Source: Xanthobacter dioxanivorans | Lineage (GTDB): Bacteria > Pseudomonadota > Alphaproteobacteria > Rhizobiales > Xanthobacteraceae | Direction: 5' to 3' | Length of the DNA: 64,000 nucleotides | Assembly (NCBI RefSeq): GCF_016807805.1 | Contig: NZ_CP063362.1 | Span: 2,956,501-3,020,500, forward strand | Shown: positions 1 to 64,000 of the stretch, in pieces | Numbering within the stretch: position 1 is the stretch's first letter | Layout of the letters: every line of letters starts with the position of its first letter | The notes under the pieces: generated by a model | Seen by the model: only the letters and a program-made list of their open reading frames with translations | Databases searched by the model: none | What the model was told of the DNA's origin: nothing | Translations under genes and position numbers: made by a program

Positions 1-217
1 CCGTCGCGCCCCTGCCGGTGCTCATCTCCCCTCCCGGCTCGCCCGCCGTCGCGCGCTCGGACCGGAGGCGCATCCGCGCTGCTTTGACAAAGCGTTGCTG
101 CCTTGCACAGGCCGCGGCAAATCCGGCCGGCACGCGGGACCCGGCCCATTCCTCTCATGGACACGTCTGGACCCCATGCTTACTATCCGCCGCGACTGCA
201 CAATCGGGGGATGGAGT

Positions 218-1522
218 ATGGTGGGGGGTATCGGGGTGTCCGGTGGGCTGCAGCGTGGCAGCGTCGCGCTTTGTGCGGCCTTACTCCTGGCGGCCTGCGA
301 GGAGAAGAACACCTACGTTCCACCCCCGCCTCCCAAGGTGACGGTCGCTCCGGTTCTGGAGCAGCCGGTGACGCGCTTCCTAGAGCTCACCGGCAACACC
401 GCCGCCATCAATTCGGTGGACCTGAACGCGCGCGTCCAGGGCTTCCTCACCTCCATCAACTACAAGGATGGCGCGCTCGCCCGGAAGGGCTCGGTGCTGT
501 TCGTGATCGAGCAGGACCAGTACAAGGCCCAGCTGGACCAGGCCAAGGCGACCCTCGCCGCCAACCAGGCCGCGCAGGTGCAGGCCGAGGCGGAATACAA
601 CCGGCAGGCGCAGCTCGCCAAGCAGGACTTCGCCTCCCAGGCCACCCTCGACCAGGCGCGCGCCAAGCGTGATTCGGCGGTGGCCGATGTGGCCAACGCC
701 CAGGCCTCGCTGCTGCTGGCCCAGATCAACCTCGGCTATACCGAGGTCGCCGCGCCCTTCGACGGCGCGGTCACGGCCCACTTGCAGGACGTGGGCGCCC
801 TCGTCGGCTACAGCGGGCCCACCAAGCTCGCCACCATCGTCCAGCTCAACCCCATCTGGGTCTGGTTTACCCTGAGCGAGCAGCAGGTGCTGCGCATCAA
901 GGAACACCTCGCCAAGGACGGCCGCTCGCTGGTTTCCATCACCCGCGAGGTGCCGGACATCCCCATCGAGATCGGGCTGCAGACCGAGACCGGCTATCCG
1001 CACACGGGCCGCATCGACTACATCGCGCCGCAGGTGGACCCCAGCCTCGGCACGCTCACCGTGCGCGGCCTCTTCCAGAACGACGATTTCGCCCTTCTCC
1101 CCGGCCTTTTCGCCCGGGTGCGCGTGCCGCTGGGCAAGGCGGCGACCACCCTCCTCGTGCCGGACGCCGCCATCAGCGCCAACCAGCTCGGCCCCTACGT
1201 GCTGACGGTCAGCGCGGACAACGTGGTGTCGCAGGCGCAGATCACCCTCGGCCAGCTCCAGGCGGACGGGCTGCGTGCCGTGGAAGGCGGGCTGAAGAGC
1301 TCCGACCGCATCATCATCAACGGCATCCAGCGCGCGGTGCCGGGCTCCAAGGTGGACGTGGAGGCAGGCAAGATCGTCGGCATCGCCGCGCCCAAGACCG
1401 ACGACGGCAGCAAGCCGCTGCCGAAGCCGGCCGGGGTCGCGCCCGCCAATGCGCCGGCGGTGGCCGCGCCTTCGGTCGCGCCCTCGCAGGCGCCGACCTC
1501 GCCTTCGACCCCGAAGAACTGA
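218..1522 (+). CDS. RND efflux periplasmic adaptor lipoprotein (AcrA/MexA family)
   Basis: Membrane fusion protein that couples an inner-membrane RND pump to an outer-membrane channel. I chose the ATG at 218 (434 aa) because a GGGGGATGGAG ribosome site lies just upstream and because it starts directly at a lipoprotein signal: a hydrophobic stretch ending in LLLAAC, with Cys27 as the predicted lipidated residue. The rest is a typical HlyD/AcrA body: lipoyl half-motif near residues 60-85, an alpha-helical hairpin rich in Ala/Gln (about 105-170), beta-barrel, and a Pro/Ala-rich C-terminal tail. The pump gene follows after 27 nt, so the two form an operon. No TolC-like outer-membrane gene or regulator is in the window. 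Substrate unknown. Upstream ATGs at 95 and 176 are possible but would bury the lipobox. Confidence 0.93.
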   Translation: MVGGIGVSGGLQRGSVALCAALLLAACEEKNTYVPPPPPKVTVAPVLEQPVTRFLELTGNTAAINSVDLNARVQGFLTSINYKDGALARKGSVLFVIEQDQYKAQLDQAKATLAANQAAQVQAEAEYNRQAQLAKQDFASQATLDQARAKRDSAVADVANAQASLLLAQINLGYTEVAAPFDGAVTAHLQDVGALVGYSGPTKLATIVQLNPIWVWFTLSEQQVLRIKEHLAKDGRSLVSITREVPDIPIEIGLQTETGYPHTGRIDYIAPQVDPSLGTLTVRGLFQNDDFALLPGLFARVRVPLGKAATTLLVPDAAISANQLGPYVLTVSADNVVSQAQITLGQLQADGLRAVEGGLKSSDRIIINGIQRAVPGSKVDVEAGKIVGIAAPKTDDGSKPLPKPAGVAPANAPAVAAPSVAPSQAPTSPSTPKN

Positions 1523-1549
1523 TCCGCCCTCGAACCTGGGGCAGCGCCC

Positions 1550-4500
1550 ATGATCTCGCGCTTTTTCATCGAGCGGCCGGTCCTCTCGAACGTGCTCGCA
1601 CTGGTGTTCGTGCTGATCGGGCTTGTCTCGCTCATGCGGCTGCCGGTATCGCAGTATCCGAACATCGTGCCGCCGACGGTGTCGGTGTCCACGTCCTATC
1701 CGGGCGCCTCCGCCAAGACGCTCATCGACACGGTCGCCCTGCCCATCGAGCAGCAGGTGAACGGCGTCGAGGGCATGCTCTACATGCAGTCCTGGTCGGC
1801 ATCGGACGGCACCTACACCCTGATCGTCACCTTCGCCATCGGCACCGATCCGAATATGGCGCAGGTGCTGGTGCAGAACCGCGTCAACATCGCCCTTGCC
1901 TCGCTGCCCACCGCGGTGCAGGCGCAGGGCGTCACCATCCTGCAGAAGGGCACCTCGATCCTCGAGTTCGTGACCCTGATCTCGCCGGACGGACGGTATG
2001 ACGGCCTGTTCCTCAACAACTACGCCATCATCAACATCCAGAACGAGCTGGAACGCGTCTACGGCGTCGCCAACGTGGGCGTGTTCGGCGCCGGCACCTA
2101 CGCCATGCGCATCTGGATGGATCCCGACCGCATGCAGGCGTTCGGGCTGACCCCGACGGACATCTCCAACGCCATCCAGAAGCAGAGCCAGGAGGTCACC
2201 CCCGGCCAGCTCGGCATTCCGCCGGCGCCGTCCAACGCCGCCTTCCAGTACACGGTGAACATCAAGGGGCGCCTGGACGAGGCGAAGGACTACGAGAACA
2301 TCATCGTCAAGGTGGATAATTCGGACGGCGGGCGCATCGTCCGCATCCGGGATATCGGCCGCGTAGAGCTGGGCTCGCAGAGCTATTCCAAGGACTTCAT
2401 GCAGGACAACAAGCCTGCGGCCGGCATCGGCATTTTCCAGCTTCCCGCCGCCAACGCCCTGCAGGTGTCCGCCCAGGTGGCGCTGAAGATGGAGGAGCTG
2501 AAGAAGAGCTTCCCCGAGGGGCTCGAATACAACATCCCCTTCAACACCACCTGGTTCGTGTCCGCCTCCATCGACGAGGTCTGGAAGACCCTGTTCGAGG
2601 CGGCGCTGCTGGTGCTGGTGGTGATCCTGCTCTTCCTGCAGGACTGGCGGGCGACGCTGGTGCCGGCGACCACGGTGCCGGTGACCATCATCGGCGCCTT
2701 CGCCGCCATGGACGCCATGGGCTTCACCATCAACCTTTCGACCTTGTTCGCCATCATCCTTGCCATCGGCATCGTGGTGGACGACGCCATCGTCATCGTC
2801 GAGGGCGTGGCGCGCCACATCGAGGAGGGCATGGACGGGCAGCCGGCCGCGGAAAAGGCCATGGACGAGCTGTTCGGCCCGGTGGTGGGCATCACCCTCG
2901 TGCTCATGTCCGTGTTCCTGCCGGCCTCGTTCATACCGGGCCTGACCGGGCAGATGTTCAAGCAGTTCGCGCTGGTCATCGCCGCGACGGCCTTCATCTC
3001 GGCCATCAACGCGGCGACGCTCAAGCCCACCCAGTGCGCCCTCTGGCTGCGCAAGCCGGTGCCGCCGGAGAAGCGCAACTTCATCTATCGCGGCTTCAAC
3101 ACCATCTACGGCAAGGCGGAGCACTGGTATGCGGGACTCATCTCCCGCATGGTGCATCATTCCAAGCTGATGGTGATCATCGCCATCGCGCTCATGAGCG
3201 TCGCCGCCTATGGCCTGACGCGGATCCCCACCGCCTTCCTGCCGATCGAGGACCAGGGCTACTTCCTGGCCCACGTGCAGCTGCCGGACGCCTCCAACCT
3301 CAACCGCACCAAGCAGATCGTCGCCGACGTGTCCGATCGCGTGCGCAAGGTGCCGGGGGTCAAGACCGCGCTCGGCATCTCCGGCATCTCGGTGCTCGAC
3401 AACTCCTCCACCCTGTCCAATGCCGGGGTGCTTTACATCACCCTCACGCCGTGGGACGTGCGCTACGCCACCACCGGGCAGGACCTGCTCTCGCTCTACA
3501 ACAACCTCAACAAGGCGGTGGCGGACGTGGAGGAGGCGGAAGTGCTGATCCTGGTGCCTCCGGCCATCCAGGGCATCGGCAACGCCGCCGGCTTCACCAT
3601 GCAGCCGCAGCTGCGCAACGGCAATTTCGACTACCGCCTGCTGGAGCAGATCACCACCACCATCGTCGACAAGGCGCGGGCCCAGTCGGCGCTGAGCCAC
3701 GTCTCCTCCTCGTTCCGCGCCGGGGCGCCGCAGATCGAGGTGGAGGTCAACCGCATCAAGGCGGAGACGCTGGGCGTCACCGTGGGGCAGGTGTTCAACA
3801 CCATCTCGTCTTATCTGGGCTCGACCTACGTCAACCAGATCAACAAGTTCGGCAATGTTTTCCAGGTCTACGTGCAGGCGGAGGCGGGCTACCGCGTCAC
3901 GCCGGCGGACTTGGTGGGCCTGAAGGTCCGCACGCCTGGCGGCGACATGGTGCCCCTGGGCACGCTGGTGGACATCAAGACGGTGCAGGGCCCGCCCCTG
4001 ATCTCGCTTTACAACCTCTATCCGAGCTCCACCGTCGTGGGGGCCGAATCGGCCGGCTTCTCCTCCGGGCAGGCGCTGTCGCTGATGGAGCAGATCGCCA
4101 CCTCGACCCTACCGCCCGGAGCCGGCTTCGAGTGGACCGCCATGTCCTATCAGGAGAAGGCGGTGGGCAATCAGATCTACTACGTGTTCGGCCTCGCCAT
4201 TCTGCTCGTCTATTTCGTGCTGGCCGGACAGTATGAGAGCTGGATCCAGCCCATGGCCGTGATCCTTGCGGTGCCGCTGGCGCTGCTCGGCACGGTGGGG
4301 GCGCTGCTGGGGCTCGGCGTCGCCAACAATCTCTACACCCAGATCGGCCTCGTGCTCCTGATCGCGCTCGCCTCAAAGAACGCGATCCTGATCGTGGAGT
4401 ACGCCCGCGAGAAGCGGGCGGAGGGCATGGAGATCATGGATGCGGCGGTGGAGGCCTCGCGCCTCCGGTTCCGCCCCATCCTCATGACCTCGTTCGCCTT

Positions 4501-4738
4501 CATCCTCGGCGTGCTGCCGCTGGTGTTCGCCACCGGCGCCGGCGCGAACTCGCGCAAGTCCATCGGCATCGCGGTGGTCTCGGGCATGCTTGCCTCCACC
4601 TGCCTCGCGGTGCTGTTCGTGCCGTCCTTCTACACGGTGCTGCAGCGCTTCGAGGAGAAGTTGAAGGGCAGGAAGAAGAAGGCGGGCGGCCTCACGCCCC
4701 CCGAACCCGACGTGCCCCCGGCGCCCGCATCTGCCTGA
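1550..4738 (+). CDS. RND multidrug efflux permease (AcrB/MexB, HAE1 type)
   Basis: Inner-membrane proton/drug antiporter of 1062 aa, the usual length for the HAE1 family. It begins with the typical MISRFFIERPV start and the first membrane helix. The proton relay is visible: the double Asp of GIVVDDAIVIVE in TM4 and the Lys of ASKNAILIVEYAREKR in TM10. Two large periplasmic loops separate TM1/2 and TM7/8, as in AcrB. The gene sits 27 nt after the adaptor gene and is co-transcribed with it. The protein ends in a charged and proline-rich tail. It acts as a trimer with the adaptor and an outer-membrane channel encoded elsewhere. Specific substrates cannot be read from the sequence. Confidence 0.96.
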   Translation: MISRFFIERPVLSNVLALVFVLIGLVSLMRLPVSQYPNIVPPTVSVSTSYPGASAKTLIDTVALPIEQQVNGVEGMLYMQSWSASDGTYTLIVTFAIGTDPNMAQVLVQNRVNIALASLPTAVQAQGVTILQKGTSILEFVTLISPDGRYDGLFLNNYAIINIQNELERVYGVANVGVFGAGTYAMRIWMDPDRMQAFGLTPTDISNAIQKQSQEVTPGQLGIPPAPSNAAFQYTVNIKGRLDEAKDYENIIVKVDNSDGGRIVRIRDIGRVELGSQSYSKDFMQDNKPAAGIGIFQLPAANALQVSAQVALKMEELKKSFPEGLEYNIPFNTTWFVSASIDEVWKTLFEAALLVLVVILLFLQDWRATLVPATTVPVTIIGAFAAMDAMGFTINLSTLFAIILAIGIVVDDAIVIVEGVARHIEEGMDGQPAAEKAMDELFGPVVGITLVLMSVFLPASFIPGLTGQMFKQFALVIAATAFISAINAATLKPTQCALWLRKPVPPEKRNFIYRGFNTIYGKAEHWYAGLISRMVHHSKLMVIIAIALMSVAAYGLTRIPTAFLPIEDQGYFLAHVQLPDASNLNRTKQIVADVSDRVRKVPGVKTALGISGISVLDNSSTLSNAGVLYITLTPWDVRYATTGQDLLSLYNNLNKAVADVEEAEVLILVPPAIQGIGNAAGFTMQPQLRNGNFDYRLLEQITTTIVDKARAQSALSHVSSSFRAGAPQIEVEVNRIKAETLGVTVGQVFNTISSYLGSTYVNQINKFGNVFQVYVQAEAGYRVTPADLVGLKVRTPGGDMVPLGTLVDIKTVQGPPLISLYNLYPSSTVVGAESAGFSSGQALSLMEQIATSTLPPGAGFEWTAMSYQEKAVGNQIYYVFGLAILLVYFVLAGQYESWIQPMAVILAVPLALLGTVGALLGLGVANNLYTQIGLVLLIALASKNAILIVEYAREKRAEGMEIMDAAVEASRLRFRPILMTSFAFILGVLPLVFATGAGANSRKSIGIAVVSGMLASTCLAVLFVPSFYTVLQRFEEKLKGRKKKAGGLTPPEPDVPPAPASA

Positions 4739-4775
4739 ACCCGGGGCGCCGCTGGTGCCGTTTAATGCGGCACTT

Positions 4776-4794
4776 GCTCGCCAACGAGGCGAGC
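4776..4794 (+). terminator. Possible terminator hairpin after the RND operon
   Basis: GCTCGCC and GGCGAGC form a perfect 7-bp stem around a 5-nt loop, 38 nt after the permease stop. There is no T-tract, so intrinsic termination is uncertain. Confidence 0.3.
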
Positions 4795-4911
4795 GTCGCC
4801 GCAAAGTCGCGCTTTCGCCCCATAAGGGGCTTGGCTAACCTTGGCTGAATGCGTTCCACCCAACCGTTGGGCTGCCCCCCGGGGCCGTCGCCCGCAGGAC
4901 CAGGTGCCTTC

Positions 4912-7900
4912 ATGTCGATCCTCGCGAGCCTGCATCACGTCACGAGCTACAAGTATGAGCGCCCGGTGGCCATGGGTCCGCAGACCATCCGCCTGCGCCC
5001 GGCGCCGCACAGCCGCACCGAGATTCCCGCCTATTCGCTCAAGATTTCGCCAGCCGAACATTTCATCAACTGGCAGCAGGACCCGTTCGGCAACTGGCTC
5101 GCGCGCATCGTCTTCCCGGAGAAGGTGGAGGAGTTTAAGGTCGAGGTGGATCTCCTCGCCAAGCTCGACGTGCTCAATCCGTTCGACTTCTTCGTCGAGG
5201 AATATGCCGAGAACTTCCCCTTCACCTACGCCCCCGAGCTGAAGGCGGAGCTTGCTCCCTACCTCGAGCTGGAGAGCGAGGGGACGCCGTTCGACGCCTT
5301 CGTCGCCTCGGTCTCGCGCGAGCCGCGCCGTATCGTGGATTTCCTCGTGGAAATCAACCAGCGGATGCAGCAGGAGATCGGCTACGTCATCCGCATGGAG
5401 CCGGGTGTCCAGACGCCGGACGAGACGCTCACCAAGAAGCTCGGCTCGTGCCGCGACACCGGCTGGCTGCTGGTGCAGGTGCTGCGCCATCTCGGCCTCG
5501 CCGCGCGCTTCGTGTCCGGCTACCTGATCCAGCTGAAGCCCGACGTGGCGGCGCTGGACGGTCCGTCCGGCACCGACGTGGACTTCACCGACCTGCACGC
5601 CTGGTGCGAGGTGTATGTGCCGGGCGCGGGCTGGATCGGCCTCGACCCCACCTCCGGCCTGCTCTGCGGCGAGGGCCACATTCCGTTGGCCGCGACCCCC
5701 ATTACCGGTCGGCGGCGCCCATCACCGGATACTTGCTTGAGAAGTCGGAGACCGAGTTCGGCTTCGACATGAGCGTTGCCCGCGTCGCCGAGGCGCCGCG
5801 CGTCACCTTGCCCTTCTCCGACGAGACCTGGGCCGCCCTCGACGCCCTCGGCCACAAGGTGGACGAGGACCTCAAGGCCGGCGACGTACGCCTCACCATG
5901 GGCGGCGAGCCCACCTTCGTCTCCATCGACGACTATGAGTCGCCGGAATGGAACACCGAGGCCCTCGGCCCGCAGAAGCGGGTGCGCGCTGACGACCTCA
6001 TCCGCCGCCTGCGCCGGCGCTTCTCCGCCGAGGGCGTGCTGCATTACGGCCAGGGCAAGTGGTATCCCGGCGAGACGCTGCCGCGCTGGTCCTTCGACCT
6101 GTTCTGGCGCAAGGACGGCCAGCCCATGTGGCGGCGCGAGGACCTGATCGCCGACGAGAAGATCAATTACGGCGCCACCGCCGCCGACGCGGACCGCTTC
6201 TGCAAGGCCCTGGCCGAGAAGCTGAAGGTGGGTGCGCAGTTCGTGCAGCCCGCCTACGAGGACAACATCTATTTCATGTGGAAGGAGCAGTCCCTTCCCG
6301 AGAACATCGCCCCCGGCGACGAGCGCATGGCCGACGAGGTGGCGCGGCGCATGCTGGTGCGCACCTTCAACCAGGGCCTCGCCACGCCCACCGGCGCGGT
6401 GCTGCCGCTGAAGCGGATCGCGACCCCGGAAGGGCCGGCCTGGCGTTCGGAAACCTGGACCTTCCGCCGCGAGTTTCTGTTCCTGATCCCCGGCGAGAGC
6501 CCCATCGGCTACCGGCTTCCGCTCGAATCCATGATGTATCTGGCGCCCACGCGTTATCCCTACATCGTGCCGACCGACCCGTTCGAGCCGCGCGGGCCGC
6601 TCCCGGACGCCGAGGCGTTCCGCAGCCGCTATCGCGCGGCGGCGGACGGCGAGCCGGCGGGCGAGGCGGCGAGCGACGCGCGCGAGCGTTATCGCGTGGC
6701 CGCCCGCACCGAAGCCTATGGCACCGGCGAGCGCGCGCAGGAGCTGGTGCGCCAGTATCTCGCCAAGAACGACACCCAGATCTACGCGGAGGACACCCGC
6801 ACCGCGCTCTGCGTGGAGCCGCGGGGCGGGCGGCTGTGCGTGTTCCTGCCGCCGGTGGAGGTGCTGGAGGACTATCTGGACCTCATCGCCGCGGTTGAGC
6901 AGGTGGCGATCGAGCTGAACACCCCGCTTCACCTCGAGGGCTATCCGCCGCCCTTCGACTATCGTCTCGACGTCATCCGCCTCTCGCCCGATCCGGGCGT
7001 GCTGGAGGTGAACGTCCATCCCTCCGAGACCTGGTCCGGCTGCGTCGACATCACCCGCATCCTCTACGAGGAGGCGCGCCTCTCGCGGCTCGGCACCGAG
7101 AAGTTCATGGTGGACGGCCGCCACACCGGCACCGGCGGCGGCAACCACGTGGTGGTGGGGGGCGCGACACCGGCCGATAGCCCGTTCCTGCGCCGCCCGG
7201 ACCTGCTCAAGAGCCTGCTGCTCTACTGGCAGCGCCACCCATCCCTGTCCTACATGTTCGCCGGCCTGTTCATTGGCCCCACCTCGCAGCATCCGCGGGT
7301 GGACGAGGCGCGCCACGACAGCCTCTACGAGCTGGAGATCGCCTTCTCCAAGATCGCCCTGCCGGGCAGCGACACCCCGCCGCCGGCGCCGTGGCTGGTG
7401 GACCGCCTGCTGCGCAACCTGCTGGTGGATGTCACCGGCAATACCCACCGCACGGAAATCTCCATCGACAAGCTCTATTCGCCGGACGGCCCCTCCGGCC
7501 GCCTCGGTCTGGTGGAGTTCCGCTGCTTCGAGATGCCGCCGGACTGGCGCATGAGTCTTGCGCAGCAATTGCTCCTGCGCGCCCTCATCGCCCGGCTCTG
7601 GCACAAGCCGGTGCACGGCAAGTGCACGCGCTGGGGCACCACCCTGACCGACCGCTTCATGCTCCCGCACTATGTCTGGGCGGACTTCGTCGACGTGCTC
7701 GATGATCTCGGCGACGCCGGCTATAGCTTCGATCCGGAATGGTTCCGGGCGCAGTTCGAGTTCCGCTTTCCCGCCTATGGCAAGGTGCAGCGGGCCGGCG
7801 TGGACGTGGAGGTCCGCCAGGCGCTGGAGTGCTGGCACGTGCTGGGCGAGGAGGGCGTCACCGGCGGCACCGCGCGCTACGTGGACTCCTCGGTGGAGCG

Positions 7901-8314
7901 CCTGCAGGTGACCGTGGAGGGCTTCAACCCCTCCCGCCATGTGCTCACCTGCAACGGCCGCCGCGTCCCGCTGGCGCCCACCGGGCGCAACGGCACCTTT
8001 GTCGCCGGCGTACGGTACAAGGCGTGGCAGCCCTGGTCGGGCCTGCATCCCACCATCCCGGTGCATTCGCCGCTCACCTTCGACGTGGTGGACACCTGGA
8101 GCGATCGCTCGCGGGGGGCTGCGTCTATTACGTGTCCCATCCGGGCGGCCGCAGCTACGACACCTTCCCGGTGAACTCCTACGAGGCGGAGGCGCGCCGC
8201 CTCGCCCGCTTCCAGGATTACGGCCACACGCCCGGCGTCGTCCACGTCCCGGCCGAGACCGCGCCGGGCGAGTTCCCCACCACCCTCGACCTGCGCCTGT
8301 CGCAGGGAGGCTGA
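4912..8314 (+). CDS. Transglutaminase-like / DUF2126 protein, two frameshifts as sequenced
   Basis: Large protein with an N-terminal transglutaminase-like domain and a C-terminal DUF2126 region. The transglutaminase triad is visible: Cys180 (GSCRDTGW), His229 (DLHAWCEV) and Asp245 (GLDPTSG). As given, the frame breaks twice. A base is missing in the C run 5696-5700, where LAATP should continue into [10 protein letters not shown]. Another is missing in the G run 8113-8118, where DRSRGG should continue into [10 protein letters not shown]. Restoring both bases gives one 1134-aa protein, the usual family length. The family is found with the next two genes; Iyer, Aravind and colleagues predicted such ATP-grasp/transglutaminase sets to act in synthesis or modification of peptides. 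The product is not known. ATG 4912 starts [15 protein letters not shown]. Confidence 0.88.
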
Positions 8315-8531
8315 ACGCCGCGAGGGCGCGGCATCGTCTCCCCCGCCTCGCGGGGCGGGGGGCAAAGCGGCCCGGGGGCGAGCGCGGCGGCGGCCTGATG
8401 GGACCGCCGGCGGCATTGCCGGGCGGTCGCCGCGATGCCGGCGCCTGGATTCCTTCCAAAGAAGGATGCATCTCGCGCCGGTGCGCGCATAATGAGCGGT
8501 CCGCAGCGGCGGACGCGGCGAAAGGAAGATC

Positions 8532-11039
8532 GTGGCGGGGGCGGAGCAGCGCAGCGAGGCGTTCGAGAGGGCTGCGGCCGAGAGCCTGATCGGTGGCTAT
8601 CGCACCCTGCCGGGCGTCCGCGACGAGATGATGGACCAGGATGGCCAGCCGCGAAGCCACTGGCTGCCGTTCCTCGCGGCCCTCGCCGAGCTGGGCTCCG
8701 ACGAGTTGCGCCGGCGCTTCTCCGCGGCCGACCGCTATCTGCGTGATTCCGGCGTGTTCTACCGCGTCTACGACGATACCGGGGGCGGCGAGCGGCCATG
8801 GTCGCTCAGCCACATGCCGCTGCTCATCGAGAAGGCGGAATGGGAGGTGCTGGCCGCCGGCCTGATCGAGCGCGCCGAGCTTCTGGAAGAGGTGCTGCAG
8901 GACGTCTACGGCCCCGGCCAGTTGGTCGCCGACGGCGACCTGCCCGCCGCCGCGGTGGCGGGGAGCCCGGAATTCCTGCGCCCGCTGGTGGGGGTGCGGC
9001 CCGAAGGCGGCCGCTTCCTGCGCCTGTACGCCGCCGACGTGGGCCGCGGGCCCGACGGGCGCTGGTGGGTGCTGGCCGACCGGACCCAGGCTCCCTCCGG
9101 CGCCGGCTACGCGCTGGAAAACCGGCTGGCCTCCACCCGCGCCTTGCCGGATGTCTCGCGCAGCCTCAACATGCAGCGGGTGGCCGGCTACTTCCAGGCG
9201 CTGCGCACCTCGCTGCTCAAGCTCGACCGCACCGGGGAGGGCCGCATCGGGCTGCTCACCCCAGGCCCGCTGAACGAGACCTATTTCGAGCACGCGCTGC
9301 TCGCCCGCTATCTCGGCTTCCTGCTGGTGGAGGGCGAGGACCTCACCGTGCGCGGCGACACGCTGCACGTGCGGACGGTGGCGGGGCTGCGCCGCATCGA
9401 CGTGCTGCTGCGGCGGCTCGACGCCGACTTCGCCGATCCGCTGGAGCTGAACGCCCGCTCGCGGCTTGGCGTGCCGGGGCTGGTCCAGGCGGCGCGCGCG
9501 GGCGGCGTCTCCCTCGCCAACGCCCTCGGCAGCGGCCTGATCGAGGCGCCGGCCCTGCTCGCCTTCCTGCCGCGCGTCGCCACCCGCCTGTTTGGCCGCC
9601 CGCTGAGCCTGCCGCACGTGGCCACCTGGTGGTGCGGCCAGCCGGCGGAGCGGGCGCAGGTGATGGAGCATCTGGACGAACTCGTCATCTCCTCCGCCTT
9701 CGGCCGGGCCTTGCCGGGTCTGCCGGATGGCGGCTCGGTGCTCGGCGCGGACCTGCCGGCGGCCGATCGCCGGCGCCTGTCCACCTTGCTCGCCCGCCGC
9801 GGCGCGGACGTGGTGGGCCAGGATATCGCCCGCCTCTCCACCACCCCGGTGTGGACCGGCGAGAAGCTGACGCCGCGGCCCTTCATGCTGCGGGTGTTCC
9901 TCGCCGCCACCGACAAGGGCTGGACGGTCATGCCGGGGGGCTTCTGCCGCATCTCCTCGGCGGCGGATGCCCGCGCCGTCTCCATGCAGAAGGGCGACCG
10001 CTCGGCCGACGTGTGGGTGCTGGCCGACGCGGAAGTGGCGGACACCACCCTGCTGCCGAGCCCGGACAACGTGAAGGTCCGCCGCTCCTCCGGTACCCTG
10101 CCGAGCCGCGCGGCGGACAACCTGTTCTGGCTCGGGCGCTATGTGGAGCGCGCCGAGGCGGCGCTGCGCCTTTCCCGTGTCCTCGTGGGCCGCCTCGCCG
10201 AGAGCGGGGACAGCGGCACCAGCCCCCTCGTCTCGCGCCTGCTGGGCCTGCTCGGCGCCTGGGGCGCCATGCCGCGCGATCTCGCCCGCGCCACGCCGGC
10301 CCGCTACGCGGTGGCGGTGCTGACCCGCCGCGACGTGCCCGGCGCCCTGCCGCAGCTGGTGCAGGCGGCGCGCGCAGCGGCCTCGGTCATCCGCGACCGC
10401 TTTTCGCCCGACGCCTGGCGGGCGCTGGTGGACCTGGAGGCCTGCGTGCTGGCGCCCATGCCCTCCGCCCCGTCCGAGGCGGACGCAGCCGAGCGGGCCG
10501 ACGCCGCCCTGCGCATCATCGCCGCCTTCTCGGGCCTCGCCAGCGAGAACATGAACCGTCTCACCGGCTGGCGCTTCCTGGAGCTGGGGCGACGCACCGA
10601 GCGGGCCATCGGCACGCTGCGGTTCGCCCGCACCTTCGGCGAGCAGGGCGCGCCGCAGGGCTCCCTCGATGCGCTGCTGCAGGTGGCCGACAGCCTCATC
10701 ACCTATCGCACCCGCTACGTGATGATGGAGGCCCGCGGGCCGGTGCTCGACCTGGTGCTGCTGGATCCGGACAATCCGCGCTCGGTGACGTTCCAGGTCC
10801 ACCGCATGGCGAACCACCTGAAGGTACTGCCGGGGCGCGACCAGGACGCCCCGCCGCCGCGCTGGGAGCGGCTGGTGGCGCGCATGCAGGCGGAACTGGC
10901 CGCGAGCACGGCGGAGAGCTTCGATCCGGGCTGGTTCGACGCCATGGAGCACATGCTGATGGAGCTGTCGGACGAGATCTCGTCCCACTATTTCCTGCAG
11001 GGCCACTCGCCGGAGATGACCCTCACCTTCACCATGTGA
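8532..11039 (+). CDS. Circularly permuted ATP-grasp / alpha-E fusion protein
   Basis: An 835-aa fusion of a circularly permuted type-2 ATP-grasp domain (about residues 30-480) and a helical alpha-E domain (about 495-830). ATP-grasp enzymes activate a carboxylate as acyl phosphate and join it to an amine or thiol, so peptide-bond formation is the likely chemistry. Family hallmarks include the FYRVYDDTGG and ENRLASTRALPD segments. The GTG at 8532 is preceded by an AAAGGAAG ribosome site. It lies between two transglutaminase-like genes in the same direction, the arrangement known for this predicted amidoligase system. In many genomes ATP-grasp and alpha-E are separate genes; here they are fused. 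The substrate and peptide product are unknown. Confidence 0.9.
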   Translation: MAGAEQRSEAFERAAAESLIGGYRTLPGVRDEMMDQDGQPRSHWLPFLAALAELGSDELRRRFSAADRYLRDSGVFYRVYDDTGGGERPWSLSHMPLLIEKAEWEVLAAGLIERAELLEEVLQDVYGPGQLVADGDLPAAAVAGSPEFLRPLVGVRPEGGRFLRLYAADVGRGPDGRWWVLADRTQAPSGAGYALENRLASTRALPDVSRSLNMQRVAGYFQALRTSLLKLDRTGEGRIGLLTPGPLNETYFEHALLARYLGFLLVEGEDLTVRGDTLHVRTVAGLRRIDVLLRRLDADFADPLELNARSRLGVPGLVQAARAGGVSLANALGSGLIEAPALLAFLPRVATRLFGRPLSLPHVATWWCGQPAERAQVMEHLDELVISSAFGRALPGLPDGGSVLGADLPAADRRRLSTLLARRGADVVGQDIARLSTTPVWTGEKLTPRPFMLRVFLAATDKGWTVMPGGFCRISSAADARAVSMQKGDRSADVWVLADAEVADTTLLPSPDNVKVRRSSGTLPSRAADNLFWLGRYVERAEAALRLSRVLVGRLAESGDSGTSPLVSRLLGLLGAWGAMPRDLARATPARYAVAVLTRRDVPGALPQLVQAARAAASVIRDRFSPDAWRALVDLEACVLAPMPSAPSEADAAERADAALRIIAAFSGLASENMNRLTGWRFLELGRRTERAIGTLRFARTFGEQGAPQGSLDALLQVADSLITYRTRYVMMEARGPVLDLVLLDPDNPRSVTFQVHRMANHLKVLPGRDQDAPPPRWERLVARMQAELAASTAESFDPGWFDAMEHMLMELSDEISSHYFLQGHSPEMTLTFTM

Positions 11040-11105
11040 CGACCGGAACGTGACCACGGATCCCCGATGCGCGGCACCCCGGGGCCGGTCTTGAAGGACG
11101 AAGCG

Positions 11106-11990
11106 ATGCTCTACGACATCCGCCAGACCACCACCTACAGCTACCAGGTGCCCGTGCGCGTGGTCCGGCAGGTGCTGCGGATGACGCCCGCCGACCGCCC
11201 CGGCCACCAGCACGTCATCGCCCACATGCTCGACATTGATCCCGAGCCGGCGGAGCTGGAGCGCGGGACCGATTTCTTCGGCAACGGCCTCACCTGGCTC
11301 ACCGTCGACCAACCGCACGACTACCTGTCCATCACCACCCGCAGCCGGGTCGAGGTGGCGTCCACGCCCTTGCCCGATCCCGCCGCCACGCTCTTCGTCG
11401 ACGAGGTGCGGGCGATGGCCATGGAACAGCACGACCTCGGCCCGGGGGCGGCGGTGCACGGGTTGTTCCCGAGCCGCGCGGTGCCCCTCGATCCGGAGAT
11501 CACCGAGTGGGCCGGCACCAGCTTCCGCGGCGACCGGCCGGTGCTGGAGGCGGGGCTGGAGCTGATGCAGCGCATCAAGGCGGACTTCGTCTACCAGCCG
11601 GGCGCCACCCGCGTCACCACTTCCCCGCACGAGGCGTTCGTCGCCAAGAAGGGGGTGTGCCAGGACTTCGCGCAGGTGATGATCTGCGGGCTGCGCGGCC
11701 TCGGCCTGCCGGCGCGATATGTGTCCGGATACCTGCGCACCATTCCGCCCGAGGGCCAGCCGCGGCTCGAGGGCGCGGATGCGACCCATGCATGGGTGGA
11801 GATCTGGTGCGGCCCGGTGGCCGGCTGGATCGGGCTCGACCCCACCAACGCCATTCCCGCCTGCGACGACCACATCATCCTCGCCGTGGGCCGCGACTAT
11901 GCCGACGTGGCGCCGGTGGACGGAGTGATCGTCACCTCCGGCGACCACCTGCTCTCCGTCGGCGTGGACGTGGTGCCGGTGGTGCGGTGA
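11106..11990 (+). CDS. Transglutaminase-like cysteine peptidase family protein
   Basis: A stand-alone transglutaminase-like protein of 294 aa. The start at 11106 (MLYDIRQTTTYSY) has an AAGGACG ribosome site; an upstream ATG at 11067 is less likely. An N-terminal beta domain is followed by the papain-like core with Cys185 (GVCQDFAQ), His228 (DATHAWVE) and Asp245 (GLDPTNA). All catalytic residues are present. It closes the three-gene cluster with the DUF2126 protein and the ATP-grasp/alpha-E fusion, starting 66 nt after the latter. In this system the transglutaminase-like partners are thought to hydrolyse or transfer the amide linkage made by the ATP-grasp enzyme; that is inference from gene association. 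Confidence 0.9.
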   Translation: MLYDIRQTTTYSYQVPVRVVRQVLRMTPADRPGHQHVIAHMLDIDPEPAELERGTDFFGNGLTWLTVDQPHDYLSITTRSRVEVASTPLPDPAATLFVDEVRAMAMEQHDLGPGAAVHGLFPSRAVPLDPEITEWAGTSFRGDRPVLEAGLELMQRIKADFVYQPGATRVTTSPHEAFVAKKGVCQDFAQVMICGLRGLGLPARYVSGYLRTIPPEGQPRLEGADATHAWVEIWCGPVAGWIGLDPTNAIPACDDHIILAVGRDYADVAPVDGVIVTSGDHLLSVGVDVVPVVR

Positions 11991-12006
11991 GGGCAGGGGG
12001 GCCGCC

Positions 12007-12030
12007 CAGGCGCGCTGGTGGCCGCGCCTG
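12007..12030. terminator. Likely bidirectional terminator hairpin between convergent genes
   Basis: CAGGCGCG and CGCGCCTG form a perfect 8-bp stem with an 8-nt loop, in the short gap between the convergent transglutaminase and matB genes. No T-run follows on either strand. Confidence 0.4.
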
Positions 12031-12072
12031 ATGGGACCCTGATGGGACCGGTCAGGCCGGGCGTCGGCGGCG

Positions 12073-13614
12073 TCAGGCGACGTTCCGATAGATGTCCTTG
12101 TAGGTCTCGCGCAGGACGTTCTTCTGCACCTTGCCCATGGTGTTGCGCGGCAGCTCGCTCACGAAGAAGACGCGCTTGGGCTGCTTGAACCTGGCGAGGC
12201 GGGTCTCCAGCGCCCTGTGGATGTCGTCCTCGGTGAGGCTGGCACCGGCCGCTGGCACCACCACGGCTGTCACCCCCTCGCCGAAATCGGGATGGGCGAG
12301 GCCGATGACGGCGCTTTCCAGGACGCCGGGAATGGCGTCGATCTCGCCTTCCACTTCCTTGGGATAGACGTTGAAGCCGCCGGTGATGACGAGATCCTTG
12401 CCGCGGCCGACGATGTGCACGTAGCCGGCCTCGTCGACCTTGCCGAGATCGCCGGTGATGAAGAAGCCGTCGCGGAACTCGCCGGCGGTCTTTTCCGGCA
12501 TGCGCCAGTAGCCCTTGAAGACGTTGGGACCCTTCACCTCGATCATGCCGATCTCGCCCGTGGGCAGCACCCGGCCGGTCTCCGGATCGGTGACGCGCAG
12601 GGAGACGTCCGGCAGCGGGTAGCCCACCGTGCCGGCGATGCGCGCGCCGTCATAAGGGTTGGAGGTGTTCATGCCGGTCTCGGTCATGCCGTAGCGCTCG
12701 AGGATCGCCTGGCCGGTGCGCTCGAAGAAGGCGCGGTGGGTCTCGGCGAGGAGCGGCGCCGAGCCGGAGATGAACAGGCGTATGCCGGCCGTCGCCTCGC
12801 GGGTGAGGCCCGGCTGGTCGAGCAGGCGCGTGTAGAAGGTGGGCACGCCCATGAGGCTGGTCGGGCGGTGCCCGGCCTCGCCCTGGCCCATCAGCTCCAG
12901 CGCTTCCTTCGGGTCGAACTTCGACCGGAAGATCATGGAGGCGCCGGCGAGCAGGACGATGTTGGTGGCGACGAACAGGCCGTGGGTGTGGAAGATGGGC
13001 AAAGCGTGGATCAGCACGTCGTCGGCGGTGAAGCGCCAGCAGTCCTTCAGCGTCTGCGCATTGGAGAGCAGGTTGGCGTGGGAGAGCATGGCGCCCTTGG
13101 CGCGGCCGGTGGTGCCCGAGGTGTAGAGGATGCCGGCGAGATCCTCCGGCCCGCGCGGCACGTCCTCGAAGTCGGCGGGGAAGCCGGCGGCCGCGTCGGT
13201 CAGCGAGCCGGCACCGTCCGCCCCCAGCGTCTCGACGCAGGGCACGCCGAGGCGGGTCGCCAGCGCGCGGGCTTCCGCCTCGATCTGCGGCCGGCAGACG
13301 AACACGGTGGGCTCGGCGTCGGAGAGGAAATACTCCACCTCGTTCAGCGTGTAGGCGGTGTTGAGCGGCAAGTAGACGGCGCCGGCCCGCACCGCGGCCA
13401 GATAGAGCGCCAGCGCGGGCCAGGATTTCTCCACCTGCACCGCCACCCGGTCGCCGGGCTTCACCCCGCGCGCCACCAGCAGGCCGGCGAGGCGGGCGGA
13501 CAAAGCGAGGGCGTCGCCATAGGTCTCCACCCGCCCGTCGGCGAGAAAGGCGAGCGGCTTGCCCGCGGCGGGGATGGCGGCGCGGATGGCGTCGAAAAGA
13601 TGGTTGTCGCTCAT
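12073..13614 (-). CDS. matB: Malonyl-CoA synthetase MatB
   Basis: Acyl-AMP-forming ligase of 513 aa that makes malonyl-CoA from malonate, ATP and CoA. The ANL-family motifs are complete: P-loop YTSGTTGRAKGAMLSHANL, the YGMTETGM motif, the TGDLGKVDEAGYV hinge, and the catalytic lysine in RNTMGKVQKNVLRE. The assignment to malonate rather than another acid rests on close resemblance to MatB (for example the MTETGMNTSNPY segment) and on the malonyl-CoA decarboxylase gene 73 nt upstream in the same direction. With matA it converts malonate to acetyl-CoA. It is probably controlled by the divergent MatR. The malonate importer gene matC usually found in such clusters is not next to it. Confidence 0.93.
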   Translation of the reverse strand: MSDNHLFDAIRAAIPAAGKPLAFLADGRVETYGDALALSARLAGLLVARGVKPGDRVAVQVEKSWPALALYLAAVRAGAVYLPLNTAYTLNEVEYFLSDAEPTVFVCRPQIEAEARALATRLGVPCVETLGADGAGSLTDAAAGFPADFEDVPRGPEDLAGILYTSGTTGRAKGAMLSHANLLSNAQTLKDCWRFTADDVLIHALPIFHTHGLFVATNIVLLAGASMIFRSKFDPKEALELMGQGEAGHRPTSLMGVPTFYTRLLDQPGLTREATAGIRLFISGSAPLLAETHRAFFERTGQAILERYGMTETGMNTSNPYDGARIAGTVGYPLPDVSLRVTDPETGRVLPTGEIGMIEVKGPNVFKGYWRMPEKTAGEFRDGFFITGDLGKVDEAGYVHIVGRGKDLVITGGFNVYPKEVEGEIDAIPGVLESAVIGLAHPDFGEGVTAVVVPAAGASLTEDDIHRALETRLARFKQPKRVFFVSELPRNTMGKVQKNVLRETYKDIYRNVA

Positions 13615-13687
13615 GTGCCTCTCACGCGCCGGCCGCGGCCGACAGATCGCCGCCCACCGGCTTCTTCAGGTGTGGAGCCGTGCCGGC

Positions 13688-15058
13688 TCAGGGAATGGGA
13701 ACAAGCGAGCGGCCGTTCGCCTCGGCCTTGAGCAGCTTCTTGACGGCGGCGCTCGCCACCACCTCGCCCTTGCCGGCGAAGGCCTCGTGGTTCTTCTCGA
13801 TATCGGAGAGCACGTAGCGGTAGTTCACCATCAGGCTGGCGGCCTGGGAGATTCCCTTCGCCGAGAGGTCGCCCATGGGATTGATGCGCTCCAGCCGGGC
13901 GCCGTTGCCCAGGTGGAAGCGCGCCACCGGGTCGATGGGCTTGCCCTTGTTGGTGCGGGCCACGAGGAAGTAGTAGGCCGCCGCGGCACCGAGCACGGGC
14001 GCCAGCGCGTCCCGCGCCTCCACCTTCTCCGACCAGTCGGGCGTGTCGAGGCTCTTGAGCGTCTCCTTGTCCGCGGCCGAGAGGCCGAGGGCGTTCTCCG
14101 CCTTGCGCTCGGCATCCAGCCACGCCCGGAAGCCCGGCACCGGGGACAGGGTGACAAAGGTGGAGAGGGAAGGGATCTCGCGGGAAATCTCCTCCACCAC
14201 CTGCTTGATGAGGAAGTTGCCGAAGGACACGCCGCCGAGCCCGCGCTGGCAGTTGGAGATGGAATAGAAGACGGCGGTGGTCGCCTTCTCCGGCTCCAGA
14301 TGCTCGCGCGCCTGGTCGAGCACCGGGGCGATGGCGCCCGGTATGTCCTTGGTGAGCGCCACTTCCACGAAGATCAGCGGCTCGTCCACGAGGGCCGGAT
14401 GGAAGAAGGCGTAGCAGCGCCGGTCCGGGCTGTCGACGCGGGCGCGCAGGTCGTTCCAGTCGCGGATGGCGTGCACCGCCTCGTAGCGGATGATCTTCTC
14501 CAGCACGTTGGCGGGCGTGGACCAGTCGATGCGGCGGAGCACGAGGAACCCCCGGTTGAACCAGGACGAGAAGAGATGGCCGAAATCCCGGTCCACGGCG
14601 GCAAGGTCGCGCCGCAGGACGAGGGCGTCCATCAGGTTTTCGCGCATGCGCACGAGGGAGAGGGTGGCGCCGGGGGCGAGGTTGAAGCGGCGGAACAGCT
14701 CCTGCCGGCGCGGCTCGCTGGCGAGGTGGATCTCCGCCGCCGCCGCGTCCGAGCCGGTGCGGGCGTAGCTTTCGATGGCCTTCTCGAGCCGCGCCCGGTC
14801 CGGGCCGAAGGTCTCCGCCAGCGCCTCGAAGAAGGCGATGCGCTCGCCGGTCTTCATACGGGCGTAGCGGTCGAGGATGTCGGTGGCGAGCGCCACCCCC
14901 GATGCCTCGCCGCGTCCCGAGAGCAACTGCTCGCAGCGCTCCACCAGCGTGGCCGCCTTGGTGGCCCCGGACACGCGATTCGTGCGGTCGAGCAGCGCCC
15001 GCCCGCGCTCGGCGATGGAGGTGAGCATATCGCCGAAGAAGGAGGTATTGGAACTCAT
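13688..15058 (-). CDS. matA: Malonyl-CoA decarboxylase MatA
   Basis: Decarboxylates malonyl-CoA to acetyl-CoA. 456 aa from the ATG at 15058 (MSSNTSFFGDM); an in-frame ATG at 15076 is possible. Conserved parts of the malonyl-CoA decarboxylase fold are visible: FYSISNCQRGLGGVSFGNF (about residues 255-275), TLSPVPGFRAWLD, and DPVARFHLGNGARLERIN near the C terminus, which holds the conserved histidine. It precedes matB on the same strand. The divergent intergenic region toward matR carries two palindromes, so repression by MatR and release by malonate or malonyl-CoA is expected from rhizobial mat systems. Confidence 0.93.
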   Translation of the reverse strand: MSSNTSFFGDMLTSIAERGRALLDRTNRVSGATKAATLVERCEQLLSGRGEASGVALATDILDRYARMKTGERIAFFEALAETFGPDRARLEKAIESYARTGSDAAAAEIHLASEPRRQELFRRFNLAPGATLSLVRMRENLMDALVLRRDLAAVDRDFGHLFSSWFNRGFLVLRRIDWSTPANVLEKIIRYEAVHAIRDWNDLRARVDSPDRRCYAFFHPALVDEPLIFVEVALTKDIPGAIAPVLDQAREHLEPEKATTAVFYSISNCQRGLGGVSFGNFLIKQVVEEISREIPSLSTFVTLSPVPGFRAWLDAERKAENALGLSAADKETLKSLDTPDWSEKVEARDALAPVLGAAAAYYFLVARTNKGKPIDPVARFHLGNGARLERINPMGDLSAKGISQAASLMVNYRYVLSDIEKNHEAFAGKGEVVASAAVKKLLKAEANGRSLVPIP

Positions 15059-15252
15059 GGCATGGCCCCCACCCATGGAATGTCAGAGTCTGCTGCCGGA
15101 TACCCTATGGGACGGCGGGAAACGGGCAATGGCAAGGCCTCGCGCGCCGTTCCGGCGCATCTCTTTCGGCGGAGGCCGGCCGGGCGCCCGGCGATCGCCG
15201 CGCGATGGCGGCGGGAACGGAGCACGGCAGCCTTCCCAGCGTTCATGCATTG

Positions 15253-15281
15253 AATGAAGGACAATATGCATTTATTGTCAA
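15253..15281 (-). promoter_or_regulatory. Candidate sigma70 promoter for matA-matB
   Basis: On the minus strand a consensus -35 TTGACA (15281-15276) is followed after 17 nt by TTCATT (15258-15253). It lies across the palindrome 15261-15278, so a repressor bound there would block it. Confidence 0.45.
15261..15278. promoter_or_regulatory. Candidate MatR operator 1 (palindrome)
   Basis: Perfect inverted repeat ACAATA / TATTGT with a 6-nt centre (TGCATT), in an A/T-rich island inside very GC-rich DNA. It sits between matA and matR and overlaps the matA -35 box. GntR/FCD regulators bind short palindromes of this kind. Confidence 0.55.
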
Positions 15282-15290
15282 TCATCATGT

Positions 15291-15313
15291 ATGCAAGATT
15301 ATATGACTTGCAT
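15291..15313. promoter_or_regulatory. Candidate MatR operator 2 (palindrome)
   Basis: Perfect inverted repeat ATGCAAG (15291-15297) and CTTGCAT (15307-15313) around a 9-nt centre that holds ATTATAT, a plausible -10 for matR with TTGTCA at 15275-15280 as -35. Binding here would give autorepression of matR. Confidence 0.55.
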
Positions 15314-15354
15314 TGAGCGAGGGGGCGCGGCTTCCTTGTAGCCGGGAGGCGAAC

Positions 15355-16029
15355 GTGCGTGGCGAGCAGACCCCGAGGCTGCGGGAGGCGCTGGAGGACG
15401 ACATCGTCTCCGGCCGGCTCCGGCCGGGCCAGAGGCTCGACGAGGCGGGCCTCGCCGAGCGCTTCGCCGTGTCGCGCACGCCCATCCGCGAGGCCCTCAT
15501 CCAGCTCTCCGCTTCCGGCCTGGTGGAGATCCGCCCCCGGCGCGGCGCCTTCGTGGTGCTGCTCGGCCCCCGCGCGCTCCTCGAATCCTTCGAGCTGATG
15601 GCGGAGATCGAGGCCGCCTGCGCGCGCCTCGCCGCACAACGCATGGGCCCGGCCGACATGGCCGCCATCTGCGCCGCGCATGAGGCCTGCCGCGGCGCGG
15701 TCGCGGCGGGCGACGAGGCCGCCTACTATCCGGCCAATGCGGTCTTCCACGGCGCCATCTACGCCGCCACCGGCAACCGCGTGCTGATGGGCGAGGCGCT
15801 GCGGCTCCAGCGCGCCCTTCAGCCCTATCGTCGCCTGCAGCTGAAGGTGCCCCGCCGCATGGAGGCTTCCTTCGCCGAGCACGAGGGGATCGTGGAGGCG
15901 CTGGCCGCCGGCGACGGCGTCGGCGCCGCCGAGCGGGTGCGCGCCCACGTGGTGGTGCAGGGCGAGCGCTTCATGACCCTGCTCGCAGCGCTCCAGGCGG
16001 AGGCCGAGGCCCTGGACAAGGCCGGTTGA
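15355..16029 (+). CDS. matR: GntR/FCD-family regulator of malonate genes (MatR)
   Basis: 224-aa DNA-binding repressor with an N-terminal winged helix-turn-helix (LAERFAVSRTPIREALIQL, about residues 30-50) and a C-terminal all-helical FCD ligand domain. Metal/ligand-type residues are seen in NAVFHGAIY and EHEGIVEAL. I chose the GTG at 15355 because a near-ideal GGGAGG site lies 6 nt upstream; the TTG at 15313 has none and falls inside a palindrome. It diverges from matA, the standard matR position. Likely ligand is malonate or malonyl-CoA by analogy with rhizobial MatR. Confidence 0.88.
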   Translation: MRGEQTPRLREALEDDIVSGRLRPGQRLDEAGLAERFAVSRTPIREALIQLSASGLVEIRPRRGAFVVLLGPRALLESFELMAEIEAACARLAAQRMGPADMAAICAAHEACRGAVAAGDEAAYYPANAVFHGAIYAATGNRVLMGEALRLQRALQPYRRLQLKVPRRMEASFAEHEGIVEALAAGDGVGAAERVRAHVVVQGERFMTLLAALQAEAEALDKAG

Positions 16030-16467
16030 GCATCGGGATCCGATCGCGAACCGGGCGGTGCGGACGGGGGACATCGGCAGCCGCACATGAAGGGCGCGCC
16101 CCGGCCACCGTCACCGGCCACCTTCCCCTGCCTTGGTGGCACGCGCGACGGGCGAGGCCGAGGCGCAGGAATTTACCTTTCCTTCACCCTGATCGGCGCT
16201 TCTGCGATCCCCGCGCACGTCCCCATCCGGGACGGGCAAACGTGCCGGTGCCGTCCGCGGTGCGGGGGCGGCAAGGGGTGCCGCACGATTTGCCTGCGCG
16301 CTCATTCCCTTACGTGGATCGGGCCGGCATTTGGAGTCAGGGGAGAATCCCGCTATTTTGCGGCAATCGACTCTTGTGTGTCACATTTCGGCCACGCGAA
16401 CGGGGTTCACCCCCTGTGGCAGGCCGCAGAACAAAGCGGCCGTACCGGACGGCTGAAAAGAGGTGTC
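16030..16467. other. Non-coding stretch upstream of chvI
   Basis: 438 nt without a convincing gene. The first half is GC-rich; the second half (about 16320-16440) is less so and probably holds the chvI promoter. I see no clear operator, RNA gene or terminator. Reading frames through it have no start with a ribosome site and no recognisable protein. Confidence 0.5.
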
Positions 16468-17166
16468 ATGCCCACCATCGCCCTCGTCGACGACGACCGC
16501 AACATCCTCACCTCGGTGTCCATCGCCCTGGAGGCGGAAGGCTATCGTATCGACACCTACACCGACGGTGCCTCGGCCCTCGACGGTTTCAAGACCAATC
16601 CGCCGGACCTCGCCATCCTCGACATCAAGATGCCGCGCATGGACGGGATGGAGCTGCTGCGCCGCCTGCGCCAGAAGACCGACATGCCGGTGATCTTCCT
16701 CACCTCCAAGGACGAGGAGATCGACGAGCTGTTCGGGCTCAAGATGGGCGCCGACGACTTCATCAAGAAGCCGTTCTCCCAGCGCCTGCTGGTGGAGCGG
16801 GTGAAGGCCGTGCTGCGCCGGGCCGGCGCCAAGGACGGCGTCGCCCCGCGCGAGACCGACAGCGCCAAGGTGCTGGAGCGCGGCAACCTGCGCATGGACC
16901 CCGAGCGCCACACCTGCACCTGGAAGAACGAGCCGGTGACCCTCACCGTCACCGAGTTCCTCATCCTGCAGGCGCTCGCCCAGCGTCCCGGCGTGGTCAA
17001 GAGCCGCAACGCGCTCATGGATGCCGCCTATGACGACCAGGTCTATGTGGACGACCGCACCATCGACAGCCACATCAAGCGCCTGCGCAAGAAGTTCAAG
17101 TCGGTGGACGACAGCTTCGAGATGATCGAGACCCTGTACGGCGTCGGCTACCGGTTCAAGGAGTGA
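16468..17166 (+). CDS. chvI: Two-component response regulator ChvI
   Basis: OmpR-type response regulator of 232 aa. The receiver domain has the acidic pair in LVDDDRN (about residues 8-10), the phospho-acceptor Asp in [14 protein letters not shown] (near residue 53), the switch Thr in FLTSKDEE and the conserved Lys in DDFIKKPFS. The C-terminal winged helix covers about residues 130-230 ([19 protein letters not shown]). ATG 16468 is preceded by AAAGAGGTG. It is followed by chvG after 37 nt. In rhizobia ChvI controls envelope, acid and exopolysaccharide responses; that role is inferred here from orthology and the following hprK. Confidence 0.95.
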
Positions 17167-17203
17167 GCGCCGGCGTGCCGCGGGTCGAGCGGGGGCGGCC
17201 GAG

Positions 17204-18997
17204 GTGCGCGACGCCGAGGTGCGCGACGTCATGAGCGCGGAAACCGAGCATGGGGGGATGGAGCAGGTAAGCGAGCCGCGCGGCGGTGTCCTCGCCTGGC
17301 TCACCCGCGTGCGCCGCTTCGTGGCGTTCAAGAGCTTCTCCTCGCTCACCCGCCGCATCGTCCTGCTCAACCTCGCCGGGCTCTGCGCCCTGGTCTCCGG
17401 CATCCTTTATCTGTCGGAATTCCGCTCGGGCCTCATCGACGCGCGCATCCAGAGCCTGCTCGTGCAGGGCGAGATCATCGCCGCCGCCATCGCCTCCTCG
17501 GCGCAGGTGGAGACCAACACCATCACGCTCGACCCCGAGCGCCTGCTTGAGCTGCAGGCGGGCGAGAGCTACGGCCCGGCCGACGACGGCTTCGCCCCGC
17601 TCGAATTCCCCATCAACCCCGAGCGCGTCGCCCCGGTGCTGCGCCGCCTCGTGGGGCCGACCCGCACGCGCGCGCGCATCTATGACCGCGACGGCCAGCT
17701 GCTGCTGGATTCCCGCTCGCTCTACTCGCGCGGCGAGATCCTGCGCTACGACCTGCCCTCGCCCAACGAGCCCAAGCCGGGGGTGACCGAGCGGGCGTGG
17801 CGCGCGGTGCAGCTCTGGTTCGGCCGCGGCGACCTGCCGCTCTATCGCGAGTACGGCCCACAGGCCGGCAAGAACTATCCCGAGGTCGCCTCCGCCGCCG
17901 TCGGCACCAAGGCGAGCGAGGTGCGCGTGGATGACCGCGGGCAGGTGGTGGTCTCCGTCGCCGTGCCCATCCAGCGCTTCCGCGCCATTCTCGGCGTGCT
18001 GTTGCTCTCCACCCAGAGCGGCGAGATCGATGCCGCGGTCAAGGCCGAGCGCTTCGTCATCGTCCGCGTCTTCCTGGTGGCGGCGGCGGTGATGGTGCTG
18101 TTGTCGGTGCTGCTGGCCGGGACCATCGCCGACCCCGTGCGCAAGCTCGCGGCGGCGGCCGAGCGGGTGCGCCGGCGCATCAAGAACCGCGTGGAGATCC
18201 CCGACTTCACCGCCCGCGCGGACGAGATCGGCCATCTCTCCGGCGCCCTGCGCGACATGACAAGCGCCCTCTACAACCGCATCGAGGCCATCGAGAGCTT
18301 CGCCGCCGACGTGGCGCACGAGCTGAAGAACCCGCTCACCTCCCTGCGCAGCGCGGTGGAAACCCTGCCGCTGGCCAAGACCGATACCTCGCGCGGGCGG
18401 CTCCTGGAGGTGATCCAGCACGACGTGAAGCGGCTCGACCGCCTCATCTCCGACATCTCCGACGCGAGCCGCCTCGACGCCGAGCTGCAGCGCCAGGAGG
18501 CGGCGAACGTCGATCTCAGGCAATTGCTGGAAATGGTGGTGGGCCTCGCTCAGGACGTGCGCAAGGATGACGGTGTCTCCGTCTCCCTCGCTTTCGAGCG
18601 CGCCTCCGGCGCCGCTGCCGACTTCCTGGTGGCGGGCCACGCCTCGCGCCTCGGGCAGGTGGTGGACAACCTGGTCTCGAATGCCCGATCGTTCTCGCCC
18701 TCCGGTAGCTGCGTGCGCGTGACCTGCCGCCGGCTCAAGGACGGGGCGGAGATCGTGGTGGACGACGACGGGCCCGGCATCCGGCCCGACGCCCTGGCGC
18801 GCATCTTCGAGCGCTTCTACACCGATCGCCCGCACCAGGGCTTCGGCCAGAATTCCGGGCTCGGTCTCTCCATTTCCCGGCAGATCGTGGAGGCGCACGG
18901 CGGCCGGATCTGGGCGGAGAACCGGATGGAGGCGGTTCCCGGCGACGCCCCGCGGGTGGCCGGCGCGCGCTTCGTCGTCCGCCTTCCGGCCGGGTGA
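17204..18997 (+). CDS. chvG: Sensor histidine kinase ChvG
   Basis: Membrane sensor kinase, 597 aa from a GTG at 17204 or 588 aa from the ATG at 17231; neither has a strong ribosome site. Two membrane helices (IVLLNLAGLCALVSGILYL near 50-68; FLVAAAVMVLLSVLLAGTI near 290-310) flank a large periplasmic domain. HAMP, then the H-box AADVAHELKNPLTSLR (His near 372), and the ATPase N, G1 and G2 boxes (NLVSNARSFS, DDDGPGI, GLGLSISRQI). In rhizobia ChvG phosphorylates ChvI and its periplasmic domain is held inactive by ExoR. No exoR is in this window. The hprK gene follows after 4 nt. Confidence 0.93.
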   Translation: MRDAEVRDVMSAETEHGGMEQVSEPRGGVLAWLTRVRRFVAFKSFSSLTRRIVLLNLAGLCALVSGILYLSEFRSGLIDARIQSLLVQGEIIAAAIASSAQVETNTITLDPERLLELQAGESYGPADDGFAPLEFPINPERVAPVLRRLVGPTRTRARIYDRDGQLLLDSRSLYSRGEILRYDLPSPNEPKPGVTERAWRAVQLWFGRGDLPLYREYGPQAGKNYPEVASAAVGTKASEVRVDDRGQVVVSVAVPIQRFRAILGVLLLSTQSGEIDAAVKAERFVIVRVFLVAAAVMVLLSVLLAGTIADPVRKLAAAAERVRRRIKNRVEIPDFTARADEIGHLSGALRDMTSALYNRIEAIESFAADVAHELKNPLTSLRSAVETLPLAKTDTSRGRLLEVIQHDVKRLDRLISDISDASRLDAELQRQEAANVDLRQLLEMVVGLAQDVRKDDGVSVSLAFERASGAAADFLVAGHASRLGQVVDNLVSNARSFSPSGSCVRVTCRRLKDGAEIVVDDDGPGIRPDALARIFERFYTDRPHQGFGQNSGLGLSISRQIVEAHGGRIWAENRMEAVPGDAPRVAGARFVVRLPAG

Positions 18998-19001
18998 GGC
19001 G

Positions 19002-19454
19002 ATGGAAGATCCCGCCGCCTCCATCCATGCGAGCTGCGTCGCCATCGGCGATGGGGGAGTGCTGATCCGCGGGCCGTCGGGGGCCGGCAAGTCCTGGCTG
19101 GCGCTGCGCCTGATCCTCGATCCACCCCGCGCGCTCGCGCCGGCGGAACTGGTCGCCGACGATCGCGTGCACCTCGCGGCGGCGGAGGGTACCCTGGTGG
19201 CCCGGCCGGCGCCGCGGCTCGCCGGCCTCATCGAGGCGCGAGGGCTCGGCGTCCGCCGCATGGCCCATCGCCCTTTTGTCGCGGTGCGATGGCTGGTCGA
19301 TCTTGCAGCAGGGGACACGACGCGCATGCCCTCGGCCCCTGCCGGCCGTGAAGAAATGCATGGCATTGAAATAAAAAGAGTTTCTGCGCGTACGGCAGAC
19401 GAGGCGCGGGTGCTTCTGGCGACCCTGCTCGCGACTGACGATTACGAAAACTAA
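19002..19454 (+). CDS. hprK: HPr kinase/phosphorylase, short alphaproteobacterial form
   Basis: 150-aa C-terminal-domain-only HprK. It has the P-loop GPSGAGKSW (about residues 27-35) and the downstream Asp in LVADDRVHL. The N-terminal domain of Firmicute HprK is missing, as is normal in alphaproteobacteria. It phosphorylates HPr on the regulatory serine and dephosphorylates it, feeding carbon/nitrogen signals into the PTS-Ntr chain. The ATG at 19002 lies 4 nt after the chvG stop. It is placed with an EIIA-Man and HPr, which fits a regulatory rather than sugar-transporting PTS. Confidence 0.92.
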   Translation: MEDPAASIHASCVAIGDGGVLIRGPSGAGKSWLALRLILDPPRALAPAELVADDRVHLAAAEGTLVARPAPRLAGLIEARGLGVRRMAHRPFVAVRWLVDLAAGDTTRMPSAPAGREEMHGIEIKRVSARTADEARVLLATLLATDDYEN

Positions 19455-19559
19455 ATGTGCTTTTGTGCGTTGCACCCCTTGCGTAATTTTTGAGCCGCTC
19501 TGAATATGGCCGTCCCGCAGCGCGGGAGGCCTTCATTCGGGGATGAGGGCGGAGGGAGC

Positions 19560-19961
19560 ATGATCGGTCTTGTCCTCGTCACACACGGCCACCTCGCAGA
19601 TGAATTCTGCTCAGCCCTGGAACACGTGATGGGGCCGCAGACCCAGATCGCCGCTGTGACCATCGGTCCCGACGACGACATGGAGCGACGCCGCCGCGAC
19701 ATCATCGACGCTGTCGACCGCGTGCGCACGGGGGACGGGGTGGTGATCCTGACGGACATGTTCGGCGGCACGCCGTCGAACCTCGCGATCTCGGTGATGA
19801 ACACTCCGGACGTGGAAGTGGTGGCGGGGGTCAACCTGCCGATGCTGGTGAAGCTCGCCAAGGTACGCGGCGAGCTGCCGCTGGCCGAGGCGGTGGATGT
19901 CGCTCAGGAAGCCGGTAGGAAGTACATCAATGTCGCAAGCCGTGTCCTTTCGGGCAAATGA
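19560..19961 (+). CDS. PTS EIIA component, mannose family (EIIA-Man)
   Basis: 133-aa cytoplasmic phosphocarrier. The phospho-accepting His is His10 in VLVTHGHLA, and the DMFGGTPSNLA signature of the EIIA-Man fold is present near residue 65. The start at 19560 has a GGAGGG ribosome site; an upstream in-frame start at 19506 lacks one. No EIIB/C/D sugar permease is nearby, so this is the regulatory alphaproteobacterial type that takes phosphate from HPr without carrying sugar. Confidence 0.92.
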   Translation: MIGLVLVTHGHLADEFCSALEHVMGPQTQIAAVTIGPDDDMERRRRDIIDAVDRVRTGDGVVILTDMFGGTPSNLAISVMNTPDVEVVAGVNLPMLVKLAKVRGELPLAEAVDVAQEAGRKYINVASRVLSGK

Positions 19962-20001
19962 GTTTCCCGCCCCCCGCGCTTCGGGGGAGGAGGACCCGGC
20001 A

Positions 20002-20301
20002 ATGGTCTGCGGCCGGCCGGTGGCGCCCGAGGCCCTGGTGCGGACCCTTCCCATCGTGAACAAGAGGGGCCTGCATGCGCGGGCCTCGGCCAAGTTCGTG
20101 CAGACGGTGGAGCGCTTCGATGCCTGCGTCACCGTATGCCGCAGCGGCGAGGCGGTGGGGGGCAATTCCATCATGGGCCTGATGATGCTGGCCGCCGCCC
20201 CCGGCACCACCGTCACCGTGACCGCCACCGGCGCCGAGGCGGCGGCCGTGATGGACGCGCTCACGACCCTTGTCGCCGACCGCTTCGGCGAAGAGGAATA
20301 G
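20002..20301 (+). CDS. ptsH: Phosphocarrier protein HPr
   Basis: 99-aa HPr from the ATG at 20002, which has a strong GGAGGAGG ribosome site; a frame open back to 19897 would overlap the EIIA gene and exceed the family length. The active His is in NKRGLHARASAKFV, and the regulatory Ser targeted by HprK is in GGNSIMGLMML. Enzyme I (ptsP type) is not in the window. It completes the order chvI-chvG-hprK-EIIA-HPr typical of rhizobia and relatives. Confidence 0.93.
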   Translation: MVCGRPVAPEALVRTLPIVNKRGLHARASAKFVQTVERFDACVTVCRSGEAVGGNSIMGLMMLAAAPGTTVTVTATGAEAAAVMDALTTLVADRFGEEE

Positions 20302-20449
20302 CCCCGCTTCAGCTGTGGGCGGCGCCCGCCGTTTACCTCGATCTTAAGTTGCTCTGGTCGGCACCGCGGTGGTTGCCTATTTGTTTACTTTGATCTGCCG
20401 CGCGCAGGGCGCGGGGATCCGGGACGGGCCTTCCCCCCGTATCAGAGCC

Positions 20450-21928
20450 ATGTTGGAGCCGACGAGCCATAGAGCCGGTGCCCGGCCGGCGCCCGAGGGC
20501 GCGCGGTGGCGCTTCGGCCTGTCGGCCAAGCTGCTGGCGCTCACCGTCGTGGTGGTGGCCGCGGCGGAAATCGCCGTGCTCGTGCCCACCATCGCCAATT
20601 ATCGCATCGCCTGGCTCTCCGACCGCCTCGCCGCTGCCCGCACCGCGGCGCTCGCGCTCGACGCCGCGCCACAGGAGGGGATCTCCGCGGACCTGACGCG
20701 CGAGCTGCTGGACAGCGTCGGCGCCACCGTGATCGTGGTGAAGAGCGAGGACACGCGCCGCCTGCTGGCCGCCTCCACCATGCCGCCGGAAGCGAACGTG
20801 CATATCGACATGCGCGGCACCACCCTGTGGAGCGCCGTGCGGGATGCCTGCGACACGCTGATGGCCCGCAACGGGCGGATCCTGCGCGTGGTCGGCGATC
20901 CGCCCCGGGGGGCGGACTTCATCGAGATCGTCCTGAGCGAGACGCCCATGCGCCGCGCGCTGCTGCGCTTCGCCGCCACGGTGCTGCTGGTGTCGCTGGC
21001 GGTGGCCGTGGTGGCCGGCATCCTCGTCTATGTGAGCCTGAACTGGCTGTTCGTGCGGCCCATGCGGCGGCTCACCGAGCGTATCTCCGCCTTCCGCGAG
21101 AATCCGGAGGACGCCTCTCGCATCATCGTGCCCAGCGGGCGCTCGGACGAGATCGGCACGGCGGAGGAGGCGCTGGAGGAGATGCAGCGCGAGCTCTCCC
21201 TCACCCTGCACCAGAAGAGCCACCTGGCCGCGCTGGGCCTGGCGGTGTCCAAGATCAACCACGATCTGCGCAATCTCCTGGCCTCGGCGCAGCTTCTCTC
21301 CGATCGTCTCGTCTCGGTGCCGGACCCCACCGTGCAGCGCTTCGCCCCGAAGCTGCTGGCGGCCCTCGACCGGGCCATCGCCTATTGCGAGCAGACGCTG
21401 TCCTACGGCCGCGCCAAGGAGCCGCTGCCCGAGCGGCGGGACGTGGAGGTGGCGCAGCTGTTCGAGGAGGTGCGCGACACGCTCGGCCTGGCGAGCGGCG
21501 CCGGAATCGGCTGGGTGGCGGACGTGGAGCGCGGGCTGGTGGCGGACGCGGATCCGGACCAGCTGTTCCGGGTGATGCTCAACATCGCCCGGAACGCGGT
21601 GCAGGCCCTGGAGGGTCGGGTGCCTCTCGATCCCGACCGCGACCAGATCCGCATCCGCGCGCGGCGCAAGGGCACGGTCGTGGAGATCGAGCTCTCCGAC
21701 ACGGGCCCCGGCATTCCTCCCGCGCGGCGCGAGCACCTGTTCGAGGCCTTCGTCTCATCGGCCCGGCGGGGCGGCACCGGCCTCGGCCTTCCCATCGCCG
21801 AGGAGCTCGTGCGGGCGCATGGCGGCGAGATCCGCCTCGTGGACACGCAGGTGGGCACCACCTTCCGCATCACCATTCCCGACCAGAGCGGCGACCGGCA
21901 CCATCGGCGGGAACGCATCCGCGCGTGA
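20450..21928 (+). CDS. Orphan sensor histidine kinase
   Basis: 492-aa membrane kinase from the ATG at 20450 (MLEPTSHRAG). One helix at about 25-47 and a second near 180-205 enclose a short periplasmic domain; HAMP follows (FVRPMRRLTERI). H-box is SKINHDLRNLLASAQL, with Asp-Leu-Arg after the His rather than the usual Glu-Leu-Lys. The ATPase boxes are NIARNAVQAL, SDTGPGIPP and GGTGLGLPIAEEL. No response regulator is next to it. It lies 148 nt downstream of HPr, so it may have its own promoter. The signal is unknown. Confidence 0.87.
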   Translation: MLEPTSHRAGARPAPEGARWRFGLSAKLLALTVVVVAAAEIAVLVPTIANYRIAWLSDRLAAARTAALALDAAPQEGISADLTRELLDSVGATVIVVKSEDTRRLLAASTMPPEANVHIDMRGTTLWSAVRDACDTLMARNGRILRVVGDPPRGADFIEIVLSETPMRRALLRFAATVLLVSLAVAVVAGILVYVSLNWLFVRPMRRLTERISAFRENPEDASRIIVPSGRSDEIGTAEEALEEMQRELSLTLHQKSHLAALGLAVSKINHDLRNLLASAQLLSDRLVSVPDPTVQRFAPKLLAALDRAIAYCEQTLSYGRAKEPLPERRDVEVAQLFEEVRDTLGLASGAGIGWVADVERGLVADADPDQLFRVMLNIARNAVQALEGRVPLDPDRDQIRIRARRKGTVVEIELSDTGPGIPPARREHLFEAFVSSARRGGTGLGLPIAEELVRAHGGEIRLVDTQVGTTFRITIPDQSGDRHHRRERIRA

Positions 21929-22029
21929 GGCGGGGTTTTCCACAGGCTGTGCGCTGCCGGCGCCTGCGCGTCGCTTCCGCGGCGCGGGGGCCTTGCGCGG
22001 TCCGCGGAAAAGGAGTAGCTGACGGGTCC

Positions 22030-22050
22030 TCGCGGCGCTCCCCGCCGCGA
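22030..22050 (+). terminator. GC hairpin between the histidine kinase and tRNA-Arg
   Basis: TCGCGGCG and CGCCGCGA pair perfectly over 8 bp with a 5-nt loop, about 100 nt after the kinase stop. No T-run follows, so this is a weak terminator candidate. Confidence 0.3.
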
Positions 22051-22103
22051 CGCCCTGGAAGGTCCCGCCTTCCATTTCGGCCGAGGCCGAAGAGGGGCAG
22101 CAG

Positions 22104-22180
22104 GCGCCGGTAGCTCAGCTGGATAGAGCACCAGACTACGAATCTGGGGGTCGGGAGTTCGAATCTTCCCCGGCGCGCCA
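22104..22180 (+). tRNA. tRNA-Arg (anticodon ACG)
   Basis: Full cloverleaf of 77 nt. Acceptor GCGCCGG (22104-22110) pairs with CCGGCGC (22170-22176), discriminator G, then an encoded CCA (22178-22180). The anticodon stem CCAGA/TCTGG encloses the loop CTACGAA, anticodon ACG, which is normally edited to ICG. The T-loop TTCGAAT is canonical. It reads CGN arginine codons. tRNA-Arg genes are common integration sites, and DNA to the right is accessory in character. Confidence 0.95.
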
Positions 22181-22248
22181 CCTAACTCAAAGAAAATAAA
22201 CGATAATTTCCCACATGCGCGGGTACGTGAAAGCGTACTGGCGCGGTC

Positions 22249-22270
22249 GGGTCATCACCGGGTCATCACC
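22249..22270. repeat. Tandem 11-bp direct repeat near the tRNA
   Basis: GGGTCATCACC occurs twice head to tail (22249-22259 and 22260-22270), about 70 nt after the tRNA. It lies at the step from core to accessory genes. It may be a junction scar or a recombinase or regulator site; nothing more can be said. The rest of 22181-22459 shows no gene. Confidence 0.6.
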
Positions 22271-22459
22271 AGAAGCAGCGTGTGTGTGGGCGGACGGTCG
22301 GCTTCACTGGACCGCGTTCGTGACGGTGACGCGCGTGCCCTAAGGCGACCTCCCACACCCTGTTGAGGATCTGCGCGGCGAGGGATCCTCCCAAATTGAT
22401 GGTCAGTGACCAAACGACCTGTTCAGAAAGCCGGCAGCGGAACAGGGGTCGTTCAGGCA

Positions 22460-23931
22460 TCATTGTGTGGTGACGCGGTCCCAACCCCGCCTCAGCAATG
22501 CGATGCCCGCATCGATACCTGGCGGCTCCAGTGCGGCATAGCCGAGAACTAGCCCGCAGCCGCCAGGATCGCCGATGAAGTAGGGCGCGACCGAATAGAC
22601 TCCGACGCCGAGCTTCTCGGCCGCCTGCGCGAGCGCCGGCGTCTCCTGCGCGGTGAGGTCGGGGAACCAAACCAGCAGGTGCAGTCCTGAATTCTCGTCG
22701 GCAATCTGCACGCGATCGCCGAAATGACGGCGAAGCGAAGCGATTAGCGCCTCCCTCCGGGCGGCGTTGCGCACCCGTGACCGACGAACGTGGCGTTCGA
22801 AATGGCCTTCGCTCAGGAACATGGCGAGAGCCTGCTGCTGCAGGATCGCGCTATGCCGATCATTGACGTACTTCATGGCGCAGAACGCCTCCACGAGTGC
22901 GGTCGGCAACACCATGTAGCCCATGCGGAACGACGGAAACATGGTCTTCGATAGCGTCCCCACGTAGATCACGCGTCCCTTGGTATCGAGCGCCTGCACA
23001 GCCTCGATGGGGCGCCCCAGATAGCGGAACTCACTGTCATAGTCGTCCTCCACCACGTAGGCTCCGAGCGCCTCGGCCCAGTTGAGAAGCGCGATGCGGC
23101 GTGCCAGCGGCATGATCGCGCCGGTCGGGAACTGGTGGGAGGGAGTGACGTAAATGAGCTTGGCATCGCTCACGATCTGCTCCCCCGTCTCCACCGAGAG
23201 CCCGCCACGATCCACCGGCACCGGTACGAGCGAGGCACCCGCCACCGAGAACGCATTGCGCGCTCCCGAATAATGCGGGTTCTCGATCACCACGCGATCG
23301 CCGGGATCGCAGAGGGTGCGAGCCACCAGATCCAGGGCCTGCTGCGAGCCATTGACGATGAGGATGTTCTCCGCGCTGCACGCGACGGCGCGCGCCTGAC
23401 GCACGTACCGCGCGACCGCCTCGCGTAGTTCCGGGACACCGGAGGGATGTGCGTATGCGAGGATCTTCGCGCTACGGCGCCGCGCGGCGGAGATCAACAG
23501 CCGGCGCCACAGCTCATGGGGGAAATCCAGCACGTTGGGCACGCCGTACTGGAAATCGTAGGTGGGCGCCTGGCCTCTGAAACCCACCGCCTGTGCGAAC
23601 GCCGCCTGCGCCGCCACCGCGGCGCGCGAGACGGCGTGAGGGCTTGCGGCCGGGTCGGAGGACGGGCGCTGCCGGCTTTTCGGGAGCCCATCGTCCGGCA
23701 GGTTGGCGGCGACGAAGGTGCCGGAGCCTACAGCGGAATCGAGATAGCCTTCCGCGAGCAGTTGGTCATAGGCCAGTAGCACAGCATTGCGCGAGACCGC
23801 GAGATCCTTGGAAAGCCTGCGGCTGGAGGGGATGCGGGTGCCCGCTGGCAGTTCGCCCGACAGGATCCCCCGCGCAATGCCGAATAGATCTGCTGATAGA
23901 TCGGGCTGGAATTGTCGATGCGGATCAGCAT
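22460..23931 (-). CDS. MocR/PdxR-type GntR regulator with aminotransferase domain, frameshifted as sequenced
   Basis: PLP-dependent regulator with an N-terminal GntR winged helix and a C-terminal class-I aminotransferase-like domain that binds pyridoxal phosphate. The PLP lysine is in YVGTLSKTMFPSFRMGY, and the supporting Asp/Tyr are in VEDDYDSEFRYLG. The start MLIRIDNSSPIYQQIYSALR (23931) is in another frame: one base is missing in the C run 23867-23871, just before ILSGELPAGT. With it restored the protein is 490 aa, the usual length. It diverges from a PPOx-like flavin-binding gene over a perfect inverted repeat. Such pairs are common, and the regulator likely senses PLP or an amine. Confidence 0.88.
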
Positions 23932-23955
23932 TTCGGAAATGGACCCATCATCTGC

Positions 23956-23990
23956 GTCTCAAGCGGTCCTGTTGAAGAACCGCTTGAGAC
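23956..23990. promoter_or_regulatory. Perfect 12-bp inverted repeat, candidate MocR operator
   Basis: GTCTCAAGCGGT (23956-23967) and ACCGCTTGAGAC (23979-23990) are perfect inverted copies 23 bp apart centre to centre, about two helical turns. They lie in the divergent region between the MocR gene (start 23931) and the PPOx-like gene (start 24066). A second, interleaved pair CCTGTT (23968-23973) and AACAGG (23994-23999) also matches. A dimeric regulator could control both genes. Confidence 0.6.
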
Positions 23991-24065
23991 AATAACAGGG
24001 GAAGCAGGGCGCTGAGAAGCGTCGTTCGGCCGCCCAGCCGGCGCCAGCAATCGAAGAGAGTAGCG

Positions 24066-24752
24066 ATGAATAAGATGACGAACGGCCCCGCCCCGTCGCT
24101 GAAAACCGAGCGGACCACGCTTCGGCGCCGGCCGAACAAGGGCGTTTATGACCGCGACAGCATCTACGCGATCCTGGACGAGGCCTTCGTCTGCCACGTG
24201 GGATTCGTCCAGGAGGGCCAGCCCTTCGTCATCCCCACGGGGTATGGCCGTGACGGGGACACGCTTTACCTCCACGGCTCCTCTGCCAGCCGGATGATGC
24301 GCGCCCTGGCCGAGGAGATCCCGATCTGCGTCACCGTCACGCTGGTGGACGCCCTCGTTCTGGCCCGCTCGGTGTTCAACCATTCGGTCAACCATCGCTC
24401 GGTAGTGGTGCTCGGCAAGGCCGCTCTCGTCGAGGGTGAGGAGAAGATGCATGGACTCACTGTCCTCACCAATCACATCGTACCGGGCCGCTGGGATGAC
24501 GTCCGCCCGCCGACCGACCTCGAAATGAAAGCCACCTCGCTGCTGAAGATGCGGATCGACGAGGCCTCGGCGAAGATCCGCAGTGGCCCGCCCGCCGACG
24601 ACGATGAGGATTACGCGCTGCCATATTGGGGCGGCATCGTTCCGGTCCGGACCGTAACGGAGCCGGCGGTGGATGATGGCCGCCTGCTCGCGGGGGTAGA
24701 ATTGCCCTCCTATCTGGTGGACTACAGCCGCATCCGGCCCATCGAGGGCTGA
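24066..24752 (+). CDS. Pyridoxamine 5'-phosphate oxidase-like flavin-binding protein
   Basis: 228-aa split-barrel protein of the NimA/PPOx-like family. Family features are the ILDEAFVCHVGFV strand, PTGYGRDGDTLYLHGSSASRM and the later HSVNHRSVVVLGKA and GRWDDVRPP segments. Members bind FMN or heme and F420-like cofactors; no specific reaction can be assigned. It diverges from the MocR gene and is probably its target. A strong terminator follows. A second in-frame ATG at 24075 is possible. Confidence 0.88.
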   Translation: MNKMTNGPAPSLKTERTTLRRRPNKGVYDRDSIYAILDEAFVCHVGFVQEGQPFVIPTGYGRDGDTLYLHGSSASRMMRALAEEIPICVTVTLVDALVLARSVFNHSVNHRSVVVLGKAALVEGEEKMHGLTVLTNHIVPGRWDDVRPPTDLEMKATSLLKMRIDEASAKIRSGPPADDDEDYALPYWGGIVPVRTVTEPAVDDGRLLAGVELPSYLVDYSRIRPIEG

Positions 24753-24781
24753 TCGGCCGGGACTCGACCGAACACGGCCCA

Positions 24782-24814
24782 GCCGCCCCGATCCAGCCGA
24801 CCGGGGCGGCTTTT
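24782..24814 (+). terminator. Intrinsic terminator of the PPOx-like gene
   Basis: GCCGCCCCG (24782-24790) and CGGGGCGGC (24802-24810) make a perfect 9-bp stem, followed directly by TTTT. It lies 30 nt after the stop codon. The best rho-independent terminator in the window. Confidence 0.85.
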
Positions 24815-24886
24815 CTTGCGAGTTACCTGCCAACGGGCGCTGAGGGACGCGGTGCGACGCCGCCGAGACATTCACGTCCGCCACGC

Positions 24887-25231
24887 TCACGGCCGCGCCG
24901 CTGGGGCGGGATCGAAGTGCTTGGCCAGCTTGTCTGGCACCGCCTTCCAATCGTCGGCGTCGGCCGGCGCGCACCGCTGGTGCGATATCTTGATGAGCGG
25001 CCAGACCGCGGCATAGGTCTGGTTGAAGGCCGCCCAACGGCCGCCGTCATCATCGATGCCCGGAATGATCGCCTCATTGGGGCAGGCGGGCTCGCAGCTT
25101 CCGCAGTCAATGCATTGGGTCTGGTCGATCACCAGCATGTTGGCGCCTTCCCGAAAGCAATCCACGGGGCAGACCGCGACGCATTCGGCGTACTTGCACC
25201 TGATGCATTCCTCGGTGACGACATACGGCAT
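24887..25231 (-). CDS. fdxA: Seven-iron ferredoxin FdxA
   Basis: 114-aa ferredoxin of the [3Fe-4S]/[4Fe-4S] type. Cluster ligands are in CIRCKYAECVAVCPVDC (residues about 9-25) and CIDCGSCEPACPNEAI (about 40-55), followed by the long C-terminal extension typical of alphaproteobacterial FdxA. The start has an AAAGGAAT ribosome site. It diverges from a ferredoxin-NADP-reductase-like gene, which suggests that the two serve the same electron-transfer chain. The molybdoenzyme next door is a possible client (inference). Confidence 0.93.
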   Translation of the reverse strand: MPYVVTEECIRCKYAECVAVCPVDCFREGANMLVIDQTQCIDCGSCEPACPNEAIIPGIDDDGGRWAAFNQTYAAVWPLIKISHQRCAPADADDWKAVPDKLAKHFDPAPAARP

Positions 25232-25476
25232 GGCGATTCCTTTGCGGCGACGACGGACTCGTGCGCCACAGTAGACCTCGCTATCCGGTTCCTTTCGTAG
25301 AGCCGATTTATGCCAATCTCATAGTACCAATTCGGTGCTCCGGTGCGCCCTGTGGCTCCTGCGCAAACCCGCAATGCGGCTCTTCCGCAGAGCAGGACGC
25401 CTCGCCTATTCGGCAACGGTGCGCTCCGCCGCGCCACGCTTCGTGGCGCGGCCCGAGGCCAGCAAACGAGGCCACG

Positions 25477-26637
25477 ATGCCATCTGCCGAGCTTTTGCGT
25501 GTCGCCATCGCCGGCTCCGGCCCGTCCGCATGCTTCACGGTGGAGGCGCTTCTGGCGACGGGGCGCGCCGTGGAGGTGGATGTGCTGGAGCGGCTGCATA
25601 TGCCCTTCGGGCTCGCCCGCTTCGGCATCGCGCCCGACCACCCGGAGACCCGCCGCATCGCCGAGACGTTCGCCCGGCATCTGTCGGCACCCCCGGTCAG
25701 GCTCTTCACCGGCGTAGAGCTCGGCCGCACCGTGGATCTGGAGGCGCTGCGAGCCAATTACGACGCCGTGGTCCTCGCCACGGGCGCGGCGGAGGACGCC
25801 GGCATCGCCATTCCGGGCACGGGCCTTGCCGGCGTCTACGGCGCGGCCGCCTTTGTCGGCTGGTACACTGGCCATCCCGATTTCATCGGGCTCGACCCGT
25901 TGCTGGATCAGCCTGGCCTTGCGGTGATCGGCAACGGCAACGTGGCGCTCGACATCGCGCGCCTGCTCGCACGGACCAGCGCCGAACTGGAGGGCACCGA
26001 GATCGCCCCCGCCACCCGTGAGGCCATCGCCGGAGCCGGGATCAGGGACATTTACCTGATCGGAAGGCGGGGTCCGCTGGAGGCGAAGTTCACCAATCCA
26101 GAACTGCGCGAGCTGGCCGGCCTCGCCGACGCCGGCATCGTAGCGGAGCCCGCGAGCATCCCCGCCGCCGCGCCGCCCGGCACCGGCCGGATGCAGGTGC
26201 GCAATCTGGAAGCTTTCCGCGCCTATGCCTCGGCCCCGCCACGGAGCGCCACGCGGCGCATCCATTTCCTGTTCGACGCGACACCCGAGGAGATCGTCGG
26301 GTCGGGCCGGGTGACCGGGCTCCGCCTCTGTGTGGGACGGGGCGAAAAACGTGAGCGGCTGGTCGCCTGCGGGGCCGTGGTGACGGCAACCGGCTTCCTC
26401 CCCGCCCGCTTGTCCGGCCTGCCGTTCGACGGCGACGGCCGGCTGCTGCACAAGGCAGGGCGGGTGGCTGAGGGGCTCTATGCTGTGGGCTGGCTGAAGC
26501 GGGGGCCGAGCGGGGTTCTCGGCACCAGCAAGCCGGATGGCTTCCTGGCCGCGCAATCCATCCTGGAAGAGGTAGCTGCCACCCCCGGCAGGCGGGGCCG
26601 CAAGTGGCTGGAGGCGCACCTCGGCCGGACCGCGTGA
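25477..26637 (+). CDS. Ferredoxin-NADP+ reductase, adrenodoxin-reductase-like
   Basis: 386-aa flavoenzyme of the adrenodoxin reductase / glutamate-synthase small-subunit fold. FAD motif AGSGPSACFTVEALL (about 11-25), LPFG-like HMPFGLARFGIAPDHPET and NADP motif VIGNGNVALDIARLL (about 150-165) are present, and the C-terminal GTSKPDGFLAAQS FAD loop. It moves electrons between NADPH and ferredoxin; FdxA, divergent from it, is the obvious partner. The start at 25477 has a GAGG ribosome site. It converges on the molybdoenzyme gene with 13 nt between stops. Physiological direction of electron flow is not evident. Confidence 0.85.
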   Translation: MPSAELLRVAIAGSGPSACFTVEALLATGRAVEVDVLERLHMPFGLARFGIAPDHPETRRIAETFARHLSAPPVRLFTGVELGRTVDLEALRANYDAVVLATGAAEDAGIAIPGTGLAGVYGAAAFVGWYTGHPDFIGLDPLLDQPGLAVIGNGNVALDIARLLARTSAELEGTEIAPATREAIAGAGIRDIYLIGRRGPLEAKFTNPELRELAGLADAGIVAEPASIPAAAPPGTGRMQVRNLEAFRAYASAPPRSATRRIHFLFDATPEEIVGSGRVTGLRLCVGRGEKRERLVACGAVVTATGFLPARLSGLPFDGDGRLLHKAGRVAEGLYAVGWLKRGPSGVLGTSKPDGFLAAQSILEEVAATPGRRGRKWLEAHLGRTA

Positions 26638-26650
26638 CCTTGGGTGGCTC

Positions 26651-28891
26651 TTAGGCCGGCGCGTCGGCCTTCTCGATCCGGCAGCGGATGAGCCGCAGCG
26701 GCCAGGTGCCATAGGACCGGTCGCAGAGGTCGGGGTTGTCGTCTACCAGCACGTTCACATTGGTCTCCATCGTACCGAACAGGGTGTCCACCCGGCCATC
26801 GCGTTCGGGAAACCACCAGCGCTCCGCATCGACGGTTTTCTCCGGCATGTCCGGCGAGAGCTGCGCGCGTTGCCGGATACGCCCCATGGGACTCTCGATC
26901 CAGATCCAGTCGCCGTCGGCGATGCCGTACGCGCTGGCGGTGTCGGGATGAATCCGCGCCAGCGGGTCGTAGTGCTTGCGCCGGATTGTTTCGACCTGCC
27001 TGTGGTCGGTATGAGTCATGTCGATCTTGGTGGCGCCGGTCATCAGCGTGAGCGGCAGCTCGCCGCCCGCGCCGCGGTCGGCCGGCGCATAGCCTTGGTA
27101 GCTCGGCAGTGGGTCCGCGCCGCAGGCGGCGAGGATGGAGGACGACAGCTCGATCTTGCCGCTCGGCGTGCCGAATCCGAACGGCTCGCCGGTGGCCGGA
27201 TCGGTCGCGAACGGCGCATAGCCGGCAGCATCGTTCACCCAGTTCTGCCCCGCGGACGCCAGCGCACCGTGGGTGAGGCCCGCTGGCGCAAGCATCATGT
27301 CCCAGAGCTGCTCCAGAGTGTCGGGCCAGAAGGCGCCCTGCCCGAGCCGCTGCCCGAGATCGCGGAAGAACTCGTAGTCGCTGTGGCGCTCCGCATGGGG
27401 GCGGACCGGCCGCCGGCCGGCGAAGAACATCCCGCCCTCGCCCGAGACGTACATGAACGACTTCTCGATCCAGGAGGCGGCCGGCATGACGAAATCGGCG
27501 AGCGCGGCCGTCGGCGTCATGAACAGCTCGTGCACCACCGACAATTCCAGATTCGGCGAGACGAGCGCATCGCGTGCGAGCCGGCTGTTGGCGTAGCTGC
27601 CCACCAGATTGTTGTGCTGCACGATGGCCGCGCGCACGGGATAGGGCTCCCGGTCCACGATGGCGCGGAACATGCTGGGTGGATGGGCGATGCCCCCACG
27701 GGACGTCGTCAGGGGATAGTGATGCTGCGGCCACAGGCGGCGCGCCGCCGCGTTGATGGCCTCGTAGCCCCGGGTGTGCATTAGGAAGGCATCACCGCCG
27801 ATGCGCTTGTCCTTTTGGACGTCGGACAGGCGATCGTTCATCTCGAGGTCGGCCTTGGTCATGACCCGCCGCGTGGGACCGGCAAGGATGTTACCGCCGG
27901 GGCGGTTGATGTTGCCTGTCACCGCGATGAGACAGAGCTTGGCCCGCTCGCAGGAAAAGGTGTCGCGCCCCATGCCATTGATGACGCCGATGGAGATGGC
28001 GGCGGGACCGTCGTCCGCGTACCAAGCCGCGCATGTCCTGATGTCCGCCTCGGCGAGGCCGGTCAGCTGCGCCACCCGCTCGGGGGTGTAGTCGGCGACC
28101 CGCTCGGCGAGCGCGTCGTATCCCACCGTCCATTTCGCGATGAAGGCCTGGTCCGTCCAGCCCTCGGTGATGGCGATGTGGATGAGGCCGAGCGCCAGAG
28201 CCGTGTCGGTTCCCGGACGGATCTTTAGCCAGAGGTCGGCGGCCCGCGCCTCGGGGGTCTGCACGGGATCGATCACCACCAGCTTCGCGCCGGCAGCCTT
28301 CGCCTTGAGGATGCGCGTCCACAACGGCACGTTGGACGCCGAAGGATGCTGCGCCCAGACGATGATGCAGCGTGCCTCGCCCGAAGCGAGATCAGGCGAG
28401 GCCGGGCCGAACCCGAGCGTCACCCACTCTGCGCCGGTCTTTGGTCCGGCGCAGATGAAGGCGTTGCCCACATAGTTCGGACTGCCGAACAGGTTCATGA
28501 ACCTGAGGCCCGCACCCTGGTCCGTGCCATGGTAGGTGCCGAAGAAATACGCGAGCGCCTCCGGGCCACTCTCCTCGGCGATCCGCTTCAGCCGGTCGGC
28601 GATCTCGTCGACCGCCTCGTCCCACGGCACCCTGACCCAGTGTCCCTCGCCCCGGTCGCCCATGCGCTTCAAGGGGTGGTCGAGGCGTCGGCGATTGTGG
28701 AAATACTCGATGGCAGCGCGGCCGCGCGGGCATATGAACCCTTGCGTAACCGGATGGTCGCGGTCGCCGCGGATCGCGACAGGAACGTTACCCTCCACCG
28801 TCACCACTACGCCGCAGCGGGTGGAGCAGTGGCTGCAGATGGTGCGAACCTCCTCGCGTGCAGCGGCTTCCAAATTCGCCTCCCGCCTCAC
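26651..28891 (-). CDS. MopB-family molybdopterin-bisPGD oxidoreductase
   Basis: 746-aa catalytic subunit of the DMSO-reductase superfamily. The N terminus binds a [4Fe-4S] cluster through Cys19, Cys22, Cys26 and Cys54 (CSHCSTRC ... ICPRG). Cys147 in VGNAFICAG is the likely Mo/W ligand, as in thiosulfate/polysulfide reductase and acetylene-hydratase-like members. There is no Tat signal, so it is cytoplasmic. The GTG start overlaps the DapA-family stop by 4 nt (GTGA), and this is the last gene of an eight-gene operon. No membrane subunit or dedicated iron-sulfur subunit is present; FdxA and its reductase next door may supply electrons. The substrate is unknown; it does not look like nitrate reductase or formate dehydrogenase by context. 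Confidence 0.85.
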   Translation of the reverse strand: MRREANLEAAAREEVRTICSHCSTRCGVVVTVEGNVPVAIRGDRDHPVTQGFICPRGRAAIEYFHNRRRLDHPLKRMGDRGEGHWVRVPWDEAVDEIADRLKRIAEESGPEALAYFFGTYHGTDQGAGLRFMNLFGSPNYVGNAFICAGPKTGAEWVTLGFGPASPDLASGEARCIIVWAQHPSASNVPLWTRILKAKAAGAKLVVIDPVQTPEARAADLWLKIRPGTDTALALGLIHIAITEGWTDQAFIAKWTVGYDALAERVADYTPERVAQLTGLAEADIRTCAAWYADDGPAAISIGVINGMGRDTFSCERAKLCLIAVTGNINRPGGNILAGPTRRVMTKADLEMNDRLSDVQKDKRIGGDAFLMHTRGYEAINAAARRLWPQHHYPLTTSRGGIAHPPSMFRAIVDREPYPVRAAIVQHNNLVGSYANSRLARDALVSPNLELSVVHELFMTPTAALADFVMPAASWIEKSFMYVSGEGGMFFAGRRPVRPHAERHSDYEFFRDLGQRLGQGAFWPDTLEQLWDMMLAPAGLTHGALASAGQNWVNDAAGYAPFATDPATGEPFGFGTPSGKIELSSSILAACGADPLPSYQGYAPADRGAGGELPLTLMTGATKIDMTHTDHRQVETIRRKHYDPLARIHPDTASAYGIADGDWIWIESPMGRIRQRAQLSPDMPEKTVDAERWWFPERDGRVDTLFGTMETNVNVLVDDNPDLCDRSYGTWPLRLIRCRIEKADAPA

Positions 28892-29808
28892 GCGACCTTG
28901 CGCGCCGGCTCTGCCACCACAATGCCCACGGATCGCATGAGGTCGGCGAGCTTCGACAGGTCAGCGGCGTCATCCATTGGCAGGAGCGGCCGCGGCGGCT
29001 TGCCCACTGGCGCGCCCATCAGCTCGTACATGGCATAGACCGAGCGGGCGAGCCCCTTCGCCATGAGGAAGTCGCCGATGGGAAGCAGGCGGCGCGTCAT
29101 GATGAGCACCGCGTCGAAGTCCTTTTTCGTGGCGGCTTCGAAGATGGCCTGAATATCGGCGGGAAGGACGCCAGACAGCACCGAGGTCCAGCCATCCGCC
29201 CCGACGGCGAGGGATTCGAAGGCGATGTTCTCGCGCCCCAGCAGCACCTGCACCTTGTCGCCACATAGGCGCTTGGTCTGGCTGATGCGCAGCACGTCCG
29301 GGCAACTCTCCTTCACGTAGCGCACGTTGGGAAGGTCGGCAAGGCGGGCGAGGATGTCGGGGGTGATGTCCGTGCCGGTGAGGCGGGGATTGTTGTAGAC
29401 GGCGATCGGGATGCCGAGCGCCTCATTGATGGTGCGGTAATGATCGACGATCTCCCGCTCGTTCAGGATCCAGTAGGTGACGGGCACCACCAGCACCGAA
29501 TCCGCACCGACCTTCTCCGCGTGCTTCGACAGGGCGATCACCTCGCGCTGGCCGACGGCGCCGGTCCCGATCATGACGTGGGTGCGGCCAGCGGCCTGCT
29601 TCACGGCGACTTCCGCCGCCTGCATGCGCTCGTCGGCAGGATGCGAGGCCACCGTTCCCACGCTGCCAAACAGCGTGACCGCCTTGACCTTGTTCTGCAC
29701 CGCCGTCTCGACGAGGGCCGCGAGCCGATCGTAGTCGATCGCACCATCGGGCATGGTGGGCGTCGGCAGGAAGTTGAGAATGCCGCGCAGGTCGTTGCGA
29801 TCGCTCAT
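28888..29808 (-). CDS. Dihydrodipicolinate synthase (DapA) family aldolase/hydrolyase
   Basis: 306-aa class-I aldolase-fold enzyme. The Schiff-base Lys is in NVRYVKESCPD, and the catalytic Tyr is in IAVYNNPRLTG. The start at 29808 (MSDRNDLRG) has a GAGAGGG site; frames open further upstream have no ribosome site. Context argues against a role in lysine synthesis: it sits in an operon with a peptide-type ABC importer, a NIPSNAP protein and a molybdoenzyme. Such accessory DapA homologues cleave or dehydrate keto acids in catabolic routes. The exact reaction is not assignable. Confidence 0.87.
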   Translation of the reverse strand: MSDRNDLRGILNFLPTPTMPDGAIDYDRLAALVETAVQNKVKAVTLFGSVGTVASHPADERMQAAEVAVKQAAGRTHVMIGTGAVGQREVIALSKHAEKVGADSVLVVPVTYWILNEREIVDHYRTINEALGIPIAVYNNPRLTGTDITPDILARLADLPNVRYVKESCPDVLRISQTKRLCGDKVQVLLGRENIAFESLAVGADGWTSVLSGVLPADIQAIFEAATKKDFDAVLIMTRRLLPIGDFLMAKGLARSVYAMYELMGAPVGKPPRPLLPMDDAADLSKLADLMRSVGIVVAEPARKVA

Positions 29809-29912
29809 GATCGAGATCCCTCTCCGGTTCAATATCGTGATGGACGAATGAGAGCGCCCACGATTGAAATGGTCGAGTTCCACTTGCCGCCATCGTGGCG
29901 GGGCCAATTTGA

Positions 29913-30227
29913 TTACTTCAGCGGCGCGAACGGCGCGGGAATCAGGATCTTGGACTCCTGCCGCACGATCATCGGTCGCACTTGCGGGGAATAGCGCAGG
30001 TATGCCGGATCGGCGCGCAGCTGGCGCCGCCGCTCGGCCCGCTCCTCCCAGCTGTCGTAAGCGACCATGGTGATGAACTGGTTCAATTCGCCGATCTCGG
30101 TGGTGAACACGCCGATCATGTTCCCGAGAATGCGCTGGCTGGCGGCATAGGTTTCCTCGCCATAAATGGCGAGATAGTCGGGTCCGCGCCCCGGATGAAG
30201 TGTGTAGGTCCGCTGCTCGACGATCAT
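29913..30227 (-). CDS. NIPSNAP family protein
   Basis: 104-aa ferredoxin-like alpha/beta-barrel protein. The N-terminal MIVEQRTYTLHPGRGPDYL and the W-E-R segment SWEERAERRRQLRADPAY are typical of NIPSNAP proteins. These small dimers are frequent in catabolic operons but their biochemical role is unclear. It stands between the ABC transporter ATPase gene and the DapA-family gene on the same strand, so it belongs to the operon. Confidence 0.85.
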   Translation of the reverse strand: MIVEQRTYTLHPGRGPDYLAIYGEETYAASQRILGNMIGVFTTEIGELNQFITMVAYDSWEERAERRRQLRADPAYLRYSPQVRPMIVRQESKILIPAPFAPLK

Positions 30228-30276
30228 CCGTGCCTCCGTTGCTTCATAGGTTCGGGCGCCACGCGGTGCATGGCAT

Positions 30277-31266
30277 CTAGAAGGGCAGCCGTCTCTCCTC
30301 CGCGGCGTGGCAGGCGGCGAAGGTGCCGTTCGGCTGCGCCAGCATCTGCGGGATTTCCCGCGCGCACCGCGCATCGGCGAGTGGACAGCGGGGATGAAAC
30401 GCGCAGCCCGGCGGCGGAGCGATGGCGCTCGCGATCTCACCGTTGGCCGCAAGGGCGGCATCGGGCGAGCGCTCGAGCTTTGGCACGGCGTTGAGCAGCA
30501 TCCGGGTGTAGGGATGCGTCGGCTGGCCAAAGACGGCGTGCTTGCGGCCCATCTCCACGAGTCGCCCGAGATACATCACGCCCACCGCGTCGGCGATGTG
30601 ATAGACCACCGCGAGATTGTGGCTGATGAACAGGTAGGTCAGCTGCTGCTCGCGCTGCAACAGCTTGATGAGGTTGAGGATCTGTGCCTGGACGGAGACG
30701 TCGAGGGCGGACGTAGGCTCATCGCAGACGATGAAGCGCGGGTCCGCCGCGAGCGCCCGGGCGATGCAGATGCGCTGGCGCTGGCCGCCGGAGAACTGAT
30801 GCGGATACTTCATCCCGTCGCGCGGGCTGAGGCCGACCTGTACCAGAAGCTCGTCGACCCGGGCGGAGACGGCCGCTTCGCCGATGGCCGGCCGATGGAT
30901 GCGCACCACCTCCGCCAGCGCGTCGCTCACCCGGTGGCGGGCATTCAGCGAGGCGTAGGGATCCTGGAAGATGAGCTGGATCGGCCCGCGCCCGCCGGAC
31001 CTTCCGCGCTTCGGCTGGCAGTCGTGACCTGCGAACGTCACGGCGCCGCCCGTGGGGACATCGAGCCCCACCACCAGGCGGCCGAGAGTAGACTTGCCGG
31101 AACCGCTTTCGCCCACGATGCACAGGGTCTCGCCGGCGGCGATCTCGAAGCTCACCTGCTCCACCGCCTTCACCACGCGGTGGGCGCCGACGGGAAAATG
31201 GCGCGACAGGTTACTCACCTTGAGCAGGGGCTCTGCCGCAGTCGATCGCGCAACTACCTGATGCAT
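30277..31266 (-). CDS. ABC transporter ATP-binding protein, OppF/DppF type
   Basis: 329-aa nucleotide-binding subunit of a peptide/nickel-type importer. Walker A GESGSGKST, signature FSGGQRQRICIARAL, Walker B FIVCDEPTSALD, and the OppF C-terminal cysteine-bearing motif [15 protein letters not shown]. It starts at 31266, sharing one nucleotide with the stop of the preceding ATPase gene (TGATG). It forms a heterodimer with that protein. Confidence 0.93.
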   Translation of the reverse strand: MHQVVARSTAAEPLLKVSNLSRHFPVGAHRVVKAVEQVSFEIAAGETLCIVGESGSGKSTLGRLVVGLDVPTGGAVTFAGHDCQPKRGRSGGRGPIQLIFQDPYASLNARHRVSDALAEVVRIHRPAIGEAAVSARVDELLVQVGLSPRDGMKYPHQFSGGQRQRICIARALAADPRFIVCDEPTSALDVSVQAQILNLIKLLQREQQLTYLFISHNLAVVYHIADAVGVMYLGRLVEMGRKHAVFGQPTHPYTRMLLNAVPKLERSPDAALAANGEIASAIAPPPGCAFHPRCPLADARCAREIPQMLAQPNGTFAACHAAEERRLPF

Positions 31267-32261
31267 CACGCTCCCACCTCCGCCGGTGCCGGTTCCAGAT
31301 GCGGATCCCAGCACGCCACCTCGAACCCGGAGAGATGTCGCATGGGCGGAGGCTCAGCATCGCATTGCGCTGACCGGCGCAGGCAACGCGGGTGAAAGGC
31401 GCAGCCGGCCGGCGTCGCGCCGGGGGATGGCATTGCGCCGGGGATCTGCTCCAACGCCTCGACGTCCACCCCGATCATGGGCACGCAGCGCAGCAGCCCG
31501 CGCGTATAGGGGTGACTGGCGCGGGAGAGCACATCTGTGACCGCCCCCACCTCCGCGAGGCGGCCGGCATAGAGCACCGCGACCCGGTCGGCGAGTTCCG
31601 CCACCACGCCGATATCGTGGGTGATGATGATCATGGACATGCCGCGCTCGCGAACCAGGCGGCGCAGTAGCAGAATGATCTGCGCCTGGAGCGAGACGTC
31701 GAGCGCGGTGGTCGGCTCGTCGGCGATGATGAGGGCGGGGTCGGCGCACAGGGCGAGCGCGATCACCACCCGCTGGCGCATGCCGCCGGAAAACTGATGG
31801 GGATACTGGTCGATCCGCTCGCGCGGTCGCGGGATGCCGACCTCGTCGAGCAGGGACAATGCGCGCTCACGCGCCTCCCGCCGCGTTACGGGGACGTGGC
31901 TGCGAATGGTCTCTTCGAGCTGCTGGCCAACGGTGAGCAGGGGGTTGAGGCTGGTCAGCGGATCCTGGAAGATGGTGCCGATGCGGCGGCCGCGCAGGGC
32001 GCGCATCCGCTTCTCGGGCAGATTGTCGATCCGCAGTCCCTCAAGGTGGATGGACCCTCCGCCGATGCGGGCGGGGTGACGCATGATCCCGCAGATCGCC
32101 GAGCCGATCAGCGATTTTCCGGCGCCCGATTCACCCACGAGGCCCAGCACCTCGCCCGCCGCCACGTCGAGAGAGACACCGTCTACCGCCACCTTCTCAC
32201 CCCGTGCCGCGGCAAGCTGGATTTCGAGGTGCCGGATGCTCAGGAGGGGTTCACTGCCCAT
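31266..32261 (-). CDS. ABC transporter ATP-binding protein, OppD/DppD type
   Basis: 331-aa partner ATPase. Walker [10 protein letters not shown], signature [15 protein letters not shown], Walker [13 protein letters not shown], and the C-terminal [15 protein letters not shown] element, as in OppD. It is followed by the OppF-type gene with a 1-nt overlap and preceded by the OppC-type permease after 14 nt. Confidence 0.93.
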
Positions 32262-32275
32262 GCGTCACCTCGTCT

Positions 32276-33232
32276 TCACGCCAGTTTGGGGTTGGTGAGG
32301 TCACGCAGCCAGTCGCCGAGGCAATTGACGGCGATGATGAGGACCGCGAGCACCAGGGCGGGGAATACGGCGATCCACCATTCCCCGGAGAACAGGAAGT
32401 TGTTGCCGATGCGCACCAGCGTGCCGAGGGAAGGTTCGGTGGGCGGCAGGCCGACACCGAGGAAGGACAGGGTCGCTTCGCTGATAATGGCGAGCGCGGC
32501 GTTGAGGGTGCCCATTACGACAATGGGGCCCGCCACGTTCGGCAGGATGTGCCGCACGAGGATGCGCACCCGCCCGACGCCGAGCACCTCAGCGGCGCTC
32601 ACGTAGTCCTTCTGCCGCTCCACCAGCGTCGAGCCGCGAATGGCGCGGGCGAACTGCACCCAATGGGATAGACCGATGGACAGGACCAGCACCACCACGG
32701 CGGCGGACTGGTGGCGCTGGCTGCCGAGGAGGCTGAGGGCGACGCCGTCGATGAGCAGCGCCAGCAGGATCGCGGGGAATGCCACCTGGATATCCACGAC
32801 GCGCATGAGCACCGAATCGAGGAAGCCCCCCACATATCCGCTCACGAGGCCCACGGTGACGCCGACCAGCAGCGCGGTGGCGGTGGCGAGGAGCGCGATG
32901 CCGAGCGAGCTACGCAGCCCATAGATGATGAGGGAGAGCAGATCCCGTCCCTGGTTGTCGGTTCCAAGGAGAAAGTCCGAGGAGCCACCCTCGATCCACG
33001 CCGGCGGAAGGAACGCGTTCGACAACTCCACGCTGACGAGGTCGTAAGGGTTGTGGGGCGAAATCCACGGCGCCAGGAGCGCGCAGACCACGGCGAGCCC
33101 CACCACGAGGCCGCACAGTGCGACCAGCGGTGCGCGCGTTGCGGCGCCCGCAAGGTCTGCCACGACCGCGGCGAGGCGGGCGAGCGGCACGGGGAGCGCA
33201 ACGGAGGAGCGGGAAGGCGCGGTGAGGCTCAT
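32276..33232 (-). CDS. ABC transporter permease, OppC/DppC type
   Basis: 318-aa inner-membrane permease. It has an N-terminal helix, the conserved LGTDNQGRDLLS segment of the OppC family, and five further helices with the EAA loop near EVLGVGRVRILVRHILPN. It pairs with the OppB-type permease encoded 10 nt upstream. Confidence 0.93.
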   Translation of the reverse strand: MSLTAPSRSSVALPVPLARLAAVVADLAGAATRAPLVALCGLVVGLAVVCALLAPWISPHNPYDLVSVELSNAFLPPAWIEGGSSDFLLGTDNQGRDLLSLIIYGLRSSLGIALLATATALLVGVTVGLVSGYVGGFLDSVLMRVVDIQVAFPAILLALLIDGVALSLLGSQRHQSAAVVVLVLSIGLSHWVQFARAIRGSTLVERQKDYVSAAEVLGVGRVRILVRHILPNVAGPIVVMGTLNAALAIISEATLSFLGVGLPPTEPSLGTLVRIGNNFLFSGEWWIAVFPALVLAVLIIAVNCLGDWLRDLTNPKLA

Positions 33233-33242
33233 GCGGCTGCCC

Positions 33243-34214
33243 TCACGCCCCCGCCAGCCGCACGCGCGGATCGATGGCGAGATAGAGCAGATCGACCGCG
33301 AGGTTGATCAGGGTGAACAGCACGCCCGTCATCACCAGATAGGTGGTCATGACGGGAATGTCGGCGGTGGTCACCGACTGGATCATCAGCGAGCCGATGC
33401 CCGGCCAGGAGAACACCGTCTCCGTGATCATCGCGAACACCAGAACGGAGCCGAACTGGAGCCCCAGCACAGTGACCACGGGCACGATGGAGTTCTTTAG
33501 CGCGTGGCGGAAATAGATCGAGAGGCTGGGAATGCCCCTGGCGCGGGCGAAGCGGATGTATTCCTCGCGCATCACCTCCAGCATCTCCCCGCGGATGAGC
33601 CGGATCACCAGCGTTATCAGGAACAGGCCGAGGGTCACGGTCGGCAGCACCAGCGCCTTCAGGCCGCCGGCGGTGACCAGCCCGGTGGTCCACCAGCCGA
33701 TCGCCACCACGTCCCCGCGTCCGAAGGCCGGCAGCCAGCCTAGCCAAACCGAGAAAATGAGGATGAGGAAGATCCCGATCAGGAACGTCGGCAGTGATAT
33801 GCCCATCATGGCTATGCCGAGGAAGACCTGGCTGAGCCAGGCTTTGGGAAACAGCCCGCAATAGACGCCCATCGGAACGCCGATGACCAGCGCGAGCAGG
33901 ATCGCGCACACGCTCAGCTCAATGGAGGCCGGAAGGCGGTCGACGATCATCTTCAGGACCGGCTCGCGCGTGCGGTAGGAGAGACCGAAGTTGCCGGTCG
34001 CGATCTGCTCGAGGTAGTGGGCGAAACGCAGCGGAAAGGGGGCGTCGAGGCCCAGCATGGCAGCCACTTGGTCGCGTTCCTGCTGGGAGGCGTCCTGGGC
34101 GACGAGATTGGCCAGGGGGTCGCCCACATGGTCGGTCACTGCGAAGGCGATGAAGGCCACTGCCACCGCCACGATGATCGATTGCGCCAGCCTGCGGGCG
34201 ACGTAGCCAACCAT
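33243..34214 (-). CDS. ABC transporter permease, OppB/DppB type
   Basis: 323-aa permease with the MVGYVARRLAQSIIV first helix and the EAA-type loop near RARGIPSLSIYFRHALKNS. Six membrane helices are predicted by eye. It lies 3 nt after the solute-binding-protein gene. With its partner it forms the importer channel. Confidence 0.93.
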   Translation of the reverse strand: MVGYVARRLAQSIIVAVAVAFIAFAVTDHVGDPLANLVAQDASQQERDQVAAMLGLDAPFPLRFAHYLEQIATGNFGLSYRTREPVLKMIVDRLPASIELSVCAILLALVIGVPMGVYCGLFPKAWLSQVFLGIAMMGISLPTFLIGIFLILIFSVWLGWLPAFGRGDVVAIGWWTTGLVTAGGLKALVLPTVTLGLFLITLVIRLIRGEMLEVMREEYIRFARARGIPSLSIYFRHALKNSIVPVVTVLGLQFGSVLVFAMITETVFSWPGIGSLMIQSVTTADIPVMTTYLVMTGVLFTLINLAVDLLYLAIDPRVRLAGA

Positions 34215-34217
34215 GCC

Positions 34218-35834
34218 TCAGCCTCCGGTCTTGCCGACGCGGACTAGCCGCAGCGGGAAGAAGTCATCAGGATACTGCTCGACAGTCACCCCGTCGCGCG
34301 CTGCCCATACGAGGAGCGGCTGGTGCAGCGGGACGGTCGGCATCTCCCGTTGCACAATACGGGCCGCTTCATCGAGCATGGCCTGCCGCTTGACGGGATC
34401 GATCTCCACGCCTGCCGCGTCGATGAGCCCGTCAAACTGGTCGTTGTGGAAGCCGGTGATGTTGTAGGTGCCTTTTTCCGTGCTCCGGCCGCGGGAATAG
34501 AGCAGCCGCTCGTAGGCGGAATGCGCGTCGTTGCTGGAAGGCGCCCAGCCGAGGAGGAAGAAGCTCGTCTCGAAGCGCGGCGAGAACACCTTGGGGAACA
34601 TGCGCGTCTTAGTCTGGGCCAGCAAATTCACCTTGATTCCGATCTTGGCGAGCATGCCGACGATGGCCTGGCATGTGTCCTCATCTTTGGGGTAGCGGTC
34701 GTTCGGGCAGTCCATCCCCAAGGTGAAGCCGTCCGGATAGCCTGCTTCCGCCAGCAGCTTCTTGGCGGAGGCCGGCGAATATGTGGGGCGGATGTTGAGA
34801 TCCTTATTATAGCCCTTGATGCCGTCCGCCACCATCATGAAGGTCGGCTGAGACAGCCCGCGCATCACCGAGCGCTTGATGGCCTGGACATCGATGGCCT
34901 CGGCGAAGGCCCTGCGCACCCGCGGATCCTTGAAGGGGTTCTTGCCCTTCACGCTGGAGTCCAGCAGTTCCTCGCGGGTGACGTCGAAGCCCACGTAAAT
35001 CACCCGCAACTCGGGGCGGGTGAGGATCTTGATGCCCGAGGAGCGGGACAGGTTGTCCACCGCGTCCGAGGGCACGTCGTAGATCATGTCGATGCTGCCG
35101 GCGAGTAGTGCCGCCACCGCCGTCGCCTGGTTCGGAATGGCGAGGTAGGTCGCCTTGGTCACGTTGTGCTGCGGCTTGTCCCACCATTTCGGATTGGCCT
35201 CGAACACCGTCTTCACGCCGGGTTCGCGCGTCACGACATGGAATGGCCCTGTGCCCATGGCGTTGAGCGTCGCAAAGCTCTCCGCGGCGGTGGCCGCGCC
35301 GCTCGCCTTGGCCGCCCCGTGCTGCTCCGACCATGCCTTGGACATGATGAGCCAGGCCGAGATCTCCTCCGGCAGGATGGGGTCGACCCGCTTCATCTTG
35401 AACACGACGGTGTAGGGATCGGTCGCCTCGATCCGGTCGACCGCCGCGAAATAGCCCTTGATCGCCGATCCCGGGCTGCTGGCGCGCTCGAAGGAGAACA
35501 GCACGTCTGCCGCGGTGAAGGGCGTGCCGTCCTGGAAGGTCACATCCTGCCGCAGGCGGAAAGTCCAGGTCAGCGGGTTGGTCTGTTCCCAGGAGGTGGC
35601 AAGCGCCGGCTCGAGCTTCATGTCCGGCAGGCGCCGCACCAGCGGCTCGTAGACATTCGCCAGCATGCTGGTTGAGAAGGTCTCGATGGTGAAGTGTGGG
35701 TCGAGGGACTGGACGTCGCCGGACGACGCCCAGCGGAACTCTGCCGCCAGAGCGGAATAGCCGCCCGCCAGAGAAGCCGAAGCCAGGAGTGTGAATGCCG
35801 CAGACGCGTTCCGTAGTGCTCTCAACATCCGCAT
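34218..35834 (-). CDS. ABC transporter substrate-binding protein, family 5
   Basis: 538-aa periplasmic binding protein of the DppA/OppA cluster. The start at 35834 (MRMLRALRN) has a GAGGG site and opens a Sec signal peptide that ends near ALAAEFRW. The family signature lies in LRQDVTFQDGTPFTAADVLFSFER, and the later LAEAGYPDGF segment is also typical. It is the first gene of the eight-gene operon, so its ligand is probably the substrate that NIPSNAP, DapA-like and Mo enzymes degrade. Family 5 proteins bind peptides, glycosides, opines or metal chelates; the ligand is not predictable here. Confidence 0.92.
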   Translation of the reverse strand: MRMLRALRNASAAFTLLASASLAGGYSALAAEFRWASSGDVQSLDPHFTIETFSTSMLANVYEPLVRRLPDMKLEPALATSWEQTNPLTWTFRLRQDVTFQDGTPFTAADVLFSFERASSPGSAIKGYFAAVDRIEATDPYTVVFKMKRVDPILPEEISAWLIMSKAWSEQHGAAKASGAATAAESFATLNAMGTGPFHVVTREPGVKTVFEANPKWWDKPQHNVTKATYLAIPNQATAVAALLAGSIDMIYDVPSDAVDNLSRSSGIKILTRPELRVIYVGFDVTREELLDSSVKGKNPFKDPRVRRAFAEAIDVQAIKRSVMRGLSQPTFMMVADGIKGYNKDLNIRPTYSPASAKKLLAEAGYPDGFTLGMDCPNDRYPKDEDTCQAIVGMLAKIGIKVNLLAQTKTRMFPKVFSPRFETSFFLLGWAPSSNDAHSAYERLLYSRGRSTEKGTYNITGFHNDQFDGLIDAAGVEIDPVKRQAMLDEAARIVQREMPTVPLHQPLLVWAARDGVTVEQYPDDFFPLRLVRVGKTGG

Positions 35835-35908
35835 GATCGACCCTCGCCGGCCTCTGTCCGATTTGAATGATCCCAGCGTGAACCAACAATCGCCTGGTTT
35901 GGAAGAAC

Positions 35909-35932
35909 CACTTCGGGCGGGTTCGCGAAGTG
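35909..35932. promoter_or_regulatory. Inverted repeat between the ABC operon and quinone oxidoreductase
   Basis: CACTTCG (35909-35915) and CGAAGTG (35926-35932) form a perfect 7-bp inverted repeat in the 278-nt divergent region. Candidate operator for either gene. No regulator gene is adjacent. Confidence 0.3.
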
Positions 35933-36112
35933 CCACTCGATTGGTTGTGGTTGGAAATTGGGCAGCCGCACCGAAAACAGGCTGCCCCAAGCAACATGAG
36001 GCGAGAACCGGTTCCATCAGTTTGGGTAAATCCGGCCCTTCCGGCAGATCCCCCGGCTGGCACCATGCGCGCGACTGTGGCGTAGGGCGCCGGAAAGGGA
36101 GACCCAGAGGCA

Positions 36113-37090
36113 ATGACGAAGGTGGTGCGCATCCACGAACCCGGCGGCGTCGACCGGCTGATGCTTGAACAGATCGAGGTCCCGCCGCCCGGGCCGGGCG
36201 AGGCCCGCGTCGCCCACCGCGCCATCGGGGTGAATTACATCGACATCTACCACCGCACCGGCCTTTACAAGCTCCCGGCCTTGCCTGCGGTCATTGGGGT
36301 GGAGGGGGCAGGCATAGTGACGGCGGTGGGGCCGGACGTGGACGAGGTTAAGGTAGGCGATCGGGTGGCCTATATCTGCTATCCAGCCGGCGCCTATGCG
36401 GAGGAGCGCAACCTCGCCGCGGACCGGCTGGTGCCCATTCCCGACGGCATCAGCTTCGAGCGGGCGGCGGCCGGCATCAATCGCGGCATCACCGCGCAAT
36501 ATCTCCTCAACCGCACCATCGCGGTCGAGCCTGGCGACCCCATCCTAGTCCACGCCGCGGCGGGCGGAGTGGGGCTCATGCTGTGCCAATGGGCGCACCA
36601 TATCGGCGCGGTGGTGATCGGAACCGTGGGGTCGGAAGCAAAGGCAGACCTCGCGCGGCTCAACGGCTGCCAATATCCCATCGTGCGGACAAAGACGGAT
36701 TTCGTGAAGGAGGTGCGCCAGATCACCGGCGGCGAGGGCGTACGTGTTGTCTACGATTCCATTGGAAAGGATACATATGCCGGCTCGATCGATTGCCTGC
36801 GTCCACTCGGGATGATGGTGAACTACGGCAATGCATCTGGACTGGTCGAATTCGTCAATGCCCGGGAGCTAACCCTGAAGGGCTCACTGTTCTTCACCCA
36901 TCCCAGCCTATTCGTCTACATGCGCAAACGCAGCGACCTGCTGGCTTCGGCGCGTCACTTCTTCGGGCTGGTGGACGCGGGCATTCTCAAGATCCACGTC
37001 AACCAGACCTACGGGCTGGCTGAGGCTGCGAAGGCTCATCTGGACCTGGAAGGCCGCAACACCACGGGCTCCTCCATCCTCGTGCCATAG
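36113..37090 (+). CDS. NADPH:quinone oxidoreductase, zeta-crystallin type
   Basis: 325-aa zinc-free medium-chain reductase. The N-terminal part has the GVNYIDIYHRTGLY and VIGVEGAGIV motifs of quinone oxidoreductase, and the NADP-binding motif is HAAAGGVGLMLCQWA (about 145-160). No zinc-ligand cysteines are seen. It diverges from the ABC importer operon and is the last ordinary metabolic gene before the mobile DNA. It reduces quinones or enones with NADPH; physiological partner unknown. Confidence 0.9.
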   Translation: MTKVVRIHEPGGVDRLMLEQIEVPPPGPGEARVAHRAIGVNYIDIYHRTGLYKLPALPAVIGVEGAGIVTAVGPDVDEVKVGDRVAYICYPAGAYAEERNLAADRLVPIPDGISFERAAAGINRGITAQYLLNRTIAVEPGDPILVHAAAGGVGLMLCQWAHHIGAVVIGTVGSEAKADLARLNGCQYPIVRTKTDFVKEVRQITGGEGVRVVYDSIGKDTYAGSIDCLRPLGMMVNYGNASGLVEFVNARELTLKGSLFFTHPSLFVYMRKRSDLLASARHFFGLVDAGILKIHVNQTYGLAEAAKAHLDLEGRNTTGSSILVP

Positions 37091-37317
37091 CTGATCGCAA
37101 CGGCGCCCCCAAACCACAGCGCCAGCAATTTCGGTCGAGAGACAGGTCTGAAATGACTCGCGTTTGCGAAGACGATTCATGTCAGCCGCGCCGCTATTTG
37201 TGCCTTGCCGACCGAGGCGCGACTCGGCCTCATCTCGATAAAAACCGGAACCAATCCCTAAACTTGTGGCGCCCGCCTTTCGTCTAGGTGGAGGCCGAGC
37301 CATGCTCTCCGTCGTTA

Positions 37318-37551
37318 TCACCCTCGTTTCCTCAGCCTAACGCCCGGCCCCTCGCCGTTCTCCTCGACGAAGATCACGCCGGCGGCTTCGAGGGCGGTGC
37401 GGATCACGGTGAGGGTGGCATTTCTCGGCGCGGACGCCCCTCCCTCAAATTGCCGGATCGTCACGACGCCGACTTTCGCGGCATCAGCGAGCTGCTGCTG
37501 CGACCAATCGATGAGTGCACGCGCGGCACGGCATTGGGCTGGCGTAATCAT
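37318..37551 (-). CDS. Xre/Cro-type helix-turn-helix regulator
   Basis: 77-aa DNA-binding protein of a type frequent in alphaproteobacterial prophages. The helix-turn-helix is in WSQQQLADAAKVGVVTIRQFE (about residues 17-37), and the C-terminal LEAAGVIFVEENGEGPGVRL is the usual ending. It is encoded opposite to the phage-like genes that follow, the position of a lysogeny repressor. A palindrome covers its start codon. Confidence 0.9.
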   Translation of the reverse strand: MITPAQCRAARALIDWSQQQLADAAKVGVVTIRQFEGGASAPRNATLTVIRTALEAAGVIFVEENGEGPGVRLRKRG

Positions 37552-37570
37552 GTGCGATGGCTACCACATG
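37549..37570. promoter_or_regulatory. Inverted repeat over the Xre gene start
   Basis: CATGTG (37549-37554) and CACATG (37565-37570) with a 10-nt spacer, overlapping the regulator's start codon and facing the divergent early genes. Candidate autoregulatory operator. Confidence 0.4.
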
Positions 37571-37669
37571 GCATCTTCAATCGCCAGAACCATCGAAAAT
37601 GGATTGATCTGTAGTTAGCAGTCGCTTAACGTCCGATCCGTCGTTTATCGACAGATTGGAGCAACACCT

Positions 37670-37963
37670 ATGCCGAACCCCACCGTTCCGGCAGTCGCCC
37701 CCGGCTTGCCTGCCATCACCGAATCCCACGATGCGATCCTCACCATGATTGACCGCATGGAGAACGGCCTGCTCGAGGTCCGCGATCTCGCCCATGCCGT
37801 GTTCATCATTGCTGGAGCGATGCCGTGGGACGAGGCCCAGGCCGCTCAGCGTGTGGCCGGGCTGATCATGGACCGCGCCGAGGAACTGAAGAAGCAGCGG
37901 ACCGCCGTGCTCAAAGCGCTGCACAGCCTGCCCGCCGATGCTGGGGAGGCATCCAATGGCTGA
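37670..37963 (+). CDS. Hypothetical phage-type protein
   Basis: 97-aa acidic, mostly helical protein of unknown function. It is the first gene of a tightly packed rightward set. Its stop overlaps the next start in AATGGCTGA, pointing to translational coupling. I recognise no domain. Confidence 0.7.
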   Translation: MPNPTVPAVAPGLPAITESHDAILTMIDRMENGLLEVRDLAHAVFIIAGAMPWDEAQAAQRVAGLIMDRAEELKKQRTAVLKALHSLPADAGEASNG

Positions 37964-38630
37964 TAGCCTGAAGAACCGTCGCGCCGTGCTCAAGGCCGGC
38001 GCCGCCCTGGGCACCATCGCCGCGCTCGTGGTGCCCGTCGCGATCCTGCCGAAGGAGGCGGAGGCGGCTGCGTTGATCAACAGCCCTGTCCCCGCGCTGT
38101 GGGAGAGGTGGCGGGCCATCAAGCCTGAGTACACGCGCCTCACAGCGGAAGCGGAGGCAGCCCGCGACCGCTACCTCGCAGCTCAACCGGCCCTGCCTCG
38201 GGAAGCCTATGCGGGACCGCAGCATTTCGGCTTTGGGGTAAGCTTTTTGGACAAGACGCCTTCGGGCCAGCTTATGCGGTGGGGAATGGCCAGCCACTGG
38301 AGGGGTTTGGCGTCCGCTTGCGAAGGCATCGAATATTCGCACTGGGTGCGAGACGACGCGCTCCACCGGGCGGCCGTCATGGATCGCTGGGGCGACGAGT
38401 GCGACGCCCTTCGCGACAGCAGCGGGGTCACCAGCATCGGGGATCGCCTTGCCGCGATCGAGGATCAACTGAACGCCCTGGAGGAGCAGATACTCGCGGA
38501 GCCAATCCGGACGATGAATGATGTCTCCATGCAGGCGAAGATCGTCCGCGAATATCTGTGGCCGGGCGGTTGGCAAGAGGTGGTCGCCTTCATCAACCGC
38601 CTTGAGCAAGTCGGAGGCCCCAATGGCTGA
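37956..38630 (+). CDS. Hypothetical protein with Tat-like signal
   Basis: 224-aa protein starting at the ATG at 37956. The N terminus carries NRRAVLKAG followed by a hydrophobic stretch (AALGTIAALVVPVAIL) and an Ala-rich cleavage-like site, which looks like a twin-arginine export signal. The rest is helical with many Trp and Arg residues and no known domain. Proteins of this layout recur in alphaproteobacterial prophages. Export is inference from the motif. Its stop overlaps the next start. Confidence 0.75.
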   Translation: MADSLKNRRAVLKAGAALGTIAALVVPVAILPKEAEAAALINSPVPALWERWRAIKPEYTRLTAEAEAARDRYLAAQPALPREAYAGPQHFGFGVSFLDKTPSGQLMRWGMASHWRGLASACEGIEYSHWVRDDALHRAAVMDRWGDECDALRDSSGVTSIGDRLAAIEDQLNALEEQILAEPIRTMNDVSMQAKIVREYLWPGGWQEVVAFINRLEQVGGPNG

Positions 38631-38964
38631 TCCGATCTTCGCCGCCATCGCCGAGCACCAGCGGCGCCGGGCCGAGCATGAGGCTGCATTCGATGCCGCC
38701 GGCGAGGCCGAACTGCCTGATCGCGCCGATGGTCCCCTCGCTGCCCAAGCGGGCGCCCTGCGTGATGCTGCCTCCGAACGGGAGGTCGAGGCCCTGCAGC
38801 ACGTGCTACACACCGTGCCCCTCACGGCCGCCGGCATGCTGGCGTGGCTGGACCACATCAGTGGGCCGGCCGGCTTCGACGGCATCGCCCCACGTGATGC
38901 GGACGTGGCGGCCATCTTCGGCACGATGCGCGCCTTTGTCGTCGGGTCGGAGGGCGGCGCATGA
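38623..38964 (+). CDS. Hypothetical phage-type protein
   Basis: 113-aa protein starting MADPIFAAIAEHQRR at 38623. The helical N-terminal half has a charged repeat-like stretch (EHEAAFDAAGEAELPD). Function not recognised. Its start overlaps the previous stop in the same AATGGCTGA arrangement seen at 37956, and its stop overlaps the next start (ATGA). Confidence 0.7.
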   Translation: MADPIFAAIAEHQRRRAEHEAAFDAAGEAELPDRADGPLAAQAGALRDAASEREVEALQHVLHTVPLTAAGMLAWLDHISGPAGFDGIAPRDADVAAIFGTMRAFVVGSEGGA

Positions 38965-39920
38965 GCATGATCGCCGCTGCCCTGCGCGAGCTGATGGCCG
39001 CCGGTCTAACCGGCGACGAGCTTGTCGCTGCCGTCGCCCGCATCGAGGTCGAGATGGAGGTCTCAGCGCCTACGGATCGTTCGAGCGATGCGGCCGAGCG
39101 GAAGCGCGAAGCCGACCGCGAGCGCATGCGTCGGAAGCGGGAGGCAGCCCGCCACTCGGATGTTCGCGCGACATCGCAGGCTTCGCAGGATGTCGCCGAT
39201 TGTCGCGCGAATTCCGCGATATCGCGCGACGAATGCGACCCCTCTCCCGAGGAAAAAAGAAAGGTCTCCCCCTGCACCCCCTCTAAAGAAAAAACTCAAC
39301 CCTCATCCAATTTCACCCCATCGGTTCCTGACGGAACCTCCTCCCCCTCGGCGTCGGATCGCGACGGGGTGGATCGTCAGGAAGAACTCGCCGAGGCGCT
39401 GGCGGCCTTCAACCGGATGGCGGCCGAGGTCGGCCTACCCGAAGCGCAGGGGCTAATCCGGAAGCGCCGGCTGGCCCTCAAGGCCCGTTTGCGGGACTGC
39501 GGAGGAATCGCCGGCTGGCGGATCGCCATGGACCGGGTCCGCGCGTCGCCGTTCCTCCGCGGCGAAAACGACCGCGGATGGCGGGCGAGCCTGGATTTCC
39601 TGCTGAAGCCGGAAAGCTTCGCGAAGCTGATGGAGGGGGCTTATGACCCAGCGCCGGGAGCGCAGCGGCGACGGACGGAGCCCCGGTCGTCGATGGTCAC
39701 GGCCGCCGCGGAAGTCCTCCTCGATCATCCGGATTCCGAGTTCGGGAAGCGCGCCAGGGCCGCCGGCTTCCGGAGCCGCAATCTCTACGGTGGCGACGCG
39801 ATCCTCGCTGGGATGGCACGAGTGGCCGAGCAGAGGTTTGGACAGTGGCCGAGATCGTCGGATGGACAGGTGATCGACGGCGCAGCAGACGAGCTGTTCG
39901 GCGATCACGCTGATTGTTGA
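38961..39920 (+). CDS. Putative phage replication protein (DnaT-like)
   Basis: 319-aa protein. The N-terminal helical segment ALRELMAAGLTGDELVAAV is followed by a charged, Arg-rich linker and a low-complexity stretch (about 90-125). The C-terminal part (about 140-230) contains GWRIAMDRVRASPFLRGEN and GWRASLDFLLKPESFAKLM, the ending typical of phage primosomal or DnaT-like replication proteins. It is in the early position after the repressor. Helicase-loader function is inferred. It overlaps the previous gene by 4 nt. Confidence 0.75.
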   Translation: MSMIAAALRELMAAGLTGDELVAAVARIEVEMEVSAPTDRSSDAAERKREADRERMRRKREAARHSDVRATSQASQDVADCRANSAISRDECDPSPEEKRKVSPCTPSKEKTQPSSNFTPSVPDGTSSPSASDRDGVDRQEELAEALAAFNRMAAEVGLPEAQGLIRKRRLALKARLRDCGGIAGWRIAMDRVRASPFLRGENDRGWRASLDFLLKPESFAKLMEGAYDPAPGAQRRRTEPRSSMVTAAAEVLLDHPDSEFGKRARAAGFRSRNLYGGDAILAGMARVAEQRFGQWPRSSDGQVIDGAADELFGDHADC

Positions 39921-39980
39921 CCGTCATCGGCCAGCCGATGCAGATGTGCCATATGCACGTCCGTAGTGAAGGAGATGCTC

Positions 39981-40274
39981 ATGGCCCCACGCGCAGAGAT
40001 GCCTCTGTTCCCCTGCGAGGTCGACATTGCACGGGCTGTCCTCGGGCCAGGGCGCGTCAGCGAGTGGAAATCCATCGCGATCATCCTCGAACGGCAGGGC
40101 CTGCCCCGCATCGATCCGATGTTCGGCGGCCGCTACTGGCCCGCCGTGCGAGCTTGGTTCGATCACAGGGCTGGTATTGGCCCGCGGCTCCATTCAACAG
40201 GGACGGGCGTCAAGGAGAATTGGGATCCTCCTACACCTCCGCCACGCCGTCGCCCACCCATCGATAAAAAATAG
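39981..40274 (+). CDS. Hypothetical small phage-type protein
   Basis: 97 aa from the ATG at 39981, six bases after an ideal AAGGAG; the upstream GTG at 39966 overlaps that site and is rejected. The core reads like a short winged-helix or excisionase-like fold (SEWKSIAIILERQGLPRIDP ... YWPAVRAWF). It has a Pro/Arg-rich tail. Last gene of the rightward early set. Confidence 0.65.
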   Translation: MAPRAEMPLFPCEVDIARAVLGPGRVSEWKSIAIILERQGLPRIDPMFGGRYWPAVRAWFDHRAGIGPRLHSTGTGVKENWDPPTPPPRRRPPIDKK

Positions 40275-40307
40275 CCGGCGCCCGTCCTTCTCACCCCGCG
40301 CTGAACA

Positions 40308-40333
40308 GATCGTCGCCCCGCTCGGCGACGATC
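40308..40333. terminator. 10-bp hairpin between convergent genes
   Basis: GATCGTCGCC (40308-40317) and GGCGACGATC (40324-40333) pair perfectly with a 6-nt loop, touching the stop codon of the restriction-modification gene. Likely bidirectional terminator. No T-run. Confidence 0.5.
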
Positions 40334-43300
40334 AACTGGCGCGGCGCCGGCCCCGACGGCGCTTCGCAGCGGGCTCTTCCTCTACCGACTGCGGAAGAAA
40401 TTCGGGGGACTGGAAGTCCGCCTGCTTCCCTGCCTTGCCGGTGATCGGCAGTTTCATGTGGGTCTGGCGCCGCTCGCCGTCGGGCTTAGGGGGCCGCTTA
40501 GTCGTCCGTGCGGATGGGCCGGCTTCGTCAGCAGCGGCCCGCGCCAGGTTGAGCTCCAACAGCCGGGCCAGCGCATCTTCGTCGGAAATGTCCGCCGGCC
40601 AGCCATAGGCTGCAGCGACGGCACCATCGAGTTCGCGATGCGCATCGATCAGCCACTGCGGGCGCCGGTTGTAGAGGTTGGTCAGGGTGCGCTCGCGCAG
40701 GATCGCCGCCGCGGCAGCGTCTTTTGGAAGAATGCGGTCCGGAAAACCAGGGACCACTTCTTGCTCGATGCGGGCCAGGTCCGGAGGATTCAGCCAAGCC
40801 TGGCGCAGGTCGTCCAAGCGCTTTGCTGTCTGCGTTATGGCTTCAGCGCGGCGATCTCGTAGGACGCGCGCGATCGGAACATCAGGTGTTAGTCCGTCGG
40901 GGAACGGAAATGTCTCGAATACCGTCGAATTATTATAGGTCGGGTCATTGCCAACGCCATGCCACGAGCACGTTCTCAAAGACCACAACTCATGAAACCT
41001 AGAATGCAAGACGCCAAAGAAAAAATCGTCAGAACGAATGAATGAAAATATTCTGGAATCTGGCACATCACAGGCGTTCAACCACATGAATAGCCGGTGC
41101 TTGGCGACTCTTGGTGTCGTGAGATAACGAGCATGTTGCCGGACCGCTGTACGAAAAGCCGGTCTCGGCTCTACATGCCGCCACCAGCGTTCGCGATAGG
41201 CATCACGTCGGTTCTGAGAACGTTCGGGGAGCACGTGATCCTTCACATGCTGGAACGGAGCCTCATGAAGGGACGCCTCCTGTTCCGTCATCACCCAGCC
41301 GAAATCGATGATCCACATATCGCGCGACCGGCGCGTCACATCCATGCCGTTGCGCCAGGGCCGCAGTACGTCAGAGTTAGGTCGTCCATTCGGGTTGAGA
41401 GGCATCTGGAGCCACGCTCGCGCGAGTTCTCCCGGGACGTCAAACGCGCCACCCTTCGTGTCGCCCATGAATGCGACGCCAAGGTTCTCCTTGAGACGGC
41501 GCGCCTTGGTCAAGTCCATCGTGCCCGAGGTCAGGTCAGCATTAATCTGGGGGACAGGCGCTCCGTCGAGTTGGCAGGCGTCCTCCCCATTGCCGAAGCA
41601 AATGAGGGACACACGAACCGCCGCACCATCGACCACCCACGGCTCGTCGCTCCAGGCCTCGAAGATCCGGCTTTCAGCTACGATCTGTTCTACCACCTTG
41701 CGGTTGGCGCCTCCGCGGATGGAATTGGTCGCCACCAAACCGACCCTCTGCGAGCGTCCGCCCTTGACGGCAGCCAAAGCGTGCTCGAACCAATAGCAGA
41801 CAAGGTCAGCCTCCCGCGTTACACGCCCATCGTATAGGTTGAAAAGACGATCTACGACCTCATCTCCAAGCCCATGCCGGAGCAGCTTCCCGCCGAGAAA
41901 CGGGGGATTGCCGACGATAAAGTCCGCGCGGGGCCAAATGGTGGGGCGATAGGCGGTCCTGGCATTAGGACCGGCCAGCAAGTCCATCTGTCCGCCGCGA
42001 TCAGGTGCAGGGACGCGCTCAATGAGGGCATCCGCGCCCTCGATGGAATTCAGCTTTCGAAGGACCGGGACCTCGTGGGTGTGGATCCCGTTCCGCAGGC
42101 GCCATTGGATATCGCCGATCCAGATCGTCGTTCGTGCGAGCTCGGCGGCGAGCGCATTGACCTCAATGCCCAGCAGGATTTCAGGGCCAACGGCCGGCCA
42201 ACGCGACTTCAAATCCAGCATCTCACAATCGAGGTTCGCCCGGTTCTCGATGTCCTTCACACCCTGTAGTGCAAGATAGAGGAAATTGCCCGAGCCGCAG
42301 GCCGGATCGAGAATCCTCAAGTTGCAAAGCTTCTCGATGAATGCGGATCGGACCTCTTCGGCGGCCTCCTCTCGGGTCATCCGACGGCGCTCTTTCTTTC
42401 GCATTGGCGGCTGGGACGTCCCATCCAGGAGACCCACAATTTTTCCTTTGGTCACCTCCCATTCAGCGCGGAGAGGACGCAAGATCACTGGGTCGATGAT
42501 CCGACCGATCTTGTCCGCGTCGGTATAGTGCGCGCCAATCTGGGCCCGTTTCTTCGGATCAAGGAAGCGCTCGAACAGCGTGCCGAAGATTGTCGGGTCG
42601 ATCAGGCTCCAGTCGAGGCTGTCGGCAGCAATCAAAAGGCCGATGTCACCTTCGTCCAGCGGCAGAGCTTTGCGTCCGTCGAAGAGCCCTCCGTTGAAAT
42701 GCATGACATCGGTGAGTGCAAAGTCGCCGCCCTTCTCCATGGCTTCGAACAGGCCACTAAGGTAGTCGCGCGCTTTGCCGGGATTTTGCGCTGCACGGCG
42801 CAACAAAGTGGTAAAGATCCCGCCGCGGAGAAGGCCAACGCTCTGGGCAAAGAAGCAGAACACCAGTTGGTTCACAAAGTGCGCGATGTCTTCCGGAGCA
42901 CCTCGCCCCTGCAGACGCCAGGCAATGGTGGAGAACTTGTCGGCCGCCTCCTTCGTCAATCCGGCTCTGGTCCGTGTCGGCTTGAGCTTCTCGGGGTTGA
43001 AGAACAGATTATAGAGGATCTCTCGCGGGGCCGGATCAGCTAGATCGTCCAGGTTAATTTCGTAGGTCGCCGGGACTGTATTTGTCCAAGCCGTGTGGAT
43101 GCGAAAGCGCTGGATGTCACAGACGACGTGAAGCGGCGGGTTCTCCAAGGCTGGGGCATAGCGCATCAATTGAAGAAGGGCGCCATCCAGATCACCGTTC
43201 TTCTGCTTGTATTCCCATGCGAAGTAATCCCTCTTCCACACGTCGGCAAAGCCACGACCACCCCCGACCTTGCTCGCGCCTTTCTCGAAGGCGAAGAATT

Positions 43301-43457
43301 CGCCTCTGGGATCATCCTCCGTCGGAGTTGGATGGCCGACCAGGGCGCAGAGGTCAATAAAATGCTCTTGCGCAGACTGTCGTTCATTGAGGGAAGCCGA
43401 TTTCCATTTCTTGATGAAGGCAAGCGGCGTCATCTGCGTGCGAGCGCCGGCACTCAT
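40332..43457 (-). CDS. MmeI-like (type IIL) single-chain restriction-modification enzyme
   Basis: 1041-aa fusion that should both cut and methylate DNA. The N-terminal nuclease motif fits the MmeI pattern D-X9-E-X-K: Asp72, Glu82, Lys84. A helical linker follows, then an N6-adenine methyltransferase with the SAM motif DPACGSGNF (384-392) and catalytic NPPF (517-520). The C-terminal third would be the target-recognition domain and sets specificity. Enzymes of this class usually have about 900-1000 residues and need no partner subunit, which agrees with the lack of other R-M genes nearby. It lies between early phage genes and the late operon, a typical cargo place. The tail is Arg/Lys-rich. Confidence 0.87.
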   Translation of the reverse strand: MSAGARTQMTPLAFIKKWKSASLNERQSAQEHFIDLCALVGHPTPTEDDPRGEFFAFEKGASKVGGGRGFADVWKRDYFAWEYKQKNGDLDGALLQLMRYAPALENPPLHVVCDIQRFRIHTAWTNTVPATYEINLDDLADPAPREILYNLFFNPEKLKPTRTRAGLTKEAADKFSTIAWRLQGRGAPEDIAHFVNQLVFCFFAQSVGLLRGGIFTTLLRRAAQNPGKARDYLSGLFEAMEKGGDFALTDVMHFNGGLFDGRKALPLDEGDIGLLIAADSLDWSLIDPTIFGTLFERFLDPKKRAQIGAHYTDADKIGRIIDPVILRPLRAEWEVTKGKIVGLLDGTSQPPMRKKERRRMTREEAAEEVRSAFIEKLCNLRILDPACGSGNFLYLALQGVKDIENRANLDCEMLDLKSRWPAVGPEILLGIEVNALAAELARTTIWIGDIQWRLRNGIHTHEVPVLRKLNSIEGADALIERVPAPDRGGQMDLLAGPNARTAYRPTIWPRADFIVGNPPFLGGKLLRHGLGDEVVDRLFNLYDGRVTREADLVCYWFEHALAAVKGGRSQRVGLVATNSIRGGANRKVVEQIVAESRIFEAWSDEPWVVDGAAVRVSLICFGNGEDACQLDGAPVPQINADLTSGTMDLTKARRLKENLGVAFMGDTKGGAFDVPGELARAWLQMPLNPNGRPNSDVLRPWRNGMDVTRRSRDMWIIDFGWVMTEQEASLHEAPFQHVKDHVLPERSQNRRDAYRERWWRHVEPRPAFRTAVRQHARYLTTPRVAKHRLFMWLNACDVPDSRIFSFIRSDDFFFGVLHSRFHELWSLRTCSWHGVGNDPTYNNSTVFETFPFPDGLTPDVPIARVLRDRRAEAITQTAKRLDDLRQAWLNPPDLARIEQEVVPGFPDRILPKDAAAAAILRERTLTNLYNRRPQWLIDAHRELDGAVAAAYGWPADISDEDALARLLELNLARAAADEAGPSARTTKRPPKPDGERRQTHMKLPITGKAGKQADFQSPEFLPQSVEEEPAAKRRRGRRRAS

Positions 43458-43655
43458 CTCTGCCCCCAGTTCCGCTCGGTTAACTGTTCTTTAACAATTC
43501 AATTTGAAGTAGTCCCGGTCAACAACGCACTCTTCTTATGGTAAACGGCGAACGCTGGGTTCGACCATCCGCCGCCCGTGGCACGGTTGCAGTCTTCCTC
43601 GCGGAAATCCCAGTGATGGGCCGGGGAGCCGGGGCGCCTCAGTCGACGCTCATCG

Positions 43656-44114
43656 CTACCCGGCTTCGTCTTCAGGGTCGCAGAACACGATCTTCGCCCC
43701 TTCGGGGGCGGCTGGCTGCGGCAGGTGCTCGCGGCGGATGATGACGACGATGCCGGGCTTGACGGTGGTCGTCTTCTCCGCATCGGCGGCCTCCGCCATA
43801 TCCTCCAGCAGCCGGATGGCCTGCACAGCGGCGCCCTTGGCTTCGTCCTGATCGCGCAGCTCGGCGAGGCGGTGCACGTTCCGCGGCCGGTGCGATGCCT
43901 TGAAGGCAGCCATCTCCCGGTTCAGCGCGGCCCGGAAGCTCGGGTCCTGGGCGCACATGCGGGCGTTGCGCTCCGTCATGCCGGCCTCGACCGCGGCATC
44001 GGTGAGCTTCAGCCCGCGCCACACCATGGCGTCGACCAAGGCCCGGCGCTTCGGGGTGAGCGGGTCCGGCTCGGCGGGTTCGGGGAGCAGCGGGTTTTCG
44101 GTCTCTTCTTCCAT
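43656..44114 (-). CDS. Phage protein with terminase-small-subunit-like helix-turn-helix
   Basis: 152 aa. The N-terminal half (TPKRRALVDAMVWRGLKLTDAAVEAGM) resembles the DNA-binding domain of terminase small subunits, followed by a helical segment. No large terminase is beside it, so packaging function is unproved. Ribosome site GGAGGACG. It is the last clear gene of the leftward late operon, 12 nt after the HU-like gene. Confidence 0.65.
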   Translation of the reverse strand: MEEETENPLLPEPAEPDPLTPKRRALVDAMVWRGLKLTDAAVEAGMTERNARMCAQDPSFRAALNREMAAFKASHRPRNVHRLAELRDQDEAKGAAVQAIRLLEDMAEAADAEKTTTVKPGIVVIIRREHLPQPAAPEGAKIVFCDPEDEAG

Positions 44115-44126
44115 CGCGTCCTCCCA

Positions 44127-44654
44127 TCAGCGCAGGATGATTTCGGCGAGTGGCGCCGACGGCCGCGGTGCGGGCGCAGGTGCGGGCGGCAGGGTTTCTG
44201 GCCTCACCGCCTTGCGCCGCGTGCGTTTCAGCGGCGGGCCGCCGGGCTGGATCGACTTCTTCAGCAGCGGCGAGGCGCGGAACTTCAGCGACCAGCGGGT
44301 ACCGTCGCCAGGGACCGCCCGGATCAATGACTTCGAGACGCGAACCTGAGCCATCCGGCGGGATGGCAGCGGCTTGTGACCTGGCCGATTTCCCTGGAGC
44401 GCGACCGTGGTCCCGCCGAACCGGCTGTGGAAGGTGCCGAAGCCGGGGATCTGCACCTGGCGCCCGGCGGCCAGCTCGCGGGCAATCACGCGCAGGATGA
44501 TGGCCGGCATGTCGCTGGCCAGCAGCCAGACGTCCTTGCGGTTCCGCGCGCCGCGCTTGCACCCGAGCGCCCGCCGGGAGAGGGGCTTCCAGCGCCGGCG
44601 GATTTCCGCCCGCATCCGGTTGCGCATGGTGTCGCGCGTCTCGACGCGGGTCAT
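44127..44654 (-). CDS. HU-like DNA-binding phage protein
   Basis: 175 aa from 44654. The middle has the HU/IHF-type pattern VIARELAAGRQVQIPGFGTF (about 60-80), preceded by an Arg/Lys-rich helix. The C-terminal third is proline- and arginine-rich and unlike HU. A histone-like DNA-binding role is inferred. Its start overlaps the upstream stop by 4 nt. Confidence 0.6.
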   Translation of the reverse strand: MTRVETRDTMRNRMRAEIRRRWKPLSRRALGCKRGARNRKDVWLLASDMPAIILRVIARELAAGRQVQIPGFGTFHSRFGGTTVALQGNRPGHKPLPSRRMAQVRVSKSLIRAVPGDGTRWSLKFRASPLLKKSIQPGGPPLKRTRRKAVRPETLPPAPAPAPRPSAPLAEIILR

Positions 44655-45073
44655 TCGGCGGCCTCCGTGATCACCTCTGCGCATTTCTGCTGGTCCGCTT
44701 GCGCCTGCGCCTCGCGCCGCCGGTTCCGGCCAGGGAGGCGCACAAAATCCTGATCGGTGCGACGGCGCATGTCTCCGCCGACGAGCGGGAGCCGGAGCTG
44801 CGCCGGATCGGGTTCGGCCCGAGGCGCCGGCGGGCGGAGCTCCACGAGGGCGATCTGAACGTCGAGCGCCACCAGCAGCAATTCCAGGGATACCGGCCCC
44901 AACCGGCGCCCACTGTCCCGGTCCCAGGCTTCGAGCTTGCCGGTGTAGCCGTCCTGGAGCCCCGCGCGATCGTCCACCTCCATCTGCGTGAACCCGAGCG
45001 CTACCCGCCGCGCCTTCAGCGCGTCCATCAGGCCGCGATAGTCCCGGCAGAAGGCGATCGGCTCCAGGCTCAT
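44651..45073 (-). CDS. Helix-turn-helix phage protein
   Basis: 140 aa. A Cro/CI-like helix-turn-helix is visible in LKARRVALGFTQMEVDDRAG (about 19-38). The C-terminal half is charged and Arg-rich. It lies in the late operon and overlaps its neighbours by 4 nt on both sides. Regulatory target unknown. Confidence 0.65.
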   Translation of the reverse strand: MSLEPIAFCRDYRGLMDALKARRVALGFTQMEVDDRAGLQDGYTGKLEAWDRDSGRRLGPVSLELLLVALDVQIALVELRPPAPRAEPDPAQLRLPLVGGDMRRRTDQDFVRLPGRNRRREAQAQADQQKCAEVITEAAE

Positions 45074-45435
45074 CCGATGCGCACCGCCTTTTCCGCCATG
45101 GGCGAGAGCGCCCGGGACGAGCCGCAGTCCGGGCAGGCGAGCGCAGTGCCGAGGTCTTCGGGCGCCCGGTCGAGATGCTCGGCCGCGAGCTCCTCGAAGC
45201 TGATGCGGGCAACGGCGCGGCAGCTCGGGCACCAGGCGGAGAGGCGGTTGAAGCCGAAGCCGGCGAGATAGGCCAACGTGATGGTGGACGAGGCCGTTGC
45301 GGGAAGCGGCAAGGTGCGCTGGGCCGGACGGCGCGCGGAGCCGAACGACTCCATCCGGTCGGTGGCGACGGTCGGCCGGGAGAGGCTGTCCTCGGGCTTC
45401 CAGCGGCGGGCGCGGCCCCAGTTCATGCGCGTCAT
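45070..45435 (-). CDS. Zinc-ribbon phage protein
   Basis: 121 aa from the ATG at 45435 (MTRMNWGRARRW). The C-terminal part has two Cys-x2-Cys knuckles (CPSC and CPDC, about 30 residues apart), a zinc-ribbon pattern. Function unknown. It overlaps the large protein gene upstream (ATGA) and the helix-turn-helix gene downstream. Confidence 0.65.
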   Translation of the reverse strand: MTRMNWGRARRWKPEDSLSRPTVATDRMESFGSARRPAQRTLPLPATASSTITLAYLAGFGFNRLSAWCPSCRAVARISFEELAAEHLDRAPEDLGTALACPDCGSSRALSPMAEKAVRIG

Positions 45436-47837
45436 CGCACACCTCGCGGCAGCGCGTCGCCCGGCGCCCACCAATAGGACTGCCCGAAGTCGCGCTGGGC
45501 GGCCTTCTCCGACCGACGGAAGGAGGCGCGATAGTCCGGATCCACGAGCGTCTGGATCTGGTCGAACAGCAGGCGATCGACGGCGAGGCGCGTGTACCAG
45601 AGGGAGGGGTCGTAGCGCCTGGCGGTGCGCACCGCCTCGGCGCCGAAGGTGGTGTCGGCCCCCTCCATCAGGCGCCGGAGCTGCTGCGAGGACAGGCGCG
45701 CCACGTCCTCCGCCGCGCCGATGGCCGGGCCGGCGAGGTCCGAGACGGGCGAGCGGCCGGTGCGCGAGGTGGAGGCATTGATCAGGTCGCCGTACACGCC
45801 GAGCGAGCCGGACTGCAGTCCGGAGCGCACCCAGAAGCCGGGCGTGTCCATGGCCTCCGGCGTCTTGCCGTAGAGCACGGCACGCGCCTGGATCGCGGCT
45901 GCGCCGGCAAGCAGGTTGAACAGCACGAAGGCGGCGCCGTTCCACACCCGCTGCTCGATGGGCCCCTGGGTCGCGAGGCGCATGAGATGTGTCGCGACCA
46001 TGGTCATGCTGAACGACTTGAAGAGCGTCGCGCTGCGGACCATCTCGCCCCAGAAGGTGCCGGCTGTCGTGCCGCCGGTCATGACGGCGCGGATGCGGGC
46101 GTCGGGCTCGAGCACCGCGAAGGCCCGCTCCTCGATCATGGCGCCCAGCAGCTTCTCCCGCAGCGCCCGGTCCCCGATCGCCTCGGTGTCCAGGAAGCGC
46201 GCGCCCTCCACCTCCAGCGGCGCGCCGGCGCGGATCGTGTCCCATTCCTTCGCGCTGATCTGGTGGCGGTCGAGGAAGTTGGCGAGCGGCGCGTCGACCT
46301 TGCGCAGGGCGTCGAGCGAATGCCCGGCATGGTCCGCGAGGTGACCGGTGAACTCCATGGTGAAGACCCGTTTCATGGTGTCGGTCCACCATGCCAGCCC
46401 CTGCGCCCGGATCACGGTGGTGGCCATCGCCCGCAGGATCTGCGGCCCCGACGCCTCGCCGGCGAAGCGGACAAAGCTGTGGGCGGAATCCATCGCGGCG
46501 TGCGCGGTGAGCTGCAGGCGGGCCGCGATCTGGCGGCTCTCCTCGCCGCCGCGGCTGATCTCGCGGATGACGCCGGTGAGGATGCGGCCGGGGTCCATGC
46601 CATTGTAGGAGGCGGCGAGCGCGGTGGTGACGCTGTCGCCGGGGATCGCCGAGACGATGGCGCCGCCGAGCTTGGAGGCGACGTTGAGCGAGCGCAGCCC
46701 GCCGAAGAACCCGGCCATCAGCGGGCCATCCACGGCGTTGGCGCGACCGGTGAGCACGTCGTAGGCGCGCTCGGCGATGGACCGGCTCTCCAGCATCCGC
46801 AGCGGGTTCAGTCGCTGCCAGCGCGACAGGCCGGCTTCCTCCTCCTTCGCAAGGGTGAGGGCAGCGCGGACGATGGCGCCATGATTGGGGCCGATGACCT
46901 CGGCGAGGGCGATCTCGTTCGCCATGCGTTGCAGGTGGCCGGTGAGGACGCCGAAGACATTCTGCCCGGAGCCGTACTTCTCCTGGAGCCGCAGCCAGGC
47001 CTCCGCGCCCGCGGCACCGTCCGCGAACTGGAAGGTGCGCTGCTCGGGCGAAAAGGCGGTGCTCGCGCTGTCCCCCACCGTGATATCGCGATAGGCGCGC
47101 TCCAGCACGAAGTCGCGCCGGTCGGCCTTCGCCGGGGCGCCGGTGTCGCGGTCCCACAGGGTGAGCGCACCGCGATCCAGCTCGGCGGCGAAGTCGGCCT
47201 TGAATTCCTCACGGGTGAACGCGCGCACCCGGAGCGTGTCCCAGAACTGCGGCAGGCGCCATGCGTCGGCCAGCGGGACGTTGCGGCCGGCCGCGAGGAT
47301 CCGGTCCGTGCCTTCCTTCTCCGCCGCTTTCCAGCCCGCCGCCGCGGCTTTGGCCATTCCGTCACCGGTCTCGACGTCGAACAGCTCGCGCACGAGGTTG
47401 CGCACGCCGGCGATCTGCTGGCGCGACTGGCCGGCGATGCCGGGAGAATAGGCCTCCAGCGCCTGGCCGAACTTCGCCGAAAGCTGCGCCCAGATGACCT
47501 CACCCTTGGTGGCGACGTTCTCGCCGCCGGCTTCCCAGATGTCGCGGGTGAGCATGGACATGACGCCAGCAACGCGGCCCTTGGGGTGCGACAGGACACG
47601 CCGCTCGGCATTCGCCCAGGCGAGCGCCTGCGTCGCCGTGTCGTTCTTCAGCCGCTTGGCCGAGGATTCCAGCGCCCGCGCGGCGGCGAGGCCGGCGGCC
47701 GCCTCCGCGCTCGCCGGGCCCATGGTGCGGCCGAACTCGCCGCGGGAGCGCTCGTAGAGGCCGAGGGCCTCGTCCGCGATCTGCCGCGTGATCTGGCCGG
47801 TCTTCACCAGCTTGTCGATGCAATCCACGACGCTCAC
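45432..47837 (-). CDS. Large phage internal-virion-like protein (801 aa)
   Basis: 801 aa, GTG start with a GGAGGTGA ribosome site overlapping the previous stop (GTGA). The protein is largely helical with hydrophobic stretches (about 380-420 and 660-690). It resembles the C-terminal large-polyvalent-protein-associated regions found in ejection proteins of alphaproteobacterial podoviruses (for example the SLNVASKLGGAIVSAIPGDS and YNGMDPGRILTG segments). As third of three giant proteins after a small gp14-like protein it takes the place of a T7 gp16 analogue. Role in DNA ejection is inferred from order and size; I see no catalytic motif. Confidence 0.7.
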   Translation of the reverse strand: MSVVDCIDKLVKTGQITRQIADEALGLYERSRGEFGRTMGPASAEAAAGLAAARALESSAKRLKNDTATQALAWANAERRVLSHPKGRVAGVMSMLTRDIWEAGGENVATKGEVIWAQLSAKFGQALEAYSPGIAGQSRQQIAGVRNLVRELFDVETGDGMAKAAAAGWKAAEKEGTDRILAAGRNVPLADAWRLPQFWDTLRVRAFTREEFKADFAAELDRGALTLWDRDTGAPAKADRRDFVLERAYRDITVGDSASTAFSPEQRTFQFADGAAGAEAWLRLQEKYGSGQNVFGVLTGHLQRMANEIALAEVIGPNHGAIVRAALTLAKEEEAGLSRWQRLNPLRMLESRSIAERAYDVLTGRANAVDGPLMAGFFGGLRSLNVASKLGGAIVSAIPGDSVTTALAASYNGMDPGRILTGVIREISRGGEESRQIAARLQLTAHAAMDSAHSFVRFAGEASGPQILRAMATTVIRAQGLAWWTDTMKRVFTMEFTGHLADHAGHSLDALRKVDAPLANFLDRHQISAKEWDTIRAGAPLEVEGARFLDTEAIGDRALREKLLGAMIEERAFAVLEPDARIRAVMTGGTTAGTFWGEMVRSATLFKSFSMTMVATHLMRLATQGPIEQRVWNGAAFVLFNLLAGAAAIQARAVLYGKTPEAMDTPGFWVRSGLQSGSLGVYGDLINASTSRTGRSPVSDLAGPAIGAAEDVARLSSQQLRRLMEGADTTFGAEAVRTARRYDPSLWYTRLAVDRLLFDQIQTLVDPDYRASFRRSEKAAQRDFGQSYWWAPGDALPRGVR

Positions 47838-50800
47838 AGGGTCACCTCCGGCATGGGCATGGCGCAGGCGCGGATCTCCGCCGCAGCGGCAAGGCGGGCA
47901 TCGGCCTCGTCCATGAGCTCGTCGACCGAGCGCATGTCAGCGACGCGCGCGCCGGTTTCGTCGAGCCGTTCGCCGACGGGGATCTGCAAGTCTCGGGTGG
48001 CCCGCAGCTTGTCCAGATCGTGGAGCACCGCGGCCTCCGTCTCCTCCGACGAGCGGGCGGCGAGCACCTTCGCGGGCATCAGCTCCGGCGCGAGGGCCGC
48101 GAGCTGCTCCGGGCGGACGGGTGCGGCGCGCGATGGCGAAGCTGCGGGCGCGACCTCCTGTTCCGGCACCGCCAGCATGCGGTCCATGACGCCGCGGATG
48201 TCGTCCGGGATCGGATCGCCCAGGTCCGATACGGCGCGGTAGATGCTGGTCAGCCATTCCTTGAACTGCTCAAAGGCGCGGGCGAGCGCGGACGACGGCG
48301 CCTTGCCGTCCCGCAGGTATTGCTCAAAGCCCTGTGCCCACTTCTCCTGTTCGGCGCGACCGATCTTCGCCGCGTCGTCCACACCGAGCCAGCGCAGGGT
48401 CACATCCAGGTCCGCCTTCACCGCCGGCGACACCTCGGCATCGCGCACCATCTCCGAGAGCCACAGGTGCGAGGATTCGTGCATGAAGGTGGAGGCGTCG
48501 CGGCCCTGGAACAGCTCGATGACGGCCCGGTTGTCGGCCATCGTAATGGCGCCGCGGGGTGGCCCTCCATTTTCCTGGAAGAAACGTCCCCCCGGCGGCC
48601 GGTACATCGCCTCCGATATCGAATGGTCCGCCTTCCGCCCCTTGTTCGGGACGAACCCAAGAGAGCGATACCAACGCTCCAGCGCGGATTTAGACCCACC
48701 AAAGTCGCCGGATGGCGTCAGCGCGACCGTTTGCCCATTCTGGTCTGCCACTTCGAGCAGTCGGCGCATGAATTGGGTGCCCACGCCCGCACCGCGCTGC
48801 TGAGCTGGGATGGCGATCTTATCCAGGACAAGCACATTTCCGCCATCCCGCTCCCCGAGCCAGAATTCGACGGACGGAAATTGCTCCTTCAACTGACCCC
48901 GAAGCACTTCCGTGCTGACCTTCGGCGCATCGCTCCGGCGTTGATACAGCTTTTCCCCTGAATAGGCCGAGAACACCCGGTCCGGCCGCAGCACCACCAC
49001 CTGATCGGCGCCATCATGCTCCATTAGCCCGCGCACGACGATGGTGTCGTAGCCGTGCTGCTGCCCATAGCGCACCGCCGCGCTCAGGGCACCGCTGGAG
49101 CGCATCACGCGCCGCGAGCGCTCCACCATGGCGGCAATGTCGGCATCCGTGGCATCCGGAATCACGGCGCGGGCCGCCCGCGCTGCCTCCGTCTGCGTAT
49201 CCGCCTGCGCAATCTGGTCCGCCAAGCGCTGGCGGGAATGCGCGTCGAGCTGGTTCGCTGGGATCCAGCTCCCTTCCGCGCCCCGCCCCTGCCGATCGCT
49301 GTTCGCGGCGTGCAGCAGGTCGATGAACTCCGGATCGCTGCGGATCATCTCCGGCAGGTCGAGCACCTTGAACCGGCCGGGATCGACCTTCACCTTGAAG
49401 ATGCGCGGGCCAGCGCCCTCGGTAGCGCCGGTGCCCGACGCATAGGTGGCCGCCATGCCAGGCGACGGGGCGAGGAACAGGCCGCGCTCGTCCGGCGGAG
49501 TGTGCGGGTTGGTGCCGTTTTCCGGGTCGAAGCGCTCGAAATCCGTCGTCGCCTCGGTGCCGTGATAGAGCGTCCATTCCTTCGCGCCGGCGTCCACGTG
49601 AACTGGGCCGCGCGATTCCCCGCGCGCCGCAGCGGCCGGCGGCGGCGCCTTCACCTCGGTGCTGACCCCGGCCGCCTTCAGACGGTCGAGCCAGGATTGC
49701 GGCAGGCTGTCCGGCCCGAGCACCTCCGGCGCCTCGGCCGCGCGGATGTCCACGCCCTCCTTCCGGTAGAGGTCGAACGCCTGTTCCGGCGACAGGCCCA
49801 GCCGGCGGGCACGCGTGTCGTAGCGGGCGGCCCAGATCGCTGCGCCGGCGGCGGCCCGGCCCTCGGGTTCGCCCGCCGCAATGAGCTGGCGATACACATC
49901 TTCTCGGACCGCAAGCGCCGCGCCGGTCAGGCGGGACTGTGCCGGCTGCAGGCGGTTTGCCGCGAGGGTGCCTGGCAGAGTCTCGGTGATGGTGCGCGGG
50001 CGCAGCAGGAGCTCGTCGAGAATGGCGAGAGCTTCGTCATCGGTCCGCGCGCGAGCAACGGCCGCGGCGACAATGGCGGCCTCCTCGCGCGGCATTTCAT
50101 AGCCCACCTCGCGGGCGAGGCCCTGGATGCGCTTGCGCGTCTGGTCGGTCCAATGGCCGACACGGGCCCGCTGCGCCGCGACGGGATCCGGGCGGCCGGG
50201 GCCGGGTGGCGGCGCGGGCTGGGTGCGGCGCTGCTCCAACGCACGGTCCACCAGGTGCTCGGTCACCGACCGCAGCACCGCATCGGCGCCGTCATCGCCG
50301 GCACCGAGGATCTGGCCGGCGATCTGCTCGGCCTCCTCGCGGGACAGACGGACGCCGTATCCGTCCTGCGCAAGCCGGGCCACGGTGCGGCGCATCTCGG
50401 TGGTGACCGCCTCGCGGCGGCCGGCGGCGCGCTGTTCGTGGGCGGTGATGCGGCGGGGCAGATCGGCGTCGGCCTTGTCGAGCTTGGCACGGGCCCGCGC
50501 ATCGGTCTGTTCGGCGCGGGCCAGCGCCTTCTCCTTTCGGGCGAGCGCGGTGCGCAGCCCCTTCGCCTCTCCCGAGAGGCTAGCGATGGCGCGGGCATCT
50601 GCCGGAGCGGTGGCGGTGAGCGTCTCGGTGATGGTGGCCCGCTCGACCTCCAACTCGACGCGGCGCGCGGTGGGCAGGCCCTCGGCGGCGAGGTCGGCCT
50701 CAATGGCCGAAAGGCGGGCCTGCGTGTCGGGATCATTCGGGGCGCGGGTCTCGGCGAGGCGCTGCTCCGCGGCCGTGAGGTCCGTGCGAAGGCCCTCCAC

Positions 50801-51996
50801 CTCGGCGCGCAGGGCGTCGCGAGCAGGAGCGCGCTCATCGAAGGCGGCGCGACGGGCGGCGAGACTGTCGGCTTCACCCCGCAGGGAGGCAAAAGCGTCC
50901 GAGGCTTCCTGTTCGAGAGTCCGGGCCGTACTGCGGATTTCGTTCAGCTGCAGCTCGCTCAGGCGTTCCATCGAGGATGGCAGGCGTGCCCCTTCGCGCT
51001 CCAGGGCGAAGGCCGATTCTTCCGCGGCGCGCGCCTTGCCGCGGGCTTCCAGCACGGGATCCAGGCGCTCGCCATAGGCGCGCAACAGGTCGGGCGTGAT
51101 GGTATCGGACACGTCGACGGGGCGGCCGGACACGAGCGCATCGATCGACTGCTGGAGCGCCGTGCGGTGCGCCATCTCGCCTTCGACAGTGGGCACGAGA
51201 TTGGTGGCGTCGATCTGGCCTTCGCTCGCCACCACATTGCCGGCGTCGCGCACGGAGCGCGGCCAGGAACCAGTCTTGTAACGGCTCCAGATGGCAGCCA
51301 GGCCCTTCGCCCCCCGCCGAGCACGCCGCCTGCGACGGCCGCGTTGAGCACATTCTCGGCCGCCTCGCCGATCGCGCCGTAGCCCGGCTCGACCTTCTCC
51401 TTGAACGGGGCGGCGATGGCCTCGATGCCGACCTGGGTGCCGGCCGTGATGCCGGCGGTGGCAAGCGCCGTGCCGAGGATGCCGAGCGCCTTCGGCGCAG
51501 CGAGCGGCAGGGTCACGATGTTGACGGGATCGGCGGCACCGGCGGACAGGGAGCCCAGCAGGAGGCCGGCCGTGCCGCCCCAGGTCTGCTCCCGTGCCGC
51601 GGCCTTGCGGTATGCCTGCCGCGCCCGGCGCGCTTTCTCCTCGCCGAGGCGATCCAGGTCCTCGGCGGTGAGCGGCTTCAGGCCCAGCTCGGGGAACTTC
51701 GGCGCGAGGGCCGCGATCTGGCCGTTGAGCTCGTCGAGCGCCGCGCTGCCGCCGCCGAGGGGTGCGAAGGCCGGATTGACGAAGGTGGTGCCGGTCTTCT
51801 CGCGCAGGCCATCCAGATATTCCTGGACGCCCTGCATCCGAGCGGTGCCGGAGGAGACGGACTGGCCGAACAGGAGCCCCTCTTGCCAGGCGGCATCGAA
51901 GGCATCTGAGAACTCCAGCGGCAGATCCTCGGCGAGATGCTGCTGGGCATAGTCGAGGGATTCGTTCTGTCCCTTGGTGAAGATCCCAAAGCTCAT
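47834..51996 (-). CDS. Giant polyvalent phage protein (ART-like, GNAT-like, HExxH), frameshifted as sequenced
   Basis: Starts at 51996 (MSFGIFTKGQN) with a GGAGG site, overlapping the previous stop by 4 nt. One base is missing in the C run 51310-51315: the frame leaves VAGGVLGGG and resumes at AKGLAAIWS. Restored length is 1387 aa. Domain order by eye: membrane-active-looking Ala/Gly-rich N-terminal part (to about 240), long coiled coil (about 330-480), helical middle, ADP-ribosyltransferase-like segment (LYHGTE near 810, GLFLAPSPGMAATYA near 840, to about 1010), GNAT-like segment (PAQQRGAGVGTQF near 1050), then a zincin motif HESSHLWL near 1171. This matches the polyvalent proteins of phages described by Iyer, Aravind and colleagues, which are delivered with DNA to subvert the host. 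Confidence 0.75.
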
Positions 51997-54989
51997 CGAC
52001 CACCTCCCGGCCAACTGGAGGGCTCTCGGCCGAAGTTCGACTGGGTCCAGGGGATGGCGGGCGACGAAGGCGGCATCCCCCACGCGCGGGTTGCAGGCGG
52101 CTGTTTGTCGTCGAGGCGAAGGACGAACGGGCGGCCGTCGTCGCCCGCGGCGTATTGTGGGGACTCGGCGTTGCGGTTGAGCCGGACGAAATAGCGCCCT
52201 GGGGCGAAGGATTCGAGCGTGGCACTGTCGCGCAGATATTGAGCGGTGACCGGCTTGCCCGACGTCGTGCGGGCGCCGGCGAGGTCGGTGTCGGTCAGGC
52301 CCAGCAGGATGTTGTCGAAGGCGGATTGGTCCATACCCCGCTTCGGCGCCAGGATGGTCGCACCGTTGTGGCGCACAGTGCCGCCGGTCACCTCCTCGAC
52401 GGCGCGCTCCAGACGCTCCCGCTTCAATACGCCGGAGGCGTCGCCGGCGCCGGCGGACAGGTCGGCATAACGGGCACGCACGGCAGCCCGCATGATGGCG
52501 TAAGCCTCGCGCTCGTCGGTCCGGTGCCCAATCGAGAAGGCCGATGCCGGAAGCGTGGTGTCGAGAGCCTCGGTGAACGCCTGCGCCTCGGATTCCTTCT
52601 GCGGCACAAAGCGCGGCTCGGCGGCGAGGGCGTCCCGGCCGCGGACGATGCCGGCGGCGACATCCGGCGCATCCTTCGCCAGCCCGCCGGCGAACGCGAG
52701 CACCGCGCCTTTCGCCCCCGTCTCATGCAGCTTGCCGAACGTTGCCTCGCGCACGCCCGGCGGCAGGGTGGCCAGCGCACCGAGGATGCGGACCTTGCCG
52801 CTCGTGTCCGCCATGTCGAGCGCACCCGCGAGCGAGCGGAGATCCTCGCCCTCGAACGCCGGGACCGGCCGCCGGAGCTGATTGGTGACCAGCATCGCCG
52901 CCCGCGCGTGAGCCTGCATCGCGGCGGCCACCTGATCGTCCGAACCTTGCCAGGGAACAGGCGGAGGGGGCTTGATCCAGCCGGCGCGAACGCCGCGCAG
53001 GAGCGGCGTCTCCTGCTCCATGCGCTGGAGAGTGGCGAACCGCTCCTCGTCGTCGAGCAGCGCGGCGCGGGCCGCATGATTGCCACCTGCCGCGGCCTGC
53101 TCCAGGCTGTTCCGCAACACCTGCCGCGCATCCGGCGACAGGTCGAGCAGGGCGTCCGTGCGCTCGGCATCGGCGAGGAACTCGACCGCCTGGCGCTTCC
53201 GCTTCTCGTCCAGGAACGGGAAGATCCGCCCCGAGAGGAAGGCGACATCCTCGTCGCCGATGTGCCATTTGCCCACGGACTTCTTCGCGTCCGCCATCAT
53301 GCCGTCGAACGTGGTGCCAGCCCACTGGCGCAGGCCCGCGATCTGCGAGGCGGGCAACCCGCCTGCCGCGATACCCTCCTGCTGGCCCTGAGCGGAGGCG
53401 GGAAGTGGGGACGAAGGCCGATCCGGACCGGAACCGACGATGTCGGCGCCCATGCGGCGCGCCCATTCCTGATCCGGTCCTTCAATGCCAAAGCGCTCGC
53501 CGCCGTGGGCCGCCACGCCGGGGCCGCCGTTGAACCGCACCGTCCCGCTCGCGTTGCCGGTGGCGAACTTCCCGACGTTCGATCCGGCGAGCGCCGCAGA
53601 GACCGCCCCGTCATAACGCGCGGCAATGTTCGGATCGGAGACGAATTGTGCCGTGCGCTGGTGCGTGACCGCCGGGAAATAGTCCCCGATCATGGTCTGC
53701 GCCAGCGTCTGCCCGCGCGCGGCAGCGCGGTTCATGATGGTCTCGATGAACGCCTGCTGCGCCGCTGGCCCCTGGCCCCCGACCTCGGCCTGGGTGAGCG
53801 CGGCAAGGCGCGCCTTCACCGCCGGGTCCTGAAGCTCCTGGCCGAAGCCCATGCGGGCCGTCGCGAGGGCCGGTACCTTCGGGACATCGCCGAGTGATCC
53901 CCGCTGCCATTCCGACGTGGGGATCGAGAACTGCCCGCGGCGGCCGCGGCCATATTCCATCGCATAGGTGATGCGGGCCGCACCGATGGTGTCGCCAAGG
54001 GAGAGCATCCTCTGGCGCAGAAGGTCGCCATCCGCTTCCAGGTCGACACCGTCCCGGAGCGCCGTGATGGTGGGCTCGGCGAGCGCGCGGATCTCGCGGA
54101 TATCCTCCGTTGCCTCGGACTTGCGCGCGGCGACGTGCGCCTTCACCAGGTTGAACCGGCTCTGCCGCTCGGCCTCGTCCATCCGCAGGCTGGGATCGAA
54201 GATTGCCGTTTCCGCCTGCCGCAGGGCCTCGTGCGGCCCGACGTGGTCATAGGTGGCATCGACGGACGACAGCACGGCCGCGGCCCGGCCACGGTCTTCG
54301 AGGCGGCGCAGGCGGTCTTCTACGACCGCAGGCCCGTAGCCCCAGCGGGGGGTCTTCCCGAGCTCGCCGAGGATGGCCTTCGCGTTCTCCGCCTGGGCGA
54401 GATACTCGCCGCTCTCCACGCCGCCTCTGCGGGCCAGCGCCACGAGGTTGTCCGAGACCGTGTTCAGCTGAGTTTCCAGCGCCGTCTTGGCATTGGCCTG
54501 GTCGACCGCAAACCGTTTCTCGAACAGGTCCGTGAAATGGCCCATGCGCAGCTTGTCGAGCGCCGTGGAAACGGCCGGCCGCAAGACAGGGTCCTGCTTC
54601 GAGACAATCTCGCGATTATAGGCTTTGGCCGCGACATCGAAGCGAGCCGGCTCATCCTGATATTTTTGGCGAAGCTGGAGATAATCTTCCCCGGTTTTCG
54701 TCTGGAGGTCCGCGAAATACTTCGCCCGCGCACCGCGTTGCGCTGCTTGCCCCAGCACGCCGAGCGTCGCCATCTCCGTGATCTGCGGCTGGCCGTCCGG
54801 GCCGATGGTGACGGCCTCTGCCCCGCGGGCCTCGGCCTGCTCGATGGCGGCGGGCAGCACCGTGTCGGCGAGATTGTCCATCGCCCGGGCGAACATGGCG
54901 TACGGCGCGGCGATGTCGGCCGGGGAGATGCCGTTGCGCGGGCCTTCAGTAACCACCAGGCGATGGGGATACTCGGGAAGATCGACCAC
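51993..54989 (-). CDS. Large phage virion protein with cell-wall-hydrolase-like domain (998 aa)
   Basis: 998 aa, GTG start with GGAGG. The N-terminal third is coiled-coil-like. Near 410-450 LAALTQAEVGGQGPAAQQAF followed by ETIMNRA resembles the Glu-containing core of SleB-type wall hydrolases or lytic transglycosylases. This would open the peptidoglycan during DNA entry. Position and size fit a T7 gp15/gp16-type ejection protein. It lies between the gp14-like protein and the polyvalent protein. Enzymatic activity is inferred from a loose motif. Confidence 0.68.
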   Translation of the reverse strand: MVDLPEYPHRLVVTEGPRNGISPADIAAPYAMFARAMDNLADTVLPAAIEQAEARGAEAVTIGPDGQPQITEMATLGVLGQAAQRGARAKYFADLQTKTGEDYLQLRQKYQDEPARFDVAAKAYNREIVSKQDPVLRPAVSTALDKLRMGHFTDLFEKRFAVDQANAKTALETQLNTVSDNLVALARRGGVESGEYLAQAENAKAILGELGKTPRWGYGPAVVEDRLRRLEDRGRAAAVLSSVDATYDHVGPHEALRQAETAIFDPSLRMDEAERQSRFNLVKAHVAARKSEATEDIREIRALAEPTITALRDGVDLEADGDLLRQRMLSLGDTIGAARITYAMEYGRGRRGQFSIPTSEWQRGSLGDVPKVPALATARMGFGQELQDPAVKARLAALTQAEVGGQGPAAQQAFIETIMNRAAARGQTLAQTMIGDYFPAVTHQRTAQFVSDPNIAARYDGAVSAALAGSNVGKFATGNASGTVRFNGGPGVAAHGGERFGIEGPDQEWARRMGADIVGSGPDRPSSPLPASAQGQQEGIAAGGLPASQIAGLRQWAGTTFDGMMADAKKSVGKWHIGDEDVAFLSGRIFPFLDEKRKRQAVEFLADAERTDALLDLSPDARQVLRNSLEQAAAGGNHAARAALLDDEERFATLQRMEQETPLLRGVRAGWIKPPPPVPWQGSDDQVAAAMQAHARAAMLVTNQLRRPVPAFEGEDLRSLAGALDMADTSGKVRILGALATLPPGVREATFGKLHETGAKGAVLAFAGGLAKDAPDVAAGIVRGRDALAAEPRFVPQKESEAQAFTEALDTTLPASAFSIGHRTDEREAYAIMRAAVRARYADLSAGAGDASGVLKRERLERAVEEVTGGTVRHNGATILAPKRGMDQSAFDNILLGLTDTDLAGARTTSGKPVTAQYLRDSATLESFAPGRYFVRLNRNAESPQYAAGDDGRPFVLRLDDKQPPATRAWGMPPSSPAIPWTQSNFGREPSSWPGGGR

Positions 54990-55007
54990 GGGAGCCTCCG
55001 TTCAGTG

Positions 55008-55454
55008 TCAGGACGAGCCGGAGGGCTTCATGCCGCCGTAGCCGATCTTCGCCATGCCGGTGACGGCATCGAGCCCGCCGCCGTAGAGCGCCATGTTCGC
55101 GGACGCGCGCCGGAAATCGGCCTCGTCCCGTTTCGCCGCCGCCTGCATGTCGAGCGAGCCGACGCGGATCTGCCGCTCGCGGTCGGCGATGCGGCGCTGC
55201 TCGTCCAGCACCGCCCCGGTGGTCGGGCTGTCGAGGCCGACATTCGAGGATGCGCGGATGGTCGACACCCGGCTCAGCGTGCGGTTCAGCTCCTCGCGCA
55301 GTTGCGTGTCGGTCTGCGCCGCCTGTGTCTTCGCCACCATGGCGTCACGCTCGGCCGCCGCGGCGGCATAGCCCTGCGCCTTCGATTCCCCGTATGCCTT
55401 GAAGCCGGCCGAGGCGCCGGTCAGGGCGGCGAGGGCGAGAGTTTCCGCGCCCAT
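55008..55454 (-). CDS. Phage internal virion protein, gp14-like
   Basis: 148 aa from the ATG at 55454. It begins with an Ala-rich membrane-type helix (ALAALTGASAGFKAYGESKA), followed by a Gln/Arg-rich coiled coil, and ends in Gly-rich sequence. Small membrane-seeking proteins of this build (T7 gp14) precede the two large ejection proteins in podoviruses, as here. It shares one nucleotide with the preceding stop (TGATG). Confidence 0.65.
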   Translation of the reverse strand: MGAETLALAALTGASAGFKAYGESKAQGYAAAAAERDAMVAKTQAAQTDTQLREELNRTLSRVSTIRASSNVGLDSPTTGAVLDEQRRIADRERQIRVGSLDMQAAAKRDEADFRRASANMALYGGGLDAVTGMAKIGYGGMKPSGSS

Positions 55455-55663
55455 CACATGCCCTCCAGCGGTCGGCGAATGCTCGCGATGTCGGCAAGCG
55501 CGCGGTTCAGCTTTTCGACGAGCGTCTCATCCCTCCGCGGCGCCACCTGCGCTTCCGCAAAGCGGGGCAGGTTGCTCGGGCGGGCGAGATGGGACGGGAA
55601 CGGAATGACGGGCGCCGTGCCGTCCACGGCGGGGATAGGTGTCTCGGAGAGCGGGTCACGCAT
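55454..55663 (-). CDS. Small hypothetical phage protein
   Basis: 69 aa from the ATG at 55663 (MRDPLSETPIPAV) with a GAGAGGA site. The C-terminal half forms a short helix (LVEKLNRALADIASIRR). No known domain. First gene of the late operon proper; a conserved 35-bp element lies about 125 nt upstream. Confidence 0.6.
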   Translation of the reverse strand: MRDPLSETPIPAVDGTAPVIPFPSHLARPSNLPRFAEAQVAPRRDETLVEKLNRALADIASIRRPLEGM

Positions 55664-55788
55664 GATGGATCCTCTCGGTGCCGGCGCTGCCAAGCCCCAG
55701 CGCGCGGGTGTCGTATTCGACCGCCGGCACCGAGAAGGATTTCGCAAATTCGGTTGCCGCGCCCCGGGTGGCAGCCCGGTTGTGAGGA

Positions 55789-55823
55789 GAGGCTAGGCGC
55801 CCCGGAATTTGCAGCAACGCACC
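55789..55823 (-). repeat. 35-bp dispersed element, copy A
   Basis: On the plus strand it begins GAGGCTA and ends CAACGCACC with AATT in the middle. It matches copy B (55975-56009) at 26 of 35 positions with no gap; the first 7 and last 9 bases are identical. It lies upstream of the 69-aa gene. Candidate phage promoter or regulator site. Confidence 0.6.
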
Positions 55824-55828
55824 GAGGA

Positions 55829-55936
55829 TCAGACGGCCGAAACCGATGGCGCCTGCCACCCGGTGCCGTTCCATTCGATGGATTTTCCGAGATCGGTGTC
55901 GAAGTACCGAAAGCCCCGGTCGGTCGTGTTGTTCAT
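55829..55936 (-). CDS. C-terminal scrap of a phage tail protein
   Basis: 35-aa reading frame (ATG 55936). Its sequence FRYFDTDLGKSIEWNGTGW closely follows the closing motif of phage tail-fibre and tail-spike proteins, which end in a YFDT-LGKP-W-G-W pattern. The body of the tail protein is missing upstream. Either a remnant or an independently made small protein, since it has its own upstream 35-bp element. Confidence 0.55.
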   Translation of the reverse strand: MNNTTDRGFRYFDTDLGKSIEWNGTGWQAPSVSAV

Positions 55937-55974
55937 GCCGGTCGGGCTCTCCGCCTGCCCCTGAAGTCGGGAGT

Positions 55975-56009
55975 GAGGCTAAGGCCCGCGCAATTCACGA
56001 CAACGCACC
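55975..56009 (-). repeat. 35-bp dispersed element, copy B
   Basis: Second copy of the element at 55789-55823, same length and orientation, upstream of the tail-protein scrap. Shared ends GAGGCTA and CAACGCACC with AATT in the centre. Confidence 0.6.
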
Positions 56010-56017
56010 CGTCAAGG

Positions 56018-56365
56018 TTAGGCGGGAGGCCAGTCAGCGGATGCTGATGACGACTGCGATCCGATCCAGCGCCGGGCCTTGTCGCCGAGCGCCTGGTTCT
56101 CGCTCTCCAGCGTCAGCACCTTCTCCGAATAGGTGAGCAGGAGCCCGCGCATCGCCGCCGGGTCGTTCAGCACGTGGATCGGGTCGGGCTACGCTACGCG
56201 CTGCTCCAATTCCTGCCAGCGGTCGACCACCCGCGCGGTGAACTCGGGGGAGAGTTGGGCCACGACGATGAGGCAGGATCGCTTGTCGAGCTGATAGACC
56301 TCGATCGTGCGCGGTCCGGGACCAGGATGGGGACTTCCTGCAATGCAGACAGTGTATGATACCAT
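56018..56365 (-). pseudogene. Phage antirepressor (Rha/KilA-associated) broken by an in-frame stop
   Basis: The first part (ATG 56365) reads TIEVYQLDKRSCLIVVAQLS and TARVVDRWQELEQRVA, as in Rha-type phage regulatory proteins. A TAG at 56191-56189 interrupts it; the same frame then goes on PDPIHVLNDPAAMRGLLLTY, the segment that normally follows directly, and ends at 56018 without the C-terminal KilAC/ANT domain. It is therefore both nonsense-mutated and truncated. The N-terminal DNA-binding part is also short. Loss of an antirepressor would favour a locked, non-inducible prophage. Confidence 0.7.
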
Positions 56366-56404
56366 TGTCCGCGAGACGCCCGCCCGTTCACACTTAGACT
56401 GCAG

Positions 56405-57499
56405 TCATTGCTCCCCATTGGAGCAGAGCGGGATTATCGCCGCCTTGCCGCGGAACGCGGCGCTGGCATATCCGTCAAACAGCGGAAAATCCTTCGCATT
56501 CTTCTCCGCCGAAAAATCGGTCCGCCCGTAGCAGGCCATTGCGAGCTGTGACGGCAAGATGTCCGTGTCGCGGAAATCGGCGCGCGATACGTTGGCTCCG
56601 TGAAACTGCGCGCCCTTAAGGGTCGCCTTGCGGAAATCCGCGCCGCTTAGGCAGGCCCAGTCGAACCGCACGTTCCTGAGTTTGGTGTCGATGAAATGCA
56701 AAGTGTATTTGCGGCGAAGATCCGGGTATTTGGGCTCGGAAGCCGTGTTGCGATCGCGTAGATCTAGGCCCTTCGCCTCCACATCTGCGCTCCATCCATC
56801 GATGTCGTAGTCACAGCCCGCAACGCCCATCATGGTGCTGTTGGAGAGATCCATCCCCGTCAAATCGGCGGCGACGAGCGACGAGCCGGACAGGTTCATC
56901 CAACGCAGCCCAGTGCCCCGCGTGACCTTCTCTCCCCAATGATCGAGCCGGACCCCCGCTAGGCACTTTCGTTCGAGGAGGAGGCTGAGCGCGCCATCAT
57001 TCGCCTCAATCCGGTTCGCAAGCAGGGTTAGGGCCAGCGTGGTGCGGCTGTTGTCGAAGTCCGGCTTTTCACATTGCGGGTCCTTCGCGTGCGGAATGGT
57101 GCGGATCACATCCCGGTAGGCCGCATCGTGAAAACCCTGGGGCGATATCCTCGCAAGTCGGTCGAGGAAGATGAGGCGTGCATCGCCTTCGAGCTTGCCC
57201 GCATTAATATAGGCGGTGATATCGTCGCTCTGCTTCTTCAGCTCGCCTTCCAGGACGGTGATGTTGTGCCCTACGATGGCCGCCACGAAGGTGAACACGA
57301 AACCCGAGCCGATGACGATCTGCGCGATGGTCTGTCGCAGCTTGTTCCGGGCGTCGTCGTAGGCAAGCGCCTGCGTGATATCCGCAAATTCCCGGTGCGG
57401 ATACTTCTTGCGGGGAAGAACAGCAATGGAAAACGCGGCGAGGCCGGCATAGAGCACGATGAAGATCGCGATGCCGATCCACAAGGACGTCATGCCCAT
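56405..57499 (-). CDS. Membrane-anchored pentapeptide-repeat protein
   Basis: 364 aa from the ATG at 57499. Two N-terminal membrane helices (LWIGIAIFIVLYAGLAAFSI at about 6-25; IAQIVIGSGFVFTFVAAIVG at about 59-78), a helical linker, then pentapeptide-repeat sequence from about residue 190 (NLSGSSLVAADLTGMDLSNS; later LSGADFRKATLKGAQFHGAN). The quadrilateral beta-helix would face the cytoplasm. It lies at the phage/recombinase boundary and looks like cargo. Function unknown; a role in host interaction or defence is speculation. Confidence 0.8.
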   Translation of the reverse strand: MGMTSLWIGIAIFIVLYAGLAAFSIAVLPRKKYPHREFADITQALAYDDARNKLRQTIAQIVIGSGFVFTFVAAIVGHNITVLEGELKKQSDDITAYINAGKLEGDARLIFLDRLARISPQGFHDAAYRDVIRTIPHAKDPQCEKPDFDNSRTTLALTLLANRIEANDGALSLLLERKCLAGVRLDHWGEKVTRGTGLRWMNLSGSSLVAADLTGMDLSNSTMMGVAGCDYDIDGWSADVEAKGLDLRDRNTASEPKYPDLRRKYTLHFIDTKLRNVRFDWACLSGADFRKATLKGAQFHGANVSRADFRDTDILPSQLAMACYGRTDFSAEKNAKDFPLFDGYASAAFRGKAAIIPLCSNGEQ

Positions 57500-58134
57500 T
57501 GCCAGCCCCCGACGGCAATCCCAATCCCGCTGCAACCTGCCGAGGCTGCGCCAAGCCACGGCGTGTCAGCGCAATGTATACGTGTGCACCCTATACACGA
57601 AATGCTAAAACGCGAAAATTATGCCCTCAAGGTGTGCCTATTCCCGGTGATGGACGGCGATCCCGCTCCATTTCTGCGCCGCGACAGGGAAAATGCTGGC
57701 GGCTCGGGGCGTCGCTGGGGAAATGGGGTTACCCGCAAACTGTGGCTGCTGGTTCACCTCGATCTGAGGCCCGCGGCGCGGCCGCGGGCGGGGATGGAGC
57801 ATATCGTTGCCGTGTGCCGCGGACTGAAAAACAATGAGGCTGCCGCGGTTGCGCAGATCGCGCCGACCTTTCCCGGAAGGAACTTCGAGCCAGAAAAAAT
57901 TTGACCCCGGATCGTTTTCGGCTCCGTTGCGTGGGCGATGTAGGAGCCCGACGGCGGCCGTCGGTTTTTGCCCCCCACCCCCTCCCGCGCGTTCTCACGT
58001 GCGAAGGCCCCGGGTGTGGGGGCACGTCGACCTTCCCCCGCGAACGAGGTGCCGCAGACGACGCTCCGGATCGCCGCAAACCATTGGAGTGACGTGCAAT
58101 TTCCTCTTGACGAGCTGCCCCGCAGGCCCGAGCG
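57500..58134. other. Stretch without a convincing gene
   Basis: 635 nt between the pentapeptide gene and the recombinase. A frame at 57602-57904 (+) would encode 100 aa (MLKRENYALKVCLFPVMDG) but has no ribosome site or known relatives that I recognise, so it is doubtful. TGTATA and TATACA (57575-57580, 57592-57597) form an inverted repeat upstream of the pentapeptide gene, where its promoter should lie. Confidence 0.45.
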
Positions 58135-58162
58135 TAACAGGCAAACGTTGGAGTGCCTGTTA
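58135..58162. promoter_or_regulatory. Perfect 9-bp inverted repeat over the recombinase start
   Basis: TAACAGGCA (58135-58143) and TGCCTGTTA (58154-58162) with a 10-nt spacer that holds the GGAG ribosome site; the right arm ends on the first base of the start codon. In DNA it is a candidate recombinase or res-type binding site; in RNA it would form a hairpin presenting or hiding the ribosome site. Confidence 0.6.
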
Positions 58163-58815
58163 TGCGCGCCGCCATCAGTTACCTTCGAGTCTCCACCTCA
58201 AGGCAGGGGAAGTCGGGTCTCGGGTTGGAAGCCCAGCGCGAAGCCATTGCCCGCTTTGCCGCGACCGAGGGCTTTGAGATCCAGGGCGAGCGCATCGAAA
58301 TCGAGACCGGAAAGGGCAGTGATGCTCTTGATCGTCGGCCCGAGCTGGCGGCAGCGCTGGCCTCGGCCAGGCGGCGCAAATGCCCGGTGATCGTCGCGAA
58401 GTTGGATCGCTTGAGCCGCGACGTGGCGTTCATCGCGGGGCTCATGTCGCAGCGCGTGCCCTTCATCGTCGCCGAGCTGGGGGCAGATGCAGACCCGTTT
58501 ACGTTGCACATTTTTGCGGCTTTCGCGGAGAAAGAACGGCGTCTTATCTCAGCCCGTACCCGTAGCGCGTTGGCCGCCGCGAAGGCCCGCGGTCAGCAAC
58601 TGGGCCGGTTCGGCGCCGAGCATCTCGCGCCGCGGTTCAGGGCCGAGGCAGAGGAACGAGCCCAACTTCTCGCGCCGGTGTTCGCCGAACTCGACGGCAT
58701 GACCGCGCGTGCTGCCGCCGAAGAGCTGAACCGCCGCGGCATCAGCACGCCCGCCGGCGGCACGTGGTTCCCGATGCAGGTCCAGCGCGTCCGCAAGCGC
58801 CTGGCCGCCGGCTGA
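58162..58815 (+). CDS. Serine recombinase / resolvase
   Basis: 217-aa small serine recombinase. The catalytic Ser is in [20 protein letters not shown] (near residue 10), and KLDRLSRDV carries the supporting Asp/Arg pair. The C-terminal helix-turn-helix ([20 protein letters not shown] ... VQRVRKRL) binds DNA. It resolves cointegrates or inverts DNA. The start at 58162 was chosen for the GGAG eight bases upstream. It is alone, without a transposase, and next to the RepA-like module. Confidence 0.92.
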
Positions 58816-59244
58816 ACAGCACGGCGCGGCTCCTGTGCGCCGGCCAGCAAGGCGGTCCGTCCGATCCTCCTCCCACCGCTCTGCCAGTCCCGAGCACGGC
58901 CCTGCGGCGCGCCCGGTGGATGGTGCATGCGCACGACGGGCACGCTGCGTGGTGGCCGGTAGCCTATTGGGTGGCGTTCACGCCGCGACCTCCATGCTGC
59001 TGGGGATTTTTCCGCGGCGGTTGGTGGGCAAAGCTACCTCGCCCTCCAACTCGATTAATCCCCCTCCTTCATCGGGGTTCGCTCGCAATCCACACGGGCA
59101 TATTGGACATTGCGGTGCACCGAGCCGTGATCCGTCGGCTTCCAGCATTCTGGAACGGGAGGGATGTCGGTCGGCGATGGAAGTGCGCTCGCAACCCGCC
59201 AGATGGGCGCAGCGCCCCTCTCCAGAGGGGCGGCGCAGCGCCCT
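58816..59244. other. Non-coding stretch between recombinase and repA-like gene
   Basis: 429 nt between convergent genes. Apart from the hairpin at 59213-59232 I see nothing recognisable. It lies next to the GGATTGGAA repeat array and could be part of an origin. Confidence 0.45.
59213..59232 (-). terminator. GC hairpin downstream of the repA-like gene
   Basis: CGCCCCTCT (59213-59221) and AGAGGGGCG (59224-59232) are perfect inverted 9-mers separated by two bases, 12 nt past the repA-like stop. An overlapping palindrome GGGCGC-A-GCGCCC lies at 59205-59217. Terminator or origin structure; no T-run. Confidence 0.45.
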
Positions 59245-60663
59245 CTAAGGGCTCGGGGGGTATGGGGGGTTGGAAGGAAGGGGATTGGAAGGGATTGGAA
59301 GGCCCGCAAAGGGGATTGGAAGCCAAAAAACCGGGGGATTGGAACATCGCTCGATGGGGGATTGGAACCGATCGGAAGCGAGAATGGGGGGATTGGAAGG
59401 GATTGGAAGGTCATTTCCGAGGCAAAGGGGCCACCAGAACGACGTGCTTACGGCGCTTCGACGGGGGCCCGTCTCCTCCACCCGGATCTGCCCTTTGGCA
59501 TAGAGGCGGTTCATTGCAGCCTCCAGAACCCGCTTTGAGAGGCCTTCGGCACGAGGATCCTTGGCGAACATCGTCGGGGCGTACTGGGGCCCGGCCGGTG
59601 TCGGTGGCCGGCCCTCCGCAGTGAGGGCAGTCATCATCTTGAGGAAGACATCCTCCGCGTAGTCCGCTGCCGCCTGGGCGCCATATGCGGCCGTCCCCTG
59701 CGTGGGCACGGGCACGAAGACCCCGCGCTCCCAGCGAACCCGCAACTCGAGGCCTTTCTGTGCATAGTTCGCCTTCATAGTGGCGAGCCGGCGCACGTCC
59801 GGGTCGCCCTCGGTGCCATCCTCGTCTTTGATCCGCTCGAAATAGAGCCGGCTTCGCACGGAGTTCCCCCAGCCAAGAGATCCGGAGTCGCCGGTGCCGC
59901 GGGCTAGTCCACTGGCAGATGGATGATCGAGTAGCAGAGTAGTGTAGCTAAGCCGGATTGAAGGCGAACGCAGCATTCCAATGAATTGGCGGGCATGACC
60001 GCGCTTCAACTCGTCGCCGCCGAAGAGGTCCGCCTTGGTGTCGAGAATTGAGAGTGACGGCCGAACATCTTCCACCCGCTTCATGAGGGCGTGGAAACGC
60101 TGCGTCGGCTCCAGGTTGCCGGCCCTGTTCGGCACCGCCAACAGGGCATCCTCACACTCGGCTAGCGGGATGATCTGAAGCCCGGCCCCAACGAGGTGCC
60201 TAAAACTCAAGCCGAGATCGTCCACGATGGCGGCAAATCGCCGGTGGAGCTCATCGAGATCATCTTCGGCGGCGACGTATATGACCGGTCCATTCTCCAC
60301 CGGCATGCCGAGCCATGGGCGTCCCAACACCGTGCAGACCGCAAGCTGCATGGCCAAGGTGGACTTCCCGGTTCCGCCATCGCCGGAGAGAATCGTGACA
60401 GTCTTCCGCGGGATATAGTTCTCGACATGCCACTCGCGCTCCGGCACCTCGACGCCATCGAAGACCGAGGCGTCGAGCATCGGTGCCAGCCGCGCAATAT
60501 CGTCCGCCGTCAGCTCACCGCTATTGTCGGAATGTCGTGCATCAATGGGTGTGGCTTCAGATCGAGAATCTGCTGCCAGATCCGCGCGGTCTCGCGCGCT
60601 GCTGCGCCGCCGGCCACGTCGCTCCAGGTCGTCCGCCTCATCGAGCGACAGGTCGTGGGTCAC
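59245..60663 (-). CDS. RepA-like AAA/RecA-fold replicative helicase
   Basis: 472-aa ATPase of the RepA (RSF1010-type) hexameric helicase family. Walker A is GDGGTGKS (residues 94-101), Walker B is in RPSLSILDTKADLFGG, and the motif after it (TLLLDHPSASGLARGTGDSG) is typical. The N-terminal 60 residues are charged. The last 55 residues are a Pro/Asn/Ser-rich tail (repeats of PIPSNP) encoded by the GGATTGGAA repeat array, not by family homology; the functional protein may end before it. Last gene of a leftward five-gene operon that starts with the AlpA-like regulator. Confidence 0.87.
   Translation of the reverse strand: MTHDLSLDEADDLERRGRRRSSARDRADLAADSRSEATPIDARHSDNSGELTADDIARLAPMLDASVFDGVEVPEREWHVENYIPRKTVTILSGDGGTGKSTLAMQLAVCTVLGRPWLGMPVENGPVIYVAAEDDLDELHRRFAAIVDDLGLSFRHLVGAGLQIIPLAECEDALLAVPNRAGNLEPTQRFHALMKRVEDVRPSLSILDTKADLFGGDELKRGHARQFIGMLRSPSIRLSYTTLLLDHPSASGLARGTGDSGSLGWGNSVRSRLYFERIKDEDGTEGDPDVRRLATMKANYAQKGLELRVRWERGVFVPVPTQGTAAYGAQAAADYAEDVFLKMMTALTAEGRPPTPAGPQYAPTMFAKDPRAEGLSKRVLEAAMNRLYAKGQIRVEETGPRRSAVSTSFWWPLCLGNDLPIPSNPPILASDRFQSPIERCSNPPVFWLPIPFAGLPIPSNPLPSNPPYPPSP
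59282..59408. repeat. Iteron-like array of seven GGATTGGAA repeats
   Basis: Seven exact copies in one orientation start at 59282, 59292, 59313, 59336, 59359, 59390 and 59400. The start-to-start distances are 10, 21, 23, 23, 31 and 10 bp, close to one, two or three helical turns. Degenerate copies lie at 59268-59275 and 59370-59377. Same-face spacing and nearness to a replicative helicase gene suggest iterons of an origin. They lie within the 3' end of that gene. Confidence 0.7.
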
Positions 60664-61258
60664 GCTGCCCCCGGATTGACGCCGACGGCACGCGGATCCG
60701 GCGGGTTGGGAAAGCGCGCCCCATCATGCGGTGCAGGGCCCGGGCGTGATCCAGATCTTCTGCCAGCAGATTGCCCAGCGCCCCCGCCAGCCGACCCCCG
60801 CCGCGCCTTTCATCGAGCACGACGACACCTTGGCAGCCGGCCCGAAGCCACGTCAGGGGTGTGCGATGGACCAGCAGCGGTCGGTCGCCGAGATATCTCG
60901 ACGGGTTCTCGATCTGGTCAGCACCGAGCAGCACGCCGCAGCCTTCCAAGGTGCCGAAGATCGTCGGATCGGCCACGTCGAACGCGACAAGATCTGCCAC
61001 AACGATCTCGCCATCCTCGATCGCCAGCACCTCGAAGAACGCGGCGTCGGCACCGTCAGGATCTAACCGGAAACGGCGCGGCGGTGGCGTGAAGCGGCAA
61101 GGCACGACGCCGATTGTCCCCGCGAACGGCTCGATCTCACGGGGATCCAGACCATTGGCACGAAGGAAGCCGAACCAAGCGGGCGTCGTTTCCCAATGGG
61201 CGAGCGCATCGGTGCGCGCCAGAGTGATCGAAAGCGAGGCGGAGATGGGCGCCGTCAT
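60638..61258 (-). CDS. Hypothetical protein upstream of the RepA-like helicase
   Basis: 206 aa starting MTAPISASLSITLARTD at 61258. Overlaps the repA-like gene start by 26 nt and the preceding stop by 4 nt, so it is translationally coupled to both. The region ADLVAFDVADPTIFGTLEGC and LTWLRAGCQGVVVLDERRG hints at an alpha/beta fold with a possible primase/Toprim-like character, but no catalytic motif is firm. Probably assists replication of the element. Confidence 0.6.
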   Translation of the reverse strand: MTAPISASLSITLARTDALAHWETTPAWFGFLRANGLDPREIEPFAGTIGVVPCRFTPPPRRFRLDPDGADAAFFEVLAIEDGEIVVADLVAFDVADPTIFGTLEGCGVLLGADQIENPSRYLGDRPLLVHRTPLTWLRAGCQGVVVLDERRGGGRLAGALGNLLAEDLDHARALHRMMGRAFPTRRIRVPSASIRGQRDPRPVAR

Positions 61259-61557
61259 GCCCGGCCTCCCTTGGTTCGCCAGGCGGCGCAAAGCCGATCA
61301 AACTCGCTGAGGAACAACGAGCCGACGAGATTCTGGTATCGTTCGGAGAGTTCCGGGTCATCCACGCCGCTGGCTCGGAGAAGTGTGGCCGCGCCGCTGC
61401 GTACGCCGCGCAAGGCACGCTCGCCGAGCTCTCGATCGGGGAGTGCTGCAACCTGGCCGTCGGGACGAAGGCAGAGGCCAAGAAGCCACAAGGCGGAATC
61501 GCGGGCGAAGCGATGGGCCGTGTCGATCTGCCGATCCAATTGCGGGGCCGCGGTCAT
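61255..61557 (-). CDS. Hypothetical protein of the repA-like operon
   Basis: 100 aa starting MTAAPQLDRQIDTAHRF at 61557. Helical, no known domain. Overlaps its neighbours by 4 nt on both sides. Confidence 0.6.
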   Translation of the reverse strand: MTAAPQLDRQIDTAHRFARDSALWLLGLCLRPDGQVAALPDRELGERALRGVRSGAATLLRASGVDDPELSERYQNLVGSLFLSEFDRLCAAWRTKGGRA

Positions 61558-61904
61558 GGCGCGCCTCCCGCCGTCCGATCGATGACGAGCCACCCAGCGC
61601 GCTGATATTGGAGGGCGAGCCACTGCAGGTCGCGAAGCGAGAAGGAATCGGCCACGACCGCGGTCTCGCCGAATTCATTGGTCGCTTCGAGCCAGTACAG
61701 GCGGCGCCCGCGGGTGCTGGGGTCGGGGCCGGCGACGACGCCGCTATCCAGCACCACGCGAGGCCGGATCGGCCGGCGCGGCGGCGCGGTGCGTTGAAAC
61801 ACGGCGAGGGAGGAAGGAAACTCCGAGACATCACTAATCGCAGTGGTCAATCTCGGAGCCCGACGCCCTTTCCCCAGGGGCGTCGGGTTCGCTGTTTTCG
61901 GCAT
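61554..61904 (-). CDS. Hypothetical protein of the repA-like operon
   Basis: 116 aa starting MPKTANPTPLGKGRRAP at 61904, 2 nt after the AlpA-like gene. The C-terminal half has aromatic residues and a DRTAGGAP ending. Function not recognised. Confidence 0.6.
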   Translation of the reverse strand: MPKTANPTPLGKGRRAPRLTTAISDVSEFPSSLAVFQRTAPPRRPIRPRVVLDSGVVAGPDPSTRGRRLYWLEATNEFGETAVVADSFSLRDLQWLALQYQRAGWLVIDRTAGGAP

Positions 61905-61906
61905 CG

Positions 61907-62116
61907 TCAGGCGGCCCGGCCGGCGTCCGAAGTGGACGAACGCTTGTTCTGCTCCATCCACGCGTCGAGATCCGCGATATCGTAGAGCACCCTGCGCCCG
62001 ATCTGGATGTAGCGAGGCCCGCCGCCGAAAACGCGCCGCTTGTTCAGCGTCGATTCCGCCAGCCCTGTGTATTGGGCCGCACCCTTCGTATCAACGCGTC
62101 GAAGTCCCAGTGCCAT
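61907..62116 (-). CDS. AlpA/excisionase-like helix-turn-helix protein
   Basis: 69-aa MerR-like DNA-binding protein: TKGAAQYTGLAESTLNKRR is the recognition helix region, then YIQIGRRVLYDIADLDAWM, the wing typical of AlpA and excisionase-like factors. Ribosome site GGAGGCGATGAG. As the first gene of the operon leading to the RepA-like helicase it may act both as its regulator and as directionality factor for the integrase. Confidence 0.85.
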   Translation of the reverse strand: MALGLRRVDTKGAAQYTGLAESTLNKRRVFGGGPRYIQIGRRVLYDIADLDAWMEQNKRSSTSDAGRAA

Positions 62117-62192
62117 CTCATCGCCTCCGTCATGTCCGCCAAGGGCAGATCAGCTGTGAGGAGACGATGGGAGAAAATGCAGTCTGGAACTA

Positions 62193-62230
62193 GTGACACA
62201 AATACCCCGCTTTCGGGCCCATTGTGTCAC
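62193..62230. promoter_or_regulatory. Perfect 9-bp inverted repeat upstream of the AlpA-repA operon
   Basis: GTGACACAA (62193-62201) and TTGTGTCAC (62222-62230), 20-nt spacer. It lies 77 nt before the AlpA-like start and covers the stop codon of the upstream gene. Candidate operator or excision-factor site; it could also act as a terminator for the 333-aa gene. Confidence 0.5.
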
Positions 62231-63228
62231 CCATTCTTCAGGGGAGCCCTTGCCCGGATGCGGGCCCGTCGTTCACTCTCCGGATCCACACGCTCGACCC
62301 CGATGGGCTCGCAGCATGCGTCGAGAAATTCGGCGAACCCGCCCTTGGGCTTTCTGCCCCCGTGAGCAAGAAGGAACACTTTCTCGAAGTCCGCCTGAAG
62401 AGAACTCTTAAGCGCACGCTTAGCCCCCCGCCTATCCTTATTGGGCGGAATATTCTGGAGGACCCCCTCGTTCTGTGTCTGAAAGGCGTTGAGAGCAGCA
62501 CCAAGCTCGTCTATGGAAAAGTATCCAGGCTTTTGCAGCCTCGATATTATTTCAACCTGCGGCCGGCCATAAGGAATGCTTATTCGTAAATTATTAGGCA
62601 ACAAATGCAGAACCCTTCTCGCCTCAACGGAGACTGAACGGATCGCGGTCTGTAAATTCGACACCGCATCTCGGAGATTTTCCAGTTCCTCCTGGGGGCT
62701 TGGCTTTGAAGCGCCTGGACGTTCAAGCGTCGTTTTCACCAAATACTTTCGGGCCAAAAAAACGATGCAATCCGCCGAATCGGCACGCACTTCTGGCGGA
62801 ACGAAGGAAGTAATTGTCTTCATTTCCGGAATCGAGTATGGCAGCGGAAATCGAACGTAAAAATGTTTGCCACCCAGAAGATCAAGCATTAAGCGCGGAG
62901 GTAGTTCCGTGAATTTCTTGCCATCTAGCGGATCCACCCCATCGTGACGGCTTTTTTCCTCATCCCGAGGCCACGGGGGCAACGGCGCTGAACCGTCAAA
63001 GTTGATCTGTTGCGCCGTTACTTCGAGAGGATCTTCGGCATGCTCGATAACGGCCGCAGAGTCGCTGCCCGCTGGGATGCCTTCGACAATATCCTCATCG
63101 TCAGGCTGGTCGGTCTCACAAGCCTCGCAGAAGGATGGTTCCTCGTCTGCAGGATCGCTGTCGACGGCGCCAACAAGCCGGTTGCGCTCCCACGAGGGCA
63201 TTTGCCTTGGCAGCTTTCTTTTCGTCAC
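62227..63228 (-). CDS. Hypothetical protein of the integrase module
   Basis: 333 aa starting MTKRKLPRQMPSWERNR, directly after the integrase gene (3 nt). N-terminal 80 residues acidic and disordered-looking. The middle has a structured region (LLGGKHFYVRFPLPYSIPEM) and a helical stretch. No domain recognised. Its AT content is higher than that of its neighbours. Position suggests a DNA-processing or regulatory accessory of the element. Confidence 0.65.
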   Translation of the reverse strand: MTKRKLPRQMPSWERNRLVGAVDSDPADEEPSFCEACETDQPDDEDIVEGIPAGSDSAAVIEHAEDPLEVTAQQINFDGSAPLPPWPRDEEKSRHDGVDPLDGKKFTELPPRLMLDLLGGKHFYVRFPLPYSIPEMKTITSFVPPEVRADSADCIVFLARKYLVKTTLERPGASKPSPQEELENLRDAVSNLQTAIRSVSVEARRVLHLLPNNLRISIPYGRPQVEIISRLQKPGYFSIDELGAALNAFQTQNEGVLQNIPPNKDRRGAKRALKSSLQADFEKVFLLAHGGRKPKGGFAEFLDACCEPIGVERVDPESERRARIRARAPLKNG

Positions 63229-63231
63229 CGG

Positions 63232-64000
63232 TTAGGTCCTCCCGGTCTTGGCTGGGAGCTTCCCTGCGGGTTCACCCATCGCCGCGGCAATCGCCCGCCC
63301 AATCTGGTCCGATGCTCGCCGAAGGGGATCTGCGTCGAGGTGCGCATAGCGCTGGGTGGTGGATGCCTGTGTGTGACCGAGGAGCTTGCCGATCACGGGC
63401 AGGCCCAAGCCGGCGCCGGCGCCGATCGAAGCATGGGTGTGGCGGAGGTCGTGCAGGCGGACGGTCGGCCGCTCCCGCAGCTTCGGCTTGCCCTTGGCGT
63501 CGACCTCGGGTTTTCCCTGCACCATCAGAACTGGCGTCATCTCGAAGAAGCCGGCACGGCGCGAAACGAGCGCCCACGGGCGCTGCAGATCCGCCCGCGG
63601 CTTTTCCTCGTCGGTGCCGGCGGAAGCGCCAGCGATGACGAAGGCGCCGGCGCGGGGTAGTTCGGCGAGCAGTGACATCGCCGGCCCGTTCAGGACGATG
63701 GTCTTCTTTCCCGTCTTGCTGTCCGGCAAGAAGAGCAGGCCTCGTTCCAGGTCCACGTGATCCCATCGGAGGTGCAGAATTTCACGCAGGCGGGCGCCGG
63801 TGAGCAGGAGAAGCCGGAGCGCCGCGGCAGCGTAGGGGTCGATGCGCGTCCTGCGGTTTTCGGCCTTTGGAGCATGCTTCGATTTCTTCGCCGGGTCGGG
63901 CTCCCACGGAATGCCGACCGTCTCCGCCTCGCGGATCGCATCCCCCAGGCGGGCGAGCTCTTCGCTGCTGAGATAACGCTCGCGGCCTTGCTCCGTGTAT
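63232..64000 (-). CDS. Tyrosine site-specific integrase, N terminus beyond window edge
   Basis: C-terminal 255 residues of a phage-type integrase; the gene runs off the right edge without a start. The active-site set is visible: Arg in LLLTGARLREILHLRWDHV, Lys in DSKTGKKTIVLN, His-x-x-Arg in RLHDLRHTHAS, His in LGHTQASTTQRYAHLD and the nucleophilic Tyr in QRYAHL. It catalyses integration and excision. It reads leftward with its 5' end toward the right, so one attachment site probably lies just outside the window. Confidence 0.93.
   Translation of the reverse strand, partial: YTEQGRERYLSSEELARLGDAIREAETVGIPWEPDPAKKSKHAPKAENRRTRIDPYAAAALRLLLLTGARLREILHLRWDHVDLERGLLFLPDSKTGKKTIVLNGPAMSLLAELPRAGAFVIAGASAGTDEEKPRADLQRPWALVSRRAGFFEMTPVLMVQGKPEVDAKGKPKLRERPTVRLHDLRHTHASIGAGAGLGLPVIGKLLGHTQASTTQRYAHLDADPLRRASDQIGRAIAAAMGEPAGKLPAKTGRT

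What the first reader, a model, noticed from the sequence alone, without database searches (positions are those of the whole stretch)
47834..51996. Polyvalent phage protein with ART-like, GNAT-like and metallopeptidase-like segments
One injected-type protein seems to carry three possible host-modifying activities: an ADP-ribosyltransferase-like fold (LYHGTE, GLFLAPSPGMAATYA), an acetyltransferase-like fold (QQRGAGVG) and HESSHLWL. It is encoded among ejection proteins, so it could enter the host with the DNA and disarm defences at once. This exact combination is worth a search.
Basis: partly seen in the sequence, partly recalled or inferred. Interest (0 to 1): 0.72.

Follow-up and report, generated by a model that had tools for sequence, protein, structure and literature searches.

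The report
Phage injection protein with swappable enzymes
A virus remnant in a bacterial genome carries a gene next to what look like the virus's DNA-injection genes, whose protein has two protein-modifying enzymes and a probable protease plugged into one fixed site, a known kind of predicted phage weapon seen here in loaded, empty and differently loaded versions.

Summary
On the minus strand, 47834-51996 holds a long gene with an ADP-ribosyltransferase-like (ART) domain, a GNAT acetyltransferase domain and an HExxH domain. All three lie in one uninterrupted frame. It is a polyvalent protein, the class of Iyer et al. 2017, who already note ART beside GNAT and metallopeptidases as the commonest domain, so the combination is not new in kind.

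What the tools add is the anatomy. The three domains form a 1.85-kb cassette (about 48116-49969) inside a conserved ~783-801 aa protein. A second copy in the same genome lacks the whole cassette. Of 41 other homologues, 35 are empty at that site; others carry a different cassette (LPD23), a PBECR1-like domain or another insert. A short module (A) and the HExxH module (Z) bracket the cargo. The gene sits beside a phrog_684 virion protein gene and is fused to it in relatives. Likely mechanism, inferred and not shown: packaged in the head, ejected with the DNA, cargo then modifies host proteins. The prophage looks decayed.

The parts
51318..51996 (-). N-terminal part of the protein, in its own frame (start Met at 51996)
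   Evidence: 75% identical to residues 3-232 of the intact homologue on contig C3; weak phrog_342 'internal virion protein with endolysin domain' E=0.013
51300..51350 (-). place where the reading frame changes; the gene is broken here (not mended)
   Evidence: C3 homologue residues 3-232 match one frame, 247-704 the other; intact 783-aa copies exist elsewhere
49934..51304 (-). conserved part of the surrounding protein (piece residues 1-457)
   Evidence: 78% identical to C3 copy; 41 homologues
48116..49969 (-). cassette (about 1854 bp) absent from the C3 copy, where 51 bp lie instead
   Evidence: blastn: window 49970-53362 and 43682-48115 align to 12526-15911 and 8049-12474 of L004, nothing between
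49736..49912 (-). module A, short upstream bracket of unknown fold (piece residues 465-523)
   Evidence: HMM in 32 of 45 proteins compared, upstream of Z in all 32
48932..49615 (-). ADP-ribosyltransferase-like domain (piece residues 564-791)
   Evidence: AlphaFold2 pLDDT 69.9, pTM 0.72; best structural matches ParT, NatT, RES and MbcT toxins, then PARPs; relatives match PF18760 below its cut-off
48593..48913 (-). GNAT acetyltransferase domain (piece residues 798-904)
48161..48565 (-). module Z, HExxH domain (piece residues 914-1048; HESSH at 48467-48481)
   Evidence: HExxH in 146 of 148 distinct aligned domains; HExxH and two later Glu invariant in 15 of 15 rows of A2
47834..48115 (-). conserved C-terminal tail of the surrounding protein (piece residues 1064-1156)
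   Evidence: 84% identical to C3 copy residues 709-799
45432..47837 (-). downstream virion protein, phrog_684 family; overlaps the end of the gene by 4 bases
   Evidence: phrog_684 'virion structural protein' E=2e-129; fused to Z-bearing proteins in relatives
51993..54989 (-). upstream large protein, called LT here (position of a gp15-like ejection protein, by gene order only)
   Evidence: conserved in C3 and, in the same order, in viral contig L009; phrog_9153, unknown function
55008..55457 (-). T7 gp14-like internal virion protein
   Evidence: phrog_418 'internal virion protein' E=4.5e-4; Pfam T7_gp14 E=0.017, below cut-off; 89% identical in L009

Best explanation
A polyvalent protein of a short-tailed phage, now in a decaying prophage. 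A conserved ~783-801 aa protein of the phage's internal (ejection) module has one tolerant site, between two conserved blocks, into which effector cassettes are inserted. Here the cassette is A - ART - GNAT - Z. Working model: (1) shown by sequence: one polypeptide region carries the three domains and sits between ejection-type genes and a virion protein gene; (2) inferred: it is packed in the head and ejected with the DNA; (3) inferred: the HExxH module Z, present with the cassette and absent from the empty copy, cuts in the cassette to free or activate the cargo; (4) inferred: ART uses NAD+ and GNAT uses acetyl-CoA to modify host proteins early in infection (RNA polymerase, translation or defence proteins; target unknown). 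The window copy is frame-broken and probably no longer makes the full-length protein.
For: Domains. Cassette and empty site. Alleles at one site: of 41 homologues 35 empty, P0007 A-LPD23-Z, P0056 PBECR1-like, P0075 another insert, P0039 A then ends, P0077 and P0078 not decidable. A upstream of Z in 32 of 32 A-bearing proteins and in 54 of 80 Z loci. Virion link: phrog_684 neighbour; fusion of Z-bearing proteins to it in P0004/L009/L029, L030-L032, P0009, P0024 and L216; next ORF in L043, L044, L057, L217, L218. BPP-1 protein Bbp10 has LPD22-A-PBECR1-Z. Known class: PMC5512222 (abstract, passages and sections 8, 9, 29, 31, 32, 34 read).
Confidence: 0.7

Rival explanations
1. Non-functional leftover: the prophage is decaying and the window protein has no present role; domain conservation reflects recent decay.
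For: Frame change near 51300-51350; no head or packaging genes recognised in the ten ORFs scanned; a third, deleted copy of the module lies elsewhere in the genome.
Against: 1156 codons remain open and the catalytic-type residues are kept. The C3 copy of the same protein is in one frame, but empty. This rival concerns the window copy, not the family.
Confidence: 0.45
2. Z acts in the phage during assembly (as proposed by Iyer et al. for P1 DdrB), trimming the polyprotein before packaging, not inside the host.
For: DdrB precedent as told in PMC5512222. Z proteins are fused to or beside a virion protein.
Confidence: 0.3
3. [not shown]
For: All-helical predicted model with HESSH in a helix; only 12 columns around HExxH align locally with PF18818 members; inserts without detected Z exist (P0056, P0075).
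Against: HExxH in 146 of 148 distinct aligned domains, and two later Glu in 15 of 15 rows of A2, as in a metal site.
Confidence: 0.25
4. The protein protects the lysogen: expressed from the prophage, it acts against other phages rather than being injected.
For: A MmeI-like type IIG restriction/methylase gene lies nearby and is shared with the C3 element. Iyer et al. suggest such use for captured proteins.
Against: Gene order beside internal-virion-type genes; fusion to a virion protein in relatives.
Confidence: 0.1

Closest known systems
Polyvalent proteins (Iyer et al. 2017, PMC5512222)
   Same: Several unrelated enzyme domains in one large protein of a mobile element, coded beside virion genes; ART, GNAT and metallopeptidase-like domains, with ART typically next to one of two GNAT families.
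   Different: [quoted passage not shown] whether the GNAT here belongs to it was not tested, and the host here is probably an alphaproteobacterium. A single-site cassette with empty alleles was not in the passages I read.
Bordetella phage BPP-1 Bbp10
   Same: LPD22 - A - cargo - Z in one protein; Z stretch 36% identical.
   Different: Cargo is a PBECR1 RNase-like domain, not ART + GNAT; no phrog_684-like part was detected in Bbp10.
DarB-like internal proteins (Serratia phage Parlo, Pseudomonas phage Skulduggery; P1 Dar proteins)
   Same: The GNAT domain is 50% (Parlo) and 41% (Skulduggery) identical to a stretch of proteins annotated DarB-like antirestriction in these records.
   Different: The Parlo protein also carries helicase and methylase domains. 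P1 itself was not compared here.
T4 Alt
   Same: Injected ADP-ribosyltransferase as the working model (PMC5512222, PMC9503650; passages read).
   Different: Different ART clade (R-S-E), not in genuine polyvalent proteins according to PMC5512222.
Viral proteins L126 and L140
   Same: A, GNAT, ART-PolyVal and Z in one protein.
   Different: Order GNAT-ART-Z (L126) or ART-GNAT-ART-Z (L140); ART scoring as PF18760; LPD22 N-terminus.

Membership tests
Polyvalent proteins | Two or more domains of unrelated activity in one polypeptide | tested here: met
   ART-like and GNAT folds plus HExxH domain in one frame; activities themselves not tested
Polyvalent proteins | Coded next to virion genes of a phage or in a conjugation locus | tested here: met
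   phrog_418 and phrog_684 neighbours; same order in L009
Polyvalent proteins | Delivered into the host with the DNA | not testable with these tools
   needs virion proteomics and an injection assay
ART superfamily | ART fold | tested here: met
   [not shown]
ART-PolyVal (PF18760), Tox-ART-HYD2 | Score over the Pfam gathering cut-off | tested here: not met
   No match for the window; relatives P0006 28.4, P0005 19.2, L044 21.5, L057 18.8 bits against 31.2
ART-PolyVal (PF18760), Tox-ART-HYD2 | His in strand 1 and Tyr in strand 2 | tested here: met
   YHG and the Tyr kept in 8 of 8 distinct sequences, window included; in the model the His is in the first strand and the Tyr at the end of the helix after the second strand
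ART-PolyVal (PF18760), Tox-ART-HYD2 | Asp in strand 5 | tested here: inconclusive
   Conserved [D/E]Q pair at the start of this strand; the profile comparison (E 0.003, probability 10%) has a gap there, so either residue may be the active one
GNAT | GNAT fold with R/Q-x-x-G-x-G/A loop | tested here: met
   [not shown]
Zincin-like metallopeptidase of polyvalent proteins | HExxH plus a Glu from a following helix | tested here: met
   HExxH in 146 of 148 distinct aligned domains; HExxH and later Glu in 15 of 15 rows of A2, the Glu in a later predicted helix. The later Glu in 144-145 of 148 is partly built in by the pattern
Zincin-like metallopeptidase of polyvalent proteins | Three-stranded sheet with flanking helices (core fold) | tested here: inconclusive
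   Model all helical there, low confidence before the HExxH helix, no zincin row; the GNAT part fills the lists
MPTase-PolyVal (PF18818) | Recognisable similarity to the family | tested here: inconclusive
   No Pfam match; hhalign against 17 fetched sequences: local alignment of 12 columns around HExxH (probability 63%, E 7e-5 for this one comparison), global 103 columns at probability 28%

The most novel reading that the evidence does not exclude
Ejection proteins of these short-tailed phages have one dedicated cargo bay. Effector cassettes bracketed by module A and the HExxH module Z move in and out of it, and Z enters with the cargo as the releasing protease, so each phage is armed by exchanging one cassette. 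Boldest form: the ART and GNAT here are paired anti-defence enzymes. The best structural match of the GNAT is the anti-CRISPR protein AcrVA5 (an acetyltransferase, recalled), and the ART list includes 6kyf, titled an anti-CRISPR protein; both are fold matches only.
Probability: 0.35. Interest if true: 0.65.

Novelty: new member of a known kind. Interest (0 to 1): 0.45.

Why it matters
Polyvalent proteins are predicted, mostly untested, weapons that phages inject with their DNA. Here one genome holds a loaded copy and an empty copy of the same protein, and relatives hold other cargoes at the same site. That gives a natural with/without comparison: it says which parts belong to the virion machine and which are cargo, and it makes the proposed protease-release step directly testable.

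Tried and rejected

Whole-genome searches: relatives of the 1156-aa piece in 4 of 119 family genomes including G000 itself, the other three matching only around A and Z. The C3 protein matched in 2 of 14 genus genomes (G000, and one marginal match at E 3e-4) and in 1 of 150 order genomes, G000 itself. Searches scored at most 6 candidates per genome. Two genome-contig scans confirmed nothing, so no named genome was obtained that way. A GNAT scan by single protein found nothing; with an alignment it found 83, of which 80 were kept. Through Z, 80 were kept of at least 534. The two sets share contigs (e.g. L034 and L119) and hold near-duplicates, so the counts are not of independent events; only plus-strand ORFs of 120 aa or more were scanned. 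The window's own ART type together with this GNAT was seen in none of these 160 loci.

Literature: search listings; abstract, passages and six sections of PMC5512222; passages of PMC8954989, PMC9503650 and PMC12810830. In these I found no report of a single-site cassette with empty alleles; that is the limit of the claim.

Full report
Observation. The minus-strand gene 51996-47834 exists as described. Its C-terminal piece, window:47834-51304:-, is 1156 codons without a stop and carries LYHGTE, GLFLAP, QQRGAG and HESSHLWL. The first ~230 codons lie in another frame. I kept the two frames apart.

Cassette. Contig C3 of the same genome carries a second copy of this phage module. There the homologue is an uninterrupted 801-aa protein that matches the window piece at residues 1-457 (78%) and 1064-1154 (84%) and has nothing for the part between. 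In DNA, window 48116-49969 has no counterpart, and C3 has 51 bp there. A database search with the surrounding protein (residues 1-456; only proteins of about 636-2023 aa can be found, and only the 7993 best-sharing candidates were scored) gave 41 homologues besides the window's own. Compared with the C3 protein, 35 of 41 run straight through the site; P0007 has A-LPD23-Z; P0056 has a PBECR1-like insert; P0075 has an unidentified insert; P0039 has A and then ends; P0077 and P0078 cannot be judged. So the empty form is the common one in this sample, and one site takes different cargoes, with and without the A and Z brackets.

Brackets. In the 45-protein set (35 database hits chosen by likeness to the cassette, the window piece, the C3 copy, and proteins or pieces from fetched loci and phages), A occurs in 32 and Z in 41; in all 32 A-bearing proteins A lies upstream of Z, with widely varying content between. 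In 80 viral loci found through Z, A lies upstream of Z in 54; GNAT precedes Z in 13; the window-type ART lies in 4; 19 show only Z with these HMMs. In 80 loci found through GNAT, 39 have A, GNAT and Z in that order, and 9 of them have an ART-PolyVal-type match as well; Pfam confirms ART and GNAT in the two that I scanned, L126 and L140. Hence the three-part combination is recurrent in kind, as Iyer et al. wrote for ART and GNAT (PMC5512222; abstract, passages and six sections read). Selection matters: the loci were fetched with a pattern that contains the later Glu residues of Z, and those with GNAT motifs.

Setting. Upstream lie a T7 gp14-like gene and a large protein (called LT here); downstream is the phrog_684 virion protein. 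Viral contig L009 has the same order, with a gp14-like protein 89% identical, an LT 53% identical over residues 1-724, and then one protein A-ART-Z ending in a phrog_684-like part. Of 117 ORFs with Z, 8 also hold the phrog_684 part (L009, L029 and P0004 are one protein or nearly so). In one search L216 is another such fusion, and in L043, L044, L057, L217 and L218 the phrog_684-like ORF is the next one. This ties the protein to the virion by fusion and order; it is not proof of injection. That ejection proteins exchange functional domains is known for the peptidoglycan hydrolase of gp15/gp16-like proteins (PMC8954989, passages). For P1, Dar proteins are reported as co-ejected with DNA (PMC12810830, passages).

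State of the copy. The frame change, the lack of recognised head genes in the ten neighbouring ORFs scanned and a further deleted copy at C1:4788-4794 kb point to a decaying prophage. Intact relatives exist. The host is probably a Xanthobacteraceae member, judged only from names of the nearest database proteins (Xanthobacter, Ancylobacter).

Verdict. Observation confirmed; interpretation partly supported; a new member of a known kind. Its value lies in the natural empty/loaded pair rather than in the domain combination.

Noticed in passing
window 51993-54989 vs L004:14541-17822: The neighbouring LT protein also has an exchanged internal module: residues 1-365 and 544-998 are 79-80% identical to the C3 copy, while 365-544 is replaced there by a longer stretch without a match that hits phage families including tail fibre ones.
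   Followed up: partly
window 40332-43457, minus strand: MmeI-like type IIG restriction/methylase gene, shared with the C3 element at 74% amino-acid identity.
   Followed up: partly
L005 (G000:C1:4780000-4799999), about 8700-13900: A third, deleted copy of the same module: LT and gp14-like proteins 100% identical to the window's, fragments of the phrog_684 and MmeI genes, surrounding protein truncated.
   Followed up: partly
window 56405-57559, minus strand: Pentapeptide-repeat protein gene beside the ejection module.
   Followed up: no
[not shown]
   Followed up: partly
L057:2310-5759: One protein with two Z domains around A-ART (Z-A-ART-Z).
   Followed up: no
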